A stretch of DNA of 64,000 bases from positions 227,312 through 291,311 of the forward strand of contig JAUJYZ010001274.1 in assembly GCA_033675265.1 (NCBI GenBank), given 5' to 3'. Every line of letters begins with the position of its first letter. Within the stretch, counting starts at the first letter, position 1. Shown here piece by piece: positions 1-64,000 of the stretch. A program made the translations under genes and the position numbers. The DNA comes from Actinostola sp. cb2023 (lineage: Eukaryota > Cnidaria > Anthozoa > Actiniaria > Actinostolidae). The notes beneath the pieces were generated by a model, which ran no database searches, was not told the origin of the DNA, and saw only the letters and a list, made by a program, of their open reading frames with translations.

Positions 1-93
1 TAGGTAATAAGGTTGTTTGATTAATGCGATATTTCAACTAGCCAAACTAGTCTTCATCAGGTACAAATGGATAATTTACATGGTTGCAAAATA

Positions 94-372
94 CAGTCTT
101 TCTCAAAAAGGTTGTCCAGATGAAAAGACTACAATACTACACTAAAGTCACGTGATTCATTATGTTTTCAATTTCTGTGCGCGGAACTGGGAGTTGATAA
201 CAGCGCCATTACATTCAGTTCTCACAATGTTGCATAATTGTGTACTCAGTTTTGCATCTTAAATTGAAATTCCACGCGAGGAAATTGAAAACATTCAAAG
301 ATGTAATGAATCACATGACTTCATTGTAGTATTGTAGTCTTTTCATCTGGACAACCTATTTGAGAATGACTG
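94..372. mobile_element. TA-flanked MITE, about 279 bp
   Basis: The ends are inverted copies: CAGTC then TTCTCAAA and a shared stretch reading AGGTTGTCCAGATGAAAAGAC on the left, mirrored at 320-372. Both sides are bordered by TA. The inside has no coding capacity. A TA duplication with CAGT termini suggests a Tc1/mariner-type non-autonomous element; the superfamily is inferred. Confidence 0.75.
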
Positions 373-834
373 TATATATAAAGCAAAAGCGGAAATGACG
401 AAATAAAAATATATATTAACTTGAAAATATTGTAGTTGCAATCAGGCATATTATAAGGAATGTAAAAACGTTAGGTTAGATATATAGTGTAATGTTACAA
501 GTGGGTGATAAAAGAGGTAAAAATAAAAAATACATATAAAAATAGAAAATTTATGGCTGAAAATATGAAATGAATGGGAGGATTAGTAAGTTTCGTCGCG
601 TTTGTTAAGGCCGTTAGGTTCAAGAGCGTTAGCTTTGGTTATAAGAAAAGTTTATCTGCCCTTGCGAATAGAGTCACGAGAAGAAACTATTTGTTGTAGG
701 AATAAGTAAAATGTCAGAAGCAGAGTGACTATTAGAAAGTAAATGTTCTGAGACGGTAGTAGGTTTAGATCTGGAATAGGGTTTGTCAATGGGTCGTCGA
801 TGTTCATTAAATCGGTCTTTAAGTTTAAAAAAGT
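373..834. other. No gene seen
   Basis: AT-rich sequence with only short shadow ORFs. I see no exon-like frame, repeat or element end here. Confidence 0.5.
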
Positions 835-1078
835 TGTATATCGGATGAAACACTCTTTCTCGTGTTTGATATCTTACATAATTAGACATTCATAATTGAT
901 CATTTCTTTTTACCATTTGTGTTCCAGACTTCCATCGAAATCCCTCCAAAATAAGAAGAACGATTATTGTGTTCATCCTAATACTGGGTGGCCACGAGAG
1001 GACGCATACCTTGTTTATTGGAATTCTTGCAACCAAGGCAGACTGAATTTAGACTTCTTCAAACTTCGTAAGTAAATA

Positions 1079-1269
1079 CAGTGGAAACTCTATATAATGG
1101 CCACCCTCGGGACTTTGCAAAGTGGCCGTTGTATAGAGGTGGCCGCTAATTTTAAAATAGAGGTATGATTTACAGAGCATGACTGACAAAAAAAATCGGT
1201 ACCTTGAAAAGTGGCCGCTGAATAGAGGGTGGCAGCTTAATAAAGGTCCGTCATATAGCAGTTCCACTG
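1079..1269. mobile_element. TA-flanked MITE, CAGTGGAA-type (191 bp)
   Basis: It starts CAGTGGAAACTCTATATAAT and ends with the mirrored GTTCCACTG, with TA on each side. Internal short repeats read GTGGCCGCTTAATAGAGG. A complete relative lies at 31647-31830, a truncated one at 32365-32440, and a longer relative at 5065-5736. The ends resemble those of pogo/Tc1-type elements. Confidence 0.8.
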
Positions 1270-1593
1270 TACTCCAGTTTCGAGTTGTTTAGAGATGACC
1301 GCTGTCCTTGACAAGACGCATTTATAACAGGGTTAGCCTCGAGAACAGTCCGTGCAATACAAAAATGTTTCTATTGTTTTATGTCAACATTTTTTCGTAT
1401 TCTTGTTGATATTTGTGAATAATTTACACTGACTCGAGGCTAACCCTCTACAAATGCGTCTGATGTCAATAAGTACAGCGGTTTTACAGCGGTATCTGTT
1501 AACTCGAAAAGGGACTATTAATCCTACCGATGACTTCTATTGATCCCGAGAACGGCCGACGCCAAAGCTAGTCAGATGTGTTTAGCCTTATAT

Positions 1594-1740
1594 TCGTTTT
1601 CGTATGAGTGGGAAACCTACGACACGGAGTTACGGTACGGTCACGGTACGGAATCGAATACGTCTATTCAACCAATCACAGCACGCAAAATCATCGCTCA
1701 ACCAACCACATGGCACGGCCACCGCACGGCATATCATCTG
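1594..1740. mobile_element. Fragment of a TCGTTTTCGTATGAG MITE
   Basis: It contains the terminal motif TCGTTTTCGTATGAGTGGGA followed by ACGGTACGG repeats and a CCAATCA-type interior, as in the complete copy at 31200-31394. The right terminus is missing. The copy at 32740-32890 has the same shape because it lies in the duplicated block. Confidence 0.6.
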
Positions 1741-1867
1741 ATATCAATGAAAACATCCAGAAGTGTCTTGAAGAATAAAAAGATGGGATACGTACAGCCG
1801 GGTTTTTTAACCAACTTCGTGGTGTTTGGATATCGGATGAACCACTTTTTCATATGTCTGAAATAAT

Positions 1868-2345
1868 CTTCTCAAACTCATTAATTATTCATGAGGTAAC
1901 CAGCCAATCCGGTGCATCAAATGCGGTCACATGATGGACTTGGAAACCCCTGAAAGATTTCAAAGTCCAAGGACTTTGAAATGATGGATTTCAAAGTACT
2001 CTTTCCTGAGTTGTTATCCCTCATATAACAATCATCGGGACCTTAGACATAGTAGAGGCAATACCACTCTGTCCGAATATTAGATTCAATCTGAAAGCAT
2101 GCTCTACTTCATGATACTCAAGAGTCCAACACATGTGGGATACGATGTCCTCGACTCTGCGCATGAGCAGAGAATGTGCAGACTGGAATTCTTGCTTTTC
2201 CGGGCTAAAATCTTGCAACTCTTTATTTATTGCCTTTAGGCCATTGCATGTAATAATTAATGAGTATGAGCAGTCGTTCGGCTTCGCCTCGGACTGGAAA
2301 CCCCGTCTAGTCCTCATTCTCGGCTTTGAAACATTACATCTAGGT
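1868..2345. repeat. Dispersed repeat, copy 1 (partner at 57513-58110)
   Basis: It begins CTCAAACTCATTAATTATTC and ends near TCCTCATTCTCGGCTTTGAA. The same order of sequence recurs at 57513-58110. It interrupts the dispersed block relative to copy B, so it is a later insertion. Small self-complementary runs of AAGTCCAAGGACTTTG occur inside. Open frames on both strands are repeat sequence and not credible genes. Confidence 0.65.
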
Positions 2346-2371
2346 CTTCTTTTGTTTTTCAGCTCCAGCGT

Positions 2372-2935
2372 AAAATAAAGCATGGCATCTGTACATGGGA
2401 CTGATGATTACTAGAGTATAAGGGGTTAAGAGGAGATTTTTTACGAACGCGCGTATTGAGCGCCAAAAACGAATAGCATGGAGAATACGTTTTGTACAAG
2501 GCTAAAACTGCTTTAGCAAAGAGTTCAAGTTATTTGTGATGGTTTTTGACCGGTAAAAGTGAAATTAGAGTGTTAATCCAAAGTGAAAATTTGATTTGAA
2601 AACTGTCCACATGGGCTAGATCTGTATATTTACTATTGTTGCTGATGTTTTCCCCTGAATTAGCTCAAATTTCAATCAAAAAGCAGGAAAATGGCTTTGT
2701 ACAACGCTAAAACAGCTTTAAACAGCCAATTTTTTTCTTTTTTTAATAGTTTGTGCTTAGTTAAAATAAAATTAGAGTGTTAATCCAAAGCGAAAATCGA
2801 AAGTCAAACTGTTCAAAAGCGCTCGTTTTTGGCGCTTTTCGCGGATATTACGCGATGTTCAAATAAATATCCTCTTAATATGTATTAGTTTATTAAGGGA
2901 TAGCCATGTCAACTAATACAGTTGTATTAAAACAA
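2372..2935. repeat. Single 88-bp satellite monomer, split by a TTAA MITE
   Basis: The parts 2388-2425 and 2879-2925 together make one unit of the 33.1-45.8 kb satellite. They are flanked by the same unique sequence that borders the large array: AGCTCCAGCGTAAAATA on the left and TGTATTAAAACAAATGTTT on the right. Confidence 0.85.
2430..2874. mobile_element. TTAA-flanked MITE, GAGGA family, copy 1 (445 bp)
   Basis: TTAA at 2426-2429 and 2875-2878 brackets an element with termini GAGGAGATTTTTTACG and, mirrored, GAGGATATTTATTTG. It is in the opposite orientation to the copies at 39031-39477 and 43235-43679 and sits in a different TTAA of the satellite unit, so it is an independent insertion. A TTAA duplication fits a piggyBac-type transposase acting in trans. 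Confidence 0.85.
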
Positions 2936-3250
2936 ATGTTTGGGTGTCCAGAGTGTTTGTTATTATTATTTGTGTTTTCATGTTGTATATAATTTATAGT
3001 TTTAATGGTTTGCTCACTACGTTATTCCAAACTCGAACATTGTCGTGTCCATAGGACTGACTTAGTCACGTACGGGGAGCATGAACGAGAACAATATTTA
3101 TCGAAGTTAGTGAAACATGGCGACATATCAACCAATCGACATAATGGTGACATAAGCACACGCATAAAGCTGTAAGCAAGCGCAACGTAAGTTTTCGTTA
3201 TCATTCCAGGCCTCTCGGCTTTTAACAACCAATTAATAATTTAATAAATT

Positions 3251-4274
3251 AACTCGATTTGTGGAAAATCGAGTGCCGCAAGGACCCAGTTTCCAGTTCT
3301 CCTCTCCCCGTCTGACCACAGGATGACCACTCCTGCAAAATATGATGGTATGACGGCGCACGTTTCATTACATATATATTACCTAATTTGGTTTATTAAT
3401 TTATTTATAAAAATCGACAGATGTACTATTTACAAGTGATTGGAATGTATTATTTTGACAACACTTCTGAATTTGGTCCTGTGTATCAAATTATGGACAA
3501 TAAATATGGCTTTTCTATATACTGTACATTTGTGTGAAAGCAATTGCCCACAAAACAGCGGCTTCGTTTCCAGGCCCTCCTATTTAAGAAAAGAGGATGC
3601 GAACAGGATGTCCCTGATTAAGGGATATTACAACTGGACATCTCCATTATGCAGTCTATCTTTAAGCCAATCAGCTGCGTGTTCGATATGTGGCTGTGCT
3701 TGTTGCCTGTAACAGGAGGGACATTTGCACGAGCATGCGTTCGGCCGCTGAACCGTAATGTCTTGATCGCAGTAATCAATAACAGGAAAGTCCTTTTCAA
3801 GACCACGAATTGCCCCAAAATTACTCAAAAAGCTTCATAAAGTATCCAACTTTATTTCTGAGCATTTATTTGTAAGGTTTTAGGTTTCCAAACTCTCCTA
3901 TAATTTCTTTTGAAGCGAAGCGATAAATTACACAGGCACCCCAATTAGGTAAATACAGTCCCCATTGTATAGATGAAAAGCAAGTGCACACATTTAAAAT
4001 ATGTCTGATAAACTTGCAATAGTTATAGTAATTTCTTGGGAGATCGTTGATAGATTTCAAACAGTAAAGCAAAACATGTTCAAAAATCGAGTAAAACATA
4101 TGTCATATTCCATACACATAGTTCACTTCATAAACCTCAGCCGATCTCAGTGATATGCTATGTTCTGCAACTAGTAACTGTGGAGTTATAAATCATAGAA
4201 AGACATTGTGAGAAATGCAATTCCAAACAGTTTTTGTAGCGGGAAGTTTTTCTTCGTATAGCCTCTGGTGGCAG
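3251..4274. other. Mostly no gene seen
   Basis: AT-rich. The only stretch of note is the minus-strand frame at 3628-3828, listed separately. Confidence 0.4.
3628..3828 (-). CDS. Possible minus-strand exon, unrecognised
   Basis: An open frame of 66 codons contains a short Cys cluster (NACSCKCPSC) followed by an amphipathic stretch (HIEHAADWLKDRL), then a stop. The composition is more protein-like than neighbouring shadow frames. No splice partner or family was recognised. It may equally be a relic of a mobile element or chance. Confidence 0.2.
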   Translation of the reverse strand: MSNFGAIRGLEKDFPVIDYCDQDITVQRPNACSCKCPSCYRQQAQPHIEHAADWLKDRLHNGDVQL

Positions 4275-4278
4275 TTAA

Positions 4279-4959
4279 GGTGACTCCGTTATCATTCTCG
4301 GCGCACTCGCCTATGACAAACTTTGGGTCACAACTTCCTCTGCTTTTATGCAATTGCCATAAAACATTGGCAACTATTAGAGCTATCATTCATCTATAAT
4401 ACAATATAATTCGATTGCACTGCAGAACATTTTTTTAAATAATATTAGAACTTGAGTAAAGTCAATGTTTTGGATAAAATTGGATATTGCGAAAAATCTG
4501 TCCGTTTTTTTTGGATGAAAGTTTTGGAATCACTTTAGATTGACATAATTCATAACCTGAGCAAGTTTTATCAAAATCGTTGGAGCTAAAGCACGGCCGC
4601 ATGAAAACAACCAAAATTAAGCACGGAAATTAGCTCCAACGATTGCTTCCGCTCCAACGATTTTGCTAAAACTTGGTCAGGTTATGAATTATGTCAATAT
4701 AAAGTGATTCCAAAACTTTCATCCAAAAAAAAACGGACAGATTTTTCGCAATATCCAATTTTATCCAAAATATTGAGTTTACTTAAGTTCTAATATTATT
4801 TTTTTTAATGTTCTGCAGTGCAATCGAATTATATTGTATTATAGGTGAATGAAAGCTCTAATAGTTGCCAATGTTTTATGGCAATTGCATAAAAGCAGAG
4901 GAAGTTATGACCCAAAGTTTGTCATAGACGAGTGCGCCGAGAATGATAACGGAGTCACC
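4279..4959. mobile_element. TTAA-flanked foldback element (681 bp)
   Basis: Two arms of about 310 bp, nearly identical and inverted, are separated by a spacer of about 65 bp. TTAA lies at 4275-4278 and 4960-4963, and the termini read GGTGACTCCGTTATC. Each arm carries the same outward-facing open frame, starting M-[IK]-ALIVANVLWQLHKS on the minus strand of the left arm and the plus strand of the right arm. Confidence 0.85.
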
Positions 4960-5064
4960 TTAAGTCCAATGTCAGCTTTGGAAGTAGTCGAAGCTTCGCT
5001 TGAACTCACAACTGGTCGCGCATGTGCGCAACAAAATTCCCTCCTGCAGTTGTCTGTGTGTATA

Positions 5065-5736
5065 CAGTAGTCGAACCTCTAAAGCGGCCCTTTGTTAAGC
5101 GGTCACCCTGTCTATTATTTCACTCAAGTTCCCGGAAATCATTCCCAATACTTACTGTATACGCGGTCACTTCTATAAGCCACTTCACGCTGTCGTCCGC
5201 CATTTTGAAATGGAACAAAAAATATTATAGAAATCTGGACTGATCACTTTGACTTGCCGTAACTCCGCTCGATTTTGTTGGAATTTCAAAATGTAATCTT
5301 CGATAATCAGCAGGCATTCATATCAGTTGTTGGACTGGAAATAAGACCAATGTCTGTGATTTAACTACCTTTTACGATTCAATCTTCTTTTCGCGAATGT
5401 ATCTTAAAATGTCGAACTAATTTGCATATTCACGTGCCGAACGTTTTATTTTGAAAACAAAATTATTTTTTCTCGATTTGTAGCCTTCGAATGCCCATCA
5501 TATTATAGGTCATTAATAACAAAGAAAATATATTTTCCAAAATGGCAATATTTTAAAAATCCAACGGGCGAAATCTAGCGGAGGTATGGCAAATGAAAGT
5601 GATCCAGATTAATCTGTATCAATTTTGCCGCGTTTGTCCAAAATTAAAAAATAGTCGACGACAGCGTGAACTGGTTTATGAAGCCATCAGTTGGCTATTT
5701 TCCGAGGATGACCGCTTAATAGAGGTTTTTAAACTG
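5065..5736. mobile_element. TA-flanked element related to the CAGTGGAA MITE (672 bp)
   Basis: The left end is CAGTAGTCGAACCTCTAAAG and the right end the mirrored CTATTAAGCGGTCATCC, with TA on both sides. Inverted homology extends inward for about 100-150 bp (CCACTTCACGCTGTCGTC against GACGACAGCGTGAACTGG). The 71-codon frame at 5593-5808 runs out through the right terminus and is not taken as a gene. Confidence 0.65.
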
Positions 5737-5819
5737 TATAAGGAGTATGGCTTCTTAGACTTTTGGTTTTGGATCGTATCGTATGCAGGTTCTTATGCAT
5801 GGGTATGATCTTGATCGTG

Positions 5820-6020
5820 AAGAATCAGTGCTCTGGTACGACGGGAATATTCGCTGCGCAATGAGTGTGATCGTGAGGAATTGTCCCTGTAAGATATGGA
5901 TGATCTGGTAGGACGGGAGTATTTGCCGCGCAATGAGTGTGATCGTGAGAAATTGTCGCTGTAAGATATGGATGATCTGGTAGGACGGGAGTATTCGCTG
6001 CGCAATGAGTGTGATCGTGA
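5820..6020. repeat. 72-bp tandem repeat, about 2.8 copies
   Basis: The motif CTGGTA(G/C)GACGGGA recurs at about 5831, 5903 and 5975, exactly 72 bp apart (24 codons), so frames stay open through the array. No start or splice context supports a gene. Confidence 0.85.
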
Positions 6021-6021
6021 G

Positions 6022-6150
6022 GAAAGAAAAACCGTTACAACGCGCTGGATCCGTGCGCGAGCGATTCGTCAGTTCTATGTGTCTGTACTCTTATTGACAA
6101 TGGCTCAGAGCCAATCAGATTGCGAGATTTAGCTCTGTTATTGTAAAATA
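6022..6150. repeat. Dispersed GGATCCGTGCGCGAGCG repeat (also 7905-8035)
   Basis: About 130 bp running from GAAAGAAAAACCGTT to the motif AGAGCCAATCAGATTGCGAG is found again at 7905-8035 with small differences. Confidence 0.7.
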
Positions 6151-6193
6151 GTTATTTTGTTCAATTACCGTATTGATTTTCTTTTAGCTTTAA

Positions 6194-7019
6194 GGTAATT
6201 CCTCAGGATATCTTCCCCAATTGAAAAATCGCTGAAATTTTGCAGGTGAATTATTTTTGAATTTTTATTGTCAGAAAAGTAAAAAAAAATTGGGGTCACC
6301 GCGCTTGTTTCAGTAATATTCGTCAGAATAGACCATGCGGTATAAGCAATATCGACTCAAAACAATCGAATATCGTGTCACGGTGTTAAAATGGCTCAAA
6401 CAAATTGTGGAAGTGCTTTTCTGCAACCGATTTACCATTTTTTCAATCACACCAGTTCAAAAAAGGTGATGTACCAAAAATTGCATAACAATTTTGCCAA
6501 TTGAGTCATTTATAAGCCGGGTTTTGACAAAGGAATGACTGCATTTCCTTCCATTTTCGTATGCAAATCGAGAAAATGACACGGAAAACGCGAAAAAAAA
6601 TTGACTTCCCAAATTGAATTTGTTTAATTTTTTTCACATAAGATGTGCAATAGGTAGTGTAGATAAAATATACAATAAAAATTGATGGTCACCGTGCTTC
6701 GTTCGGAGAAAAATCGGTTTGAAGACTTTCCCTGAATTATCCTTAACAAATTCGTTTAACTAAATCCCAGCGCGCGCTCAATGACGTAAGTTAGCGCGCG
6801 CTCTTCAACTAAAATGTTATTCAAAAACATTGCATAATCCTCCACTTTCTTGCCATTTTTTCACCATTCTTATTTTTTTAAATCCACAATCCATAGTTTC
6901 GGTTGTTATGCAGTGTTTTTCAACACCAAATTATTATTTCACGTAATAGACCATGCAATCCATCACGCTATATAATATATGCGCAGTAGAATTGCGTAGT
7001 GCAAAACTAAGGAATTACC
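6194..7019. mobile_element. TTAA-flanked MITE, GGTAATTCC family (826 bp)
   Basis: TTAA at 6190-6193 and 7020-7023 brackets the ends GGTAATTCC and GGAATTACC. There is no coding capacity. Its last 135 bp occur again at 8218-8355 because a local duplication starts inside the element. Confidence 0.8.
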
Positions 7020-8217
7020 TTAAATGCACAACCCCACAAGCGGCAACGCTTTTAATTACATTATCATGCTAAAAAAAAAAGATAATTTTATTATTGGACT
7101 TTGACTCCCATGCACACGCGAAGATGAAAACCACAAAGCTTTCTTTTATTTTAGCTCGCCGTCATACCAATTCGTATTAGATCTTCTTGAATTTGTTATG
7201 GAAATTGATACTTTGAAACTCATGAATTTTGCATTGGAAGAAAATTACCAGGAGATCTATATTATGTCTAACGATGTGTATACGGCGAATAATTTCAAAA
7301 TACTTCTGTAATTATTAATACTGATCCAGTCGTATTCAGCACTGAACTATCCGTGTAATAACCTCTATGGGATTACTTGAACATCCTAAGAAAATATATG
7401 GAAAAAACAAGCCATATATTGACTTGAATTGCAGTTTGCTTCGATTTAACAAATAAAACAATATTTACAATAGCTGGTCCTGTTTTTTTAAAGAGTGTGG
7501 ATCCAGTCCAACAGCGCTCTCCGTTGGATATATATAATCCTTACCCCAGTGATATAAGTATCGATGAAATATCTATATTTCTCTTCTTCGAAAAATTGAT
7601 ATCTTCACGTGTGAATTTTTACTTTACGAAATGATATCATATCGTAAAGTAAAAATTATTTAAACAAAATGTTTCATCGATAATTATATATTTTAACAGA
7701 ATATTACATGGTCGCTTGGAGATACGAATTTTATCTTCTTGTGTTGAATTTAACAAATCGCAAGCGGTTTTCCATTGTCTCTTCTGTTGTTACAATGGAC
7801 TGATTTGAGGTCACTAAATGTTCAAAACCCAAGTGGAACCACGAGAGTAGCGAGTCAACAAAACAAAGTCAAAAAAACATCCAAAAGCAAGGATAAAGTT
7901 TGAAAGAAAAACCGTTTCAAGCGCGTGCTGGATCCGTGCGCGAGCGATTCGTCATTCTATGTGTCTGTACTCTTATTGACAATGGCTGAGAGCCAATCAG
8001 ATTGCGAGATTACTCTAGGTTATTGTAAAAATACTATTATCTCGTCATCCATGTATCCAATTTACCCAACTAATAGGTAATAACTAATCGGCTAACGCAA
8101 TGTTTACATTCTTTGACCGATTTCAAATCTTTTGGGAATACGGTTCTTTGTCTGTCGATTTCAATAGAGCATTGACTCGGAAATGAAATTGAAATGTTTG
8201 GAACAAAAAGCTCTTAT
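6883..8217. repeat. Local tandem duplication, unit 1 (1335 bp)
   Basis: From TCCACAATCCATAGTTTCGG onward this unit matches 8218-9175 at a constant offset of about 1335 bp with very few differences. It contains about 400 bp (7778-8170) absent from unit 2, including the repeat at 7905-8035. Confidence 0.85.
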
Positions 8218-9175
8218 TCCACAATCCATAGTTTCGGTTGTTATGCAGTGTTTTTCAACACCAAATTATTATTTCACGTAATAGATCATGCAATCCATCA
8301 CGCTATATAATATATGCGCAGTAGAATTGCGTAGTGCAAAACTAAGGAATTACCTTAAATGCACAACCCCACAAGCGGCAACGCTTTTAATTACATTATC
8401 ATGCTAAAAAAAAAGATAATTGTATTATTGGACTTTGACTCCCATGCACACGCGAAGATGAAAACCACAAAGCTTTCTTTTATTTTAGCTCGCCGTCATA
8501 CCAATTCGTATTAGATCTTCTTGAATTTGTTATGGAAATTGATACTTTGAAACTCATGAATTTTGCATTGGAAGAAAATTACCAGGAGATCTATATTATG
8601 TCTAACGATGTGTATACGGCGAATAATTTCAAAATACTTCTGTAATTATTAATACTGATCCAGTCGTATTCAGCACTGAACTATCCGTGTAATAACCTCT
8701 ATGGGATTACTTGAACATCCTAAGAAAATATATGGAAAAAACAAGCCATATATTGACTTGAATTGCAGTTTGCTTCGATTTAACAAATAAAACAATATTT
8801 ACAATAGCTGGTCCTGTTTTTTTTTTAAAGAGTGTGGATCCAGTCCAACAGCGCTCTCCGTTGGATATATATAATCCTTACCCCAGTGATATAAGTATCG
8901 ATGAAATATCTATATTTCTCTTCTTCGAAAAATTGATATCTTCACGTGTGAATTTTTACTTTACGATATCATATCATATCGTAAAGTAAAAATTATTTAA
9001 ACAAAATGTTTCATCGATAATTATATATTTTAACAGAATATTACATGGTCGCTTGGAGATACGAATTTTATCTTCTTGTGTTGAATTTAACAAATCGCAA
9101 GCGGTTTTCCATTGACTCATTGAGCATTGACTCGGAAATGAAATGGAAATGTTTGGAACAAAAAGCTCTTATTCC
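8218..9175. repeat. Local tandem duplication, unit 2 (shorter)
   Basis: It matches 6883-7777 and then 8170-8217. The near-identity suggests a recent event. The open frame at 9045-9245 lies in duplicated non-genic sequence. Confidence 0.85.
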
Positions 9176-9480
9176 AATGATTTTGAATTGGGGCAAAGAA
9201 TGTAAACATTGCGTTAGCCCATTTTGTCTATTCATCCGGCTTTGAACAACCGGATCCTGACTGATTGCTGGAGTGTGCTAAGGAACGGTTTTACATTGAA
9301 TTGATGACTTATTAGTAATTATAAATTGAAGTAACTAATGATTTAACGCGAAAAGAATCTACGAACGAAAACTAAAAGGAAATAAATAAATAAATATTAA
9401 AAGAAATTGACCGGAGCATAACTGTTTAATAATGCATTGCCGATATCATTAGTTGTTATTGTTTTCTGCTTTCAATATAG

Positions 9481-9911
9481 GACAAATTCATTTTAAATTG
9501 CTCATTAACTACCAGAGCTGCTTGAGGATGGATATCTTCCCAGCCTTGGCTTCTTTGGTTTGGATACTTTCATGTTATTCCATTCAAACCAAATGTGATA
9601 ATCTTGATGTCATCAAATTCAGTGCAGCCAACACTTCACTCGTGCGCGATACAAAAACGGGACTTAATTTGGCCGATTTTGTCAAACTTCAGAATAAGTA
9701 TTTAAGCGTCACACCGTTCAAAGTCCTGCATCTCAAAAAGAAAGAAACTTGCCTGTTACGTTGTATTGCAGATCTCAATTGCCTGTCTTTAAATGTGGCA
9801 AAGTTCCCTGATGCCAATGGACAGTACAGGTGTGAATTGCTTGACAAAGTATTGTTCCACCAGCCCAACGAACTGAAAAACATATCACAGTTCCTCCACT
9901 TTACATTCAAG
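9481..9911 (+). CDS. Secreted PAN/EGF/lectin-like protein, exon 1 (signal peptide and PAN domain)
   Basis: An acceptor (TTTCAATATAG) precedes 9481. The first ATG, at 9528, opens a hydrophobic signal peptide (ALASLVWILSCYSI), then a PAN/Apple-like domain with the spacing TCLLRCIADLNCLSLN and a later YRCELL. PAN/Apple domains bind proteins or sugars outside the cell; the ligand here is unknown. The exon ends in AAG with donor GTGAGG in phase 0 (128 codons). I chose 9528 and not the upstream in-frame ATG at 9453 because only 9528 lies after the acceptor and directly precedes the signal sequence. The exon joins in phase to 10033-10147. Confidence 0.75.
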
Positions 9912-10032
9912 GTGAGGCTAAGTCGCTTGAAAATTGTTTTTCAATGAACTTTGTGACAACGACTAGATAGAGCTACGGCTTTGACCTCAGTTCTAACAAT
10001 TTCGTCTCGTTTGAATTGACATATCCATCCAG

Positions 10033-10147
10033 ACCAATTGTTTGTCCAAACCATGCAAGAACAACGGAGTTTGTATTCCAGTCTACACCAACGACACCTA
10101 CACCTGCAAATGTCCACAGCGCGATATGGGAGTTCATTGTGAGAATG
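10033..10147 (+). CDS. Secreted PAN/EGF/lectin-like protein, exon 2 (EGF-like domain)
   Basis: The 115-bp exon lies between CATCCAG and GTAAGTTT. It is entered in phase 0 and left in phase 1. It encodes one complete EGF-like domain with six cysteines in the usual spacing: C-LSKP-C-KNNGV-C, ten residues, C-K-C, eight residues, C. Domain and exon borders coincide, as is usual for EGF exons. The next exon is 20.1 kb away, beyond a cluster of transposons. The family identity is recognised from the cysteine pattern; partners are unknown. Confidence 0.85.
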
Positions 10148-10401
10148 GTAAGTTTAAATATATTAAAACTCGGGCTGAAACACGAAGTACGACTGAGTTT
10201 TTGAACTGACTTCTACCTCAAAACTCATTTAAAGTCAATTCATTTCATTTCAAGTCTGTATACTATAAACGTTAACGAATTTCAACGACAATTCAAAACA
10301 GCTAAAACAATGTTTCTGTCCACCAGCAATGTTTATCAGTTAGCTCAGTAGTAAACAGTGTAAAGTATGGTGTAGGTAAACCAAAGGTCCGTGATGGTTC
10401 T

Positions 10402-11034
<633 letters not shown>

Positions 11035-11338
11035 GTGAGTTCAAACTATGGCCTGGGATTTAAAAGAATTCCTCTGCGGCTCGCTCTGACATCTACATTA
11101 GTTCAACAATTTCGCCAAGAACTCAACTCAACTCAACTCAAATCAACCTTGCTCTCGAGTCTCATCGAAAAGCAGAATGAACTCATACTCAAGTTCAAGC
11201 GCTCTAAGAAGATCATCTCGCCCAACGATGAAGAGAACTACAGTCGACGAAAGAAGATAAATAATTCGCAGTCTCAGAATCAAGCGATCATACGCTAAAG
11301 GAGCCACTACGAAGAGAATTCACAAACTGGAAAATCTC

Positions 11339-12479
11339 ATGAACGATTATGACAACATCGACGAAGTAAGGAAGGGAGTTATCGCCCTGAAATCAGCATT
11401 TATCGACTTCAAACAATCACACAACATGTATCATGCCGAACTCTCAGACGAGTACGACCTCGAGGAAGTCTCTTCTACGATGAGAACGATTGAACGTTGG
11501 ATAATATCAGCTAAAGACGTCTATGATAGCATACTGAACGAACACACCTCAAACGTAAGACCCGAAGATTCTGTCAGTAACATTGCTTCTGTTTCTTCAG
11601 CGATGTAAAAGAGAAATTATACCGCACGAACATCATCCGCTGGTTCAAAGTACTCAAGATCTAGCTCATCTTTCAGCGCAAAGTTAAAGATTTGTGCGAA
11701 AAAGGCTTCATTACAAGCCGAGTCTGCGAGTTTACAACTCCGCCAAGAGATAGAAATAGAACAATTGCGACTCGAAGAAGCCAAACTACGCTTAGAACAG
11801 CAGAAGGAAAAGTTAAAACTCGACACTGAAATCGCGAAAGCTGAAGCTCAAGTAAAGGTTTATTCAGATGCTGATAAACTTTCTCTTCGTGAGAATATTT
11901 CACGTGTTGACGCTATCGAAATTCCTAACTTGTCAATTTCACCCCTACAACCGACAGAAACTGTCAAAACTAGCGCCGCCACACCTTCTAGTCCTCCCGA
12001 GAAAGAAATGCTCTATAAAGCAAACAAGGCTAAATTAACATCTACACCGATAGAAAAACCCTCAGAAATCAAAGATTCAAGCGAAAAGCTTAATGCACTC
12101 GACCCAGAAGCAAAAGAGTGGAAACCTGACGAAAATACGGTTTCGAAAGGCCGTGTTGATAATAGCTCAACAATAATATATGCGTCTCCTTCACACAATG
12201 ACGTCACTTCCTTTGATTATCTTGCAAGCATGCAACGATTGTAAACAGCATCAACAGAACAATTATATCCAAGAGTTGTTAAAGCAACAGAGAGAACAAA
12301 CAATGGCGCTAACCTTGCCCCAACCCGAAGTCCCTGGTGACGCAATTGATTATTGCAGCTTCGAAAGAGCCTTTGAAAACTTGATCGAAAAGAAAACGGA
12401 CAGTAGTAGTGCGAAACTCTATTACCTGATTCAGTATACGGGAGGAGATGTGCAAGAATTAATGCGCAGTTGCCTATAG
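11339..12479 (+). pseudogene. BEL/Pao gag-like region, broken
   Basis: The coding content changes frame several times. 11339-11608 carries an acidic helical segment. 11765-12244 begins with a charged coiled coil (LEEAKLRLEQQKEKLKLD) and then a low-complexity linker. 12180-12479 carries [20 protein letters not shown], the DUF1759-type signature of BEL gag proteins. Gag would form the particle core. The pieces continue at 12575-12772 in another frame. Confidence 0.75.
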
Positions 12480-12910
12480 CCATGAACACCGACGAAGGAT
12501 ATGCCAGAGCTCGAGAACTTCTCAAATCTAGATAAGGACAGCCTTTCAAGATAGCCACCATCTACGTTGACAAAGTGCTAAAGACCCCACTCATCAAAGC
12601 AGAGGACGCACGAGCCCTTCAGCGCTACTCAGTCTTGTTAGCAAGTTGTGAGAACACTCTAACCAAGATCGGTTACGCAAGCAAAATTGACAATCCAGAT
12701 ACTCTGCGAAAGATCATCGAAACATATGGCGAAACAGATGGCGAGCTACCGCAGACGACATTAATGAGGTAAAGCGACGAGATGTAACAATTCATGACGT
12801 AGTTGACTTTGTGACAAAGAAGGCAAGAGCCGTTAATCATCCCATCTTCGGGAGCATCATAAACGACACTCGCAGCGACAACAGCAAAGCAATGAAACCA
12901 GTCCACAGCA

Positions 12911-13292
12911 GTGTTTCCACGAGCGTCAACCTTCGCAACGCGAGAAGAACATGAGCGTCACACCGTTCCTACACAACATGAAGACGATGCAAACTCAGCT
13001 TTTGTTGCGAAAGAAGGAAACAGTGGATATTATCTCTGCAGCAAAGATCACCGTTTGACGCGCTGTGAACTTTTCAAGAACAAATCGTACGACGAATGAT
13101 GCAAATTTGTACGATGGAAAGGACTGTGCTATAACTGCCTCAATCCGGGACACAGATCTGACGCGTGTCCGAAAGAAAGCTTCTGCAGAGTTACGGGATG
13201 CAAATTCAACCGGAAACACTCAATGTTTCTACACCCACAGGAAAAGCCTGTCAGAACTGAAACTCAAATCAAACAAGAATCGACGCAGCTGA
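12911..13292 (+). pseudogene. BEL/Pao zinc-knuckle region with an in-frame stop
   Basis: A first Cys/His cluster (LCSKDHRLTRC) runs in frame into a TGA at 13097-13099. Past it, the same frame gives a CCHC knuckle, CYNCLNPGHRSDAC. Knuckles of this kind bind RNA between the gag-like and protease parts of BEL polyproteins. The stop shows the copy is inactive. Confidence 0.75.
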
Positions 13293-13440
13293 GTAAGCCG
13301 TCGGAAGATCGAAGGCAACCGCCAACCATCTAAGAACGTCAACAACTATACTAAAGGACTCTGTAGCTCTATTGGGGCCGGTATATATACAGGAATATAT
13401 TAGCTATAGTCCCTGTAAAGGTAAAGGCTAAAGACAAAGA

Positions 13441-13710
13441 CAAAGTCAGCTAAGAGAGACTTATGCATTTCTTGACCAAGGTTCAAACACCTCATTTTGT
13501 ACTGAACGACTAGTACAAAGACTCGGAGCTACAACGAAACCTACTACTCTGTCGCTGAATACGATGGATCACGAAAACTTCACTTCAGAAAGCTCATTAG
13601 TTAGTGTTGAAGTCTATGATGTAAACGAAACAAACTTGATTGAACTGCCAATTGTATACTCTAGACCGAAACTTCCGGTCTCCACGAGGGATATCCCACA
13701 ACAGACAGAT
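13441..13710 (+). pseudogene. BEL/Pao aspartic protease (DUF1758-type), interrupted
   Basis: The frame contains FLDQGSNTSFC, the active-site LDxGS region of BEL/Pao proteases, and runs on to IPQQTD, where it is cut at 13711-13714 by the foldback element. Upstream at about 13440 a frameshift separates it from the preceding region. The pol frame resumes at 16252. Confidence 0.75.
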
Positions 13711-13714
13711 GTAG

Positions 13715-16251
13715 AACGCGTTCTAAACTAAATTGCGTTTTTCCAAAGTTGTAAAATTCAGTGTGAGTTCTACATTTCTCACTGAAAATAAAGCCGTTCC
13801 TGCAAGAATGCTATAACCGCAATGAAAGTTGAAGTGCTTCCGTAATGGCCCATGAAATTCAACATCAATATTTTGCCTTCCGCACAAAATGAGGAAACTT
13901 GTCCCCTCAAAAAAGAGCGTCCGAGTGGATAGCCATTTTCACAAGCTCATAAAAAGGTTCCAAAGTTTGGAAACTTTTTCTAAACTCATGAATATGTCGA
14001 GTAGATAGCCATTTTCACAAGCTCATTAAAAGGTTCCAAAGTTTGGAACCATTTTTCTAAACTCATGAATATTTCGAGTGGATATCCATTTTCACAAGCT
14101 CGTTCCAAAGTTTGGAACCTTTTTCTAAACTCATGAATATTTCGAGTGGATATCCATTTTCACAAGCTCATAAAAAGGTTCCAAAGTTTGGAACCTTTTT
14201 CTAAACTCATGAATATGTCGAGTGGATAGCCATTTTCACAAGCTCGGGAAAAAGTTCCGTATAAACTCGTATAGAGCAGTCACATTAAATATAATACAGC
14301 AAAAAAAAATATATCCAAAAATATTTGAAGTTATTTATTATTATTGCGTAAACATGATTATGTAGAGCAGTCTGTTTTGCCATATAATATACCGGCCGGC
14401 ATTAAACGGGTAACTTGTTTGAGAAATATATCTTCACTAACATTGATATAAGTATCACTATAAATATAATCTGAGTTGCGAAATATCTAGACAAATTCTC
14501 AAGAGTAAATTATTATTAAATTAGTTCATTATTAGTCAACATGAATGAGTAACACAACGCCAGCTGTCGAGTGTAACAGTCGTCTTTAAAACAGCATTTG
14601 TACGTTCTTACGGCATTTCGTTCTCTTTGTTTGCCTCTAGATCTCTATTAGTTTCGTAGGTTTCTCCTCGATGTGGCTACATCTGTATAAAGACAGATCA
14701 AATTAAACTGTTTTTATAGCTCATATAATTATAAAGTGATTTGACAGATCAACGACCGACGGGCATTAAAGAATGTATAAACATGGGTAGCGTTCGTTAC
14801 ATATCGTTATATTGGAATCATCATGTTTTGAATTATACCTGGATATGTTAGTAACGGTTCTCACTGGAAGTAGTCCTCAATGCTGTTACCAAAACGGCAA
14901 AATATATCAAATTGTATCAGATCTTCATAGCACAAACATGACTCACTGCATGTGTCTTTGTATGCCTAAGGATTAAAAGTTACTTGTCGTGATTGGCTGG
15001 ATTGAATTTGAACCGGATACGGTTTTAGCATAATTAGCTAGTGCCCCGAGTTCACGTCATGTGTCCAGGTCACTGCTAGTCTCAAGCCAGAGTCGTTTGC
15101 CGTTAATTTTGCTCTTCGCCGTTTCTGTTTAGACTTTCAGCAGCATTGAGGACTACAGAACTTCCAGTGAGTACCGTTTACTAACATATATATCCAGGTG
15201 TCGGATTCATTGATGATTCCAATATAACGACATATGTTCAAATAACTTTATACATCAGTGCATGTGTATATTCAGTCTCGGATTTCTATGAGCTAAAACA
15301 GTTTTATATATATCTTCATACAGATCAGTTTAGCAATATCGAGGAGAAGCATACGACACTAGTGTTTTTAAAGAGAGGCAAACAAAGAGAACGAGATGCA
15401 GTAAGGACGTACAAATTCTGTTTTAAAAACGACTGAACATTAATTACACTCGACAGCTAGCATAGTTTACTAAATAATGAACTAATTTGCTAATAATTGA
15501 CTCTTATGAATTACTCAGTTTATTTAATTGAAGCTGTTTTATCTTTGCAGTATTGCTGTGCTTTTGATTTCAGGATGTTTCTCAAGCAAGTTACCCGTTT
15601 AATGACGGTATATTATATGGCAAAGCAGACTGCTCTGTATAATTATGTTTACGTAATAAAATAACTTCAAATATTCTTGGATGTATATTTTGCTGTATTA
15701 TACGGAACCTTTTCATGAGCTTGTGAAAATGGCTATCTGCTCGAAATATTCATGAGTTTAGAAAAAGGTTCCAAACTTTGGAACCTTTTAATGAGCTTGT
15801 GAAAATGGCTATCTACTCGACATATTCATGAGTTTAGAAAAAGGTTCCAAACTTTGGAACCTTTTAATGATCTTGTGAAAATGGCTATCTACTCGACAAA
15901 ATAGTGAGCTTTTTTTTTCAAAACATGTTTTAGTTGGGAGGGTTTTGGGGTCTCGGCACTAACTACACTTTTTCAACATCGTTTTTTGAAACTTTTTTTT
16001 AGTACGAACGATTTCCAAACATTACAAGTACGGTTTTCTTTAAATTATACTATTCGGTTAAGAATCAATATATATTTTTATTCATTTTTCTACAAAATCC
16101 CTCATAAAAGATGTGAATCTTACCGAGAAAAAAAAAAAATTCGTACAAATCCAATTGTTTACACTGAGAAAACTCCATAATTACGAGCCCTGTCTGTGTT
16201 TTGCTCGATTTTATGAGTTTTGGAAAAACGCATTTTAGTTTAGAATGCGTT
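13715..16251. mobile_element. Foldback element (2537 bp) inside BEL/Pao pol
   Basis: The termini are inverted copies starting AACGC(G/A)TTCTAAACTAAA. The inside is a long imperfect inverted repeat centred near 14990, with arms of about 1 kb. Near each end are tandem subrepeats built on AAAGGTTCCAAAGTTTGGAA and CATGAATAT (about 4 on the left, 13915-14285; 3 on the right, 15700-15905). GTAG at 13711-13714 and 16252-16255 is the likely target duplication: removing the element and one GTAG makes the protease-to-RT linker continuous in frame. No transposase is visible and the superfamily is unknown. Confidence 0.8.
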
Positions 16252-16255
16252 GTAG

Positions 16256-16797
16256 ACAGATGGTCTCATCTCACAGGAATGAAGCTGAACTCTATCGACG
16301 CTCAAGTCGATATTCTGATAGGAAATGATATCCCTAAAGGTCACGAACCACAGGAAGTCCGCCCAAGTAGCGCAGAGGGACCCTACGCAGTTAGAACTCT
16401 ACTTGGATGGACTATTAATGGACCGCTTGGGAGAGCTGCAGATGTGAGTCTCGACGAACAATTTGAAAGATATTGTAAGATGGAATTCAACGATACAAGT
16501 TCAGACGTCGGGAAAACAATGTCACAAGAAGATAAGAGAGCCATAGACATTATGGAAAAGTCAGCGCGACTCAGCGATGGTCATTACGAGGCAGCAATGC
16601 CTTGGAGGAGCTTTCCTTCTGATCTTCCCAACAACAGAATATTCGCAGAACAACGACTAGTTTTGCGAAAGAAAAGACTAAGGAACGATTCAAGTCTCCA
16701 CGGAAAGTACAAGACTTTCATGCAATATCTATTGAACAAGGGCTACGCTCGGAAGGTCCCGAAGGATCAACTATGTGCAAACGGAGAGCCTGGGTAG
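16256..16797 (+). pseudogene. BEL/Pao pol, linker to N-terminal RT
   Basis: It resumes pol after the foldback element with DRWSHLTGMKL, DILIGNDIP and a segment typical of BEL pol (GPYAVRTLLGWTINGP). A TAG at 16795-16797 follows a frameshift. The RT body continues in another frame from about 16800. Confidence 0.85.
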
Positions 16798-16815
16798 TAC
16801 TTACCCCATCACCCG

Positions 16816-17985
16816 GTGGTAAACCCACACAAAGATAAAGTCTTTGATTGTTCAGCCAAATCGAATGGTACTTCCTTGAACCAACAGTTGATGCAAGGCC
16901 CTGATCTCACAAATTCATTGACGGGTGTCCTGACCAGATTTAGAAAGGAAAGTGTGGCCATGATGTCGGACATCGAGTCAATGTTCTATCAAGTACATGC
17001 CCGACCTGATGACAGCAAGTTTCTATGTTACTTGTGGTGGCCGGACGGAGACTTCAATTGTGATCCTGAAGAATTTCAGATGCTAGTGCACCTCTTCGGT
17101 GGGATTTCCTCACCGAGTTGTGGGAGCTACTCTCTACAAAGGACAGCTGATGACAACGCAGCGAAATACGACAAAGAAACAATATGCACGATACGAAACA
17201 ATGTCTACGTGGATGACTGCCTAAAGTCTGTAAAAACCGAAGACAAAGCGCTTCAACTCGTCGATGAACTCAGAGAACTCTTGAAGAAAGGAGGATTGAA
17301 CCTCACGAAATGGGTATCTAACTCACGCAAAGTTATCAAGGCCATCCCGGAAACACAGAGAGCATGTTCAGTAACATACCTGGACCTCGACCACTTACCT
17401 ATCGAAAGAGCTCTAGGCCTCCAATGGGACGTCGAAAGAGATGTCTTCAAATTCAAAACGACAATAACGAGTAAGCCTGCTACAAGAAGAGATATTCTCA
17501 GCATGACGAGCTCCATCTACGACCCACTTGGATTCATCTCTCCTTACGTTCTTCCAGCGAAGTTCATCTTACAAGACTTGTGTAGACAAGGATTCGGTTG
17601 GGATGACCCAGTGCCTGAAAGGGAACAAGAACGCTGGAACCAGTGGCTGGAGGAACTACCCAAACTGAAGGAGCTTGGAGTCAACCGTTGCCTGAAACCC
17701 AAGTCGGTTGGAGAAGTTGTGTCAGCTGAACTTCACAACTTCTCGGATGCATTGCAACTCGGATACGGTGCCGTATCATACCTCAGACTCGTCAACGGCG
17801 AAGCCATTGTACACTGTGCATTCATAATGAGCAAATCGCTATTAACACCGATAAAACAAGTCACGATCCCACGATTAGAGTTGGCTGCCGCAGTTGTTGC
17901 CACGAGACTGAGCTCGATGATAATACAAGAAATTGACATGATATACATAACGTATTCTGTTGAACAGACAGTACGTGTGTATTAG
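16816..17985 (+). pseudogene. BEL/Pao reverse transcriptase and RNase H
   Basis: The 389-codon frame holds the RT palm: [10 protein letters not shown] (first catalytic Asp region), FGGISSPSC, and the catalytic box YVDDCLKS. Then come WVSNSRKV, the connection segment [15 protein letters not shown], and an RNase H-like part ([14 protein letters not shown], then [10 protein letters not shown]). The RT motifs look intact. The frame is lost at about 17950, inside RNase H, and coding continues in the frame that begins at 17960. Confidence 0.9.
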
Positions 17986-19303
17986 GCTACATCCTAAATC
18001 AAGATATAAACTATTAAAACCTTCGTTGCGAACAGACTATCTACGATACACGAAGTATCACGACCAGAACAGTCAATGGAGATATGTGAATACCACACTT
18101 AACCCAACCGACGACGCGTCGAGAGGTTTGTCGGTCTCCTCGATGCTCGAAAACAGAAGATGGATCGAGGGTCCTGCGTGGCTACGTGAAACAAGTGATA
18201 AGTGGCCAGAGCAACCCAACGTCAAATTAGAAGTCCAAAGCGACGACCTCGAGGTAAAATGCGAAGCCAAGTCGTTCAACGTTTCAGCGAAAGACCACGA
18301 TGATGTCATCAACCGCGTTCTTCATCACTACTCATCGTTGTATCGTCTAAAGAGATGTATCGCATTCATACTGCGTTACCGTTTAAAACTCCTAACACGG
18401 TGTCAAGACAAAACTAAGCCGTTAGTTTCACAAGGAAACCTAGAACCTCTGTGCGTAGAAGAGATGAATTCCGCAGAGGCAGAAATACTGAAGTATATAC
18501 AAAGACAAAGTTTCCATGATGAACTATCAAACTTGAGAGAAAGCAACTTACAGATACATGACAAACAAGCTTCGAAATCCGTAAGAAGAATGAGTTCTGT
18601 TTATAAACTTAATCCCACGTTGACAGATGGTCTGCTACGCGTTGGTGGACGTCTGACACGCGCACCAATACAAGATGCAGCAAGATACCCTATATTATTA
18701 CCGAAGAATCACCACGTTGTTGATCTTATTGTTAAGCATTATCATGAACTGTCTGAACATTCTGGCATAGAGCACATACTTTCACTGATCAGAGAGAAAT
18801 TCTGGCCTGTTAAAGGCAGAGCAACAATGAAGAAAGTATTGAACATATTCTTCGATTGTAGAAGACGACAAGCACCCTTAGAAGATCAGAAGATGGCAGA
18901 TTTGCCTGTTGACAGAATGACGCCGGGCAGACCCCCTTTCACTTCTGTAGGTGTGGACTGCTTCGGACCCTTCCTAGTCAAAATAGGAAGAACCGAAGTC
19001 AAGCGATACGGAATTGTATTCACCTGCTTAGCGATCAGAGCGATACATATCGAGGTGCTTCACAGCCTGGACACAACTTCATTTGTAAATTCATTCCGAC
19101 GCTTCATAGCTCGAAGAGGAATGCCTGAATTGGTAAGATCGGATAATGGCACCAATTTCGTTGCAGGAAACGAAACCATCAACGAGTGGAACGAACGACA
19201 AGTTCATGAATTCATGATTCAACGAAATATTAGATGGGTTTTCAACCCACCCACAGCGTCCCAACATGAAGGAACATGGGACCGTTGCATCCGAACGATC
19301 TAA
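17960..19303 (+). pseudogene. BEL/Pao integrase, C-terminally truncated
   Basis: After the RNase H tail (NPTDDASRGL) come a zinc-binding region (HYHELSEHSG ... FFDCRRRQA) and the integrase core with Asp in GVDCFGPF, Asp in RSDNGTNF and the Glu of HEGTWDR. The first Cys of the usual CxxC pair appears to be Phe, so zinc binding is doubtful. The frame ends in TAA at 19301-19303, before the C-terminal domain usual for BEL integrases. Confidence 0.85.
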
Positions 19304-19450
19304 ATGCCTGTAAACTACACCAATATATGCACAATATTAGTCACTTCGGAGTTGATGTTCGCGGGAAATTGTGGGATTGTTTTTGACGAAATCACGTTGC
19401 GCTTTAGTCATGATGCGATGCCCATGTATAGTTCGGTCGGTTAAATTTGT

Positions 19451-20215
19451 CCGAGGTAGCTCAGTGGTAAAGCATCCAACTAGAGTACGTAGGGTCATGG
19501 GTTCATTCATTTCCCACTGTGACCTTAGCTCACCATTATAGTTCCCAGTAGCTCAGTCGTAGAGCTTTCGACTAGAATACGGAAGGTCATGGGCTCATTC
19601 ATGATCCACTATGAACTTAGCTCACCATTATAGTTCCCAGTAGCTCAGTGCTAGAGCATCCGACTAGAATACGGAAGGCCATTGGTTCATTCATGACCCA
19701 CTATGACCTAAGCTACAACATTAGACTACCCAGTAGCTCAGTGGTAGAGCATCCCACTAGAATACGGAACTTCATGGGTTCATTCATGACCCACTATGAC
19801 CTTAGCTCACCATTTGAGTACCCAGTAGCTCAGTGTTAGAGCATCCGACCGGATAATACGGAAAGTCATGGGTTCATTCATGGCCCACTATGACCTTAGC
19901 TCACCATTAGCGTTTCCAGTAGCTCCGTGGTAGAGCTTCCGACTAGAATACGTAAGTTCATGGGTTCATTCATGACCCAGTAGCTCAATGGTAGAGCATC
20001 CGACTAGAGTACGTAAGGTCATGGGTTTATTCATGACCCACTGTGACCTTAGCTCACCATTAGACTACGCAGTAGCTCAGTGGTAGAGCATCCGACTAGA
20101 GTACGTAAGGTCATGTGTTCATTCATGACCCACTGTGACCTTAGGTCACCATTAGAGTTCCCAGTAGCTCAGTGGTAGAGCATCCGACTAGAATACGGAA
20201 GGTCATGGTGTGACG
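19451..20215 (+). repeat. Tandem tRNA-like repeat, about 9 units of 92 bp
   Basis: Each unit has TAGCTCAGTGGTAGAGC, which matches an A box and forms a D-arm. A 7-base anticodon-like loop CTAGAAT or CTAGAGT follows (AGA in the anticodon place) in a TCCG/CGGA stem. Then comes GGTCATGGGTTCATTCATGACC, in which GGTTCATTC is a degraded B box. The 3' part pairs as GGTCATG/CATGACC and does not form a normal T-arm. No 7-bp acceptor stem is found, so these are tRNA-derived repeats and not tRNA genes. One unit (19977) is short. Confidence 0.7.
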
Positions 20216-20651
20216 GATCCGCCCCGCTTCACCCCAACATCCCAAACCCTCAGCCTTCCCTGTGTGAATTAAATTGAGTAACCACACATACAAACATACA
20301 ATACCAACTTTAATCCTAAATGATCTACCGAACATAAATAGGAAAGAAAGCCCTGAAAGCTAAATACGTCATCAAAGTGTTTCTCGATGACTAAATACGA
20401 TAAATATCAATATATGTTCAACTGATGAGTAATTCAATAAATATAAATTAAATATAAATTAAGTTAGAGATTGTTTTTTTTTTTTTACAATACTTGCTTT
20501 TTTTTGTTTCCATTGCTGAGGCTTTGGTGTTGCTTTAGAGGTCGTCTTTCGTGCACTTATCTCGTAACTTGACTTGAAGGAAGACGAGCGCCAAGCTGAC
20601 TTTGTGTTCTGACTTTAAGTTATATTCTCTATTACGTATACAGCACTTTCT
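20216..20651. other. Unique-looking interval between tRNA-like units
   Basis: AT-rich sequence with a T12 run near 20475. No gene is seen. It separates the main tRNA-like array from two further units. Confidence 0.5.
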
Positions 20652-20780
20652 CTCTTTTCAAACCGTAGTTCAGTGGTAGAGCATCCAACTAGAATACGGA
20701 AGATCATGGGTTCATTCATGACCCACTGTGACCTTAGCTCACCATTAGAGTTCCCAGTAGCTCAGTGGTAGAGCATCCGA
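20652..20780 (+). repeat. Two further tRNA-like units
   Basis: Same unit as 19451-20215. The second breaks off at about 20780, where Penelope-like coding sequence starts. Confidence 0.65.
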
Positions 20781-20840
20781 TACGGCTACACTTGCCACCC
20801 TGGATGTCAGCTCACTATACACTAATATACCTCAATTCAA

Positions 20841-20977
20841 TGTAATGGTGAGAAACACGAAAGAAATGTAGTGTAAACGACATATGCATCCACACGTGGA
20901 ATCCGTTTATTTCAATCCCCTCCCATAATACCTAGCGGTCTTACATGTCACACAACAATGTCACACTGGACATTACA
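20841..20977 (-). repeat. 3' LTR of the Ty3/gypsy element
   Basis: About 137 bp, bounded TG...CA. It differs from the 5' LTR by a 2-bp indel and about two substitutions, so the insertion is fairly young. Confidence 0.92.
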
Positions 20978-21143
20978 TCTCTCCTTTTCTTCAGATTGGA
21001 TAAACATCAACTCAATGTGTAGCAGTTTATAATTGATAAGAAACTGAACTGATTAAATTAATGACAACATGTCAATAAGGGTTATGCGCACAATGTTTCA
21101 AACTGTTCATAAAAGTGTTCGTAAACAATGTTTGTAATAATAG

Positions 21144-21785
21144 TCAACTTTCTTGTATTAATCTGTTTGGGGGCCTCGACACCCGTGTGGACCTGCGAAG
21201 CATTGAGGTATCCTCACTTCTGCCAAGATCTAACAAAGAATCGGTGGGCTCTGGATCAGGAGAAGGGAGTGAACTTGGGTCGTCCTCATCTATAATATCT
21301 GTTTTCCTTGCATCACTGAGTGGTATGACTGGTCCACTGTAGAGCAGCTTCTTGAAATGAGAAGAGTTCCGGGTCACTTTCCGATCAGCATTTTCTGCGG
21401 TTAGCATACTGTGATTCTTCTCAGTTACTGTTAGTGGCGCTGGGTGATAGGGTGTCGATAGCTTCTCACGCTTTGGTTGCTTCACTAAGACAGTGTCTCC
21501 AACTTGAAGGTCACATTCTTTAATGGCTCTCTTGGACTCAGCTTGACTTTTGATCTTGAGTTTTTGGAGAGCATCCTTTTCACGCATTTCTGCAGGGTCA
21601 TAACTCTCACTGCACGGCATGATAACCTGGTTGGGTAGCTTAACTCTAATGGATCTGCCAAAGAGTGCTGTAGCCGGCGCAACACCAGTAGTGCAATGGG
21701 GGGTTGCACGATAGTTACGAAGGAACTGATACATATCCTGTTTCCAATGGGTCGAGGTGCGTAGCATCTTACCAAACGTTTTCAT
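21144..21785 (-). pseudogene. Ty3/gypsy integrase C-terminal part, frameshifted
   Basis: It continues the integrase after a frameshift at about 21775. It contains NYRATPHCTTGVAPA, ALFGRSIRVKLP and a basic stretch (DTVLVKQPKREKLSTPYHPA) that is typical of the chromatin-facing C-terminus of gypsy integrases. It ends about 165 bp before the 3' LTR. Confidence 0.85.
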
Positions 21786-24303
21786 AAAAACGCTCTACTT
21801 CGCCATTAGCTTCGGGCCATAGGGGCGACACCTTGCGATGCTTGAAACCAATACACTCAGCAAACTGCGCAAACTCATGTCCATTGAATGGGGGCCGATT
21901 ATCAGACTTTACGACTTGAGGTACGCCATAGGCAGCAAAGATGCGGTCGAGCTTTGGGATGGCAGCTTTAGCAGAGGTTGAGTGTACAATCTCTACCTCA
22001 GGGAACCTTGAATAGTCGTCGATAATTACCAGGACATAGTGCCCTGCCACTTCACAAAAGTCTATGCTCACCTGCTCCCAGGGACCACTGGGCAGTGGAG
22101 TCATATTTATAGGCTCACGAGACGGCTTGGGCGTGGCAATTTGACAGGGAACACACTGCTTCACCATGGAATCAGTAAGGCTGTCCATCTTTGGGAACCA
22201 GACCTTTGAACGCAACAAGCTGCGCGTCTTCACCAGACCTTGGTGACCCTCATGAGCCAACTGCACCACACGTCTCTGTAGAGCATCAGGAATGACAATC
22301 CGACGACCACGAAGTATCAACTTACCATCTACTGATGTGAGCTCACTGCGAATGTTGGCAAAGATCTGAAGAGCAGTTGCATCACCATCTTCTTTCTTTA
22401 CGTCGTCCCACTGACCAGTTGAGATGAGGCGCATCACTGTTTGTAAGGTAGCATCACGTGTGGTGGCTTCAATGATCTCTTGACTGCTTAGAGCTTTAAG
22501 TGCAGCCTGTGACACAACAAAGTTAACATACTGTTCTGCAGATTTAGCAATAAGATCACACCGTGTACCTCCCTGAAGATGTCTTGAAATATAATCAGCT
22601 GGATTCAAATCACCTCTTGAGTATATGACTTTAAAATCGAAAGACTGTAGCTTGAGACGCCAGTTGTCAATCCTGACTGAGGCTTGCGAAGTAGGACTGT
22701 TGAAAATTGGCACCAGGGGCTTGTGATCAGTTATCACGTCAAAGTGGCTTCCAAGTAGATACATCCTGAAGTGATGACATCCCCAGGCAATCGCCCAAGC
22801 CTCACGCTCAATTTGAGAATATCTCCTTTCAACACTAGAGAGGTCTTTGCTGGCATAGGAGATGAATTTGCCATCTTGGGTGAATACAGCACCAATACCA
22901 ATAGGACTAGAATCCACGAGCAGGACTGATTTCTTGCTAGGATCAAAGTAAGCCATGACTTCATCAGAGGTGAGACTGCTCTTGAGGCGTTCCAACGCTG
23001 CTTGATGGACATCTTCCCACTCAAACTTCACTCCTTTGTGTGTGAGGTCACGTAGGGGTGCAACAATATCTGCATAGTCACGTATGAAACGAGACACATA
23101 ATTGGTCATGCCCAGCAGACTACGTACGTCACTCGCTGAGGTAGGTGATTCTGCATTCTTGATTGCGTCCACCTTGGCAGGATCCGGTGACATCCCTTGG
23201 CTACTAAAGACCATTCCAAAGAACTCAATACGAGGCATGTAAAACTTGCACTTCTCCTTCTTCAGAGTCAGATTCAACTCCTGTAGACGATTCAGCACTG
23301 CGTGTAGGGTTTTGTCATGTCCCTCTGTGTTCACGCCATAGATAATGATATCATCACTGATGTTTTTGACATTGGGGATGTCATGAATTGCAGTTGCAAT
23401 GACATCTTGAAACTTCTCAGCAGCTGCGTTGACACCAAGACTGAGGCGTTTGTATCGGTACAAACCTAGGTGAGTAGAAAAGGTTGTGATGTGCCTTGAG
23501 TCAGGGTGCAGCACCAGTTGATGATATAGCCTTATTATATCTTGTTCAAGCAGGGACTCCACACATGCTTCAAGGCTCTTTCTGTGATGAAATGGAATTC
23601 TTCTATGCGGCTGATTAACAGGCCTTAAACTATCATCAATATGCAATTCGACTTCTACATCCTTCATCTTTCCAAGGCCACAGAATAAGCTAGGGTACTT
23701 ACAGAAAACATTTTTGTCGACTGTCACAGCATTTGCAATTTGTAGTATTCCCAGCTTGGTGGCAGCTGTGTATCCAAGAAGAGACGTTTTGTCATTCACA
23801 ACAAGAAACTCAGAGTTCATTGAGCTGCATTTGGATTCGATCAAAGCTGTGAATTTTCCAAGGACTGGCAGTGGATCAGATGAATTAAAGGCATACACTT
23901 TAGTATCACAAGAGTCTAGTTTCACATTAAGCATTTTGTGCATGTCGGGACTAATTATGTTCACACTGGCTCCTGAATCCACTAAGAACTTGCAAACAAC
24001 TCCATTGACCTTCAATGAAACAAAAGGAGCACTGACCTTTAAAGTAGATTCCACCATGAAGGAATATTCATCATCTGAACTAGATGACTGTCGTTCATGT
24101 GGTATGGGTTGGTGTGTTGGTGGTGTTGGTTCTTTAGGTGACTCGTTGTTCAATTGGTTTACAGCCTTTGAAGACTCGCCTTTGGGTTGCATCCGTCTCC
24201 TGTTCCATCTCTGAGGTGCTTGACCTCGACCTGAAGCTTGATCCTGTTGAGAACTTCTACAATACTTCGCGTAGTGGCCATATTTCTCTGGCAAGAATTG
24301 CAC
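21769..24303 (-). pseudogene. Ty3/gypsy pol (protease, RT, RNase H, integrase), RT deleted
   Basis: The 844-codon frame begins inside the second gag zinc knuckle (GHYAKYCRS). It holds a protease with DSGASVNIIS, an RT with ISDDIIIYG, an RNase H (REAWAIAWG; ITDHKPL) and an integrase with an HHCC finger (HEGHQG ... CVPCQ), IDFCEVAG, KSDNRPPF and PEANGEVERF. In the RT, LLEQDIIR runs straight into LYHQLVLHPDSRH. The usual segment of about 60-70 residues with the first catalytic Asp is missing in frame, near 23530. The integrase SDNG Gly is Arg. The enzyme cannot be active. Confidence 0.9.
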
Positions 24304-24962
24304 TTTCGACTTTGAGCAGGGCAGCCAGTGTTGGAATCATGCGGCCAGCTTTCACCACAGTTGAAGCATGTTCCTTTCTTTCGAGGAGGTTTGGAATGCG
24401 TCTGAGGAAACACGGCATTAGCACACCCAGAGGATTCAATTTCCTTTGCTTGGGTTTCGGAAATTTCCAGCGCACGTGCTTCGTCCAGTAAAGCTTGCAG
24501 ATTCATCCTCGAGTCTTTTAGAGCTTTTCGACGAAGACGTTGAGATGAGCAGGACTGTATTATTTGAGACTTGACTTCCTTGTCGACGTCAGTAAATTCA
24601 CACGTAGCAGCCAGCTGTCGCAATCGAGAATGATAGGAGTTCATATTTTCACCAGTATCTTGCTTTGCCTGTCGAAACATGTAGATTTCATATTCCACAT
24701 TCTTCTTGGGGTCAAAATACGCATTGAGTTTTGCTTTAGCCGTCTCGAAATCCTCACCAGTATCGGTCAAGGTATCAAAGACTTCAGACACTTCTTCTCC
24801 AGCATAATATAGTAGAAGAGCTCTCTGTCGCTTTTCATCACTAATATCAGCGGCAATGAACAGATTTTCCAGACGTTTTATCCACTTACGCCATCTTTGT
24901 GCAATCGCTCCATCGGCATGTATGTCGAAAGGGTCGAAGTTTGGAAGCGCTGAGGCCATCAC
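24159..24962 (-). pseudogene. Ty3/gypsy gag, frameshifted in the zinc-knuckle region
   Basis: The protein starts MMASALPNFDPFDI with a typical gag capsid segment (WRKWIKRLENLFIAADI; DPKKNVEYEIYMFRQA). Cys clusters follow (CFNCGESW; KCNSC). The second knuckle starts in this frame but its GHYAKYC half lies in the pol frame, so a small indel at about 24297 disrupts a gag-pol fusion. I read this as decay; programmed frameshifting is possible but the position inside a knuckle argues against it. Confidence 0.85.
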
Positions 24963-25030
24963 AAAGAGCCAAAATTATGTCACACAGACTGTAATCCCTA
25001 TTTGAACAATTTACCGATCCTCGTCGCCAA

Positions 25031-25169
25031 TGTAATGGTGAGAAAAACACGAAAGAAATGTAGTGTAAACGACATATGCATCCATACGTGGAATCCGTTT
25101 ATTTCAATCCTCTCCCATAATACCTAGCGGTCTTACATGTCACACAACAATGTCACACTGGACATTACA
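25031..25169 (-). repeat. 5' LTR of the Ty3/gypsy element
   Basis: About 139 bp, TG...CA. It is the partner of 20841-20977, and TTCAA follows at 25170-25174. Confidence 0.92.
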
Positions 25170-25276
25170 TTCAAGATGAGGGTATTAATGTTGTTTGTCA
25201 ATACTATGAAGAGTTTTATCAGAAAAAAAACATCCTATCCCTACACCAGACCTTAGGGAATTCTCAAGTACATTAA

Positions 25277-25935
25277 GGCCTGGGTCTCAAACTTTTCAAA
25301 ATGGCCGCCGCAATTCAAGAGGGGGTAGTCTAATTCTTTCTCGTTGTAATATTTTCTCTTAACACTTTGGCAATTACAATATAGCCACGATGTTGACAAT
25401 TACACATGATAGTTTCCATGGAAATATGGAATGTGACCTTTGAACTCTAATTTAAATAATTGATATAAAAGCCTCCTGCATTATATTAAAGCGTTTTAAT
25501 GTGCAGGAAATTGTTATACAAGTGAATCAGAGTTAGTCCATAGTATATATATCCAACGAGGGCAATTGCAAATATTATCGGTAAGGATGATTTAGGCTGA
25601 AATGAAATATGATACTCTCAATTTAAGATTGTTTAAAATTATTTTTCTTCACCGCCCTCGTTGGGGTTATAAGTAATGACTTACCCCCTATTCATATCCA
25701 TAAAAATATTAGACATATGAAAACACTTTACTATAATGCAGAAGGCTTTTATAAAATGATATTTCAATTAGAGTTCAAAGGTCACATACCAAGTTTCCAT
25801 GGAAACTGTTACGTAATTTTTGTTAAGGTCGTGACTATATATTATTTGTCAAAGTTTTAAGGTAAAAGATTACAAAGAAAAGGACAAAGACTACCCCCTC
25901 ATCAAATAAACGGCAGCCATTTTGAAACCCAGGCC
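25277..25935. mobile_element. TTAA-flanked MITE, GGCCTGGGT family (659 bp)
   Basis: TTAA lies at 25273-25276 and 25936-25939. The ends are GGCCTGGGTCTCAAA and, mirrored, GGCCTGGGTTTCAAAATGG. Longer internal inverted homology includes the mirrored CATGGAAA segments near 25420 and 25795. It is inserted in the Penelope-like RT. Confidence 0.88.
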
Positions 25936-25984
25936 TTAATGCACTTGAGTTAATGCAGTTGATCCTTAACGAAAACTCATTTAA

Positions 25985-27126
25985 GGTATCAGGGTACCCC
26001 AAAAACCTATCAAAAGACCGGTTTTGATTTTTTTTGACAATCAAATATAATTGAATATTATCTATCATTTCCAACAATCAGAATCTAAAAATATTTTTTC
26101 CCTAAAAAGTTAGAATTAAAAAACGAATTTTGGATTTCATTTGATGCAAAAAGATGTTGACAAGCAAGCTGTCAACAGCACTCACGCAACAGACTTTCCA
26201 AAGATTCAGATGCGAAGAAAGTATCCAAAAATCGTAACTGCTCACTCAAAATATCCTTGAATAACGATGCCAAACCACTCACGGTCAAAATGTTCGTATT
26301 TCCCGCTAGCAGTAACTTTGTTTTTGTAAGGCGATCTTCTTTTGAATGCCATTCATATGTCATCAGGTAGAGTGCAAACCATATGTCCGTGAAATAGTAC
26401 TATTGCTAATTAGTACTAAATAGTGTTAGCTCTATTGTTTTCTATTGTTTCATCAGTGCTATTTAGTACTAATTAGTTAGTACTGTTTCACGGACATATG
26501 GTTTGCACTCTATTGGATCACATATTTGTGGTGGATTATCCACGCTTGTGTAAACAAAGCCGCCACTTCACTTGAAAAACATTTTGGGCTTTTTCTCAAA
26601 GAGCAAATTAACGAAAATACGGGTGTTATTTTGAGCTCCTAAACAAACGAGTTTTATTCGATTTAGCTGAGATTTTTAGAACTTCATCTCTGATTATCAT
26701 TCTTCAAAATTATGTCTCCGATTTTTGATATTTTAATGATTTCATGAGTTATTAACTGATTAGTAAAAAACAATGTATTTTTAGCGTACCGAAAGTTTCG
26801 CGGCGGATAAAAAAGCAACGGGGAAACGTATCGATAAACGGAGACACGGTTTTGATAATTGATATCTCTAGAGTGCATAAAGATAATGATCTTGAATTTC
26901 CGATAAAATGCGGTTGTCTGGGACCTCGCCGTACAACGCTATATGAAAATTCGTTGATCTCGACTTATATTTAAAACGCGTATGTACTTTTTGTTAATAG
27001 ACCATTAGTTGGAATCTCCATTTATTTAGCTTTCAGAAAATGTATACTTTATTGGGGTTTTAATGGACGGATTCTGTGTTTAAAGCGACTTGAATGCATA
27101 CCGGTCGGTAGGGGTACCCTGATACC
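25985..27126. mobile_element. TTAA-flanked element, GGTATCAGGGTACCCC family (1142 bp)
   Basis: Perfect 16-bp inverted termini GGTATCAGGGTACCCC lie between TTAA at 25981-25984 and 27127-27130. Removing the element plus one TTAA makes the Penelope-like RT frame continuous (LNENSF into KFNNKHYLQ). A TA-flanked MITE is nested at 26370-26510. Confidence 0.92.
26370..26510. mobile_element. TA-flanked MITE, GAGTGCAAACC family (141 bp), copy 1
   Basis: Inverted ends GAGTGCAAACCATATGTCCG, with TA on both sides. The second copy is at 50478-50618. It is nested in the TTAA element, so it is the younger of the two. Confidence 0.9.
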
Positions 27127-27929
27127 TTAAATTCAATAACAAACATTATCTGCAGACTCACGGCATAGCAATGGGTACCAAAATGGCTGTAGCTTACTCC
27201 ATTATCTTTATGGCACACATAGAAAAACAGCTACTACAAACCAGCCCAATAAAGCCTTTAATCTGGAAACGTTTTATTGATGATATTTTTACAGTGTGGA
27301 CTATACCGCAAGCGGAAATCAACAATTTTGTTGACTTCGCCAACTCTTCCCACACAACTATAAAATTCACTTGAATGTGAATTGTCATCAGAAGGAGTAG
27401 TTTTCCTTGACACTAAAGTATACACAGGAGCACGGTTCGTTGACTCTAAAATACTTGATGTTCAAACTCATTACAAACCTACTGAAACATTCCAATACAC
27501 GCATTTTTCCTCAGCACGTCCTTTCAATGTCAAAAAAGGATTCATCATAGGAGAAACTTTACGTCTTCTCAGAACCAACCCAGATAGAGAATCCTTCGAA
27601 GCCCGTAAAATATATTTTCAATCTCGCCTTTTTGAACGGGGTTACCCTAAGGATTTAGTCACTGACATTCTATCTAGTGTTCAGTTCTCTTCTAGACAAT
27701 TTAATCATCTTTGGAAAACAAACCCAGAACATCCAAAAGTATTTTACCGTTTGTTACAACCTACAATCCAGCTACACCCAACCTTAAAAGGATTCTCACA
27801 AAACATTGGCATTTATTGTCTCAAACTCCTAACCTTGCAAGGATCTATTCAGATCCTCCTATAGTGTCTTATAGGAAGGACAAATCTCTCAAAGATATCT
27901 TAGTGAGAGCTAAACTACCTTCCACTTAA

Positions 27930-28403
27930 AGATAACAACCAGCTTTTGAAAACGAGAAATGTAGAATGCGAATGGCAATGCCAAACTATACACACCAAAA
28001 GTCAACTTTGTCGTCGAGACAAATGTAGCTTTCGGCGCGTGTTACTGAGAGCAAATGATGGTATGCATGCGATCTTCGTAGCCTCTATGATCACAAATCT
28101 ACAACACATATCAATAATTAGTGTTTATGTTATGTCCTTCTTTTGGCTTGTTTCAGCATATCAGACCATAAACTTGAGAGACGGTTATTATTATATTTCT
28201 TTATTGCTTGATATCAATCATGCAGCTGTTTATAAAAAGTCCTTGAATCTCAATATTTACCTTCAACTGAGGGGCAAACACTGCCCTCCATGTTCTATCA
28301 AGCAGAGTATTCTAATGAAAAGGTGCAATTCAGCTGATGACCATACCTCACAAGACCAGAAATGACGTCTATAGCAATCAAGTGCAAAATTGAAAGTCAG
28401 GGG
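27930..28403. other. No gene recognised
   Basis: It follows the Penelope-like remnant. A 139-codon open frame (27946-28365) shows no recognisable domain. Confidence 0.4.
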
Positions 28404-28407
28404 TTAA

Positions 28408-29475
28408 AGGGGCACTGTCACGACGCGCGCATGCGTCAATTTTAATGATATGCTGAGATTTGTAATGATATGCAGAGGTCAACGAACTCGTTTGTTTACG
28501 AAGAGAAATGCGCTAGTAAATTTCAATGTTGTGTTTTGAAAGTGTTTTACCGTCAAGCTTTCGCAGAGTGCTTCCAAGTTATTCAGAATATACAACCTTT
28601 ACAGCGTGTGACCTAAATATTTCATGAAATAAGTACTTATTATAGCGACTTCTGGTGAAGGAACGGCGATAAATAGCAGACAATCCGAGGTGACAACTCA
28701 GGTCTCAGATAAAGTTATTCACATTTCACATCGCTAAAAACCAAGTCCGTATTACTTCTTTGCTTCAAAAAAGACTAACGAAGATGTACATGTCACTACT
28801 GTATAAGGTACTCGTGTTTTCTTAAATTGTAAGAGTACAAAAGAGTGCAAAAAGAACTGCACAATATAATTCCCGTGTGAAAAGTATAAATCACTGAGTT
28901 CTCTTTGCCGTTGTGTCACTACTTCCAAACCTCGCAGAAATAAAAACTCATACAATGTGACAGTTGTTTGCAATAGCTTCAGTTCATATGAACTCGAAGG
29001 AATACATTGATATCATGTATACAACTGAGTTCTTTTTGAGAACATAATAATTCGAGTGAATAAGTCAATGAACGCGTTGTCAAACATTGTTGTTGTCGTT
29101 CGGAATACTTTCCTACCTCCTTTGGTACTCCAGAGCTGTTAAAGAGAAGTATAGCGAACTCAGAATCTGTAGTATAACCGTATTCTATCTTCCCAGTAAA
29201 CCAAAACTTATAAACCTGTCGCCTGAATACATTCGTTGTCAACCGATTAAATAAAAAGCGTATAAAATTGGACTTCAAACCAAAAATAACTACCTACAAA
29301 TACGAAACAACAATCAATCTAAGTACTGAATAAGTATCATCTTCTAGAGTGCAAGGATTACAATGATATTGAATTTTTGATTACAATGAATTTGAATTTT
29401 CCTCGGGTCTCTTGAAAGCGTTGTTCAACGATTGAAGCCAAGATTCGCGCATGCGTGTGTCGTGACAGTGCCCCT
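28408..29475. mobile_element. TTAA-flanked element, AGGGGCACTGTCACG family (1068 bp)
   Basis: TTAA lies at 28404-28407 and 29476-29479. The inverted termini are AGGGGCACTGTCACGAC, followed on both sides by GCGCATGCGT-like sequence. The inside has no transposase. Confidence 0.92.
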
Positions 29476-29651
29476 TTAATCAACGCGATTGAACTATAAC
29501 GTTTATATCCAGTTGTAGTTTGTATATTTATTTAATGGGTGTAAAGCATGGGTTCGTTTGGAATTGAATGTATCGGGGTTTGGTTGGGTGGAGAGCCTTG
29601 TATTGTAGAAGACTTCATGTCCTATTGTCACCTGCATTTTGGCAAATTGTA

Positions 29652-29657
<6 letters not shown>

Positions 29658-29695
<38 letters not shown>

Positions 29696-29731
29696 TAATA
29701 ACAACAATGATAATAATAATAATAATGGAAC
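29658..29731. repeat. (AAT)n microsatellite
   Basis: A near-perfect AAT run. Two more AAT runs (29936-29963, 30185-30240) frame the perfect hairpin. Confidence 0.97.
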
Positions 29732-29991
29732 TTTATTTCATATATATTTTTTACACAAACAATTGCAAATCTCACTACATGTAGGTAATTTACAATTGAC
29801 TACTTGAACTCGAAAATATAATTAACAAAAAGAAAATGGTAACATAAGTATATTTATATATATCAATAAAACATTTAAAACTTCATTAATTCGGGATTAA
29901 GCCAGTCCTTATTTCTACAACAAAAAATATAATATGTATAATAATAATAATAATAATAATAATCTGGATGAGTTTCGACTTAGAAACTATA

Positions 29992-30185
29992 TTTATAAGA
30001 AAGACAAACGCAAGGAAATTACGACGTTTCGACATCGTCCGATGTCATTATCAAGTGAGTTTAATTTGAATAGCAACCATGAATTACCTATATATTTTAT
30101 TTGCTATTCAAATTAAACTCACTTGATAATGACATCGGACGATGTCGAAACGTCGTAATTTCCTTGCGTTTGTCTTTCTTATAAA
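29992..30185. repeat. Perfect 85-bp inverted repeat (hairpin) between AAT runs
   Basis: Arms 29992-30076 and 30101-30185 are identical over 85 bp when one is reversed, with a 24-bp loop. (AAT)n lies on both sides. The right arm contains TTGATAAT, a GACATC/GATGTC stem, then GAAACG. It ends 69 bp before exon 3 of the PAN/EGF gene. The RNA would fold into a long perfect hairpin on either strand. Confidence 0.95.
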
Positions 30186-30202
30186 TAATAATAATAACAA
30201 TG

Positions 30203-30241
<39 letters not shown>

Positions 30242-30254
30242 TATTTTTCGATAG

Positions 30255-30458
30255 AGAGCCCTATCAGAAGTTATGGTGGATACTGTATACAACCTAAGAG
30301 TGGTGATTGCAATCCTGTCGAAGACACAAACACGTGGAGCCACGCCCTGATCTTCAAACGCGCCGATGTAAATTGTTCTGCCAATTACATGAACTTCGTT
30401 TTCGATAGCGATGGAATGATTATCCACAAATGTAGTGGAAAGATCGTATGTCCTCAAG
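30255..30458 (+). CDS. Secreted PAN/EGF/lectin-like protein, exon 3
   Basis: The acceptor TTTTTCGATAG is followed by 204 bp and the donor GTCAGTATG, entered and left in phase 1, which fits exon 2. It encodes a Cys-containing module: SYGGYCIQPKSGDCNP, a central VNCSANYMNFVFDSDG, then IIHKCSGKIVCPQG. The layout (G-x-C-I-x-P, then F-x-F-x-S-x-G-x-I-x-H, then SGK-x-x-x-P) resembles a tandem lectin-like module that I recall from secreted anthozoan proteins, often behind PAN and EGF domains. I cannot name the family with certainty, and sugar binding is an inference. The open frame continues 5' only into the AAT run. Confidence 0.75.
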
Positions 30459-30800
30459 GTCAGTATGAAAAACTGTAATGTCAACTGAAATTGATCGCAA
30501 CTTTTGCAAGAGAGCGAATATTGCAACGAAAATTACGAAGATTATTTTGTTTGCCCAAAAAGTAATTTAGCAACACGTGTAATTAATTGCAAATGGAGAC
30601 GTTATTTGTGTGTGTTTTTATATAATTGTTAATGGCTTTTAAGAGAGACAGATTGTAATATATTGTTATAATTGCTGCAGTTGTTGTTGCTGTGCTCAGT
30701 GTTGTTGGTGATGCTTGTGCATTTGCTGGTCATTGTTGTTTTGCGAACTACAGCTGTTGTTGTTCCTTTTAATTCACAACTCTAACTTAATATTTCATAG

Positions 30801-30873
30801 GTAATTATCCAACCTTTGAACGTAAACTTCTACTGATGGACAAGTGCCCCAGAGATGTTTCTATGCACCGGAG
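30801..30873 (+). CDS. Secreted PAN/EGF/lectin-like protein, exon 4
   Basis: The acceptor ATATTTCATAG opens a 73-bp exon with donor GTAATAC, entered in phase 1 (matching exon 3) and left in phase 2. It completes the SGK-type module with NYPTFERKLLLMDKC. The next exon is not certain: the candidate at 50046 would need another phase, so an exon may be missing in between or the gene may be interrupted. Confidence 0.65.
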
Positions 30874-30920
30874 GTAATACAATCTCACACAAATTTGCGC
30901 AAAATGTGTTTAATAATATA

Positions 30921-31529
30921 CAGTCAATGTCATTAATGTTGTCCACCTCGGAAAAGCACATTTGCACATTAACACGTTTGCACTTTTAAAAGCGCTGAAA
31001 TTATTATCCACCCGAAATATTTTGTATAAAGCCGCGACATTCTTATGCCGCATCAACACGAACAAGTTTTCCTTGACAAGCTTTCCTAACATGGAAAAAT
31101 TGATCATTTTTTTGTCACCTACATGAGCAAGTTTTCCTTGATAAGGAAAACTTGACAAGGAAAACTTGTCAAGGAAAACTTGCTCATGTAGATGCAGTAG
31201 AGTCGTTTTCGTATGAGTGGGAAACCTACGGTACGGAGTTACGGTCACGGTACGTAATCTATTCAACCAATCACCGCGCAAAATCATCGCTCAACCATTC
31301 AGAATGCTTGGATACGGCATGACGATGGCGTGATACGGTCACCGCACGGCACGAACTGTACCGTAACTACTTCCCACTCATACGAAAACGACTCTATACT
31401 TCTACTGAATATATTGACACTGGGTTCCACGTGCGCAAAACGAATATATACACGTGATGTTGCGATGTGTAAATGTGCAAATGTGTAAATGTGCTTTTCC
31501 GAGGTGGACAACCTTAATGACATTGACTG
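30921..31529. mobile_element. TA-flanked element, CAGTCAATGTC family (609 bp)
   Basis: Inverted termini of about 50 bp begin CAGTCAATGTCATTAA and continue with CACCTCGGAAAAGCACATTT. TA lies on both sides. Internal hairpins are built on AAGTTTTCCTTG. A second MITE is nested at 31200-31394. Confidence 0.9.
31200..31394. mobile_element. TA-flanked MITE, GAGTCGTTTTCG family (195 bp), complete copy
   Basis: Inverted ends GAGTCGTTTTCGTATGAGTG, TA on both sides, and ACGGTACGG-type subrepeats inside. Related sequence lies at 1594-1740, 32740-32890, 60847-61012 and, degraded, at 63028-63105. Confidence 0.88.
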
Positions 31530-31646
31530 TATATCAAACACGAGAAAGTTAAGAGTGTTTCATCCGAAATCCAAACACCTCGAAGTGGATTAAAAAAAAA
31601 CTTGGCTGCGCCTTGAACCTTTTTTTCAACACGGTGTTTCGATATA

Positions 31647-31830
31647 CAGTGGAACCTCAATAAAACGGCCACACTTGGGACTTTGCAAAGTGGCCGTTAC
31701 ATAGAGGTGGCCGCTTAATGGAGGTATAACTTACAGAGCTTGACTCACGAAAAAATATCGGGACATTGAAAAGTGGCCGCTTAATAGAGGGTGACCGCTT
31801 AATAGATATCCTTTATATAGAGGTTCCACT
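31647..31830. mobile_element. TA-flanked MITE, CAGTGGAA family, second copy
   Basis: The left end is CAGTGGAACCTCAATAAAAC and the right end the mirrored GAGGTTCCAC. Same family as 1079-1269. Confidence 0.8.
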
Positions 31831-31839
31831 ATATATATA

Positions 31840-32123
31840 TAGCTAATTGCATAGTCGTTGTCGGGTTGAAAATCATGAAAGCTATGACCAAAAGGAATTC
31901 TGGGAAATTAATACTCTCAAATAACACCGTCAAATGAACTACATTTTTTTTGCAGACTTGTAGGATCTTAGTTAAATATATAGCTCATGTATCTTAAAAA
32001 CTACGAGAACATTGAATATATCTGTATGTAATGCGGGTTATGAACTGATTTCCCATCCATCCTTGCGGTCTCAGCTTCTATGATTTATGATTTTCAATCC
32101 GACAACGATTATGCAATTAGCTA
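31840..32123. mobile_element. MITE with TAGCTAATTGCAT termini (284 bp)
   Basis: TAGCTAATTGCATAGTCGTT on the left is mirrored at 32085-32123. It directly abuts the preceding MITE. Together they split a sequence that is continuous elsewhere as GTTTGGATATCGGATGAACC. Confidence 0.8.
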
Positions 32124-35100
32124 TATCGGATGAACCACTCTTTGTTGAGTTTGATATCTTACATAATTAGACATTCATAATTGATCATTTCTTTTTACCA
32201 TTTGTGTTCCAGGCTTCCATCGAAATCCCTCCAAAATAAGAAGAACGATTATTGTGTTCATCCTAATGGTGGGAGGCCACGAGAGAACGTATACCTTGTT
32301 TTTTGGAATACTTGCAACAAAATCGTACTGATTTTAGACTTCTTCAAAATTCGTAAGTAAATAGAGTGGAACATCTATATAACGGCCACCCTCGGGACTT
32401 TGCATATTGGCCTCTTAATAGAGGTCCGTTATAGATGGCCGCTGTCCTTGACAAAAGACGCATTTACAACAGGGTTAGCCTCGATTCAGAGAACAGTCCG
32501 TGATATACAAAAATGTTTCTATTGTTTCATGTCAACATTTTTTCGCGTTCTTGATGATATTTGTGAATAATTTACACTGACTCGAAGCTAACCCTGAACA
32601 AATGCGACTGTGGTCAATAAGTACAGCGGTTTTTACAGCGATATCTGTTAACTCGAAAAAGGGCTATTAATCCTACCAATGCCGGTTCTATTGATTCCGA
32701 GAACGACTGACGATAAGCTAGCTATTTGTTTAGCCTTAGATTCGTTTTCGTATGAGTAGGAAACCTACGACACGGAGTTCCGGACACGATACGGAATCGA
32801 AGACATCTATTCAACCAATTACAGCGCGCTAAATTATCGCTCTTCCAATCACATTGCACGGCCACCGCACGGCCACCGCACGGCATATCACTGAAAACAC
32901 CGAGAAGCTGTTTTGATAAAACGATATGCGATACAGTCGGGTTTTTTAACCAACTTCGTTGTGTTTGGATATCGGCTGAACCACTTTTTCGAGTGTCTGA
33001 AATATAATAATCATCATCATGTTACCCTCTTGAAATAAAGTCTTCGTCATCTACGTCTTCTTTTGTTTTTCAGCTCCAGCGTAAAATACAGCATGGCATC
33101 TGTACATGGGACTGATGATTACTAGAGTATTAGGGGTTAATATGTATTAGTTTATTAAGGGATAGTCATGACAACTAATAAAGCACGCAGTACATGAGAC
33201 TGACAATTACTAGAGTATTAGGGGTTAATATGTATTAGTTTATTAAGGGATAGTCATGTCAACTAATAAAGCACGCAGTACATGGGACTGACAATTACTA
33301 GAGTATTAGGGGTTAATATGTATTAGTTTATTAAGAAATAGTCATGGCAACTAATAAAGCACGCAGTACATGAGACTGACAATTACTAGAGTATTAGGGG
33401 TTAATATGTATTAGTTTATTAAGGGATAGTCATGGAAACTAATACAGCATGCAGTACATGGGACTGACAATTACTAGAGTATTAGGGGTTAATATGTATT
33501 AGTTTACTAAGGAATAGTCATGGCAACTAATACAGCACGCAGTACATGGGACTGATGATTACTAGAGTATTAGGAGTTAATATGTATTAGTTTATTAAGG
33601 GATAGTCATGGCAACTAATACAGCACGCAGTACATGGGACTGACAATTACTAGAGTATTAGGGGTTAATATGTATTAGTTTATAATTAAGGGATAGTCAT
33701 GACAACTAATACAGCACGCAGTACATGGGACTGATGATTACTAGATTATTAGGAGTTAATATGTATTAGTTTATTAAGGGATAGTCATGGAAACTAATAC
33801 AGCACGCAGTACATGGGACTGACAATTACTAGAGTATTAGCGGTTAACATGTATTAGTTTATTAAGGGATAGCCATGTCAACTAATACAGCACGCAATAC
33901 ACGGGACTGACAATTACTAGAGTGTTAGGGGTTAAAATGCATTAGTTTATTAAGGGATAGCCATGTCAACTAATACAGCACGCAATACATGGGACTGACA
34001 ATTACTAGAGTATTAGGGGTTAACATGTATTAGTGTATTAAGGGATAGCCATGCCAACTAATACAGCACGCAGTACATGGGACTGACAATTACTAGAGTA
34101 TTAGGGGTTAACATGTATTAGTTTATTAAGGGATAGCCATGTCAACTAATACAGCACGCAGTACATGGGACTGACAATTACTAGAGTATTAGGGGTTAAT
34201 ATGTATTAGTTTATTAAGGGATAGTCATGGCAACTAATACAGCACGCAGTACATGGGACTGACAATTACTAGAGTATTAGGTGTTAATATGTATTAGTTT
34301 ATGAAGGAATTGACATGGCAACTAATGCAGTACGCAGTACATGGGACTGATGATTACTAGAGTATTAGGGGTTAATATGTATTAGTTTATTAAGGGATAG
34401 TCATGGCAACTAATACAGCACGCATTACATGGTACTGACAATTACTAGAGTATTAGGGGTTAATATGTATTAGTTTATTAAGGAATTGACATGGCAACTA
34501 ATGCAGTACGCAGTACATGGGACTGACAAATACTAGAGTATTAGGGGTTAATATGTATTAGTTTATTAAGGGATAGTCATGGCAACTATTACAGCACGCA
34601 GTACATGGTACTGACATTTACTAGAGTATTCGGGGTTAATATGTATTAGTTTATTAAGAGATAGTCATGGAAACTAATACAACATGCAGTACATGGGACT
34701 GACAATTACTAGAGTATTAGGGGTTAATATGTATTAGTTTACTAAGGGATAGTCATGGCAACTAATACAGCACGCAGTACATGGGACTGATGATTACTAG
34801 AGTATTAGGGGTTAATATGTATTAGTTTATAATTAAGGGATAGTCATGACAACTAATACAGCACGCAGTACATGGGACTGATGATTACTAGAGTATTAGG
34901 AGTTAATATGTATTAGTTTATTAAGGGATAGTCATGGAAACTAATACAGCACGCAGTACATGGGACTGACAATTACTAGAGTATTAGCGGTTAACATGTA
35001 TTAGTTTATTAAGGGATAGTCATGGCAACTAATATGGGACTGACAATTATTAGAGTATTAGGGGTTAATATGTATTAGTTTATAATTAAGGGATAGTCAT

Positions 35101-38100
35101 GACAACTAATACAGCACGCAGTACATGGGACTGATGATTACTAGAGTATTAGGAGTTAATATGTATTAGTTTATTAAGGGATAGTCATGGAAACTAATAC
35201 AGCACGCAGTACATGGGACTGACAATTACTAGAGTATTAGCGGTTAACATGTATTAGTTTATTAAGGGATAGTCATGGCAACTAATACAGCACGCAGTAC
35301 ATGGGACTGACAATTACTAGAGTATTAGAGGTTAACATGTATTAGTTTATTAAGGGATAGCCATGTCAACTAATACAGGCACGCAGTACATGGTACTGAC
35401 AATTACTAGAGTATTAGGGGTTAATATGTATTAGTTTATTAAGGAATTGACATGGCAACTAATGCAGTACGCAGTACATGGGAGTGACAAATACTAGAGT
35501 ATTAGGGGTTAATATGTATTAGTTTATTAAGGGATAGTCATGGCAACTATTACAGCACGCAGTACATGGGACTGACAATTACTAGAGTATTAGGGGTTAA
35601 TATGTATTAGTTTATTAAGGGACAGTCATGGCAACTAATACAGCACGCTGTAAATGGGACTGACATTTACTAGAGTATTCGGGGTTAATATGTATTAGTT
35701 TATTAAGAGATAGTCATGGAAACTAATACAGCATGCAGTACATGGGACTGACAATTACTAGAGTATTAGGGGTTAATATGTATTAGTTTACTAAGGGATA
35801 GTCATGGCAACTAATACAGCACGCAGTACATGGGACTGATGATTACTAGAGTATTAGGAGTTAATATGTATTAGTTTATTAAGGGATAGTCATGGCAACT
35901 AATACAGCACGCAGTACATGGGACTGACAATTACTAGAGTATTAGGGGTTAATATGTATTAGTTTATAATTAAGGGATAGTCATGACAACTAATACAGCA
36001 CGCAGTACATGGGACTGATGATTACTAGAGTATTAGGAGTTAATATGTATTAGTTTATTAAGGGATAGTCATGGAAACTAATACAGCACGCAGTACATGG
36101 GACTGACAATTACTAGAGTATTAGCGGTTAACATGTATTAGTTTATTAAGGGATAGTCATGGCAACTAATATGGGACTGACAATTACTAGAGTATTAGGG
36201 GTTAATATGTATTAGTTTATAATTAAGGGATAGTCATGACAACTAATACAGCACGCTGTAAATGGGACTGATGATTACTAGAGTATTAGGAGTTAATATG
36301 TATTAGTTTATTAAGGGATAGTCATGGAAACTAATACAGCACGCAGTACATGGGACTGACAATTACTAGAGTATTAGCGGTTAACATGTATTAGTTTATT
36401 AAGGGATAGTCATGGCAACTAATACAGCACGCAGTACATGGGAGTGACAATTACTAGAGTATTAGCGGTTAATATGTATTAGTTTATTAAGGAATTGACA
36501 TGGCAACTAATGCAGTACGCAGTACATGGGAGTGACAAATACTAGAGTATTAGGGGTTAATATGTATTAGTTTATTAAGGGATAGTCATGGCAACTATTA
36601 CAGCACGCAGTACATGGGACTGACATTTACTAGAGTATTCGGGGTTAATATGTATTAGTTTATTAAGAGATAGTCATGGAAACTAATACAGCATGCAGTA
36701 CATGGGACTGACAATTACTAGAGTATTAGGGGTTAATATGTATTAGTTTACTAAGGGATAGTCATGGCAACTAATACAGCACGCAGTACATGGGACTGAT
36801 GATTACTAGAGTATTAGGAGTTAATATGTATTAGTTTATTAAGGGATAGTCATGGCAACTAATACAGCACGCAGTACATGGGACTGACAATTACTAGAGT
36901 ATTAGGGGTTGATATGTATTAGTTTATAATTAAGGGATAGTCATGACAACTAATACAGCACGCAGTACATGGGACTGATGATTACTAGAGTATTAGGAGT
37001 TAATATGTATTAGTTTATTAAGGGATAGTCATGGAAACTAATACAGCACGCAGTACATGGGACTGACAATTACTGGAGTATTAGCGGTTAACATGTATTA
37101 GTTTATTAAGGGATAGTCATGGCAACTAATATGGGACTGACACATTACTAGAGTATTAGGGGTTAATATGTATTAGTTTATAATTAAGGGATAGTCATGA
37201 CAACTAATACAGCACGCTGTAAATGGGACTGATGATTACTAGAGTATTAGGAGTTAATATGTATTAGTTTATTAAGGGATAGTCATGGAAACTAATACAG
37301 CACGCAGTACATGGGACTGACAATTACTAGAGTATTAGCGGTTAACATGTATTAGTTTATTAAGGGATAGTCATGGCAACTAATACAGCACGCAGTACAT
37401 GGGACTGACAATTACTAGAGTATTAGAGGTTAACATGTATTAGTTTATTAAGGGATAGCCATGTCAACTAATACAGGCACGCAGTACATGGGACTGACAA
37501 TTACTAGAGTATTAGGGGTTAACATGCATTAGTTTATTAAGGGATAGCCATGTCAACTAATACAGCACGCAGTACATGGGACTGACAATTACTAGAGTAT
37601 TAGGGGTTAATATGTATTAGTTTATTAAGGAATTGACATGGCAACTAATGCAGTACGCAGTATATGGGACTGACAATTACTAGAGTATTAGGGATTAATA
37701 TGTATTAGTTTATTAAGGGATAGTCATGACAACTAATACAGCACGCAGTACATGGGACTGATGATTACTAGAGTATTAGGAGTTAATATGTATTAGTTTA
37801 TTAAGGGATAGTCATGGAAACTAATACAGCACGCAGTACATGGGACTGACAATTACTAGAGTATTAGCGGTTAACATGTATTAGTTTATTAAGGGATAGT
37901 CATGGCAACTAATATGGGACTGACAATTACTAGAGTATTAGGGGTTAATATGTATTAGTTTATAATTAAGGGATAGTCATGACAACTAATACAGCACGCT
38001 GTAAATGGGACTGATGATTACTAGAGTATTAGGAGTTAATATGTATTAGTTTATTAAGGGATAGTCATGGAAACTAATACAGCACGCAGTACATGGGACT

Positions 38101-39030
38101 GACAATTACTAGAGTATTAGCGGTTAACATGTATTAGTTTATTAAGGGATAGTCATGGCAACTAATACAGCACGCAGTACATGGGACTGACAATTACTAG
38201 AGTATTAGAGGTTAACATGTATTAGTTTATTAAGGGATAGCCATGTCAACTAATACAGGCACGCAGTACATGGGACTGACAATTACTAGAGTATTAGGGG
38301 TTAACATGCATTAGTTTATTAAGGGATAGCCATGTCAACTAATACAGCACGCAGTACATGGGACTGACAATTACTAGAGTATTAGGGGTTAATATGTATT
38401 AGTTTATTAAGGAATTGACATGGCAACTAATGCAGTACGCAGTATATGGGACTGACAATTACTAGAGTATTAGGGATTAATATGTATTAGTTTATTAAGG
38501 GATAGTCATGGCAACTAATACAGCACGCAGTACATGGGACTGACATTTACTAGAGTATTCGGGGTTAATATGTATTAGTTTATTAAGAGATAGTCATGGA
38601 AACTAATACAGCATGCAGTACATGGGACTGACAATTACTAGAGTATTAGGGGTTAATATGTATTAGTTTACTAAGGGATAGTCATGGCAACTAATACAGC
38701 ACGCAGTACATGGGACTGATGATTACTAGAGTATTAGGAGTTAATATGTATTAGTTTATTAAGGGATAGTCATGGCAAACTAATACAGCACGCAGTACAT
38801 GGGACTGACAATTACTAGAGTATTAGGGGTTAATATGTATTAGTTTATAATTAAGGGATAGTCATGACAACTAATACAGCACGCAGTACATGGGACTGAT
38901 GATTACTAGAGTATTAGGAGTTAATATGTATTAGTTTATTAAGGAATAGTCATGGAAACTAATACAGCACGCAGTACATGGGACTGACAATTACTAGAGT
39001 ATAGGCGGTTAACATGTATTAGTTTATTAA

Positions 39031-39477
39031 GAGGATATTTATTTGAACATCGCGTAATATCCGCGAAAAGCGCCAAAAACGAGCGCTTTTGAACAGTTTG
39101 ACTTTCGATTTTCGCTTTGGATTAACACTCTAATTTTATTTTAACTAAGCACAAACTATTAAAAACAAAGTAAACTGTCTGTTTTAAAGCTGTTTTAGCG
39201 TTGTACAAAGCCATTTTCCTGCTTTTTGTTTCAAATTTAAGGTAATTCAGGGGAAAAACATCAGCAATAATAGTAAATATACAGATCTAGCCCATGTGGA
39301 CAGTTTTCAAGTCAAGTTTTCACTTTGGATTAACACTCTAATTTCACTTTTACCGGTCAAAAAACCATCCCAAATAGCTTGAACTCTTTGCTAAAGCAGT
39401 TTTAGCCTTGTACAAAACGTATTCTCCATGCTATTGGTTTTTGGCGCTCAATACGCGCGTTCGTAAAAAATCTCCTC
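39031..39477. mobile_element. TTAA-flanked MITE, GAGGA family, copy 2
   Basis: TTAA lies at 39027-39030 and 39478-39481, ends as in 2430-2874, orientation reversed. It is inserted in the TTATTAAGGG site of a satellite unit. Confidence 0.9.
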
Positions 39478-42400
39478 TTAAGGGATAGTCATGGCAACTA
39501 ATATGGGACTGACAATTACTAGAGTATTAGGGGTTAATATGTATTAGTTTTTTAAGGGATAGTCATGGCAACTAATACAGCACGCAGTACATGGGACTGA
39601 CAATTACTAGAGTATTAGGGGTTAACATGTATTAGTTTATTAAGGGATAGCCATGTCAACTAATACAGGCACGCAGTACATGGGACTGACAATTACTAGA
39701 GTATTAGGGGTTAACATGCATTAGTTTATTAAGGGATAGCCATGTCAACTAATACAGCACGCAATACATGGGACTGACAATTACTAGAGTGTTAGGGGTT
39801 AACATGCATAAGTTTATTAAGGGATAGTCATGTCAACTAATACAGCACGCAGTACATGGGACTGACAATTACTAGAGTATTAAGGGTTAACATGTATTAG
39901 TGTATTAAGGGATAGCCATGTCAACTAATACAGCACGCAGTACATGGGACTGACAATTACTAGAGTATTAGGGGTTAATATGTATTAGTTTATTAAGGGA
40001 TAGCCATGTCAACTAATACAGCACGCAGTACATGGGACTGACAATTACTAGAGTATTAGGGGTTAACATGCATTAGTTTATTAAGGGAAGCCATGTCAAC
40101 TAATACAGCACGCAGTACATGGGACTGACAATTACTAGAGTATTAGGGGTTAACATGTATTAGTTTATTAAGGGATAGCCATGTCAACTAATACAGCACG
40201 CAGTACATGGGACTGACAATTACTAGAGTATTAGGGGTTAACATGTATTAGTTTATTAAGGGATAGCCATGTCAACTAATACAGCACGCAGTACATGGGA
40301 CTGACAATTACTAGAGTATTAGGGGTTAACATGCATTAGTTTATTAGGGATGTCCATGTCAACTAATACAGCACGCAGTACATGGGACTGACAATTACTA
40401 GAGTATTAGGGGTTAACATGTATTAGTTTATTAAGGGATAGCCATGTCAACTAATACAGCACGCAGTACATGGGACTGACAATTACTAGAGTATTAGGGG
40501 TTAACATGCATTAGTTTATTAAGGGATAGCCATGTCAACTAATACAGCACGCAGTACATGGGACTGACAATTACTAGAGTATTAGGAGTTAATATGTATT
40601 AGTTTATTAAGGGATAGTCATGGAAACTAATACAGCACGCAGTACATGGGACTGACAATTACTAGAGTATTAGGGGTTAATATGTATTAGTTTATTAAGG
40701 GATTGACATGGCAACTAATGCAGTACGCAGTACATGGGAGTGACAAATACTAGAGTATTAGGGTTAATATGTATTAGTTTATTAAGGGATAGTCATGGCA
40801 ACTATTACAGCACGCAGTACATGGGACTGACATTTACTAGAGTATTCGGGGTTAATATGTATTAGTTTATTAAGGGATAGTCATGACAACTAATACAGCA
40901 CGCAGTACATGGGACTGACAATTACTAGAGTATTAGGGGTTAATATGTATTAGTTTACTAAGGGATAGTCATGGCAACTAATACAGCACGCAGTACATGG
41001 GACTGATGATTACTAGAGTATTAGGAGTTAATATGTATTAGTTTATTAAGGGATAGTCATGGCAACTAATACAGCACGCAGTACATGGGACTGACAATTA
41101 CTAGAGTATTAGGGGTTAATATGTATTAGTTTATAATTAAGGGATAGTCATGACAACTAATACAGCACGCAGTACATGGGACTGATGATTACTAGAGTAT
41201 TAGGAGTTAATATGTATTAGTTTATTAAGGGATAGTCATGGAAACTAATACAGCACGCAGTACATGGGACTGACAATTACTAGAGTATTAGCGGTTAACA
41301 TGTATTAGTTTATTAAGGGATAGTCATGGCAACTAATATGGGACTGACAATTACTAGAGTATTAGGGGTTAATATGTATTAGTTTATAATTAAGGGATAG
41401 TCATGACAACTAATACAGCACGCTGTAAATGGGACTGATGATTACTAGAGTATTAGGAGTTAATATGTATTAGTTTATTAAGGGATAGTCATGGAAACTA
41501 ATACAGCACGCAGTACATGGGACTGACAATTACTAGAGTATTAGCGGTTAATATGTATTAGTTTATTAAAGGATAGTCATGGCAACTAATACAGCACGCA
41601 GTACATGGGACTGACAATTACTAGAGTATTAGAGGTTAATATGTATTAGTTTATTAAGGGATAGCCATGGCAACTAATACAGCACGCAGTACATGGGACT
41701 GACAATTACTAGAGTATTAGGGGTTAATATGTATTAGTTTATTAAGGGATAGTCATGGCAACTAATACAGCACGCAGTACATGGGACTGACAATTACTAG
41801 AGTATTAGGGGTTAATATGTATTAGTTTATTAAGGGATAGACATGGCAACTAATACAGTACGCAGTATATGGGACTGACAATTACTAGAGTATTAGGGAT
41901 TAATATGTATTAGTTTATTAAGGGATAGTCATGACAACTAATACAGCACGCAGTACATGGGACTGATGATTACTAGAGTATTAGGAGTTAATATGTATTA
42001 GTTTATTAAGGGATAGTCATGGAAACTAATACAGCACGCAGTACATGGGACTGACAATTACTAGAGTATTAGCGGTTAACATGTATTAGTTTATTAAGGG
42101 ATAGTCATGGCAACTAATATGGGACTAACAATTACTAGAGTATTAGGGGTTAATATGTATTAGTTTATAATTAAGGGATAGTCATGACAACTAATACAGC
42201 ACGCTGTAAATGGGACTGATGATTACTAGAGTATTAGGAGTTAATATGTATTAGTTTATTAAGGGATAGTCATGGAAACTAATACAGCACGCAGTACATG
42301 GGACTGACAATTACTAGAGTATTAGCGGTTAACATGTATTAGTTTATTAAGGGATAGTCATGGCAACTAATACAGCACGCAGTACATGGGACTGACAATT

Positions 42401-43234
42401 ACTAGAGTATTAGAGGTTAACATGTATTAGTTTATTAAGGGATAGCCATGTCAACTAATACAGGCACGCAGTACATGGGACTGACAATTACTAGAGTATT
42501 AGGGGTTAACATGCATTAGTTTATTAAGGGATAGCCATGTCAACTAATACAGCACGCAGTACATGGGACTGACAATTACTAGAGTATTAGGGGTTAATAT
42601 GTATTAGTTTATTAAGGAATTGACATGGCAACTAATGCAGTACGCAGTATATGGGACTGACAATTACTAGAGTATTAGGGATTAATATGTATTAGTTTAT
42701 TAAGGGATAGTCATGGCAACTAATACAGCACGCAGTACATGGGACTGACATTTACTAGAGTATTCGGGGTTAATATGTATTAGTTTATTAAGAGATAGTC
42801 ATGGAAACTAATACAGCATGCAGTACATGGGACTGACAATTACTAGAGTATTAGGGGTTAATATGTATTAGTTTACTAAGGGATAGTCATGGCAACTAAT
42901 ACAGCACGCAGTACATGGGACTGATGATTACTAGAGTATTAGGAGTTAATATGTATTAGTTTATTAAGGGATAGTCATGGCAACTAATACAGCACGCAGT
43001 ACATGGGACTGACAATTACTAGAGTATTAGGGGTTAATATGTATTAGTTTATAATTAAGGGATAGTCATGACAACTAATACAGCACGCAGTACATGGGAC
43101 TGATGATTACTAGAGTATTAGGAGTTAATATGTATTAGTTTATTAAGGAATAGTCATGGAAACTAATACAGCACGCAGTACATGGGACTGACAATTACTA
43201 GAGTATAGGCGGTTAACATGTATTAGTTTATTAA

Positions 43235-43679
43235 GAGGATATTTATTGGAACATCGCGTAATATCCGCGAAAAGCGCCAAAAACGAGCGCTTTTGAACAG
43301 TTTGACTTTCGATTTTCGCTTTGGATTAACACTCTAATTTTATTTTAACTAAGCACAAACTATTAAAAACAAAGTAAACTGTCTGTTTAAAGCTGTTTTA
43401 GCGTTGTACAAAGCCATTTTCCTGCTTTTTGTTTCAAATTTAAGGTAATTCAGGGGGAAAACATCAGCAATAATAGTAAATATACAGATCTAGCCCATGT
43501 GGACAGTTTTCAAGTCAAGTTTACACTTTGGATTAACACTCTAATTTCACTTTTACCGGTCAAAAACCATCCCAAATAGCTTGAACTCTTTGCTAAAGCA
43601 GTTTTAGCCTTGTACAAAACGTATTCTCCATGCTATTGGTTTTTGGCGCTCAATACGCGCGTTCGTAAAAAATCTCCTC
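43235..43679. mobile_element. TTAA-flanked MITE, GAGGA family, copy 3
   Basis: Same satellite site, orientation and flanking unit variants as copy 2, 4204 bp further on. It arose by duplication of the surrounding array segment and not by a new insertion. Confidence 0.9.
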
Positions 43680-45777
43680 TTAAGGGATAGTCATGGCAAC
43701 TAATATGGGACTGACAATTACTAGAGTATTAGGGGTTAATATGTATTAGTTTTTTTTAAGGGATAGTCATGGCAACTAATACAGCACGCAGTACATGGGA
43801 CTGACAATTACTAGAGTATTAGGGGTTAACATGTATTAGTTTATTAAGGGATAGCCATGTCAACTAATACAGGCACGCAGTACATGGGACTGACAATTAC
43901 TAGAGTATTAGGGGTTAACATGCATTAGTTTATTAAGGGATAGCCATGTCAACTAATACAGCACGCAATACATGGGACTGACAATTACTAGAGTGTTAGG
44001 GGTTAACATGCATTAGTTTATTAAGGGATAGTCATGTCAACTAATACAGCACGCAGTACATGGGACTGACAATTACTAGAGTATTAAGGGTTAACATGTA
44101 TTAGTGTATTAAGGGATAGCCATGTCAACTAATACAGCACGCAGTACATGGGACTGACAATTACTAGAGTATTAGGGGTTAACATGTATTAGTTTATTAA
44201 GGGATAGCCATGTCAACTAATACAGCACGCAGTACATGGGACTGACAATTACTAGAGTATTAGGGGTTAACATGCATTAGTTTATTAAGGGATGGCCATG
44301 TCAACTAATACAGCACGCAGTACATGGGACTGACAATTACTAGAGTATTAGGGGTTAACATGTATTAGTTTATTAAGGGATAGCCATGTCAACTAATACA
44401 GCACGCAGTACATGGGACTGACAATTACTAGAGTATTAGGGGTTAACATGTATTAGTTTATTAAGGGATAGCCATGTCAACTAATACAGCACGCAGTACA
44501 TGGGACTGACAATTACTAGAGTATTAGGGGTTAACATGCATTAGTTTATAGGGATGTCCATGTCAACTAATACAGCACGCAGTACATGGGACTGACAATT
44601 ACTAGAGTATTAGGGGTTAACATGTATTAGTTTATTAAGGGATAGCCATGTCAACTAATACAGGCACGCAGTACATGGGACTGACAATTACTAGAGTATT
44701 AGGGGTTAACATGCATTAGTTTATTAAGGGATAGCCATGTCAACTAATACAGCACGCAATACATGGGACTGACAATTACTAGAGTGTTAGGGGTTAACAT
44801 GCATTAGTTTATTAAGGGATAGTCATGTCAACTAATACAGCACGCAGTACATGGGACTGACAATTACTAGAGTATTAAGGGTTAACATGTATTAGTGTAT
44901 TAAGGGATAGCCATGTCAACTAATACAGCACGCAGTACATGGGACTGACAATTACTAGAGTATTAGGGGTTAACATGTATTAGTTTATTAAGGGATAGCC
45001 ATGTCAACTAATACAGCACGCAGTACATGGGACTGACAATTACTAGAGTATTAGGGGTTAACATGTATTAGTTTATTAAGGGATAGCCATGTCAACTAAT
45101 ACAGCACGCAGTACATGGGACTGACAATTACTAGAGTATTAGGGGTTAATATGTATTAGTTTATTAAGGGATAGCCATGTCAACTAATACAGCACGCAGT
45201 ACATGGGACTGACAATTACTAGAGTATTAGGGGTTAACATGTATTAGTTTATTAAGGGATAGCCATGTCAACTAATACAGCACGCAGTACATGGGACTGA
45301 CAATTACTAGAGTATTAGGGGTTAACAATTAGTTTACTAGGGATGTCCATGTCAACTAATACAGCACGCAGTACATGGGACTGACAATTACTAGAGTATT
45401 AGGGGTTAACATGTATTAGTTTATTAAGGGATAGCCATGTCAACTAATACAGCACGCAGTACATGGGACTGACAATTACTAGAGTATTAGGGGTTAACAT
45501 GTATTAGTTTATTAAGGGATAGCCATGTCAACTAATACAGCACGCAGTACATGGGACTGACAATTACTAGAGTATTAGGGGTTAACATGCATTAGTTTAT
45601 AGGGATGTCCATGTCAACTAATACAGCACGCAGTACATGGGACTGACAATTACTAGAGTATTAGGGGTTAACATGTATTAGTTTATTAAGGGATAGCCAT
45701 GTCAACTAATACAGCACGCAGTACATGGGACCGACAATTACTAGAGTATTAGGGGTTAATATGTATTAGTTTATTAA

Positions 45778-46542
45778 AGTGCTAATCATATTCATTTTGA
45801 AATCACTAGTAAATCCTGCAATCTGATTGGCTAAAAATGGTGCGATTAAATCATTAATTGCACTATTTTGGATCATTAATTGCACCAATTTTTTTTTTTT
45901 TTTTTAATTTTCGCACAGAAACTCTAATTTTATTAAATTCAAACGATTCTTCATAAAAAGTAATTTGTAATTTAGAATGAAAGAGTTGTATTTTAGGCAT
46001 CAAAATTATTCTTATTATTGCAACTTACCACCTAAGATTTCAAAATGAATATGATTAATAGGTAATTGAACTTCGTGTCGTGCAATTTAGGTCTGAAATC
46101 ATACTCGTGATAACAAATTGCACTCCCGCTACGCGGTCGTGCAATTTTGTAATCACTCGTATGATTTCAGACCAAATTGCACTCCACTCAGTTCTATTAC
46201 CATTACATATCAGGGTTTTGGGATTCTTTTGAAAATCGATTACATATAACGTGAATAGTGGGATGGTTCAGTATTTTGTGATTTGAGCTTCGTATTTGCG
46301 AGTTATGAAGATTTGAAATCATGATATACTAATTAGGTGACGTCAATGCAGGCATTTGCCGTAACTTATTTTAACTTTTTCAAGTAGCACTCTTTTCTAA
46401 AATAGAAATAAAAGTTTAACATCATTTATATAAGTTGTAGAATGACTTTTGCGAAGCTCAAATCACAAAATACTGAACCATCCCACTATTCACTTCATAT
46501 ACAATCGATTTTCAAAAGAAACCCAAAACCCTGATATGCACT
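45778..46542. mobile_element. TTAA-flanked element, AGTGC family (765 bp)
   Basis: TTAA lies at 45774-45777 and 46543-46546, ends AGTGC...GCACT. Its right part is an inverted repeat (46205-46300 against 46450-46537) built on CAGTATTTTGTGATTTGAGC. It interrupts the last satellite unit. Confidence 0.75.
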
Positions 46543-46936
46543 TTAAGGGATAGTCATGTCAACTAATACAGATGTATTAAAACAAATGTTTTGGGTGTCC
46601 AGAGTGTTTGTTGTTATTATTTGTGTTTTCATGTTGTATATAATTTATAGTCTTAATGGTTTGCTCACTACGTTATTCCAAACACGAACATTATCGTGTC
46701 CATACGACTGACTTAGTCACGTACGGGGAGCATGAACGAGAACATTATTTATCGAAGTTAGTCATGATGTGAAACATGGCGACATATCAACCAATCGAGA
46801 AAATGGCAACATAAGCACATGCATAAAGTTGTACGCAAGCGCAAAGTGAATTTTCGTTATCATTTCCGGCCTCTCGACTTCTGACTAACAATTAATAATT
46901 AAACTAATTATTGTGTTTATGAGTGTCGTGTATATA

Positions 46937-47463
46937 CAGTCGATTCAGAAAACGTTGTCGGTGACCGGCCTGACGACTACGCGACTAGACCGAACGGGAG
47001 TATGAATAGAAATCACTGAATCAATAAATTATTCGTTCTGGAAATTTCTCATCATATTGGAGAGTAATCGAATGAATGTATGCCTTCGTGTTTTACGAAA
47101 GGAGAATAAGAGTCGTTATGACTCATTTTTCGTCAAGGACGTGCCGTGCTTTGAGAACGTTCAGTTGTTGAAATACCATATTTTTAAACGCTGCCCTGAA
47201 GAACTTTCGCCAGCTACAAACAGTCACCTCCCAATGGGTTACTTTGGGGAGACGAACAAGAGGTTTTCTATCTCTACTGTGGAATCTAAACCACTCGCCA
47301 GCGTAGGTCGTCACTCATTTTATTGTTCACTGTAAGCTCGAGGCATGGCTAATCAGACATGCAGCTACCCGCTTCCCGCTTCGGTGATTTCTTATTATTA
47401 CCGTAGTATTTCTAGTCGCGTAGTCGCGAGGCCGGTCACCGACAACGTTTTCTGAATCGACTG
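46937..47463. mobile_element. TA-flanked element, CAGTCGATTCAG family (527 bp)
   Basis: Inverted termini of about 40 bp start CAGTCGATTCAGAAAACGTT and include GTCGGTGACCGGCC. TA lies on both sides. It carries the open frame 47057-47335. Confidence 0.88.
47057..47335 (+). pseudogene. Open frame inside the CAGTCGATTCAG element (92 codons)
   Basis: The frame holds CLRVLRKENKSRYDSFFV, LKYHIFKRCPEEL and SHLPMGYFGETNKRFSI. This looks like real protein sequence, possibly the N-terminal fragment of a transposon-borne protein with a ubiquitin-like fold; that reading is a guess from pattern. It runs out about 130 bp before the right terminus. It is likely an internal-deletion relic of a once longer element. 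Confidence 0.4.
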
Positions 47464-47539
47464 TATGTACGGTGGCTCCAAAGGGACATTCGAGATATAA
47501 TATATATACAATATACGAGATACATCTTTCCAAAAGTAC

Positions 47540-47785
47540 GAGATACAGCAATTACAAATCCCGAGATAGCAAAACTTGGAAATAGCAAAACTTGGAGATA
47601 GCAAAACTTGGAGATAGCAAAACTTGGAGATAGCAAAACTTGGAGATAGCAAAACTTGGAGATAGCAAAACTTCGACATACATGTAGCAAAACTTCGAGA
47701 TAGCAAAACTATTTCCACATTCATGTAGCAAACTTCGCGCGTAAAATAGCAATACTTCGAGATAGCAAAACTTCGAGATAGCAGC
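47540..47785. repeat. 16-bp tandem repeat (GAGATAGCAAAACTTG)
   Basis: About a dozen copies, the central ones perfect, the outer ones degraded (AACTTCGAGATAGC). It is bounded on the right by the TIR element at 47784. Confidence 0.95.
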
Positions 47786-48471
47786 CTCAGGTGGTTTAAG
47801 GCTTGGCTGAGAGACTAATTACTCATAAAAACACAATTTTTGAATTTTTGAGTCAGGCATTTCACCTACCAAGCTGAAACTCGGCTAGTAGCTGTAGTTC
47901 GTTGAAACAGATAATATTATATGGAAACTACTGGACATGCCGTATCACGTGACAAACCACGTGGTCACAAATGTACGAAAGACTCAACAAAAAATGGGGT
48001 GTACAGAGACTTTTCTTAGAATAATAGATTGTGTATTAAATAAGAACAATTCAATAAGTCTTTCCAAAATAGCCTTTGCTCGTTGTCCATCATTGTTAGT
48101 TATGGAGATAATTGACAAAATAGGTCACGTGACCAAGCTGAAAATTATATATTTTCATTTTTCTCTTTACCGTTTAGCTGGGGACAACGAGCAAAGGCTA
48201 ACTTAGGAAGACCTCTTCAAACATCATCAAATAACACCTATTTATTATCCTAAGAAAAGTCTCTGTACTCCCCATTTTCAATTTTCTCTTTTTCTCATTT
48301 TAAGGTCACGTGACCTTTAGAAATTAACATAATTGCACTTAAAATATTACAAAACCTAAATGCCTCCTAAGGACCAAACACCATAATCATTCGTTATAAA
48401 TGGAGAGAGATATTGTAAAAATGTGATTTTACATGTTGCTCTATAAAACCAAGCCTTAAACCACCTGAGGC
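47784..48471. mobile_element. TIR element GCCTCAGGTGG (688 bp), foldback-like
   Basis: Perfect inverted termini GCCTCAGGTGGTTTAAGGCT. Further inverted segments lie inside (CAGAGACTTTTCTTAG near 48005 against CTAAGAAAAGTCTCTG near 48250; GCTCGTTGTCC against GGACAACGAGC). GCA on both sides may be a 3-bp target duplication. Confidence 0.85.
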
Positions 48472-49378
48472 GCACTAAAAACTTCGAGATGGTAAAAACT
48501 TCGGCCCAGACACCACCGCATGCGAGAGGAGAAGAAAAGCTAAACCTTTAGCTTTTGTTCTTAGTTGGATCGATAACGCTCCGGACTGCGGGAAGCCTGA
48601 GGGCGAGTTTAATTCCACAGGACGTGGTTACACAGCTAACTGATCGATCGTACGAGCTTCTAAAATGACCACAAATATCAGATCGATCATACGAGCTTCT
48701 AATTGGCCACAAATATCAAGTTAGAACTCCCTGTGATACGGGCGCTATTTAGAGCGGTTTTAATAAACCGGTGAAACAGAAACTATATTAGTTAGTGTGT
48801 AATAGTCAAAGTAAACAAAAGAATTAGGATGTACTAAGGTGTAATGTGTTATAAAGTCTATTTCACGGGTCTTCAGTGAAAACCACTCTAATAAAGACTC
48901 GATCAACTAGTGATTAACCTGTGTTTGCGTTACACTCAATCCAAATTGTGGAGGGAGTAGAGCGTATGACACATGCATGAGCCGTCTGAACTCATAAATG
49001 AGCGAGCTACGTTTGTATCTATTTGGTGGCAGAGAAGAAGAAGAGGTTCATTATTTATTTATTTAGATAGATTACGGTAGTACATTTAATTACATGTAGG
49101 CATTCATGAACAATACTCTTGTTAAGGAGAAACGTCAGTAATAAAAGTTTTAAAAGTATACTCTGTTACGGTACGTGTGTTATAAAAACTGAACAATTCA
49201 TTAAAAATGTTTGAGAATAATTAAGGCTAGGGATTTTAGCATTTGTACTCCGTTCTAACATATTTAACCTTCACTCACTTTTTGAAGATCAATGCAGTGC
49301 ATTTAGGACTATTTACATAATGAGCGTCCTCCACATATTTAATTAATGAAATGTAGTGATAGTATAGTTTATTAAATT
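48472..49378. other. No gene; one short doublet
   Basis: The only structure seen is a 40-bp direct doublet at about 48642-48718 built on ACGAGCTTCTAA and CCACAAATATCA. No exon-like frame. Confidence 0.5.
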
Positions 49379-49511
49379 AACAATCAGTGGTATACTGGCT
49401 GATAGCAACATCGTAAAATTCATATAAACACCGCCACCAGTACCCAGTGGTGATATCATTGATATCGTTTTTCGAAAAAAAATAAATATGTGTTTTCTAC
49501 CACTGATTGTT
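49379..49511. mobile_element. Small TIR element (133 bp)
   Basis: AACAATCAGTGGTA at the left is mirrored at 49498-49511. Too short to classify. Confidence 0.45.
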
Positions 49512-49526
49512 ATATGATAACAAGTA

Positions 49527-49621
49527 AATTACATGGCCGCTTGGAGATGCGGAATTTATCTTCTCATGTTGAGAAATATCGCACTGGTATAAATTCCATA
49601 TCCCCGCGCGGCCATGTAATA
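49527..49621. repeat. Imperfect hairpin repeat ATTACATGGCCGC
   Basis: ATTACATGGCCGC at the left is mirrored as GCGGCCATGTAAT. The left arm also matches 7706-7735 and 9042-9070, so it is a dispersed family. Confidence 0.7.
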
Positions 49622-50045
49622 TCCTCAGTATAGCAACTGGTGGCCCATATGCACAAAAAAAAAATACAATATATATATATATATATGTAATTATCCTTTC
49701 CACCAACATGGCTGCCGACCAGTGAACCCGTCGATTCCTTATAAATTAACTAGGAGCATTTAAGCTAGGAGGTCATCATTATAGTCGTCTGTACTTAATA
49801 TGCAAATACAGTATATCAAAATGAAACAGGAACACTTCGTGGACAATACTTCTGCTAATCATCCAAAAGATATAAAGTGGTATTTTACGACGTTCTTTGT
49901 CGTTACAGCAAACTCCGTGGAAACCAATAGTATTCTTATACAAAAAATATCATTTAAAAAGATTAGCCTTTTATAATCAAACTATTTATCTTGTATCAGC
50001 TAGAAACGCCTCCTTTTCTTAGAATTGACATTCGTATAATTACAG

Positions 50046-50112
50046 CTGGTTGAAACAAAGCCTTTGCACTTGGTAAAAGACTACGTAAGGCTGTACAGCT
50101 CAGGCTTCTCAG
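50046..50112 (+). CDS. Candidate exon (unplaced)
   Basis: It lies between a good acceptor (CGTATAATTACAG) and donor (GTAAGGAC). Only the frame entered in phase 0 is open; it encodes ETKPLHLVKDYVRLYSSGFS and leaves in phase 1. The PLHL...YVRLYSS stretch could belong to the lectin-like modules of the PAN/EGF gene. Exon 4, however, ends in phase 2, so at least one exon would be missing between them. It may be chance. Confidence 0.3.
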
Positions 50113-50477
50113 GTAAGGACAAGCATATCATTTTCTGATTTAAATCGCTCTACTTTAGTCTGGGAAAAAAACTTTATGGTACACTATATTTATATGTTTG
50201 TATAAAGTTTGTTTCAATTTTTGTTTCATGAAACTTCCGTTAATTACTGATCAACTTGGCAATAAAAATAGCTCTTGAAAGAAAGAAACGAACAATGTAA
50301 TACCTCTGTGTTCCCAGATTAAAAAAATATTCAATGTGTTACTGTCAGTTTAAGAATATAATTTGAAAAATATAAACGATCAGGGAGCGGAAGGAACCAA
50401 CATGTTATATTACGATACAGTTTATAGTGTGATTTCCCATGATAACGAGGGTTTATCATGTAATTTCAAAACTCATA

Positions 50478-50618
50478 GAGTGCAAACCATATGTCCGTGA
50501 AACAGTACTAACTAATTAGTACTAAATAGCACTGATGAAACAATAGAAAACAATGGAGATAACACTATTTAGTACTATTTAGAAATAGTGCTATTTCACG
50601 GACATATGGTTTGCACTC
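50478..50618. mobile_element. MITE GAGTGCAAACC family, copy 2 (141 bp)
   Basis: Same length and termini as 26370-26510. TA is kept on the left and changed on the right. Confidence 0.88.
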
Positions 50619-52670
50619 AGTCCAGATTAGTATCAAATTTGATAACGCCAATATTTTCGGCTAAAAGGATTATGACGTCATAATTCGGTTTTCTCCGTTT
50701 TTCTCGCAGTAAAGGTTTCATTTTCTAGATTATTAATATTCCGAAAGTCTTTGCGAAATTCAAAGCTATAACGTGAAAGAGAATTATTCAAAGCTTCACT
50801 TGGGCTGGATTTCGGAGCAATGGATTGAAATCCTGGCAAACGGTGAGTTATTTTCTGTGCCGAGCTGGCGCTTCAAAGCGCTAATTTGAAGCCAATTTCA
50901 GCCCAATTCCTCAGATAAATACTTATCTTTTTGCCTACAAAAATTTGGTTGGGCTTAGATTTTTAGCCAGGAAAATTCAAGAGATATTCTTCTTTCATTT
51001 GTACTAAGTGCCAACCTGGGCCGCGGACCGTACGAGTGGGCCGCGGAGGTTATGTATGTACTTACATTGCTTATTCAATCGCGCTCCTCCCGCTATCAGG
51101 TTTATATACTTGACTAGCAACTAGCTTTTGGTATTGACTGGGAGTTGATTCGGTAGCTGTTGATACTGCAGTTCTCGATTACATTCTATTGGCGATATTT
51201 CCTCTCAGAATTATTGATTATGCGAGGTTTATACCGCTTTATTATTATTTTTAAAGTAGAAGTAGAACAGTATGTAGAAGTACGCGGCATAGACGTGTAG
51301 TTGTAAACATCCAGATATCTTCCCGGGTATCTTGAGCTTATCGTTGCCTCAGTATATATGTAATTTAAATTCATCTTCTCCCCAAATGCTTTCCTAAGAT
51401 AATTTAATAAATGCTATTATTAAATTTCTCTTTCAGAAAACCAGCGCATTGTGCAGTCAGAGGTCAAATGAGTATGAGCGCTCTTGGATTTGACTGATGT
51501 AAATTTAAATTTATCAATCAAGTTTACAATATATCTTTCATTTTTAAATACAGTCCCATGTTTTATAATAACATCATAGTAAACCAAACTATAAACTTGG
51601 CCGGTCTGATATCGGAATTCTCCCCAATTCAACTGAAACATTTGCTGGCCGTCTTCATCCGTCATCACTGCTGCCTGATACTGACTTCTGATTGGCTAAT
51701 TAATGTTTTGATTTCTCAAATATCAAAACAAAAGAGCGTTATCAAATTTGGCACTCTACGACAAAAAAATGATTGCAAAGATATGAATTTTCAAAAATCG
51801 AAATTTTGTATGGAAACCTTTGTTGCGTAAATTTCCAAAGGTTTTCATATAAAATTTCGATTTTTGAAACTTCATATCTTCGCAATTTGTGAAGCGATCT
51901 TTTCCAAACTTCACATTTTTACTAAATTCAACGAGCTCTACGAAAACAATTATGTGTATTCTTGGGCTTTTTGAAAATAAAACATACAATTAAGAACACA
52001 TGTGACGACATTTAAATGTAAGACATAGTCCCACGCTCGACGTTTAACAAGCATGTCGTTCAAAAATGCTACATATTCTGCTAATAGGATAAAGACAAAG
52101 GACGAAAAGAGCCATAAAATGCACCTTAAATGATAGTCCGTGTACTGTGACCCATTTTGAAAATTAGGTGACTTTTCGCCTCAGAGTGTTCCAACATGCC
52201 AGTGCCGGCGTCAAATCCTTCTTCATACGGAATGTTTCCTTCGGCTTCCGAGTTCTGCACATCAGTAATTTGGTATGCAGCTCATGAGTAGTAGTTTTCA
52301 GTGTGTCTATATTGTGGATCTGAACACACGTATCATTCTTTTTTCCGTGATGTATCGGTACTGTTATATACCTTTGAGACTCCTGCTCCTTCGTTCTTCA
52401 AAAGCATTGCTTGCTTCTGACGATAGCGTTGGCAATATGCCCGTCTTACCTCGCCATCTAAAGCAAGAGAGCCAATCAATCACTGTGCAGCATGTCCAGA
52501 AATAACAATTTTTTTCCCGTGGGAACATTTCTGAATTTGTCATCTAAAGCAAGAGAGCCAATCATCGTGCAGCATGTGAGCCTGCGTTTAATTTAGCCAG
52601 TCACAATCCCAGCGGTCCTTAGCGGTCGTAAAGTTGAAAAATCGAGATTTGCCCTACATATACTATATAT
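50619..52670. other. No gene seen; one hairpin
   Basis: An inverted repeat of about 50-bp arms lies at 51772-51888 (AAATCGAAATTTTGTATGGAAA against its mirror). A CTAAAGCAAGAGAGCCAATCA doublet lies at 52458 and 52545. No exon was recognised. Confidence 0.5.
51772..51888. repeat. Hairpin, about 50-bp arms
   Basis: The left arm begins ATTGCAAAGATATGAA and the right arm ends TTCATATCTTCGCAAT. No target duplication was identified. Confidence 0.75.
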
Positions 52671-52675
52671 TTACA

Positions 52676-54042
52676 CAGTCCGGTTCATTACCACTTTTGG
52701 TAATATTTTGTAAACACAGTCCAACCAATCAGAGACGAAGATTAACTAGTTGTCATGATAATTGTCAATCAACGGTCTTTCTCTCCCCACAATTTTACTC
52801 AACATGGTTTCTCGAGGACTGAGGTCAAAGTCATTCATCCCGCGAAACAAAACCACCAAACTATCAACTAAATATAATTTCACCGTAAGGACAACTACAG
52901 AGGCCGTGACGAATGGTTCAATGATAGCCGGCTACTTGTCCATAAATAAAAATAAATAAACAATGCTTCTTTGATTGTTTCAGGGTAATATGACTGCGCT
53001 CTACCCTAAAATATTAGAACATAAAATGCCAATAACAACGCAATTTATATATTTATTTCGTGACACTGGTTGTAAAACAAATACACACCAGGCGAATATT
53101 TAGTCTGTGATTACTCCATCATATGTCCGGTGGCTTATTCTATTCACTGCCTATATCTCCATGACGAACTCTTTGATACAGAGAAGAAGACATCCCGGGA
53201 TACATGACTGCTGAACCGGTTGTTTTAAAAGTTTGCAAGTTTCACAAAGGAATTCAGGGTATATGTCGCTCCTCTCAACTTCTATGCATGTACGTCCCAG
53301 AACCTGAAGAACTCTTGACAGGCAAATAATAACTTACATATCTTCCATGTTCTTTCTCTTTGAATGGACTTCCTTGCGGAGAGAATCTACACAAACACTG
53401 CATTACCTCTCATGATTTACGTCTCTGACACAAGTCAAATTTCAAGGAAGACGGCGGCCTCGCCATCTCGACATGCCCCACAACGAAACCAACAGAAATC
53501 AACAGTTAAACTCAAATACATTCCAACTAAGTGGTCGAAAACATCATAAAAAACGTCAGACATGCACGACATCGATTGAGGAATCGTCGATGCTCCTCCA
53601 TCCTTAGGCAAACCTCGATGAGGCAAAGTCATGATTTCGAATCGCTGGGCCCCTCGACTTTTTGGCAGGCCCCCGTACAAAACCAACTGAAAATGACGTC
53701 TAAACTACTCTAAATTTACCTCTATGTGGGCGAAATTGTAAACAAAGTGGGCAAAAATACTTTAAAATACGTTTTTGTCAGTAAACCTGGCAGGAAAATA
53801 AACAAGAGAAAATCCACAAAGACGATCTAAAACTTCGATAATTCGCAAAATTCGCAGTGTCTCAAGCAGGCTTCAACAGTATGACGTCTTTGGTTATACA
53901 ATAACATCTAGACGCGCAAATATTCATGGGTAGGACCTTTTTACGGGGAATAGGGACAAAAGAAAATAGGGACCGAGACAGCGCTTCGGCCGCCATCTTG
54001 TGACGTAGTGCATATTACCAAAAGTGGTAATGAACCGGACTG
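52676..54042. mobile_element. TIR element with 5-bp duplication TTACA (1367 bp)
   Basis: Inverted ends of 30 bp start CAGTCCGGTTCATTACCACT. TTACA at 52671-52675 and 54043-54047 is a 5-bp target duplication. Internal frames show no transposase motif, so it is non-autonomous. CAG ends with a 5-bp duplication could fit a hAT-like source; this is not certain. Confidence 0.88.
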
Positions 54043-54047
54043 TTACA

Positions 54048-55027
54048 TAATACGCGGGGACTACAATATATGCCTCCTCGGTTTTTTTTTTATTTGCCCT
54101 CGGGGGCAATTATCTGCAAAATCCGTTGTTTTGAAAAGCTCTACGAATTCCCCTATTTAAAGAGCTTTGTTTCCAGTACAGTAACGAATAGACTTTCTAA
54201 AAGTCCTCAGCCCTTTTTTTTTTTACTGGCGGGACTGAGGACTTTTCATCTCTGCTTCGCGCCATTTTTACCGACGGGTTTTTCAGTCGGTGAATACATT
54301 ATATCAAACAGCCAATCAGAACGCCTTGGTGAAGATATGTCAATTAAGCATGTAAATAGCTTAGAACAGAATAAAAAGAATGAAAAGCCGCCCTATATAA
54401 TTATTCATATTTTGACTGTCTCCGTCCCCAAAAGTGATTACGTCAAAATTGTCGACATTTTTGGCGCGAAACGGAAATCGAATCCCTGTAAGCTAGGGAA
54501 ACAAGTCGCCCACTCGCGACTCCGTCGCTCGTAAATTATCGCGCTTCGCGCTCGCCAAGTTCTCTTTCTATGGGCAGGGAGAAAAAGAGAGTGGACGACT
54601 TGTAGCAAGTCTAAGTAACGAATAGAAGATCAAACTGAAGCTATCTAAAATTTCGTTGTATGTATATGGGCTACATATTCTTTAAAGAAAAAATAGAAAA
54701 CGAGATAGGGTGCTTTTTCGAGTTATATAAGCACGCGGGAATTGGAAAAAAAGAGGAGAGAAGTGTTATTAGGAGAAGCACTAGGCGTAGCCGATTGTTT
54801 CTCGTACTTCTCGAGTCTTCTTACAATTCCCAAGTGCTTCTATAACTCCATAAAGCACAGCTGCCGAGTTATCTTTAATGAAATACAATTATGATTTTAT
54901 TGCAAGTTTTCAATTTTGTTCGTTACAAAATGTTTGAATATCTACGCTCGCGTGCTGTGTGCTCTCATAAAGCACGCGGCATACTCTTTTTTTTTTAATA
55001 ATATTTTTGTACTATATACAATATGAG
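54048..55027. other. No gene; small hairpins
   Basis: AAAGTCCTCAG...CTGAGGACTTTT at 54198-54248 and an imperfect inverted pair around 54730-54840 (GGGAATTGGAA against ACAATTCCC) are the only structures. The open frame 54070-54534 has no recognisable content. Confidence 0.45.
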
Positions 55028-55113
55028 CGGCCGATCTGTATGGGATTTACAAACTCGATCCGTAGGCGAGCCGTAGGCGAGAGTTTGTAAATCCCATACA
55101 GATCGGACGCGAA
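55028..55113. repeat. Hairpin, about 30-bp arms
   Basis: CCGATCTGTATGGGATTTAC is followed by its mirror. The loop contains the doublet CGTAGGCGAG. Confidence 0.85.
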
Positions 55114-55852
55114 TATTGTATATTACTTATCGAATCCAACGATGTATAAGTGGATGTTTTACTATGATTTGGATGATAGGAAACAGTTTGGCCGAGAAAA
55201 TCCAAGTTAAAGTTGAATGCAAATGAGGACGAAACTCTTGCCGATATACAGATGTCTGCTACGCTTATGATTTCTATTGTATTTCCCTCATTCATTATCC
55301 ATGAATTCGATAAATTGCGATAAATATTCTTACAATATTACAATCAATACTATAATATTACTACAATAATGCTACAATGATACTGCAATAAACTACAATA
55401 ATACTACAGTAACACTAACACAACAACACTACACTACAACAACAAAATAAAAACTGTCTTGTGCTCTTGCCAGTCTAAAGAAGCACGCGGCATACTCATC
55501 TTTTGGCAAATCAGAGCGCGTATATTGTAGTTATTTTTATTGTTTCTTCATTACTGATTTCTGAAAAAATAGCGCACAGAATATTGCTTGAATAATATTG
55601 CAACCGCGGAGGTATCTGTTCGCCGTTTCCATATTTGAAAAAGTGTAATGTGTGACTATTGTTTTCAGATTGGCAGTATACTTCACCGTAAGCGTCCGAA
55701 AATAAGCACTGTGCCCAACGTGTCTTTGTTGGTCTTAGAACAAGAGGTATACGGTATTATGTGAGCGACACACGTTTATAAGTGTGTATTCACTTTTATG
55801 TGCTACCCACTTGTAATAAATCCATGCACCACTTCTCTTTATTCGTGTCTAG

Positions 55853-55918
55853 ATTCCACAATGAAGGCCCTGTTGGTACTTTTGGTACTTTGCTGTCTGT
55901 CTTGTTCAACGTCACAAG
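55853..55918 (+). CDS. Signal-peptide exon of a secreted protein
   Basis: An acceptor (TTCTCTTTATTCGTGTCTAG) is followed by ATTCCACA and ATG at 55861. The 19 codons give a textbook signal peptide (MKALLVLLVLCCLSCSTSQ), and the donor GTTTGTTT leaves in phase 1. The acceptor before the ATG shows that a 5' untranslated exon or trans-spliced leader lies upstream. It may start a small secreted protein with 56265-56332, or be the first coding exon of the metalloprotease downstream; the phases do not allow a direct join to 59844. Confidence 0.65.
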
Positions 55919-56264
55919 GTTTGTTTAACTAAAAAAATATATATTTGTTTTCTAATATTTTGACCTTTAAACACGAGGGCGCACTATAAAAGGGGAGCTA
56001 CCTAGGGTAAGTTCGTTGGATCTGTCAATCAAATCAACCGAGACGTCACAGAGAGGGGATCTCAAGAACTACAAGCTTTATAAATCAACTCAAATGAACA
56101 AGAAACTGTGGAAATAAATACTACAACGCACATGGATAATTTTTGTTGTACAATTCACTATTACTTTTCACTTTGGTAATATAAATTATGGTACTTTGAA
56201 CTGGAACCGTAAGCCGTTTTGAAGTCGCACGGCTCTAGTATTCTGCTTTTCGTTTCTTTCGTAG

Positions 56265-56332
56265 GTTATCCTACAATTTACCCGCCAAGACATGGAAATG
56301 CCACTTGCGAATTAAATATACTCAAAGCATAG
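56265..56332 (+). CDS. Possible second exon of the small secreted protein
   Basis: The acceptor CGTTTCTTTCGTAG opens a frame compatible with phase 1. It reads GYPTIYPPRHGNATCEL and then NILKA with a TAG at 56330-56332. The joined product would be about 41 residues with a single Cys in the mature part. Not recognised; a missed donor or a mutated stop is possible. Confidence 0.4.
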
Positions 56333-57119
56333 GTTTCGAAACCTTACCGGCCTTTACCATAAAAGTACAGAGATGTAAAAATGCTCAACACATTTACCTC
56401 GTAACAAGTAGACTGCGTAGCCCGGCGCTAGGGACAAAAAGGACAAAAAGGAGGGGAAGGGGGGAGGGTATGGGGAAAAAGGGACTGGGGAGGAGGGGAA
56501 AGAAGGAGGAGGGGGAGTGGGGAGGAGAGGAGGGAGAGAGCGCCTGCAATGGTCCTATTGTTTACGCGTTATCCGCTTCTCGTCAAATGTCGCTTGTCAA
56601 ACATTATCCAATCTGGCAAACTTCCGTTTGCTGTCAAGTAATTCAAATGGCTTTATCAGTTGAAATCGAATACTGTGGCAGCTAGAGTACGGGCACATTA
56701 GGCCAATCTAGACATATAGATTTTAATATTTGAACGCTAGAATTTAAGAGTAGATATGAGAAGCTAGCGTCTTCAAAATAAAATGAAGCATCTTAATTTA
56801 CATAAATATATTTAAACCTTCCATACAGAGGTACTGTAACTTGTACTAGCCGAAGGCCTTAGTGCCTTATCTGGATGACTGTCTTTGATCATGAAGTCCC
56901 TGAACAGTCTCGTACGTGTGCTTTATAAACCGTAGCCTCGTGAATTACCTACCGGCCACTGTTTGTCCGTGGCACATTCGGCAGAGCCATACAATCGAAT
57001 CATATCAAACTTATGTCTTACATCATTGAACATTTGCTCCTGTTGGGACACAGTATCACGCGGACAACGTTTTTGAATGCGCTTGTGCAAGATGAAATTA
57101 TTGAATTACAAATGTGCTT
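56333..57119. other. No gene; purine-rich tract
   Basis: 56440-56545 is an almost pure G/A tract on the plus strand. Otherwise nothing is seen. Confidence 0.5.
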
Positions 57120-57410
57120 TGGAAATTATTGGAAATTGGAAATTATTTGGAAATATCCAAAACCTTGGAAATTGAATTCCAATGAATTTCCAACGTTTTA
57201 AATTTGAAGAGCCTTTTTAAAATGCGCTTTGAATTTCAAATGAATTTCCAAAGTTTGAAGAGCCTTGGAGCGTTGAATTTCCAATGAATTTCCAAGATTT
57301 GAGGAGCCTGGGCTCGTTGAATTTCCAATGAATTCCAAGGTTTGAAGAGCCTGTGAGCATTGAATTTCCAAATGAATTTGCAGGATTTGTAGAGCGTGCG
57401 TTTTACCCAG
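57120..57410. repeat. Degenerate tandem repeat, about 52 bp
   Basis: GAATTTCCAATGAATTTCCA followed by TTTGAAGAGCCT recurs about five times with small length changes. Confidence 0.85.
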
Positions 57411-57512
57411 TGTATCCAAATGTTTGCACAGATGGCATGCAACGAATATTTAGTTCTTATTAACCGAGCGGGAGGTCGGTACAGGAAAATCTGGACCGAG
57501 GTCGTGAAAGTA

Positions 57513-58110
57513 CATTCTCAAACTCATTAATTATTCATGAGGTAACCAGCAAATCCGTTGCATCAAATCCGGTCACATGATGGACCTGGAAACCCCGGAA
57601 AGTCCGCTCAAGAGTACTTTGAAATGCATTTCAAAGTCCAAGGACTTTGAAATGATTTCAATGCCCAAGGACTTTGAAATGATGGATTTCAAAGTCCAAG
57701 GACTTTGAAATCATTTCAAAGTACTCTTTCCTGAGTTCTTATCCCTCATATAACAATCATCGGGACCTTGGACAGAGTACCACTCTGTGAGAATGAGATT
57801 CAATCTGAAAGCAGGCTCTACTTCATGCTACTCAAGAGTCCAACACATGTGGGATATTATTTATATACGATGTACTCGTCTCTGCGCATGAGCAGAGAAT
57901 ATGCAGACTGGAATTCTTGCTTTTCCGGGCTAAAATCTTGCAACTCTTTATTTATTGCCTTTAGGCCATTGCATGTAATAATTAATGAGTATGAGAAGTC
58001 GTTTCAAAACCTCGAATTCGGAATAGACGGGGTTTCCAGTCCTCGGCTTCGCCTCGAACTGGAAACCCATCTAGTCCTCATTCTCGGCTTTGAAACATTA
58101 CTTCAAACCA
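57513..58110. repeat. Dispersed repeat, copy 2 (partner at 1868-2345)
   Basis: Same start (CTCATTAATTATTCATGAGG) and end (CTCATTCTCGGCTTTGAAAC) as copy 1. It carries extra self-complementary AAGTCCAAGGACTT units at 57620-57725. Confidence 0.75.
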
Positions 58111-59051
58111 GATGCCGTTATACACACAAAAATATTCACATTCCATTTTTAAGTCATTTTAGGTAAAGAAAAACGTAAGAAAAGACAACAAACACGCTTA
58201 CTTGAAAAAAATCACCAATCTTGTCACTCGTGTTGTCACTCATCATCATGCAGTTTCAGCGAATTTGTTTTTGGTTAGCCTTGTGAAAACTCTTCAATTC
58301 AAACGCCACAACGATAATTACAAGATACCATTAAACCACATCCAATAATAAATTGAAGTCACTTTTTGACGAAATAGTTTGAAGAGACGAAAATATGTCT
58401 TTGAAAGTCTTCGGCAGCTTTGCATCCACACGCTACAACAGCCTTTTTGCCGAGCGAAAAATCAGCAATTTTCTGACGACTTTATCCTTAAATTTTCCAT
58501 CGGATTTAGTACTTTATTGCACTGTCAAATCGATTCCATCTATTCTCTTATTTGTTCGAGGCAGAACACCAATAAGAAAGTACAAACAGCGACCTTCTTC
58601 ATGCATTGTTCTTGTTGAGTTGGCAGTAGTTTTCGGTTCCATGTTGTTCATTCAATCCTACATACCACGAAACAAGGCGACTTTTTGGACTCTGTTCGAA
58701 CTTAAATAACTTCTTTCCATTTCAAATAAGTTCCTGTCATGCTTTTTTGATGATTTCAGTCAAAATTAATATCAGCTGTTGGACCGGTTTTCAAGCCGGT
58801 CTTCCTCGGATAATCTAGACCGGAAAAACGGTCTTAATATCCGATTTCATCCAATCAGATTGCTCGATCGATTTGCTAGCGATCAGGCTCCAAGAAACTC
58901 GGCCATATAATAATGAACAATATTATCTAGTCCCCGAAGTGAAGTTGAGTACTAGTGGTGGATTATTTACCGAGCTGCGAGTCCCCACTACCGCCGACAC
59001 TGAGGAAGATAATTGTTTTAGTATTTTCCAAATCAGTTGGATAAAACAAAA
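58111..59051. other. No gene recognised
   Basis: Short open frames only. A small palindromic stretch (GACCGG...CCGGTC) lies near 58783-58822. Confidence 0.45.
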
Positions 59052-59380
59052 GTAGCTGTAGCTGTAGCTGTAGCTGTAGCTGTAGCTGTAGCTGTAGCTG
59101 TAGCTGTAGCTGTAGCTGTAGCTGTGCTGTAGCTGTAGCTGTAGCTGTAGCTGTAGCTGTAGCTGTAGCTGTAGCTGTAGCTGTAGCTGTAGCTGTAGCT
59201 GTAGCTGTAGCTGTAGCTGTAGCTGTAGCTGTAGCTGTAGCTGTAGCTGTAGCTGTAGCTGTAGCTGTAGCTGTAGCTGTAGCTGTAGCTGTAGCTGTAG
59301 CTGTAGCTGTAGCTGTAGCTGTAGCTGTAGCTGTAGCTGTAGCTGTAGCTGTAGCTGTAGCTGTAGCTGTAGCTGTAGCT
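59052..59380. repeat. (TAGCTG)n hexanucleotide repeat, about 55 copies
   Basis: Nearly perfect, with one break near 59125. Six is a multiple of three, so minus-strand frames stay open and yield spurious Ala-Thr and Ser-Tyr peptides. Confidence 0.99.
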
Positions 59381-59609
59381 CGTCCCAAAACAGTGAATCA
59401 AAACGCTATCCACTGATTTGGTAAATACTAAAAGCCAATACGCCTGGGCTTGTAAAAATGACGATATCGCATGCGTGGACGGGAGACTTTTGATTCGTTT
59501 ACAATGAATAAAAAACGATAATAACCACAAAATGGCGCTAGAGAAAACGAATACACTTTCAGACTATCATAGCCAATCATGCATTACTACTTAGGGAGTC
59601 AATATTATT

Positions 59610-59843
59610 AAACATCAATACAGTCAGGGTACTTACTACCTTGCCATGTATTTGTACTTAGAAGTCAGTAAATACCCAGTCAGGTACTTATTACCTTGCC
59701 ATGTATTACTACATTGTACTTAGGAAGTCAGTAAACACCCAGTCAGATACTTATTACCTTACCATGTATTACTACTTAGGGAGTCAGTAAACACCCAGTC
59801 AGGTACTTATTACCTTGTCATGTATTACTACTTAGGGAGTCAG
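59610..59843. repeat. 58-bp tandem repeat, about 4 copies
   Basis: CAGTCAGGTACTTATTACCT recurs at about 59622, 59679, 59738 and 59796. The last copy abuts the acceptor of the first recognised metalloprotease exon. Confidence 0.9.
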
Positions 59844-59915
59844 GATTATGACATAACGTACCCTGAGCGGTTGCATCATCGTCGTCATAGACGAGATCTA
59901 TCAACAGCTACTGAA
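59844..59915 (+). CDS. M12B metalloprotease (ADAM/ADAMTS-like), propeptide exon a
   Basis: The acceptor GGAGTCAG and donor GTAAGTAAA frame 24 codons, phase 0 at both ends: DYDITYPERLHHRRHRRDLS and four more. A Y-x-I-x-Y-P-x-R-L opening is typical of the start of ADAM/ADAMTS propeptides, which keep the zinc protease inactive until it is cut off in the secretory pathway. The signal-peptide part is upstream and not assigned with certainty. Confidence 0.75.
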
Positions 59916-60133
59916 GTAAGTAAAACCAAATGTGACTGTTTTTTAAGTTTATTTGATCTGTTTCAAATTATATTTTATTTTTAGGTAAATTATTTTGGCC
60001 GAGTTATCGGTGAAGTCCTCTAAATGAAATCTAACTTTCAGATTTATGGGTTGGAAATGTTGCGGAAGATTTTATTGGAAGTTTTGATTGTTTATTTTGT
60101 TTTTGCACTTAATATATATTTAATGTTTGTCAG

Positions 60134-60171
60134 GATGGACACGAGAACATTCTGGACACAAAGAACAACCA
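60134..60171 (+). CDS. M12B metalloprotease, propeptide exon b
   Basis: A 38-bp exon between TTTGTCAG and GTGAGTGAA, phase 0 in and phase 2 out. It encodes DGHENILDTKNN, matching the propeptide segment in which a Leu/Asp-rich strand precedes an Asn-x-x-Leu motif. Confidence 0.7.
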
Positions 60172-60391
60172 GTGAGTGAAATAGGCTAAGTCAGTTTTAT
60201 GACAATGTGTCATCCTTCTTGAACTAGAGCAGTAAATGTCGTCCATTCATTTGTTCATTCGTTCGTTCATTCATCCATTTGTTTGTTTGTTCGTTCATTC
60301 AATCCATTCATCCATCAATCCCGGTTCGTTTTTGTTTTGATTCCCCCTTCAGATCATTAGTCAATGTCTTTATTTTCTTTGTATTTTACAG

Positions 60392-60458
60392 TGATTTGAT
60401 CCCAGGCTCATTTTTGGTACGACAGTTTCAATCAGATGGTACTGAAGTAATTTCTAGG
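60392..60458 (+). CDS. M12B metalloprotease, propeptide exon c
   Basis: A 67-bp exon between GTATTTTACAG and GTGAGTAAA, phase 2 in and phase 0 out. It encodes DLIPGSFLVRQFQSDGTEVI. The frame joins exons b and d without a stop. Confidence 0.75.
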
Positions 60459-60573
60459 GTGAGTAAAAGAAGAACAAAAATATAAAAATTACGAAAAAAA
60501 CCCAGATCATTGGATCAAACAGATTGAATAAAACCAGTCAATTATTTATCGATTGTTATCTATTTCCTTGAAG

Positions 60574-60659
60574 GAAGCTCCAGAACCTTGTCACTATCAG
60601 GGATCTATTCGTGGTAACCAAGACTCTACTGTTGTTTTGGATACTTGCAATGGCTTAAC
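60574..60659 (+). CDS. M12B metalloprotease, propeptide exon d
   Basis: An 86-bp exon between TTTCCTTGAAG and GTGAGTTAA, phase 0 in and phase 2 out. It encodes EPCHYQGSIRGNQDSTVVLD followed by TCNGL. The C-x-Y-x-G ... S-x-V-x-L-x-T-C-x-G-L pattern is the core signature of the M12B propeptide, with both conserved cysteines present. This exon is the main basis for the family call. Confidence 0.88.
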
Positions 60660-60773
60660 GTGAGTTAATTTTTGGATAATTACTGTATATATATAATATT
60701 TAAACTGACGATTCACCACCTGTGGCTTTATATTTTTATACTTGATAAAAGAAGCCTGTTGTACTACTTGCAG

Positions 60774-60831
60774 GGGGATCATAGACGACGGTAAAGAAAC
60801 TTATCACATCGAACCTAATGATGACTACCAG
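60774..60831 (+). CDS. M12B metalloprotease, propeptide exon e
   Basis: The acceptor CTACTTGCAG is entered in phase 2 and encodes GIIDDGKETYHIEPNDDYQ, the usual G-x-I followed by Y-x-I-E-P. The donor after CAG (GTATTATT) leaves in phase 0. A stronger-looking donor (GTAAGT) lies at 60847, exactly at the left end of a MITE. Either choice leaves a phase problem with the next exon. Confidence 0.8.
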
Positions 60832-60846
60832 GTATTATTGCTATCA

Positions 60847-61012
60847 GTAAGTCGTTTTCGTATGCGTGGGAAAACCTACGGTACCGTGACACTTAAATGG
60901 CTTCCTTTCCGAACCAATCAAAAAGCGTGCAGATGCATCTCATCCAATTAAACTATTTCAATACGATACAGCACAGTACCGTAACTTTTCCCACTCATTC
61001 GAAAACTCCTCT
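60847..61012. mobile_element. MITE of the TCGTTTTCG family in the metalloprotease intron
   Basis: GTCGTTTTCGTATGCGTGGG at the left is mirrored near 60985-61012. The inserted end supplies the GTAAGT next to exon e. Confidence 0.75.
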
Positions 61013-61077
61013 ATTATTTGATACACAGTAACCCCAGTCCCTATGTGTCCAACACTAATGGGTTTTCTTCATTTCAG

Positions 61078-61146
61078 GAAACTGGGTGCCCACAAGATTT
61101 ACTCTACCAAAGATGAACCTCAATTTGACTCCCACGAAAAACTGTG
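61078..61146 (+). CDS. M12B metalloprotease, likely exon f (phase uncertain)
   Basis: The acceptor TTCTTCATTTCAG and donor GTAAAC frame 69 bp that are open in two frames. One reads KLGAHKIYSTKDEPQFDS, which looks like the H-x-I-Y segment after the IEP motif but needs phase 2 on entry. The other (PTRFTLPKMNLNLTPTKNC) fits the next exon by phase. Neither fits exon e if it ends at 60831. A frameshift, a missed exon or a MITE-altered splice site could explain this. Confidence 0.5.
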
Positions 61147-61686
61147 GTAAACTATTAACTGTGTTTCATTAATTCCGTGTTCTTTTAATTCTTTTCTTTA
61201 ATAATGCATATGAACGTTTGTGGTTGTTGGGAGGGAGAGGACTACTCCACAATATATAAATGATACCCAGAATATGACGAAAGCCCGACAAGGACTACGT
61301 GTTTGAACAGGTTAGAAATTTGCAAACTGGAAAAGTGTGATAAGTTATATTAGTCAGGCATACTGCTATAAAAACGAATTGAAACCACGGTTCCTGTAGT
61401 TGTTAATTATTTTAAGACAAATCATATATATTTGTGCGCATGCACTTGCACTGAAATAGGGGTCAGAATTCAAAGAGAAGACAATCAACGAATTTGGAGA
61501 TGGTTCTCTCAAAATTAGATAATTACGTAGCGATTTTAAATACAGTAAATGTATGGGAGAAATCGTTTTCCTAATTTTTCACAATACTAGATGTTTTGCA
61601 GCTTCTAGGAATCTTTTCCAATGTCAATTTTTTGAAGAAAGCCCCCCCCCCCACCAAAAAACAACCCCCACCAAACAAACCCACAA

Positions 61687-61718
<32 letters not shown>

Positions 61719-62118
61719 ACACAACCAACGATTGTACGAATTTGGAGATGGTTCTCTCAAAATCACATAACGTAGCGATGTTCAATACTGCAGTAAATAT
61801 ATGGGATAAATCGTTTTCTCCATACTAGATGTTGCAGCGCTCAGAATATTTTCTAATGTCATTTTTTTGGCTAATATCTCTATTTGACGTAGCCCATTAT
61901 GCTATCGACTGTGTAAATCCGTATGTCCGTATATAAGCAGTCCCAATCTTCGGATAGTGTCCGGAACTAGTCAGATGATCGAATATCAGCGACGATTTAC
62001 CCGATGTTTTTCCGACTAGTCTTCGCTAGTCATCCCGACTCCACATACAACACTGGGAATTAATGTGGTGCACTAATTGATGCTTAATTGGTACGTAATC
62101 CTCAGGTACGTTGACTGA
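61147..62118. other. Intron sequence with a broken direct repeat
   Basis: About 61489-61636 is repeated at 61736-61868 (ATTTGGAGATGGTTCTCTCA ... TAGATGTT). Between them are a C-rich run and an A30 tract at 61645-61720. No exon was recognised. Confidence 0.6.
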
Positions 62119-62175
62119 AGAGCATTCGTTGGATTCCACGCCCAAAGAATCAAAGATCACACAACGATCAAGAGA
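62119..62175 (+). CDS. M12B metalloprotease, candidate exon g
   Basis: It lies between TAATCCTCAG and GTAAGTTA and is open only if entered in phase 1. It reads TLTEEHSLDSTPKESKITQR and then SR. A Gly-Thr after the cysteine-switch Cys and a basic end would suit the end of the propeptide. The family assignment rests on position only. Confidence 0.4.
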
Positions 62176-62397
62176 GTAAGTTAAATGTGCAGCAAAAATG
62201 AAAAAACGTAATTTGTGACTGAAAAAGGTAAAGTTATTTATTTTACTTCGATAACGCGGGGAGTGATTGTCTAATCTCCCGAGCCAGCGGCTCATGTATA
62301 AAGCGCTCGAAGGTGCACCCATCAGTGCTCCGTTTTACGGGTATATAAAGCTGCAATAATTGAGCAACACGGAGTAGAAAGAAGTTGAAACAAGGAT

Positions 62398-62925
62398 GTG
62401 ATTGTTACGTCGCATTATCGTAGTGAACATAGAGGAAGTCTATCAACCATTCATTGTCTATCCTGTCCTTTGTTTAAATAGTTACGTCGCAGTATCGTAG
62501 TGAACATAGAGGAAGTCTATCGACCATTCATTGTCTATCCTGTCCTTTGTTTATATAGTTACGTCGCAGTATCGTAGTGAACATGGAGGAAGTCTATCAA
62601 CCATTCATTGTCTATCCTGTCTCATGTTGTTTAAATAGTTACTTCGCAGTACCGTAGTGAACATGGAGGAAGTCTATCGACCATTCATTGACTTGTATCC
62701 TGTCTTTGTTTAAATAGTTACGTCGGCAGTACCGTAGTGAACATGGAGGAAGTCTATCAACCATTCATTGTCTATCCTGTCTTTGTTTAAATAGTTACGT
62801 CGCAGTACCGTAGTGAAAATGGAGGAAGTCTATCGACCATTCATTGTCTATCCTGTCTTTGTTTAAATAGTTACGTCGCAGTATCGTGAGTGAACATGGA
62901 GGAAGTCTATCGACCATCTTGACAA
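62398..62925. repeat. 78-bp tandem repeat, 7 copies
   Basis: Each unit has GTTACGTCGCAGTA(T/C)CGTAGTGAA, GGAGGAAGTCTATC and CATTCATTGTCTATCCTGTC. Period 77-79 bp. It lies in the presumed metalloprotease intron. Confidence 0.95.
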
Positions 62926-63102
62926 CAGATGAAACCAGATACAACGAGGTCCTCTTCTGTGGTTGATAATGGCTTGGTATGAATTTAGAGAAACTCATGT
63001 TTAAATATAACACTAATTTTTAATAATGTCGTGCTTTCGTATGGGTGTGGAAGTTACGGTACCTTGCATTGCCGTAGTGAAAGAGTTTGATTGGATGAAA
63101 TG

Positions 63103-63104
63103 CA

Positions 63105-63187
<83 letters not shown>

Positions 63188-63197
63188 TATTATTATG
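63103..63197. repeat. (ATT)n microsatellite
   Basis: About 30 trinucleotides with two breaks, inside a degraded copy of the TCGTTTTCG MITE (63028-63105 and on). Confidence 0.97.
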
Positions 63198-64000
63198 CAC
63201 GCTTTTTCATTGGTTCCAAAACGAAACCATTCGAGTGTAAAACATATTATTTAGGGCAGCATTGGACGGCAAAACATAGTTGTAACTTCATCGTCATATT
63301 GCTTACTCCCCTTGCCTAACGACTAACATTTGTTTGTTATAAATTAGTATTTCAGTATCATAAGATACAACAAGACTCGAAAACCGTCATCAACAAGTCG
63401 CCATTTTGTGTAATGCTGTAGATGCGGTGAGAAAACCACTGTAGTGATATTGACACATCTCTTGGTAGTCTCAACTATTTTATAAAATAGTTCATAAAAT
63501 ATAAAAATATAATAAAATATTCCGCAATTTCCACCATACTTTAATTGAACCACTGGAGATACTTCGAGTGAAAGATTGGGTACTAATGACGACCGCAAAG
63601 CATCATTGTTGCTATAGTCTTTACTTTTATTTCGATTTAGGTCTATCAGCGAATTAATGTTCGAATAGTTTAGGCAGCCATTTGAGATTTGGACCAATGG
63701 TGATCGAAATGGTGCGCCACGCAGAAGGAGGACCGGAACTTGCCACGTTTAGCAAGTATCGTAAGGCCGTACTGATTGGTAAATTCCCCACGACAACGCA
63801 CAGTTTCTAAGTCATCGTGGTTGGGGTCAGAGTGGCCGGGATAGCACTGGGTAGGACCAATATGGTGGCTTCTCCATCGGCTGCTGTTTAACAAGGTAGT
63901 AAATATGTAATACCGAGAATGGGGGAATAAGCCATGGCTTTTCGTCATCATTCATCCTTAACACAGCACATGCGCTTCTTGTTGTTGCCCAGTTGGATAT
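63198..64000. other. No gene recognised to the window end
   Basis: A minus-strand open frame at 63670-63951 has no recognisable domain. No HExxH metalloprotease motif is present, so the catalytic exons of the M12B gene lie beyond the window. Confidence 0.45.

Follow-up and report, generated by a model that had tools for sequence, protein, structure and literature searches.

The 88-bp tandem array identified here as copy B, within a 64,000-nucleotide stretch of DNA from the sea anemone Actinostola sp. cb2023 (the window, C1058:227312-291311), is genuine and represents a local satellite of a kind already known. Taken as a whole, the history that we consider reasonably probable is that of a satellite in five duplicated loci, born at the short motif AATACAG and already an array before the duplication, with the one-unit copy A contracted and copy B lengthened in part by a recent internal duplication. 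That copy A is the contraction of an array, and not its ancestor, is likely, with a polarity that we infer. No function beyond satellite behaviour is indicated for the 88-bp array.

The 88-bp array of copy B

Tandem Repeats Finder, applied to the window, gave a period of 88 over 33102-45777 (+), and wrap-around segmentation resolved copy B into 135 units, 64 of them distinct, with the last one split. An initial reading made from the sequence only had proposed an array of about 12.7 kb at 33100..45777 with about 130 units, and this array proved to be real. The 29-mer core of the unit, searched with up to three mismatches, was present in 134 of the 135 units, and the maximum in 100 shuffles was 0; the head-to-tail units are thus well above chance, as in satellites and minisatellites. 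A viral-contig pattern search returned no match.

In B, the array is preceded on its left by a flank at 32122-33101 (+). At 45777, which the sequence-only reading had taken as the end of the array, there is indeed an interruption but not a clean end, since unit 135 is cut there by a 765-bp TTAA-flanked insertion of unassigned strand (45778-46542, ends AGTGC...GCACT), resumes past it with the TTAA duplicate and the 3' remainder of the unit (46543-46571, +), and finishes at 46571 in AATACAG. The right flank starts at 46572 (46572-46937, +) and has four copies in the genome. The idea that the flanks are decayed outer units of a larger array was rejected because the similarity of the left flank to the unit was no better than random (in B, over 60 nt, 1539 of 3991 equal or above) and that of the right flank was marginal (over 100 nt, random stretches scored as high in 134 of 3981 cases for B and 849 of 3981 for A).

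The growth of copy B has left traces within the array. A stretch of 22 units plus an inserted element (37660-40027, +) recurs 43 units (4.2 kb) downstream (41865-44231, +), and these 2.4-kb internal copies differ at 6 of 2365 positions (0.25%). In the fourth step of the history that we propose, the 22-unit, 2.4-kb stretch was duplicated 43 units downstream with its inserted element included, a step that can be seen in the array itself. Since the flanks diverge between loci by 3-17% (L010-L011, 1/54 in the shortest piece; the locus labels are given below), part of the length of B is recent. With a mean distance of 6.3% between B units, the complete array is not young in comparison with the loci. 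Besides the 22-unit run at lag 43, runs of 4-7 units were found at lags such as 9, 11, 20, 52, and 54, and the array thus has a higher-order repeat structure.

The inserted element belongs to a MITE-like, TTAA-flanked type that is present three times in the window: as a 445-bp copy splitting the unit of copy A (2430-2874, +) and as two copies in the array (39031-39477, -, and 43235-43679, -, the second within the repeated stretch). The two array copies differ by 3 mismatches over 445 aligned positions, lie on the strand opposite to the copy in A, and are each 3.4-3.8% divergent from it. All three read TTAA-GAGGA...TCCTC-TTAA, that is, short terminal inverted repeats within a target duplication, and we take the element to be a putative piggyBac-type MITE. 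As the unit sequence has two TTAA sites, the three TTAA insertions (in A, in the array, and in the last unit) are readily accommodated.

Several other repeats were observed in the window. Tandem units of about 92 bp (GTAGCTCAGTGGTAGAGCA) lie at 19456-20208 and 20665-20780; they presumably resemble tRNA-derived sequence, and neither ARAGORN nor Rfam reported any match in the window. A 0.9-kb direct duplication, 99% identical, is located at 6883-7781 and 8218-9118. Retrotransposon frame fragments, with Pfam matches for part of them, lie at 16168-19303 (+) and 21144-24974 (-); Pao-type fragments are among them, and others are, by our assumption, of Gypsy type. For the Pao-type open frame at 16798-17985, the best two of 120 listed relatives were 94% and 93% identical, the 93% one being from the sea anemone Actinostola sp. 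Long simple repeats include (GTAGCT)55 at 59052-59380 and (CT)103 at 10405-10610.

Five loci in a segmental duplication

The genome search covered an assembly of 424,152,321 bases in 1594 contigs. The left flank joined to unit 1 found five loci, namely B, A, C1058:67738(-) (67.6-67.8 kb; L010, or L10), C1058:58036(+) (L009), and C1225:189534(-) (L011, or L11), and the right flank found four, all except that on C1225. The unit 29-mer with up to three mismatches occurred at 136 forward and 12 reverse places, and its reversed control at none. Outside stretches reading N, all 148 of the 148 core matches fall in the five loci: 135 in the window (1 in A, 134 in B), 1 in L009, 10 in L011, and 2 in L010. 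Copy B is therefore not a classical satellite of many or heterochromatic sites, with 148 matches confined to five loci of 424 Mb. Counted as units, B has 135, L011 about 15 (13 complete, one interrupted by an insertion of 1741 bp, and one truncated), L010 two, and L009 and A one each.

Such a count of units per locus had been proposed by the sequence-only reading, which held that copy A would have to be a contracted form if every other locus with its flanks carried a long array. The count was obtained in the form of the series 135, about 15, 2, 1, and 1; the remaining loci are mixed and not uniformly long. The array on C1225 was considered as an allele of B and rejected, since it is without the right flank of B and the stretch covered is not syntenic with B; the opposite side of this array reads N. 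On the side of L011 that holds the array, a comparison of 11.6 kb with C1058:219-291 kb yielded a single match of at least 100 bp, a repeat of 0.5 kb located at 232.5 kb and well away from B.

Copy A consists of one unit of 82 nt (whole span 2391-2921), made up of a 5' part that includes the target TTAA (2391-2429, +) and a 3' part (2879-2921, +), which are split by the 445-bp element followed by the TTAA duplicate at 2875-2878. The initial description of a single 88-bp unit at 2372-2935 was correct as to one unit between the same flanks, but the unit is 82 nt and most of the remainder is the element at 2430-2874; a clean one-unit locus is ruled out, as the element splits the unit. The flanks said to be shared by A and B were recovered: on the left, 2337-2390 and 33048-33101 differ at 2 of 54 positions, and on the right, from 2922 and 46572 onward, at 28 of 331.

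The array does lie inside a duplicated segment and is much longer in B than at the other loci, as had been suggested. The limits first given for the block, 835-3250 and 32124-46915, do delimit duplicated DNA, but the duplication is longer, reaching window position 30203 on the B side and passing the window start on the A side; this excess is explained by the nature of the block, a segmental duplication. On one contig, A and L010 form the two arms of an inverted segmental duplication that extends over about 11.5 kb or more, in which C1058 67.3-79.0 kb and 230.6-219.0 kb align as colinear pieces with 87-96% identity as far as the compared stretch reaches. B shares shorter pieces, the leftmost at C1058:257514 (window 30203). 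To the right of the unit, the homology among B, L009, and L010 passes an insertion in B and enters a 16-bp minisatellite at 47563-47783. That insertion (46938-47461), which has inverted ends (46930-46989 and 47411-47470), interrupts the right flank of B and is absent from L009 and L010.

A transposon as the carrier of the block was examined and rejected, as its apparent ends are insertion points or depend on the pair compared and the homology continues for kilobases outside them. Since the homology runs beyond the supposed ends to an extent that varies by pair, the block has no fixed element ends, and the constant transposon ends of transposon-carried repeats such as Tetris and HINE were not found. 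The 16-bp minisatellite, common to B, L009, and L010, spans about 2 kb in L010 (about 5230-7300 of the reverse complement) and is a second tandem repeat of locus-dependent length within the same duplication.

Proposed birth of the repeat and probable descent of the one-unit copy

The junctions between units record a short linker. In copy B, 98 of the 135 units match all 13 aligned columns of the junction AATACAGCACGCA, 7 of the 98 with one extra G, and the rest carry point changes in it or are shortened or cut. CACGCA is the only junction of L010 and occurs at 9 of the 14 junctions in L011. The sequence before unit 1 in the left flank reads AATACAG-CATGGCATCT in B, AATAAAG-CATGGCATCT in A, AATACAG-CACGGCATCA in L010, AATACAG-CACGACATCA in L011, and AATACAG-CATGACATCGATCG in L009, and the 10-bp flank linker itself was found in none of the 135 B units. 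In B, the proposed left birth repeat is the AATACAG at 33085-33091 (+), followed by CATGGCATCT and unit 1, and the proposed right birth repeat is the AATACAG closing the last unit at 46565-46571 (+). All four loci with a right flank (A, B, L009, and L010) have this motif where their single or last unit ends on the right; on the left, the flanks of four of the five loci contain it, and A has the variant AATAAAG.

The removal of GCAT from the flank decamer gives CACGCA; the junction is thus the left flank shortened by 4 bp, which suggests that the repeat was born when the DNA between two 7-bp copies of AATACAG was duplicated in tandem. The bounding repeats and the flank-derived linker (after the 4-bp deletion) correspond to the birth of minisatellites between short direct repeats, and this junction scar suggests how the repeat first arose. 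In an anchored alignment of linker to flank, which assumes the 4-bp deletion and concerns a match noticed after the fact, the scores were 9.5 for L010 and L011, 6 for B, and 4 for A and L009, values reached by 1, 27, and 235 of 19,976 random window positions, respectively; in a smaller sample of 3998, 9 positions reached the score of B and 52 that of A. The earlier proposal that the array derives from a once single-copy segment is supported.

In the first step of the proposed history, a single-copy segment of about 82 nt would have lain between two copies of AATACAG, the left copy about 10 bp away from it and the right copy at its very end. Slippage between these copies, or else unequal exchange or microhomology-mediated repair, would have led to a tandem duplication carrying 10 bp of left flank (of the CACGGCATCA type) as a linker between units, and a 4-bp deletion in the linker would have produced CACGCA and the 88-bp unit. 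In the second step, the multi-unit array with the CACGCA junction would predate the duplication of the surrounding region. In the third, recombination between units may have changed the length at each locus to the 135, about 15, 2, 1, and 1 units observed; copy A would be a product of contraction at this step, its unit later being split by the TTAA-targeting element.

The relationships among the loci bear on this order of events. In the left flank, 31 of 32 informative sites support the quartet A,L010/B,L011, with 1 against, and the right flank weakly supports A,L010/B,L009 with 2 sites to 1. Over five segments (1813 columns), the three-taxon sites were 144 for A with L010, 56 for A with B, and 43 for L010 with B, one segment being without the lead of the first pair (14, 11, and 13). 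A copy of a high-copy mobile element in A (1869-2337, +) has the same junctions in L010, with an internal deletion there, and is absent at the corresponding place in B, L009, and L011. A genome search for the element gave 968 candidate places, and the 40 that were scored contained 41 matches. As an insertion is directional, A and L010 form a clade with the root outside it; this root is taken from the shared insertion because an outgroup locus was not found among the genome copies. By the shared insertion, the 31:1 sites, and the inverted duplication, A and the two-unit locus L010 are sisters. An ancestral single copy would be expected outside all array-bearing loci, and A is instead the sister of L010 in a tree that is unrooted apart from the insertion.

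As this sister of A shares its CACGCA junction with B and C1225, the multi-unit state probably existed before A and L010 split. A single origin of the junction with loss in A is simpler, since the alternative is two births with an identical 4-bp-deleted junction; a single origin before the split entails loss in A, and also in L009 if L009 groups with B. The two L010 units differ at 5 of 82 sites, which is similar to the divergence of the A and L010 flanks (5.0-10.3%), and the L010 dimer is therefore not obviously younger than the split. The view of copy A as the surviving ancestral one-unit state is thus not supported, its sister having two units and the CACGCA junction, and the suggestion that before and after states lie about 30 kb apart fails as it was put, A being more likely the 'after' than the 'before'.

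The model of the sequence-only reading, in which A keeps the ancestral unit and B, and separately C1225 and L010, amplified it, is unlikely but has several points on its side. Any array must begin as a single copy, and A and L009 have single units without trace of the linker; the divergence of their units, 9 of 82 sites, is close to that of their right flanks (33/331), as expected of orthologues. The 5 departures of A from the B consensus, all of which are seen in B units too, fit contraction and equally fit ancestral states retained in B, and a FastTree analysis of the A and B units placed A among the array units in a midpoint-rooted tree of 82 sites that is uninformative on polarity. Two sites within 10 bp to the left of the unit join A with B, and L010 with L011, in conflict with the locus tree; one of them is a C-to-T change in CG context. 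The model nevertheless needs the same 6-bp junction to have arisen twice from a 10-bp flank, in L010 and in the B/C1225 lineage, or to have been transferred by conversion, and it is possible that a short conversion tract brought the linker into L010. It is also opposed by L009, the right flank of which is nearest to that of B (11/359 differ) and the unit of which has 4 departures from the B consensus, 3 of them found in at least two B units.

It is quite improbable that gene conversion or ectopic exchange carries pieces of array from one locus to another, such that unit number says little of descent. In favour of such exchange, unit 2 of L011 is identical to the B consensus, with 16 differences over 312 sites in the left flanks, one B unit is 1/82 from the first L010 unit with flanks differing by 3.7-17%, and the edge sites contradict the locus tree. 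However, choosing the closest among 134 units biases the comparison; on average, the two L010 units are 4.4 and 6.5 of 82 sites away from B units (5.4% and 7.9%), near the divergence of the right flank (20/363), and the 65C/70T states of A occur in both L010 units and in no L011 unit.

That the counts are artefacts of collapsed or duplicated repeats or haplotigs is very improbable, even with one assembly only, one side of L011 reading N, and C1058 ending where the window ends, because the internal copies of B carry scattered changes and an element, the neighbourhoods of A, L009, and L010 are distinct, and the array side of L011 shares with C1058:219-291 kb only the 0.5-kb repeat already described.

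Known systems and the copy-number ladder

Contraction of an array, as we prefer to read copy A, and the proposed birth both have counterparts in the literature. In the portion of PMC2820488 that bears on the subject, a segment bounded by short direct repeats is described as turning into a tandem repeat (Haber and Louis 1998; Taylor and Breden 2000, cited in PMC2820488). The present case would resemble that birth in its 7-bp AATACAG pair and flank-derived linker and differs from it in that a 4-bp deletion of the linker is assumed and the founding event is reconstructed. In yeast CUP1, according to the pertinent part of PMC4232551, one-copy and array strains coexist and recombination between units can reduce an array to a single copy, with contraction to one copy measured at 7.6e-7 per division. 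One-copy and array states side by side, with reduction to a single copy, are the likeness; unlike CUP1, a gene compared between strains, the units here are apparently non-coding and occupy paralogous loci of one genome.

Tetris TIR-220 in Drosophila virilis, in the section of PMC4079207 concerned with it, has short arrays in a dispersed sequence that became long and homogeneous, with up to 66 copies, and unequal exchange is proposed there for the change in copy number. In both cases, arrays of a dispersed sequence reach great length, whereas the carrier of Tetris is a foldback transposon and the carrier here is a segmental duplication of four to five copies. The oyster Cg_HINE, as far as the relevant passages of PMC7492417 describe it, comprises Helentron-carried satellite-like repeats in thousands of arrays, the longest of 29.3 monomers. 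Arrays of unequal length within common flanks are shared with the present case, which differs in having five loci, one of them with 135 units, and in that constant ends were not found.

We regard it as evenly balanced whether the unit numbers of the five loci (1, 1, 2, about 15, and 135) make up a natural copy-number ladder round one birth, on which a young satellite has reverted to a monomer at least twice. The remaining interest of the system lies in this ladder of unit numbers and in the junction scar. All unit copies detectable by pattern search of the assembly can be enumerated, the junction points to the short flanking repeats that would have begun the satellite, and, with sister loci of one and two units, birth could be told apart from loss among individuals and related anemones. 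If this history is true, a single unit with satellite flanks is no evidence of the ancestral state, and a one-unit paralogue should not be read as the ancestor.
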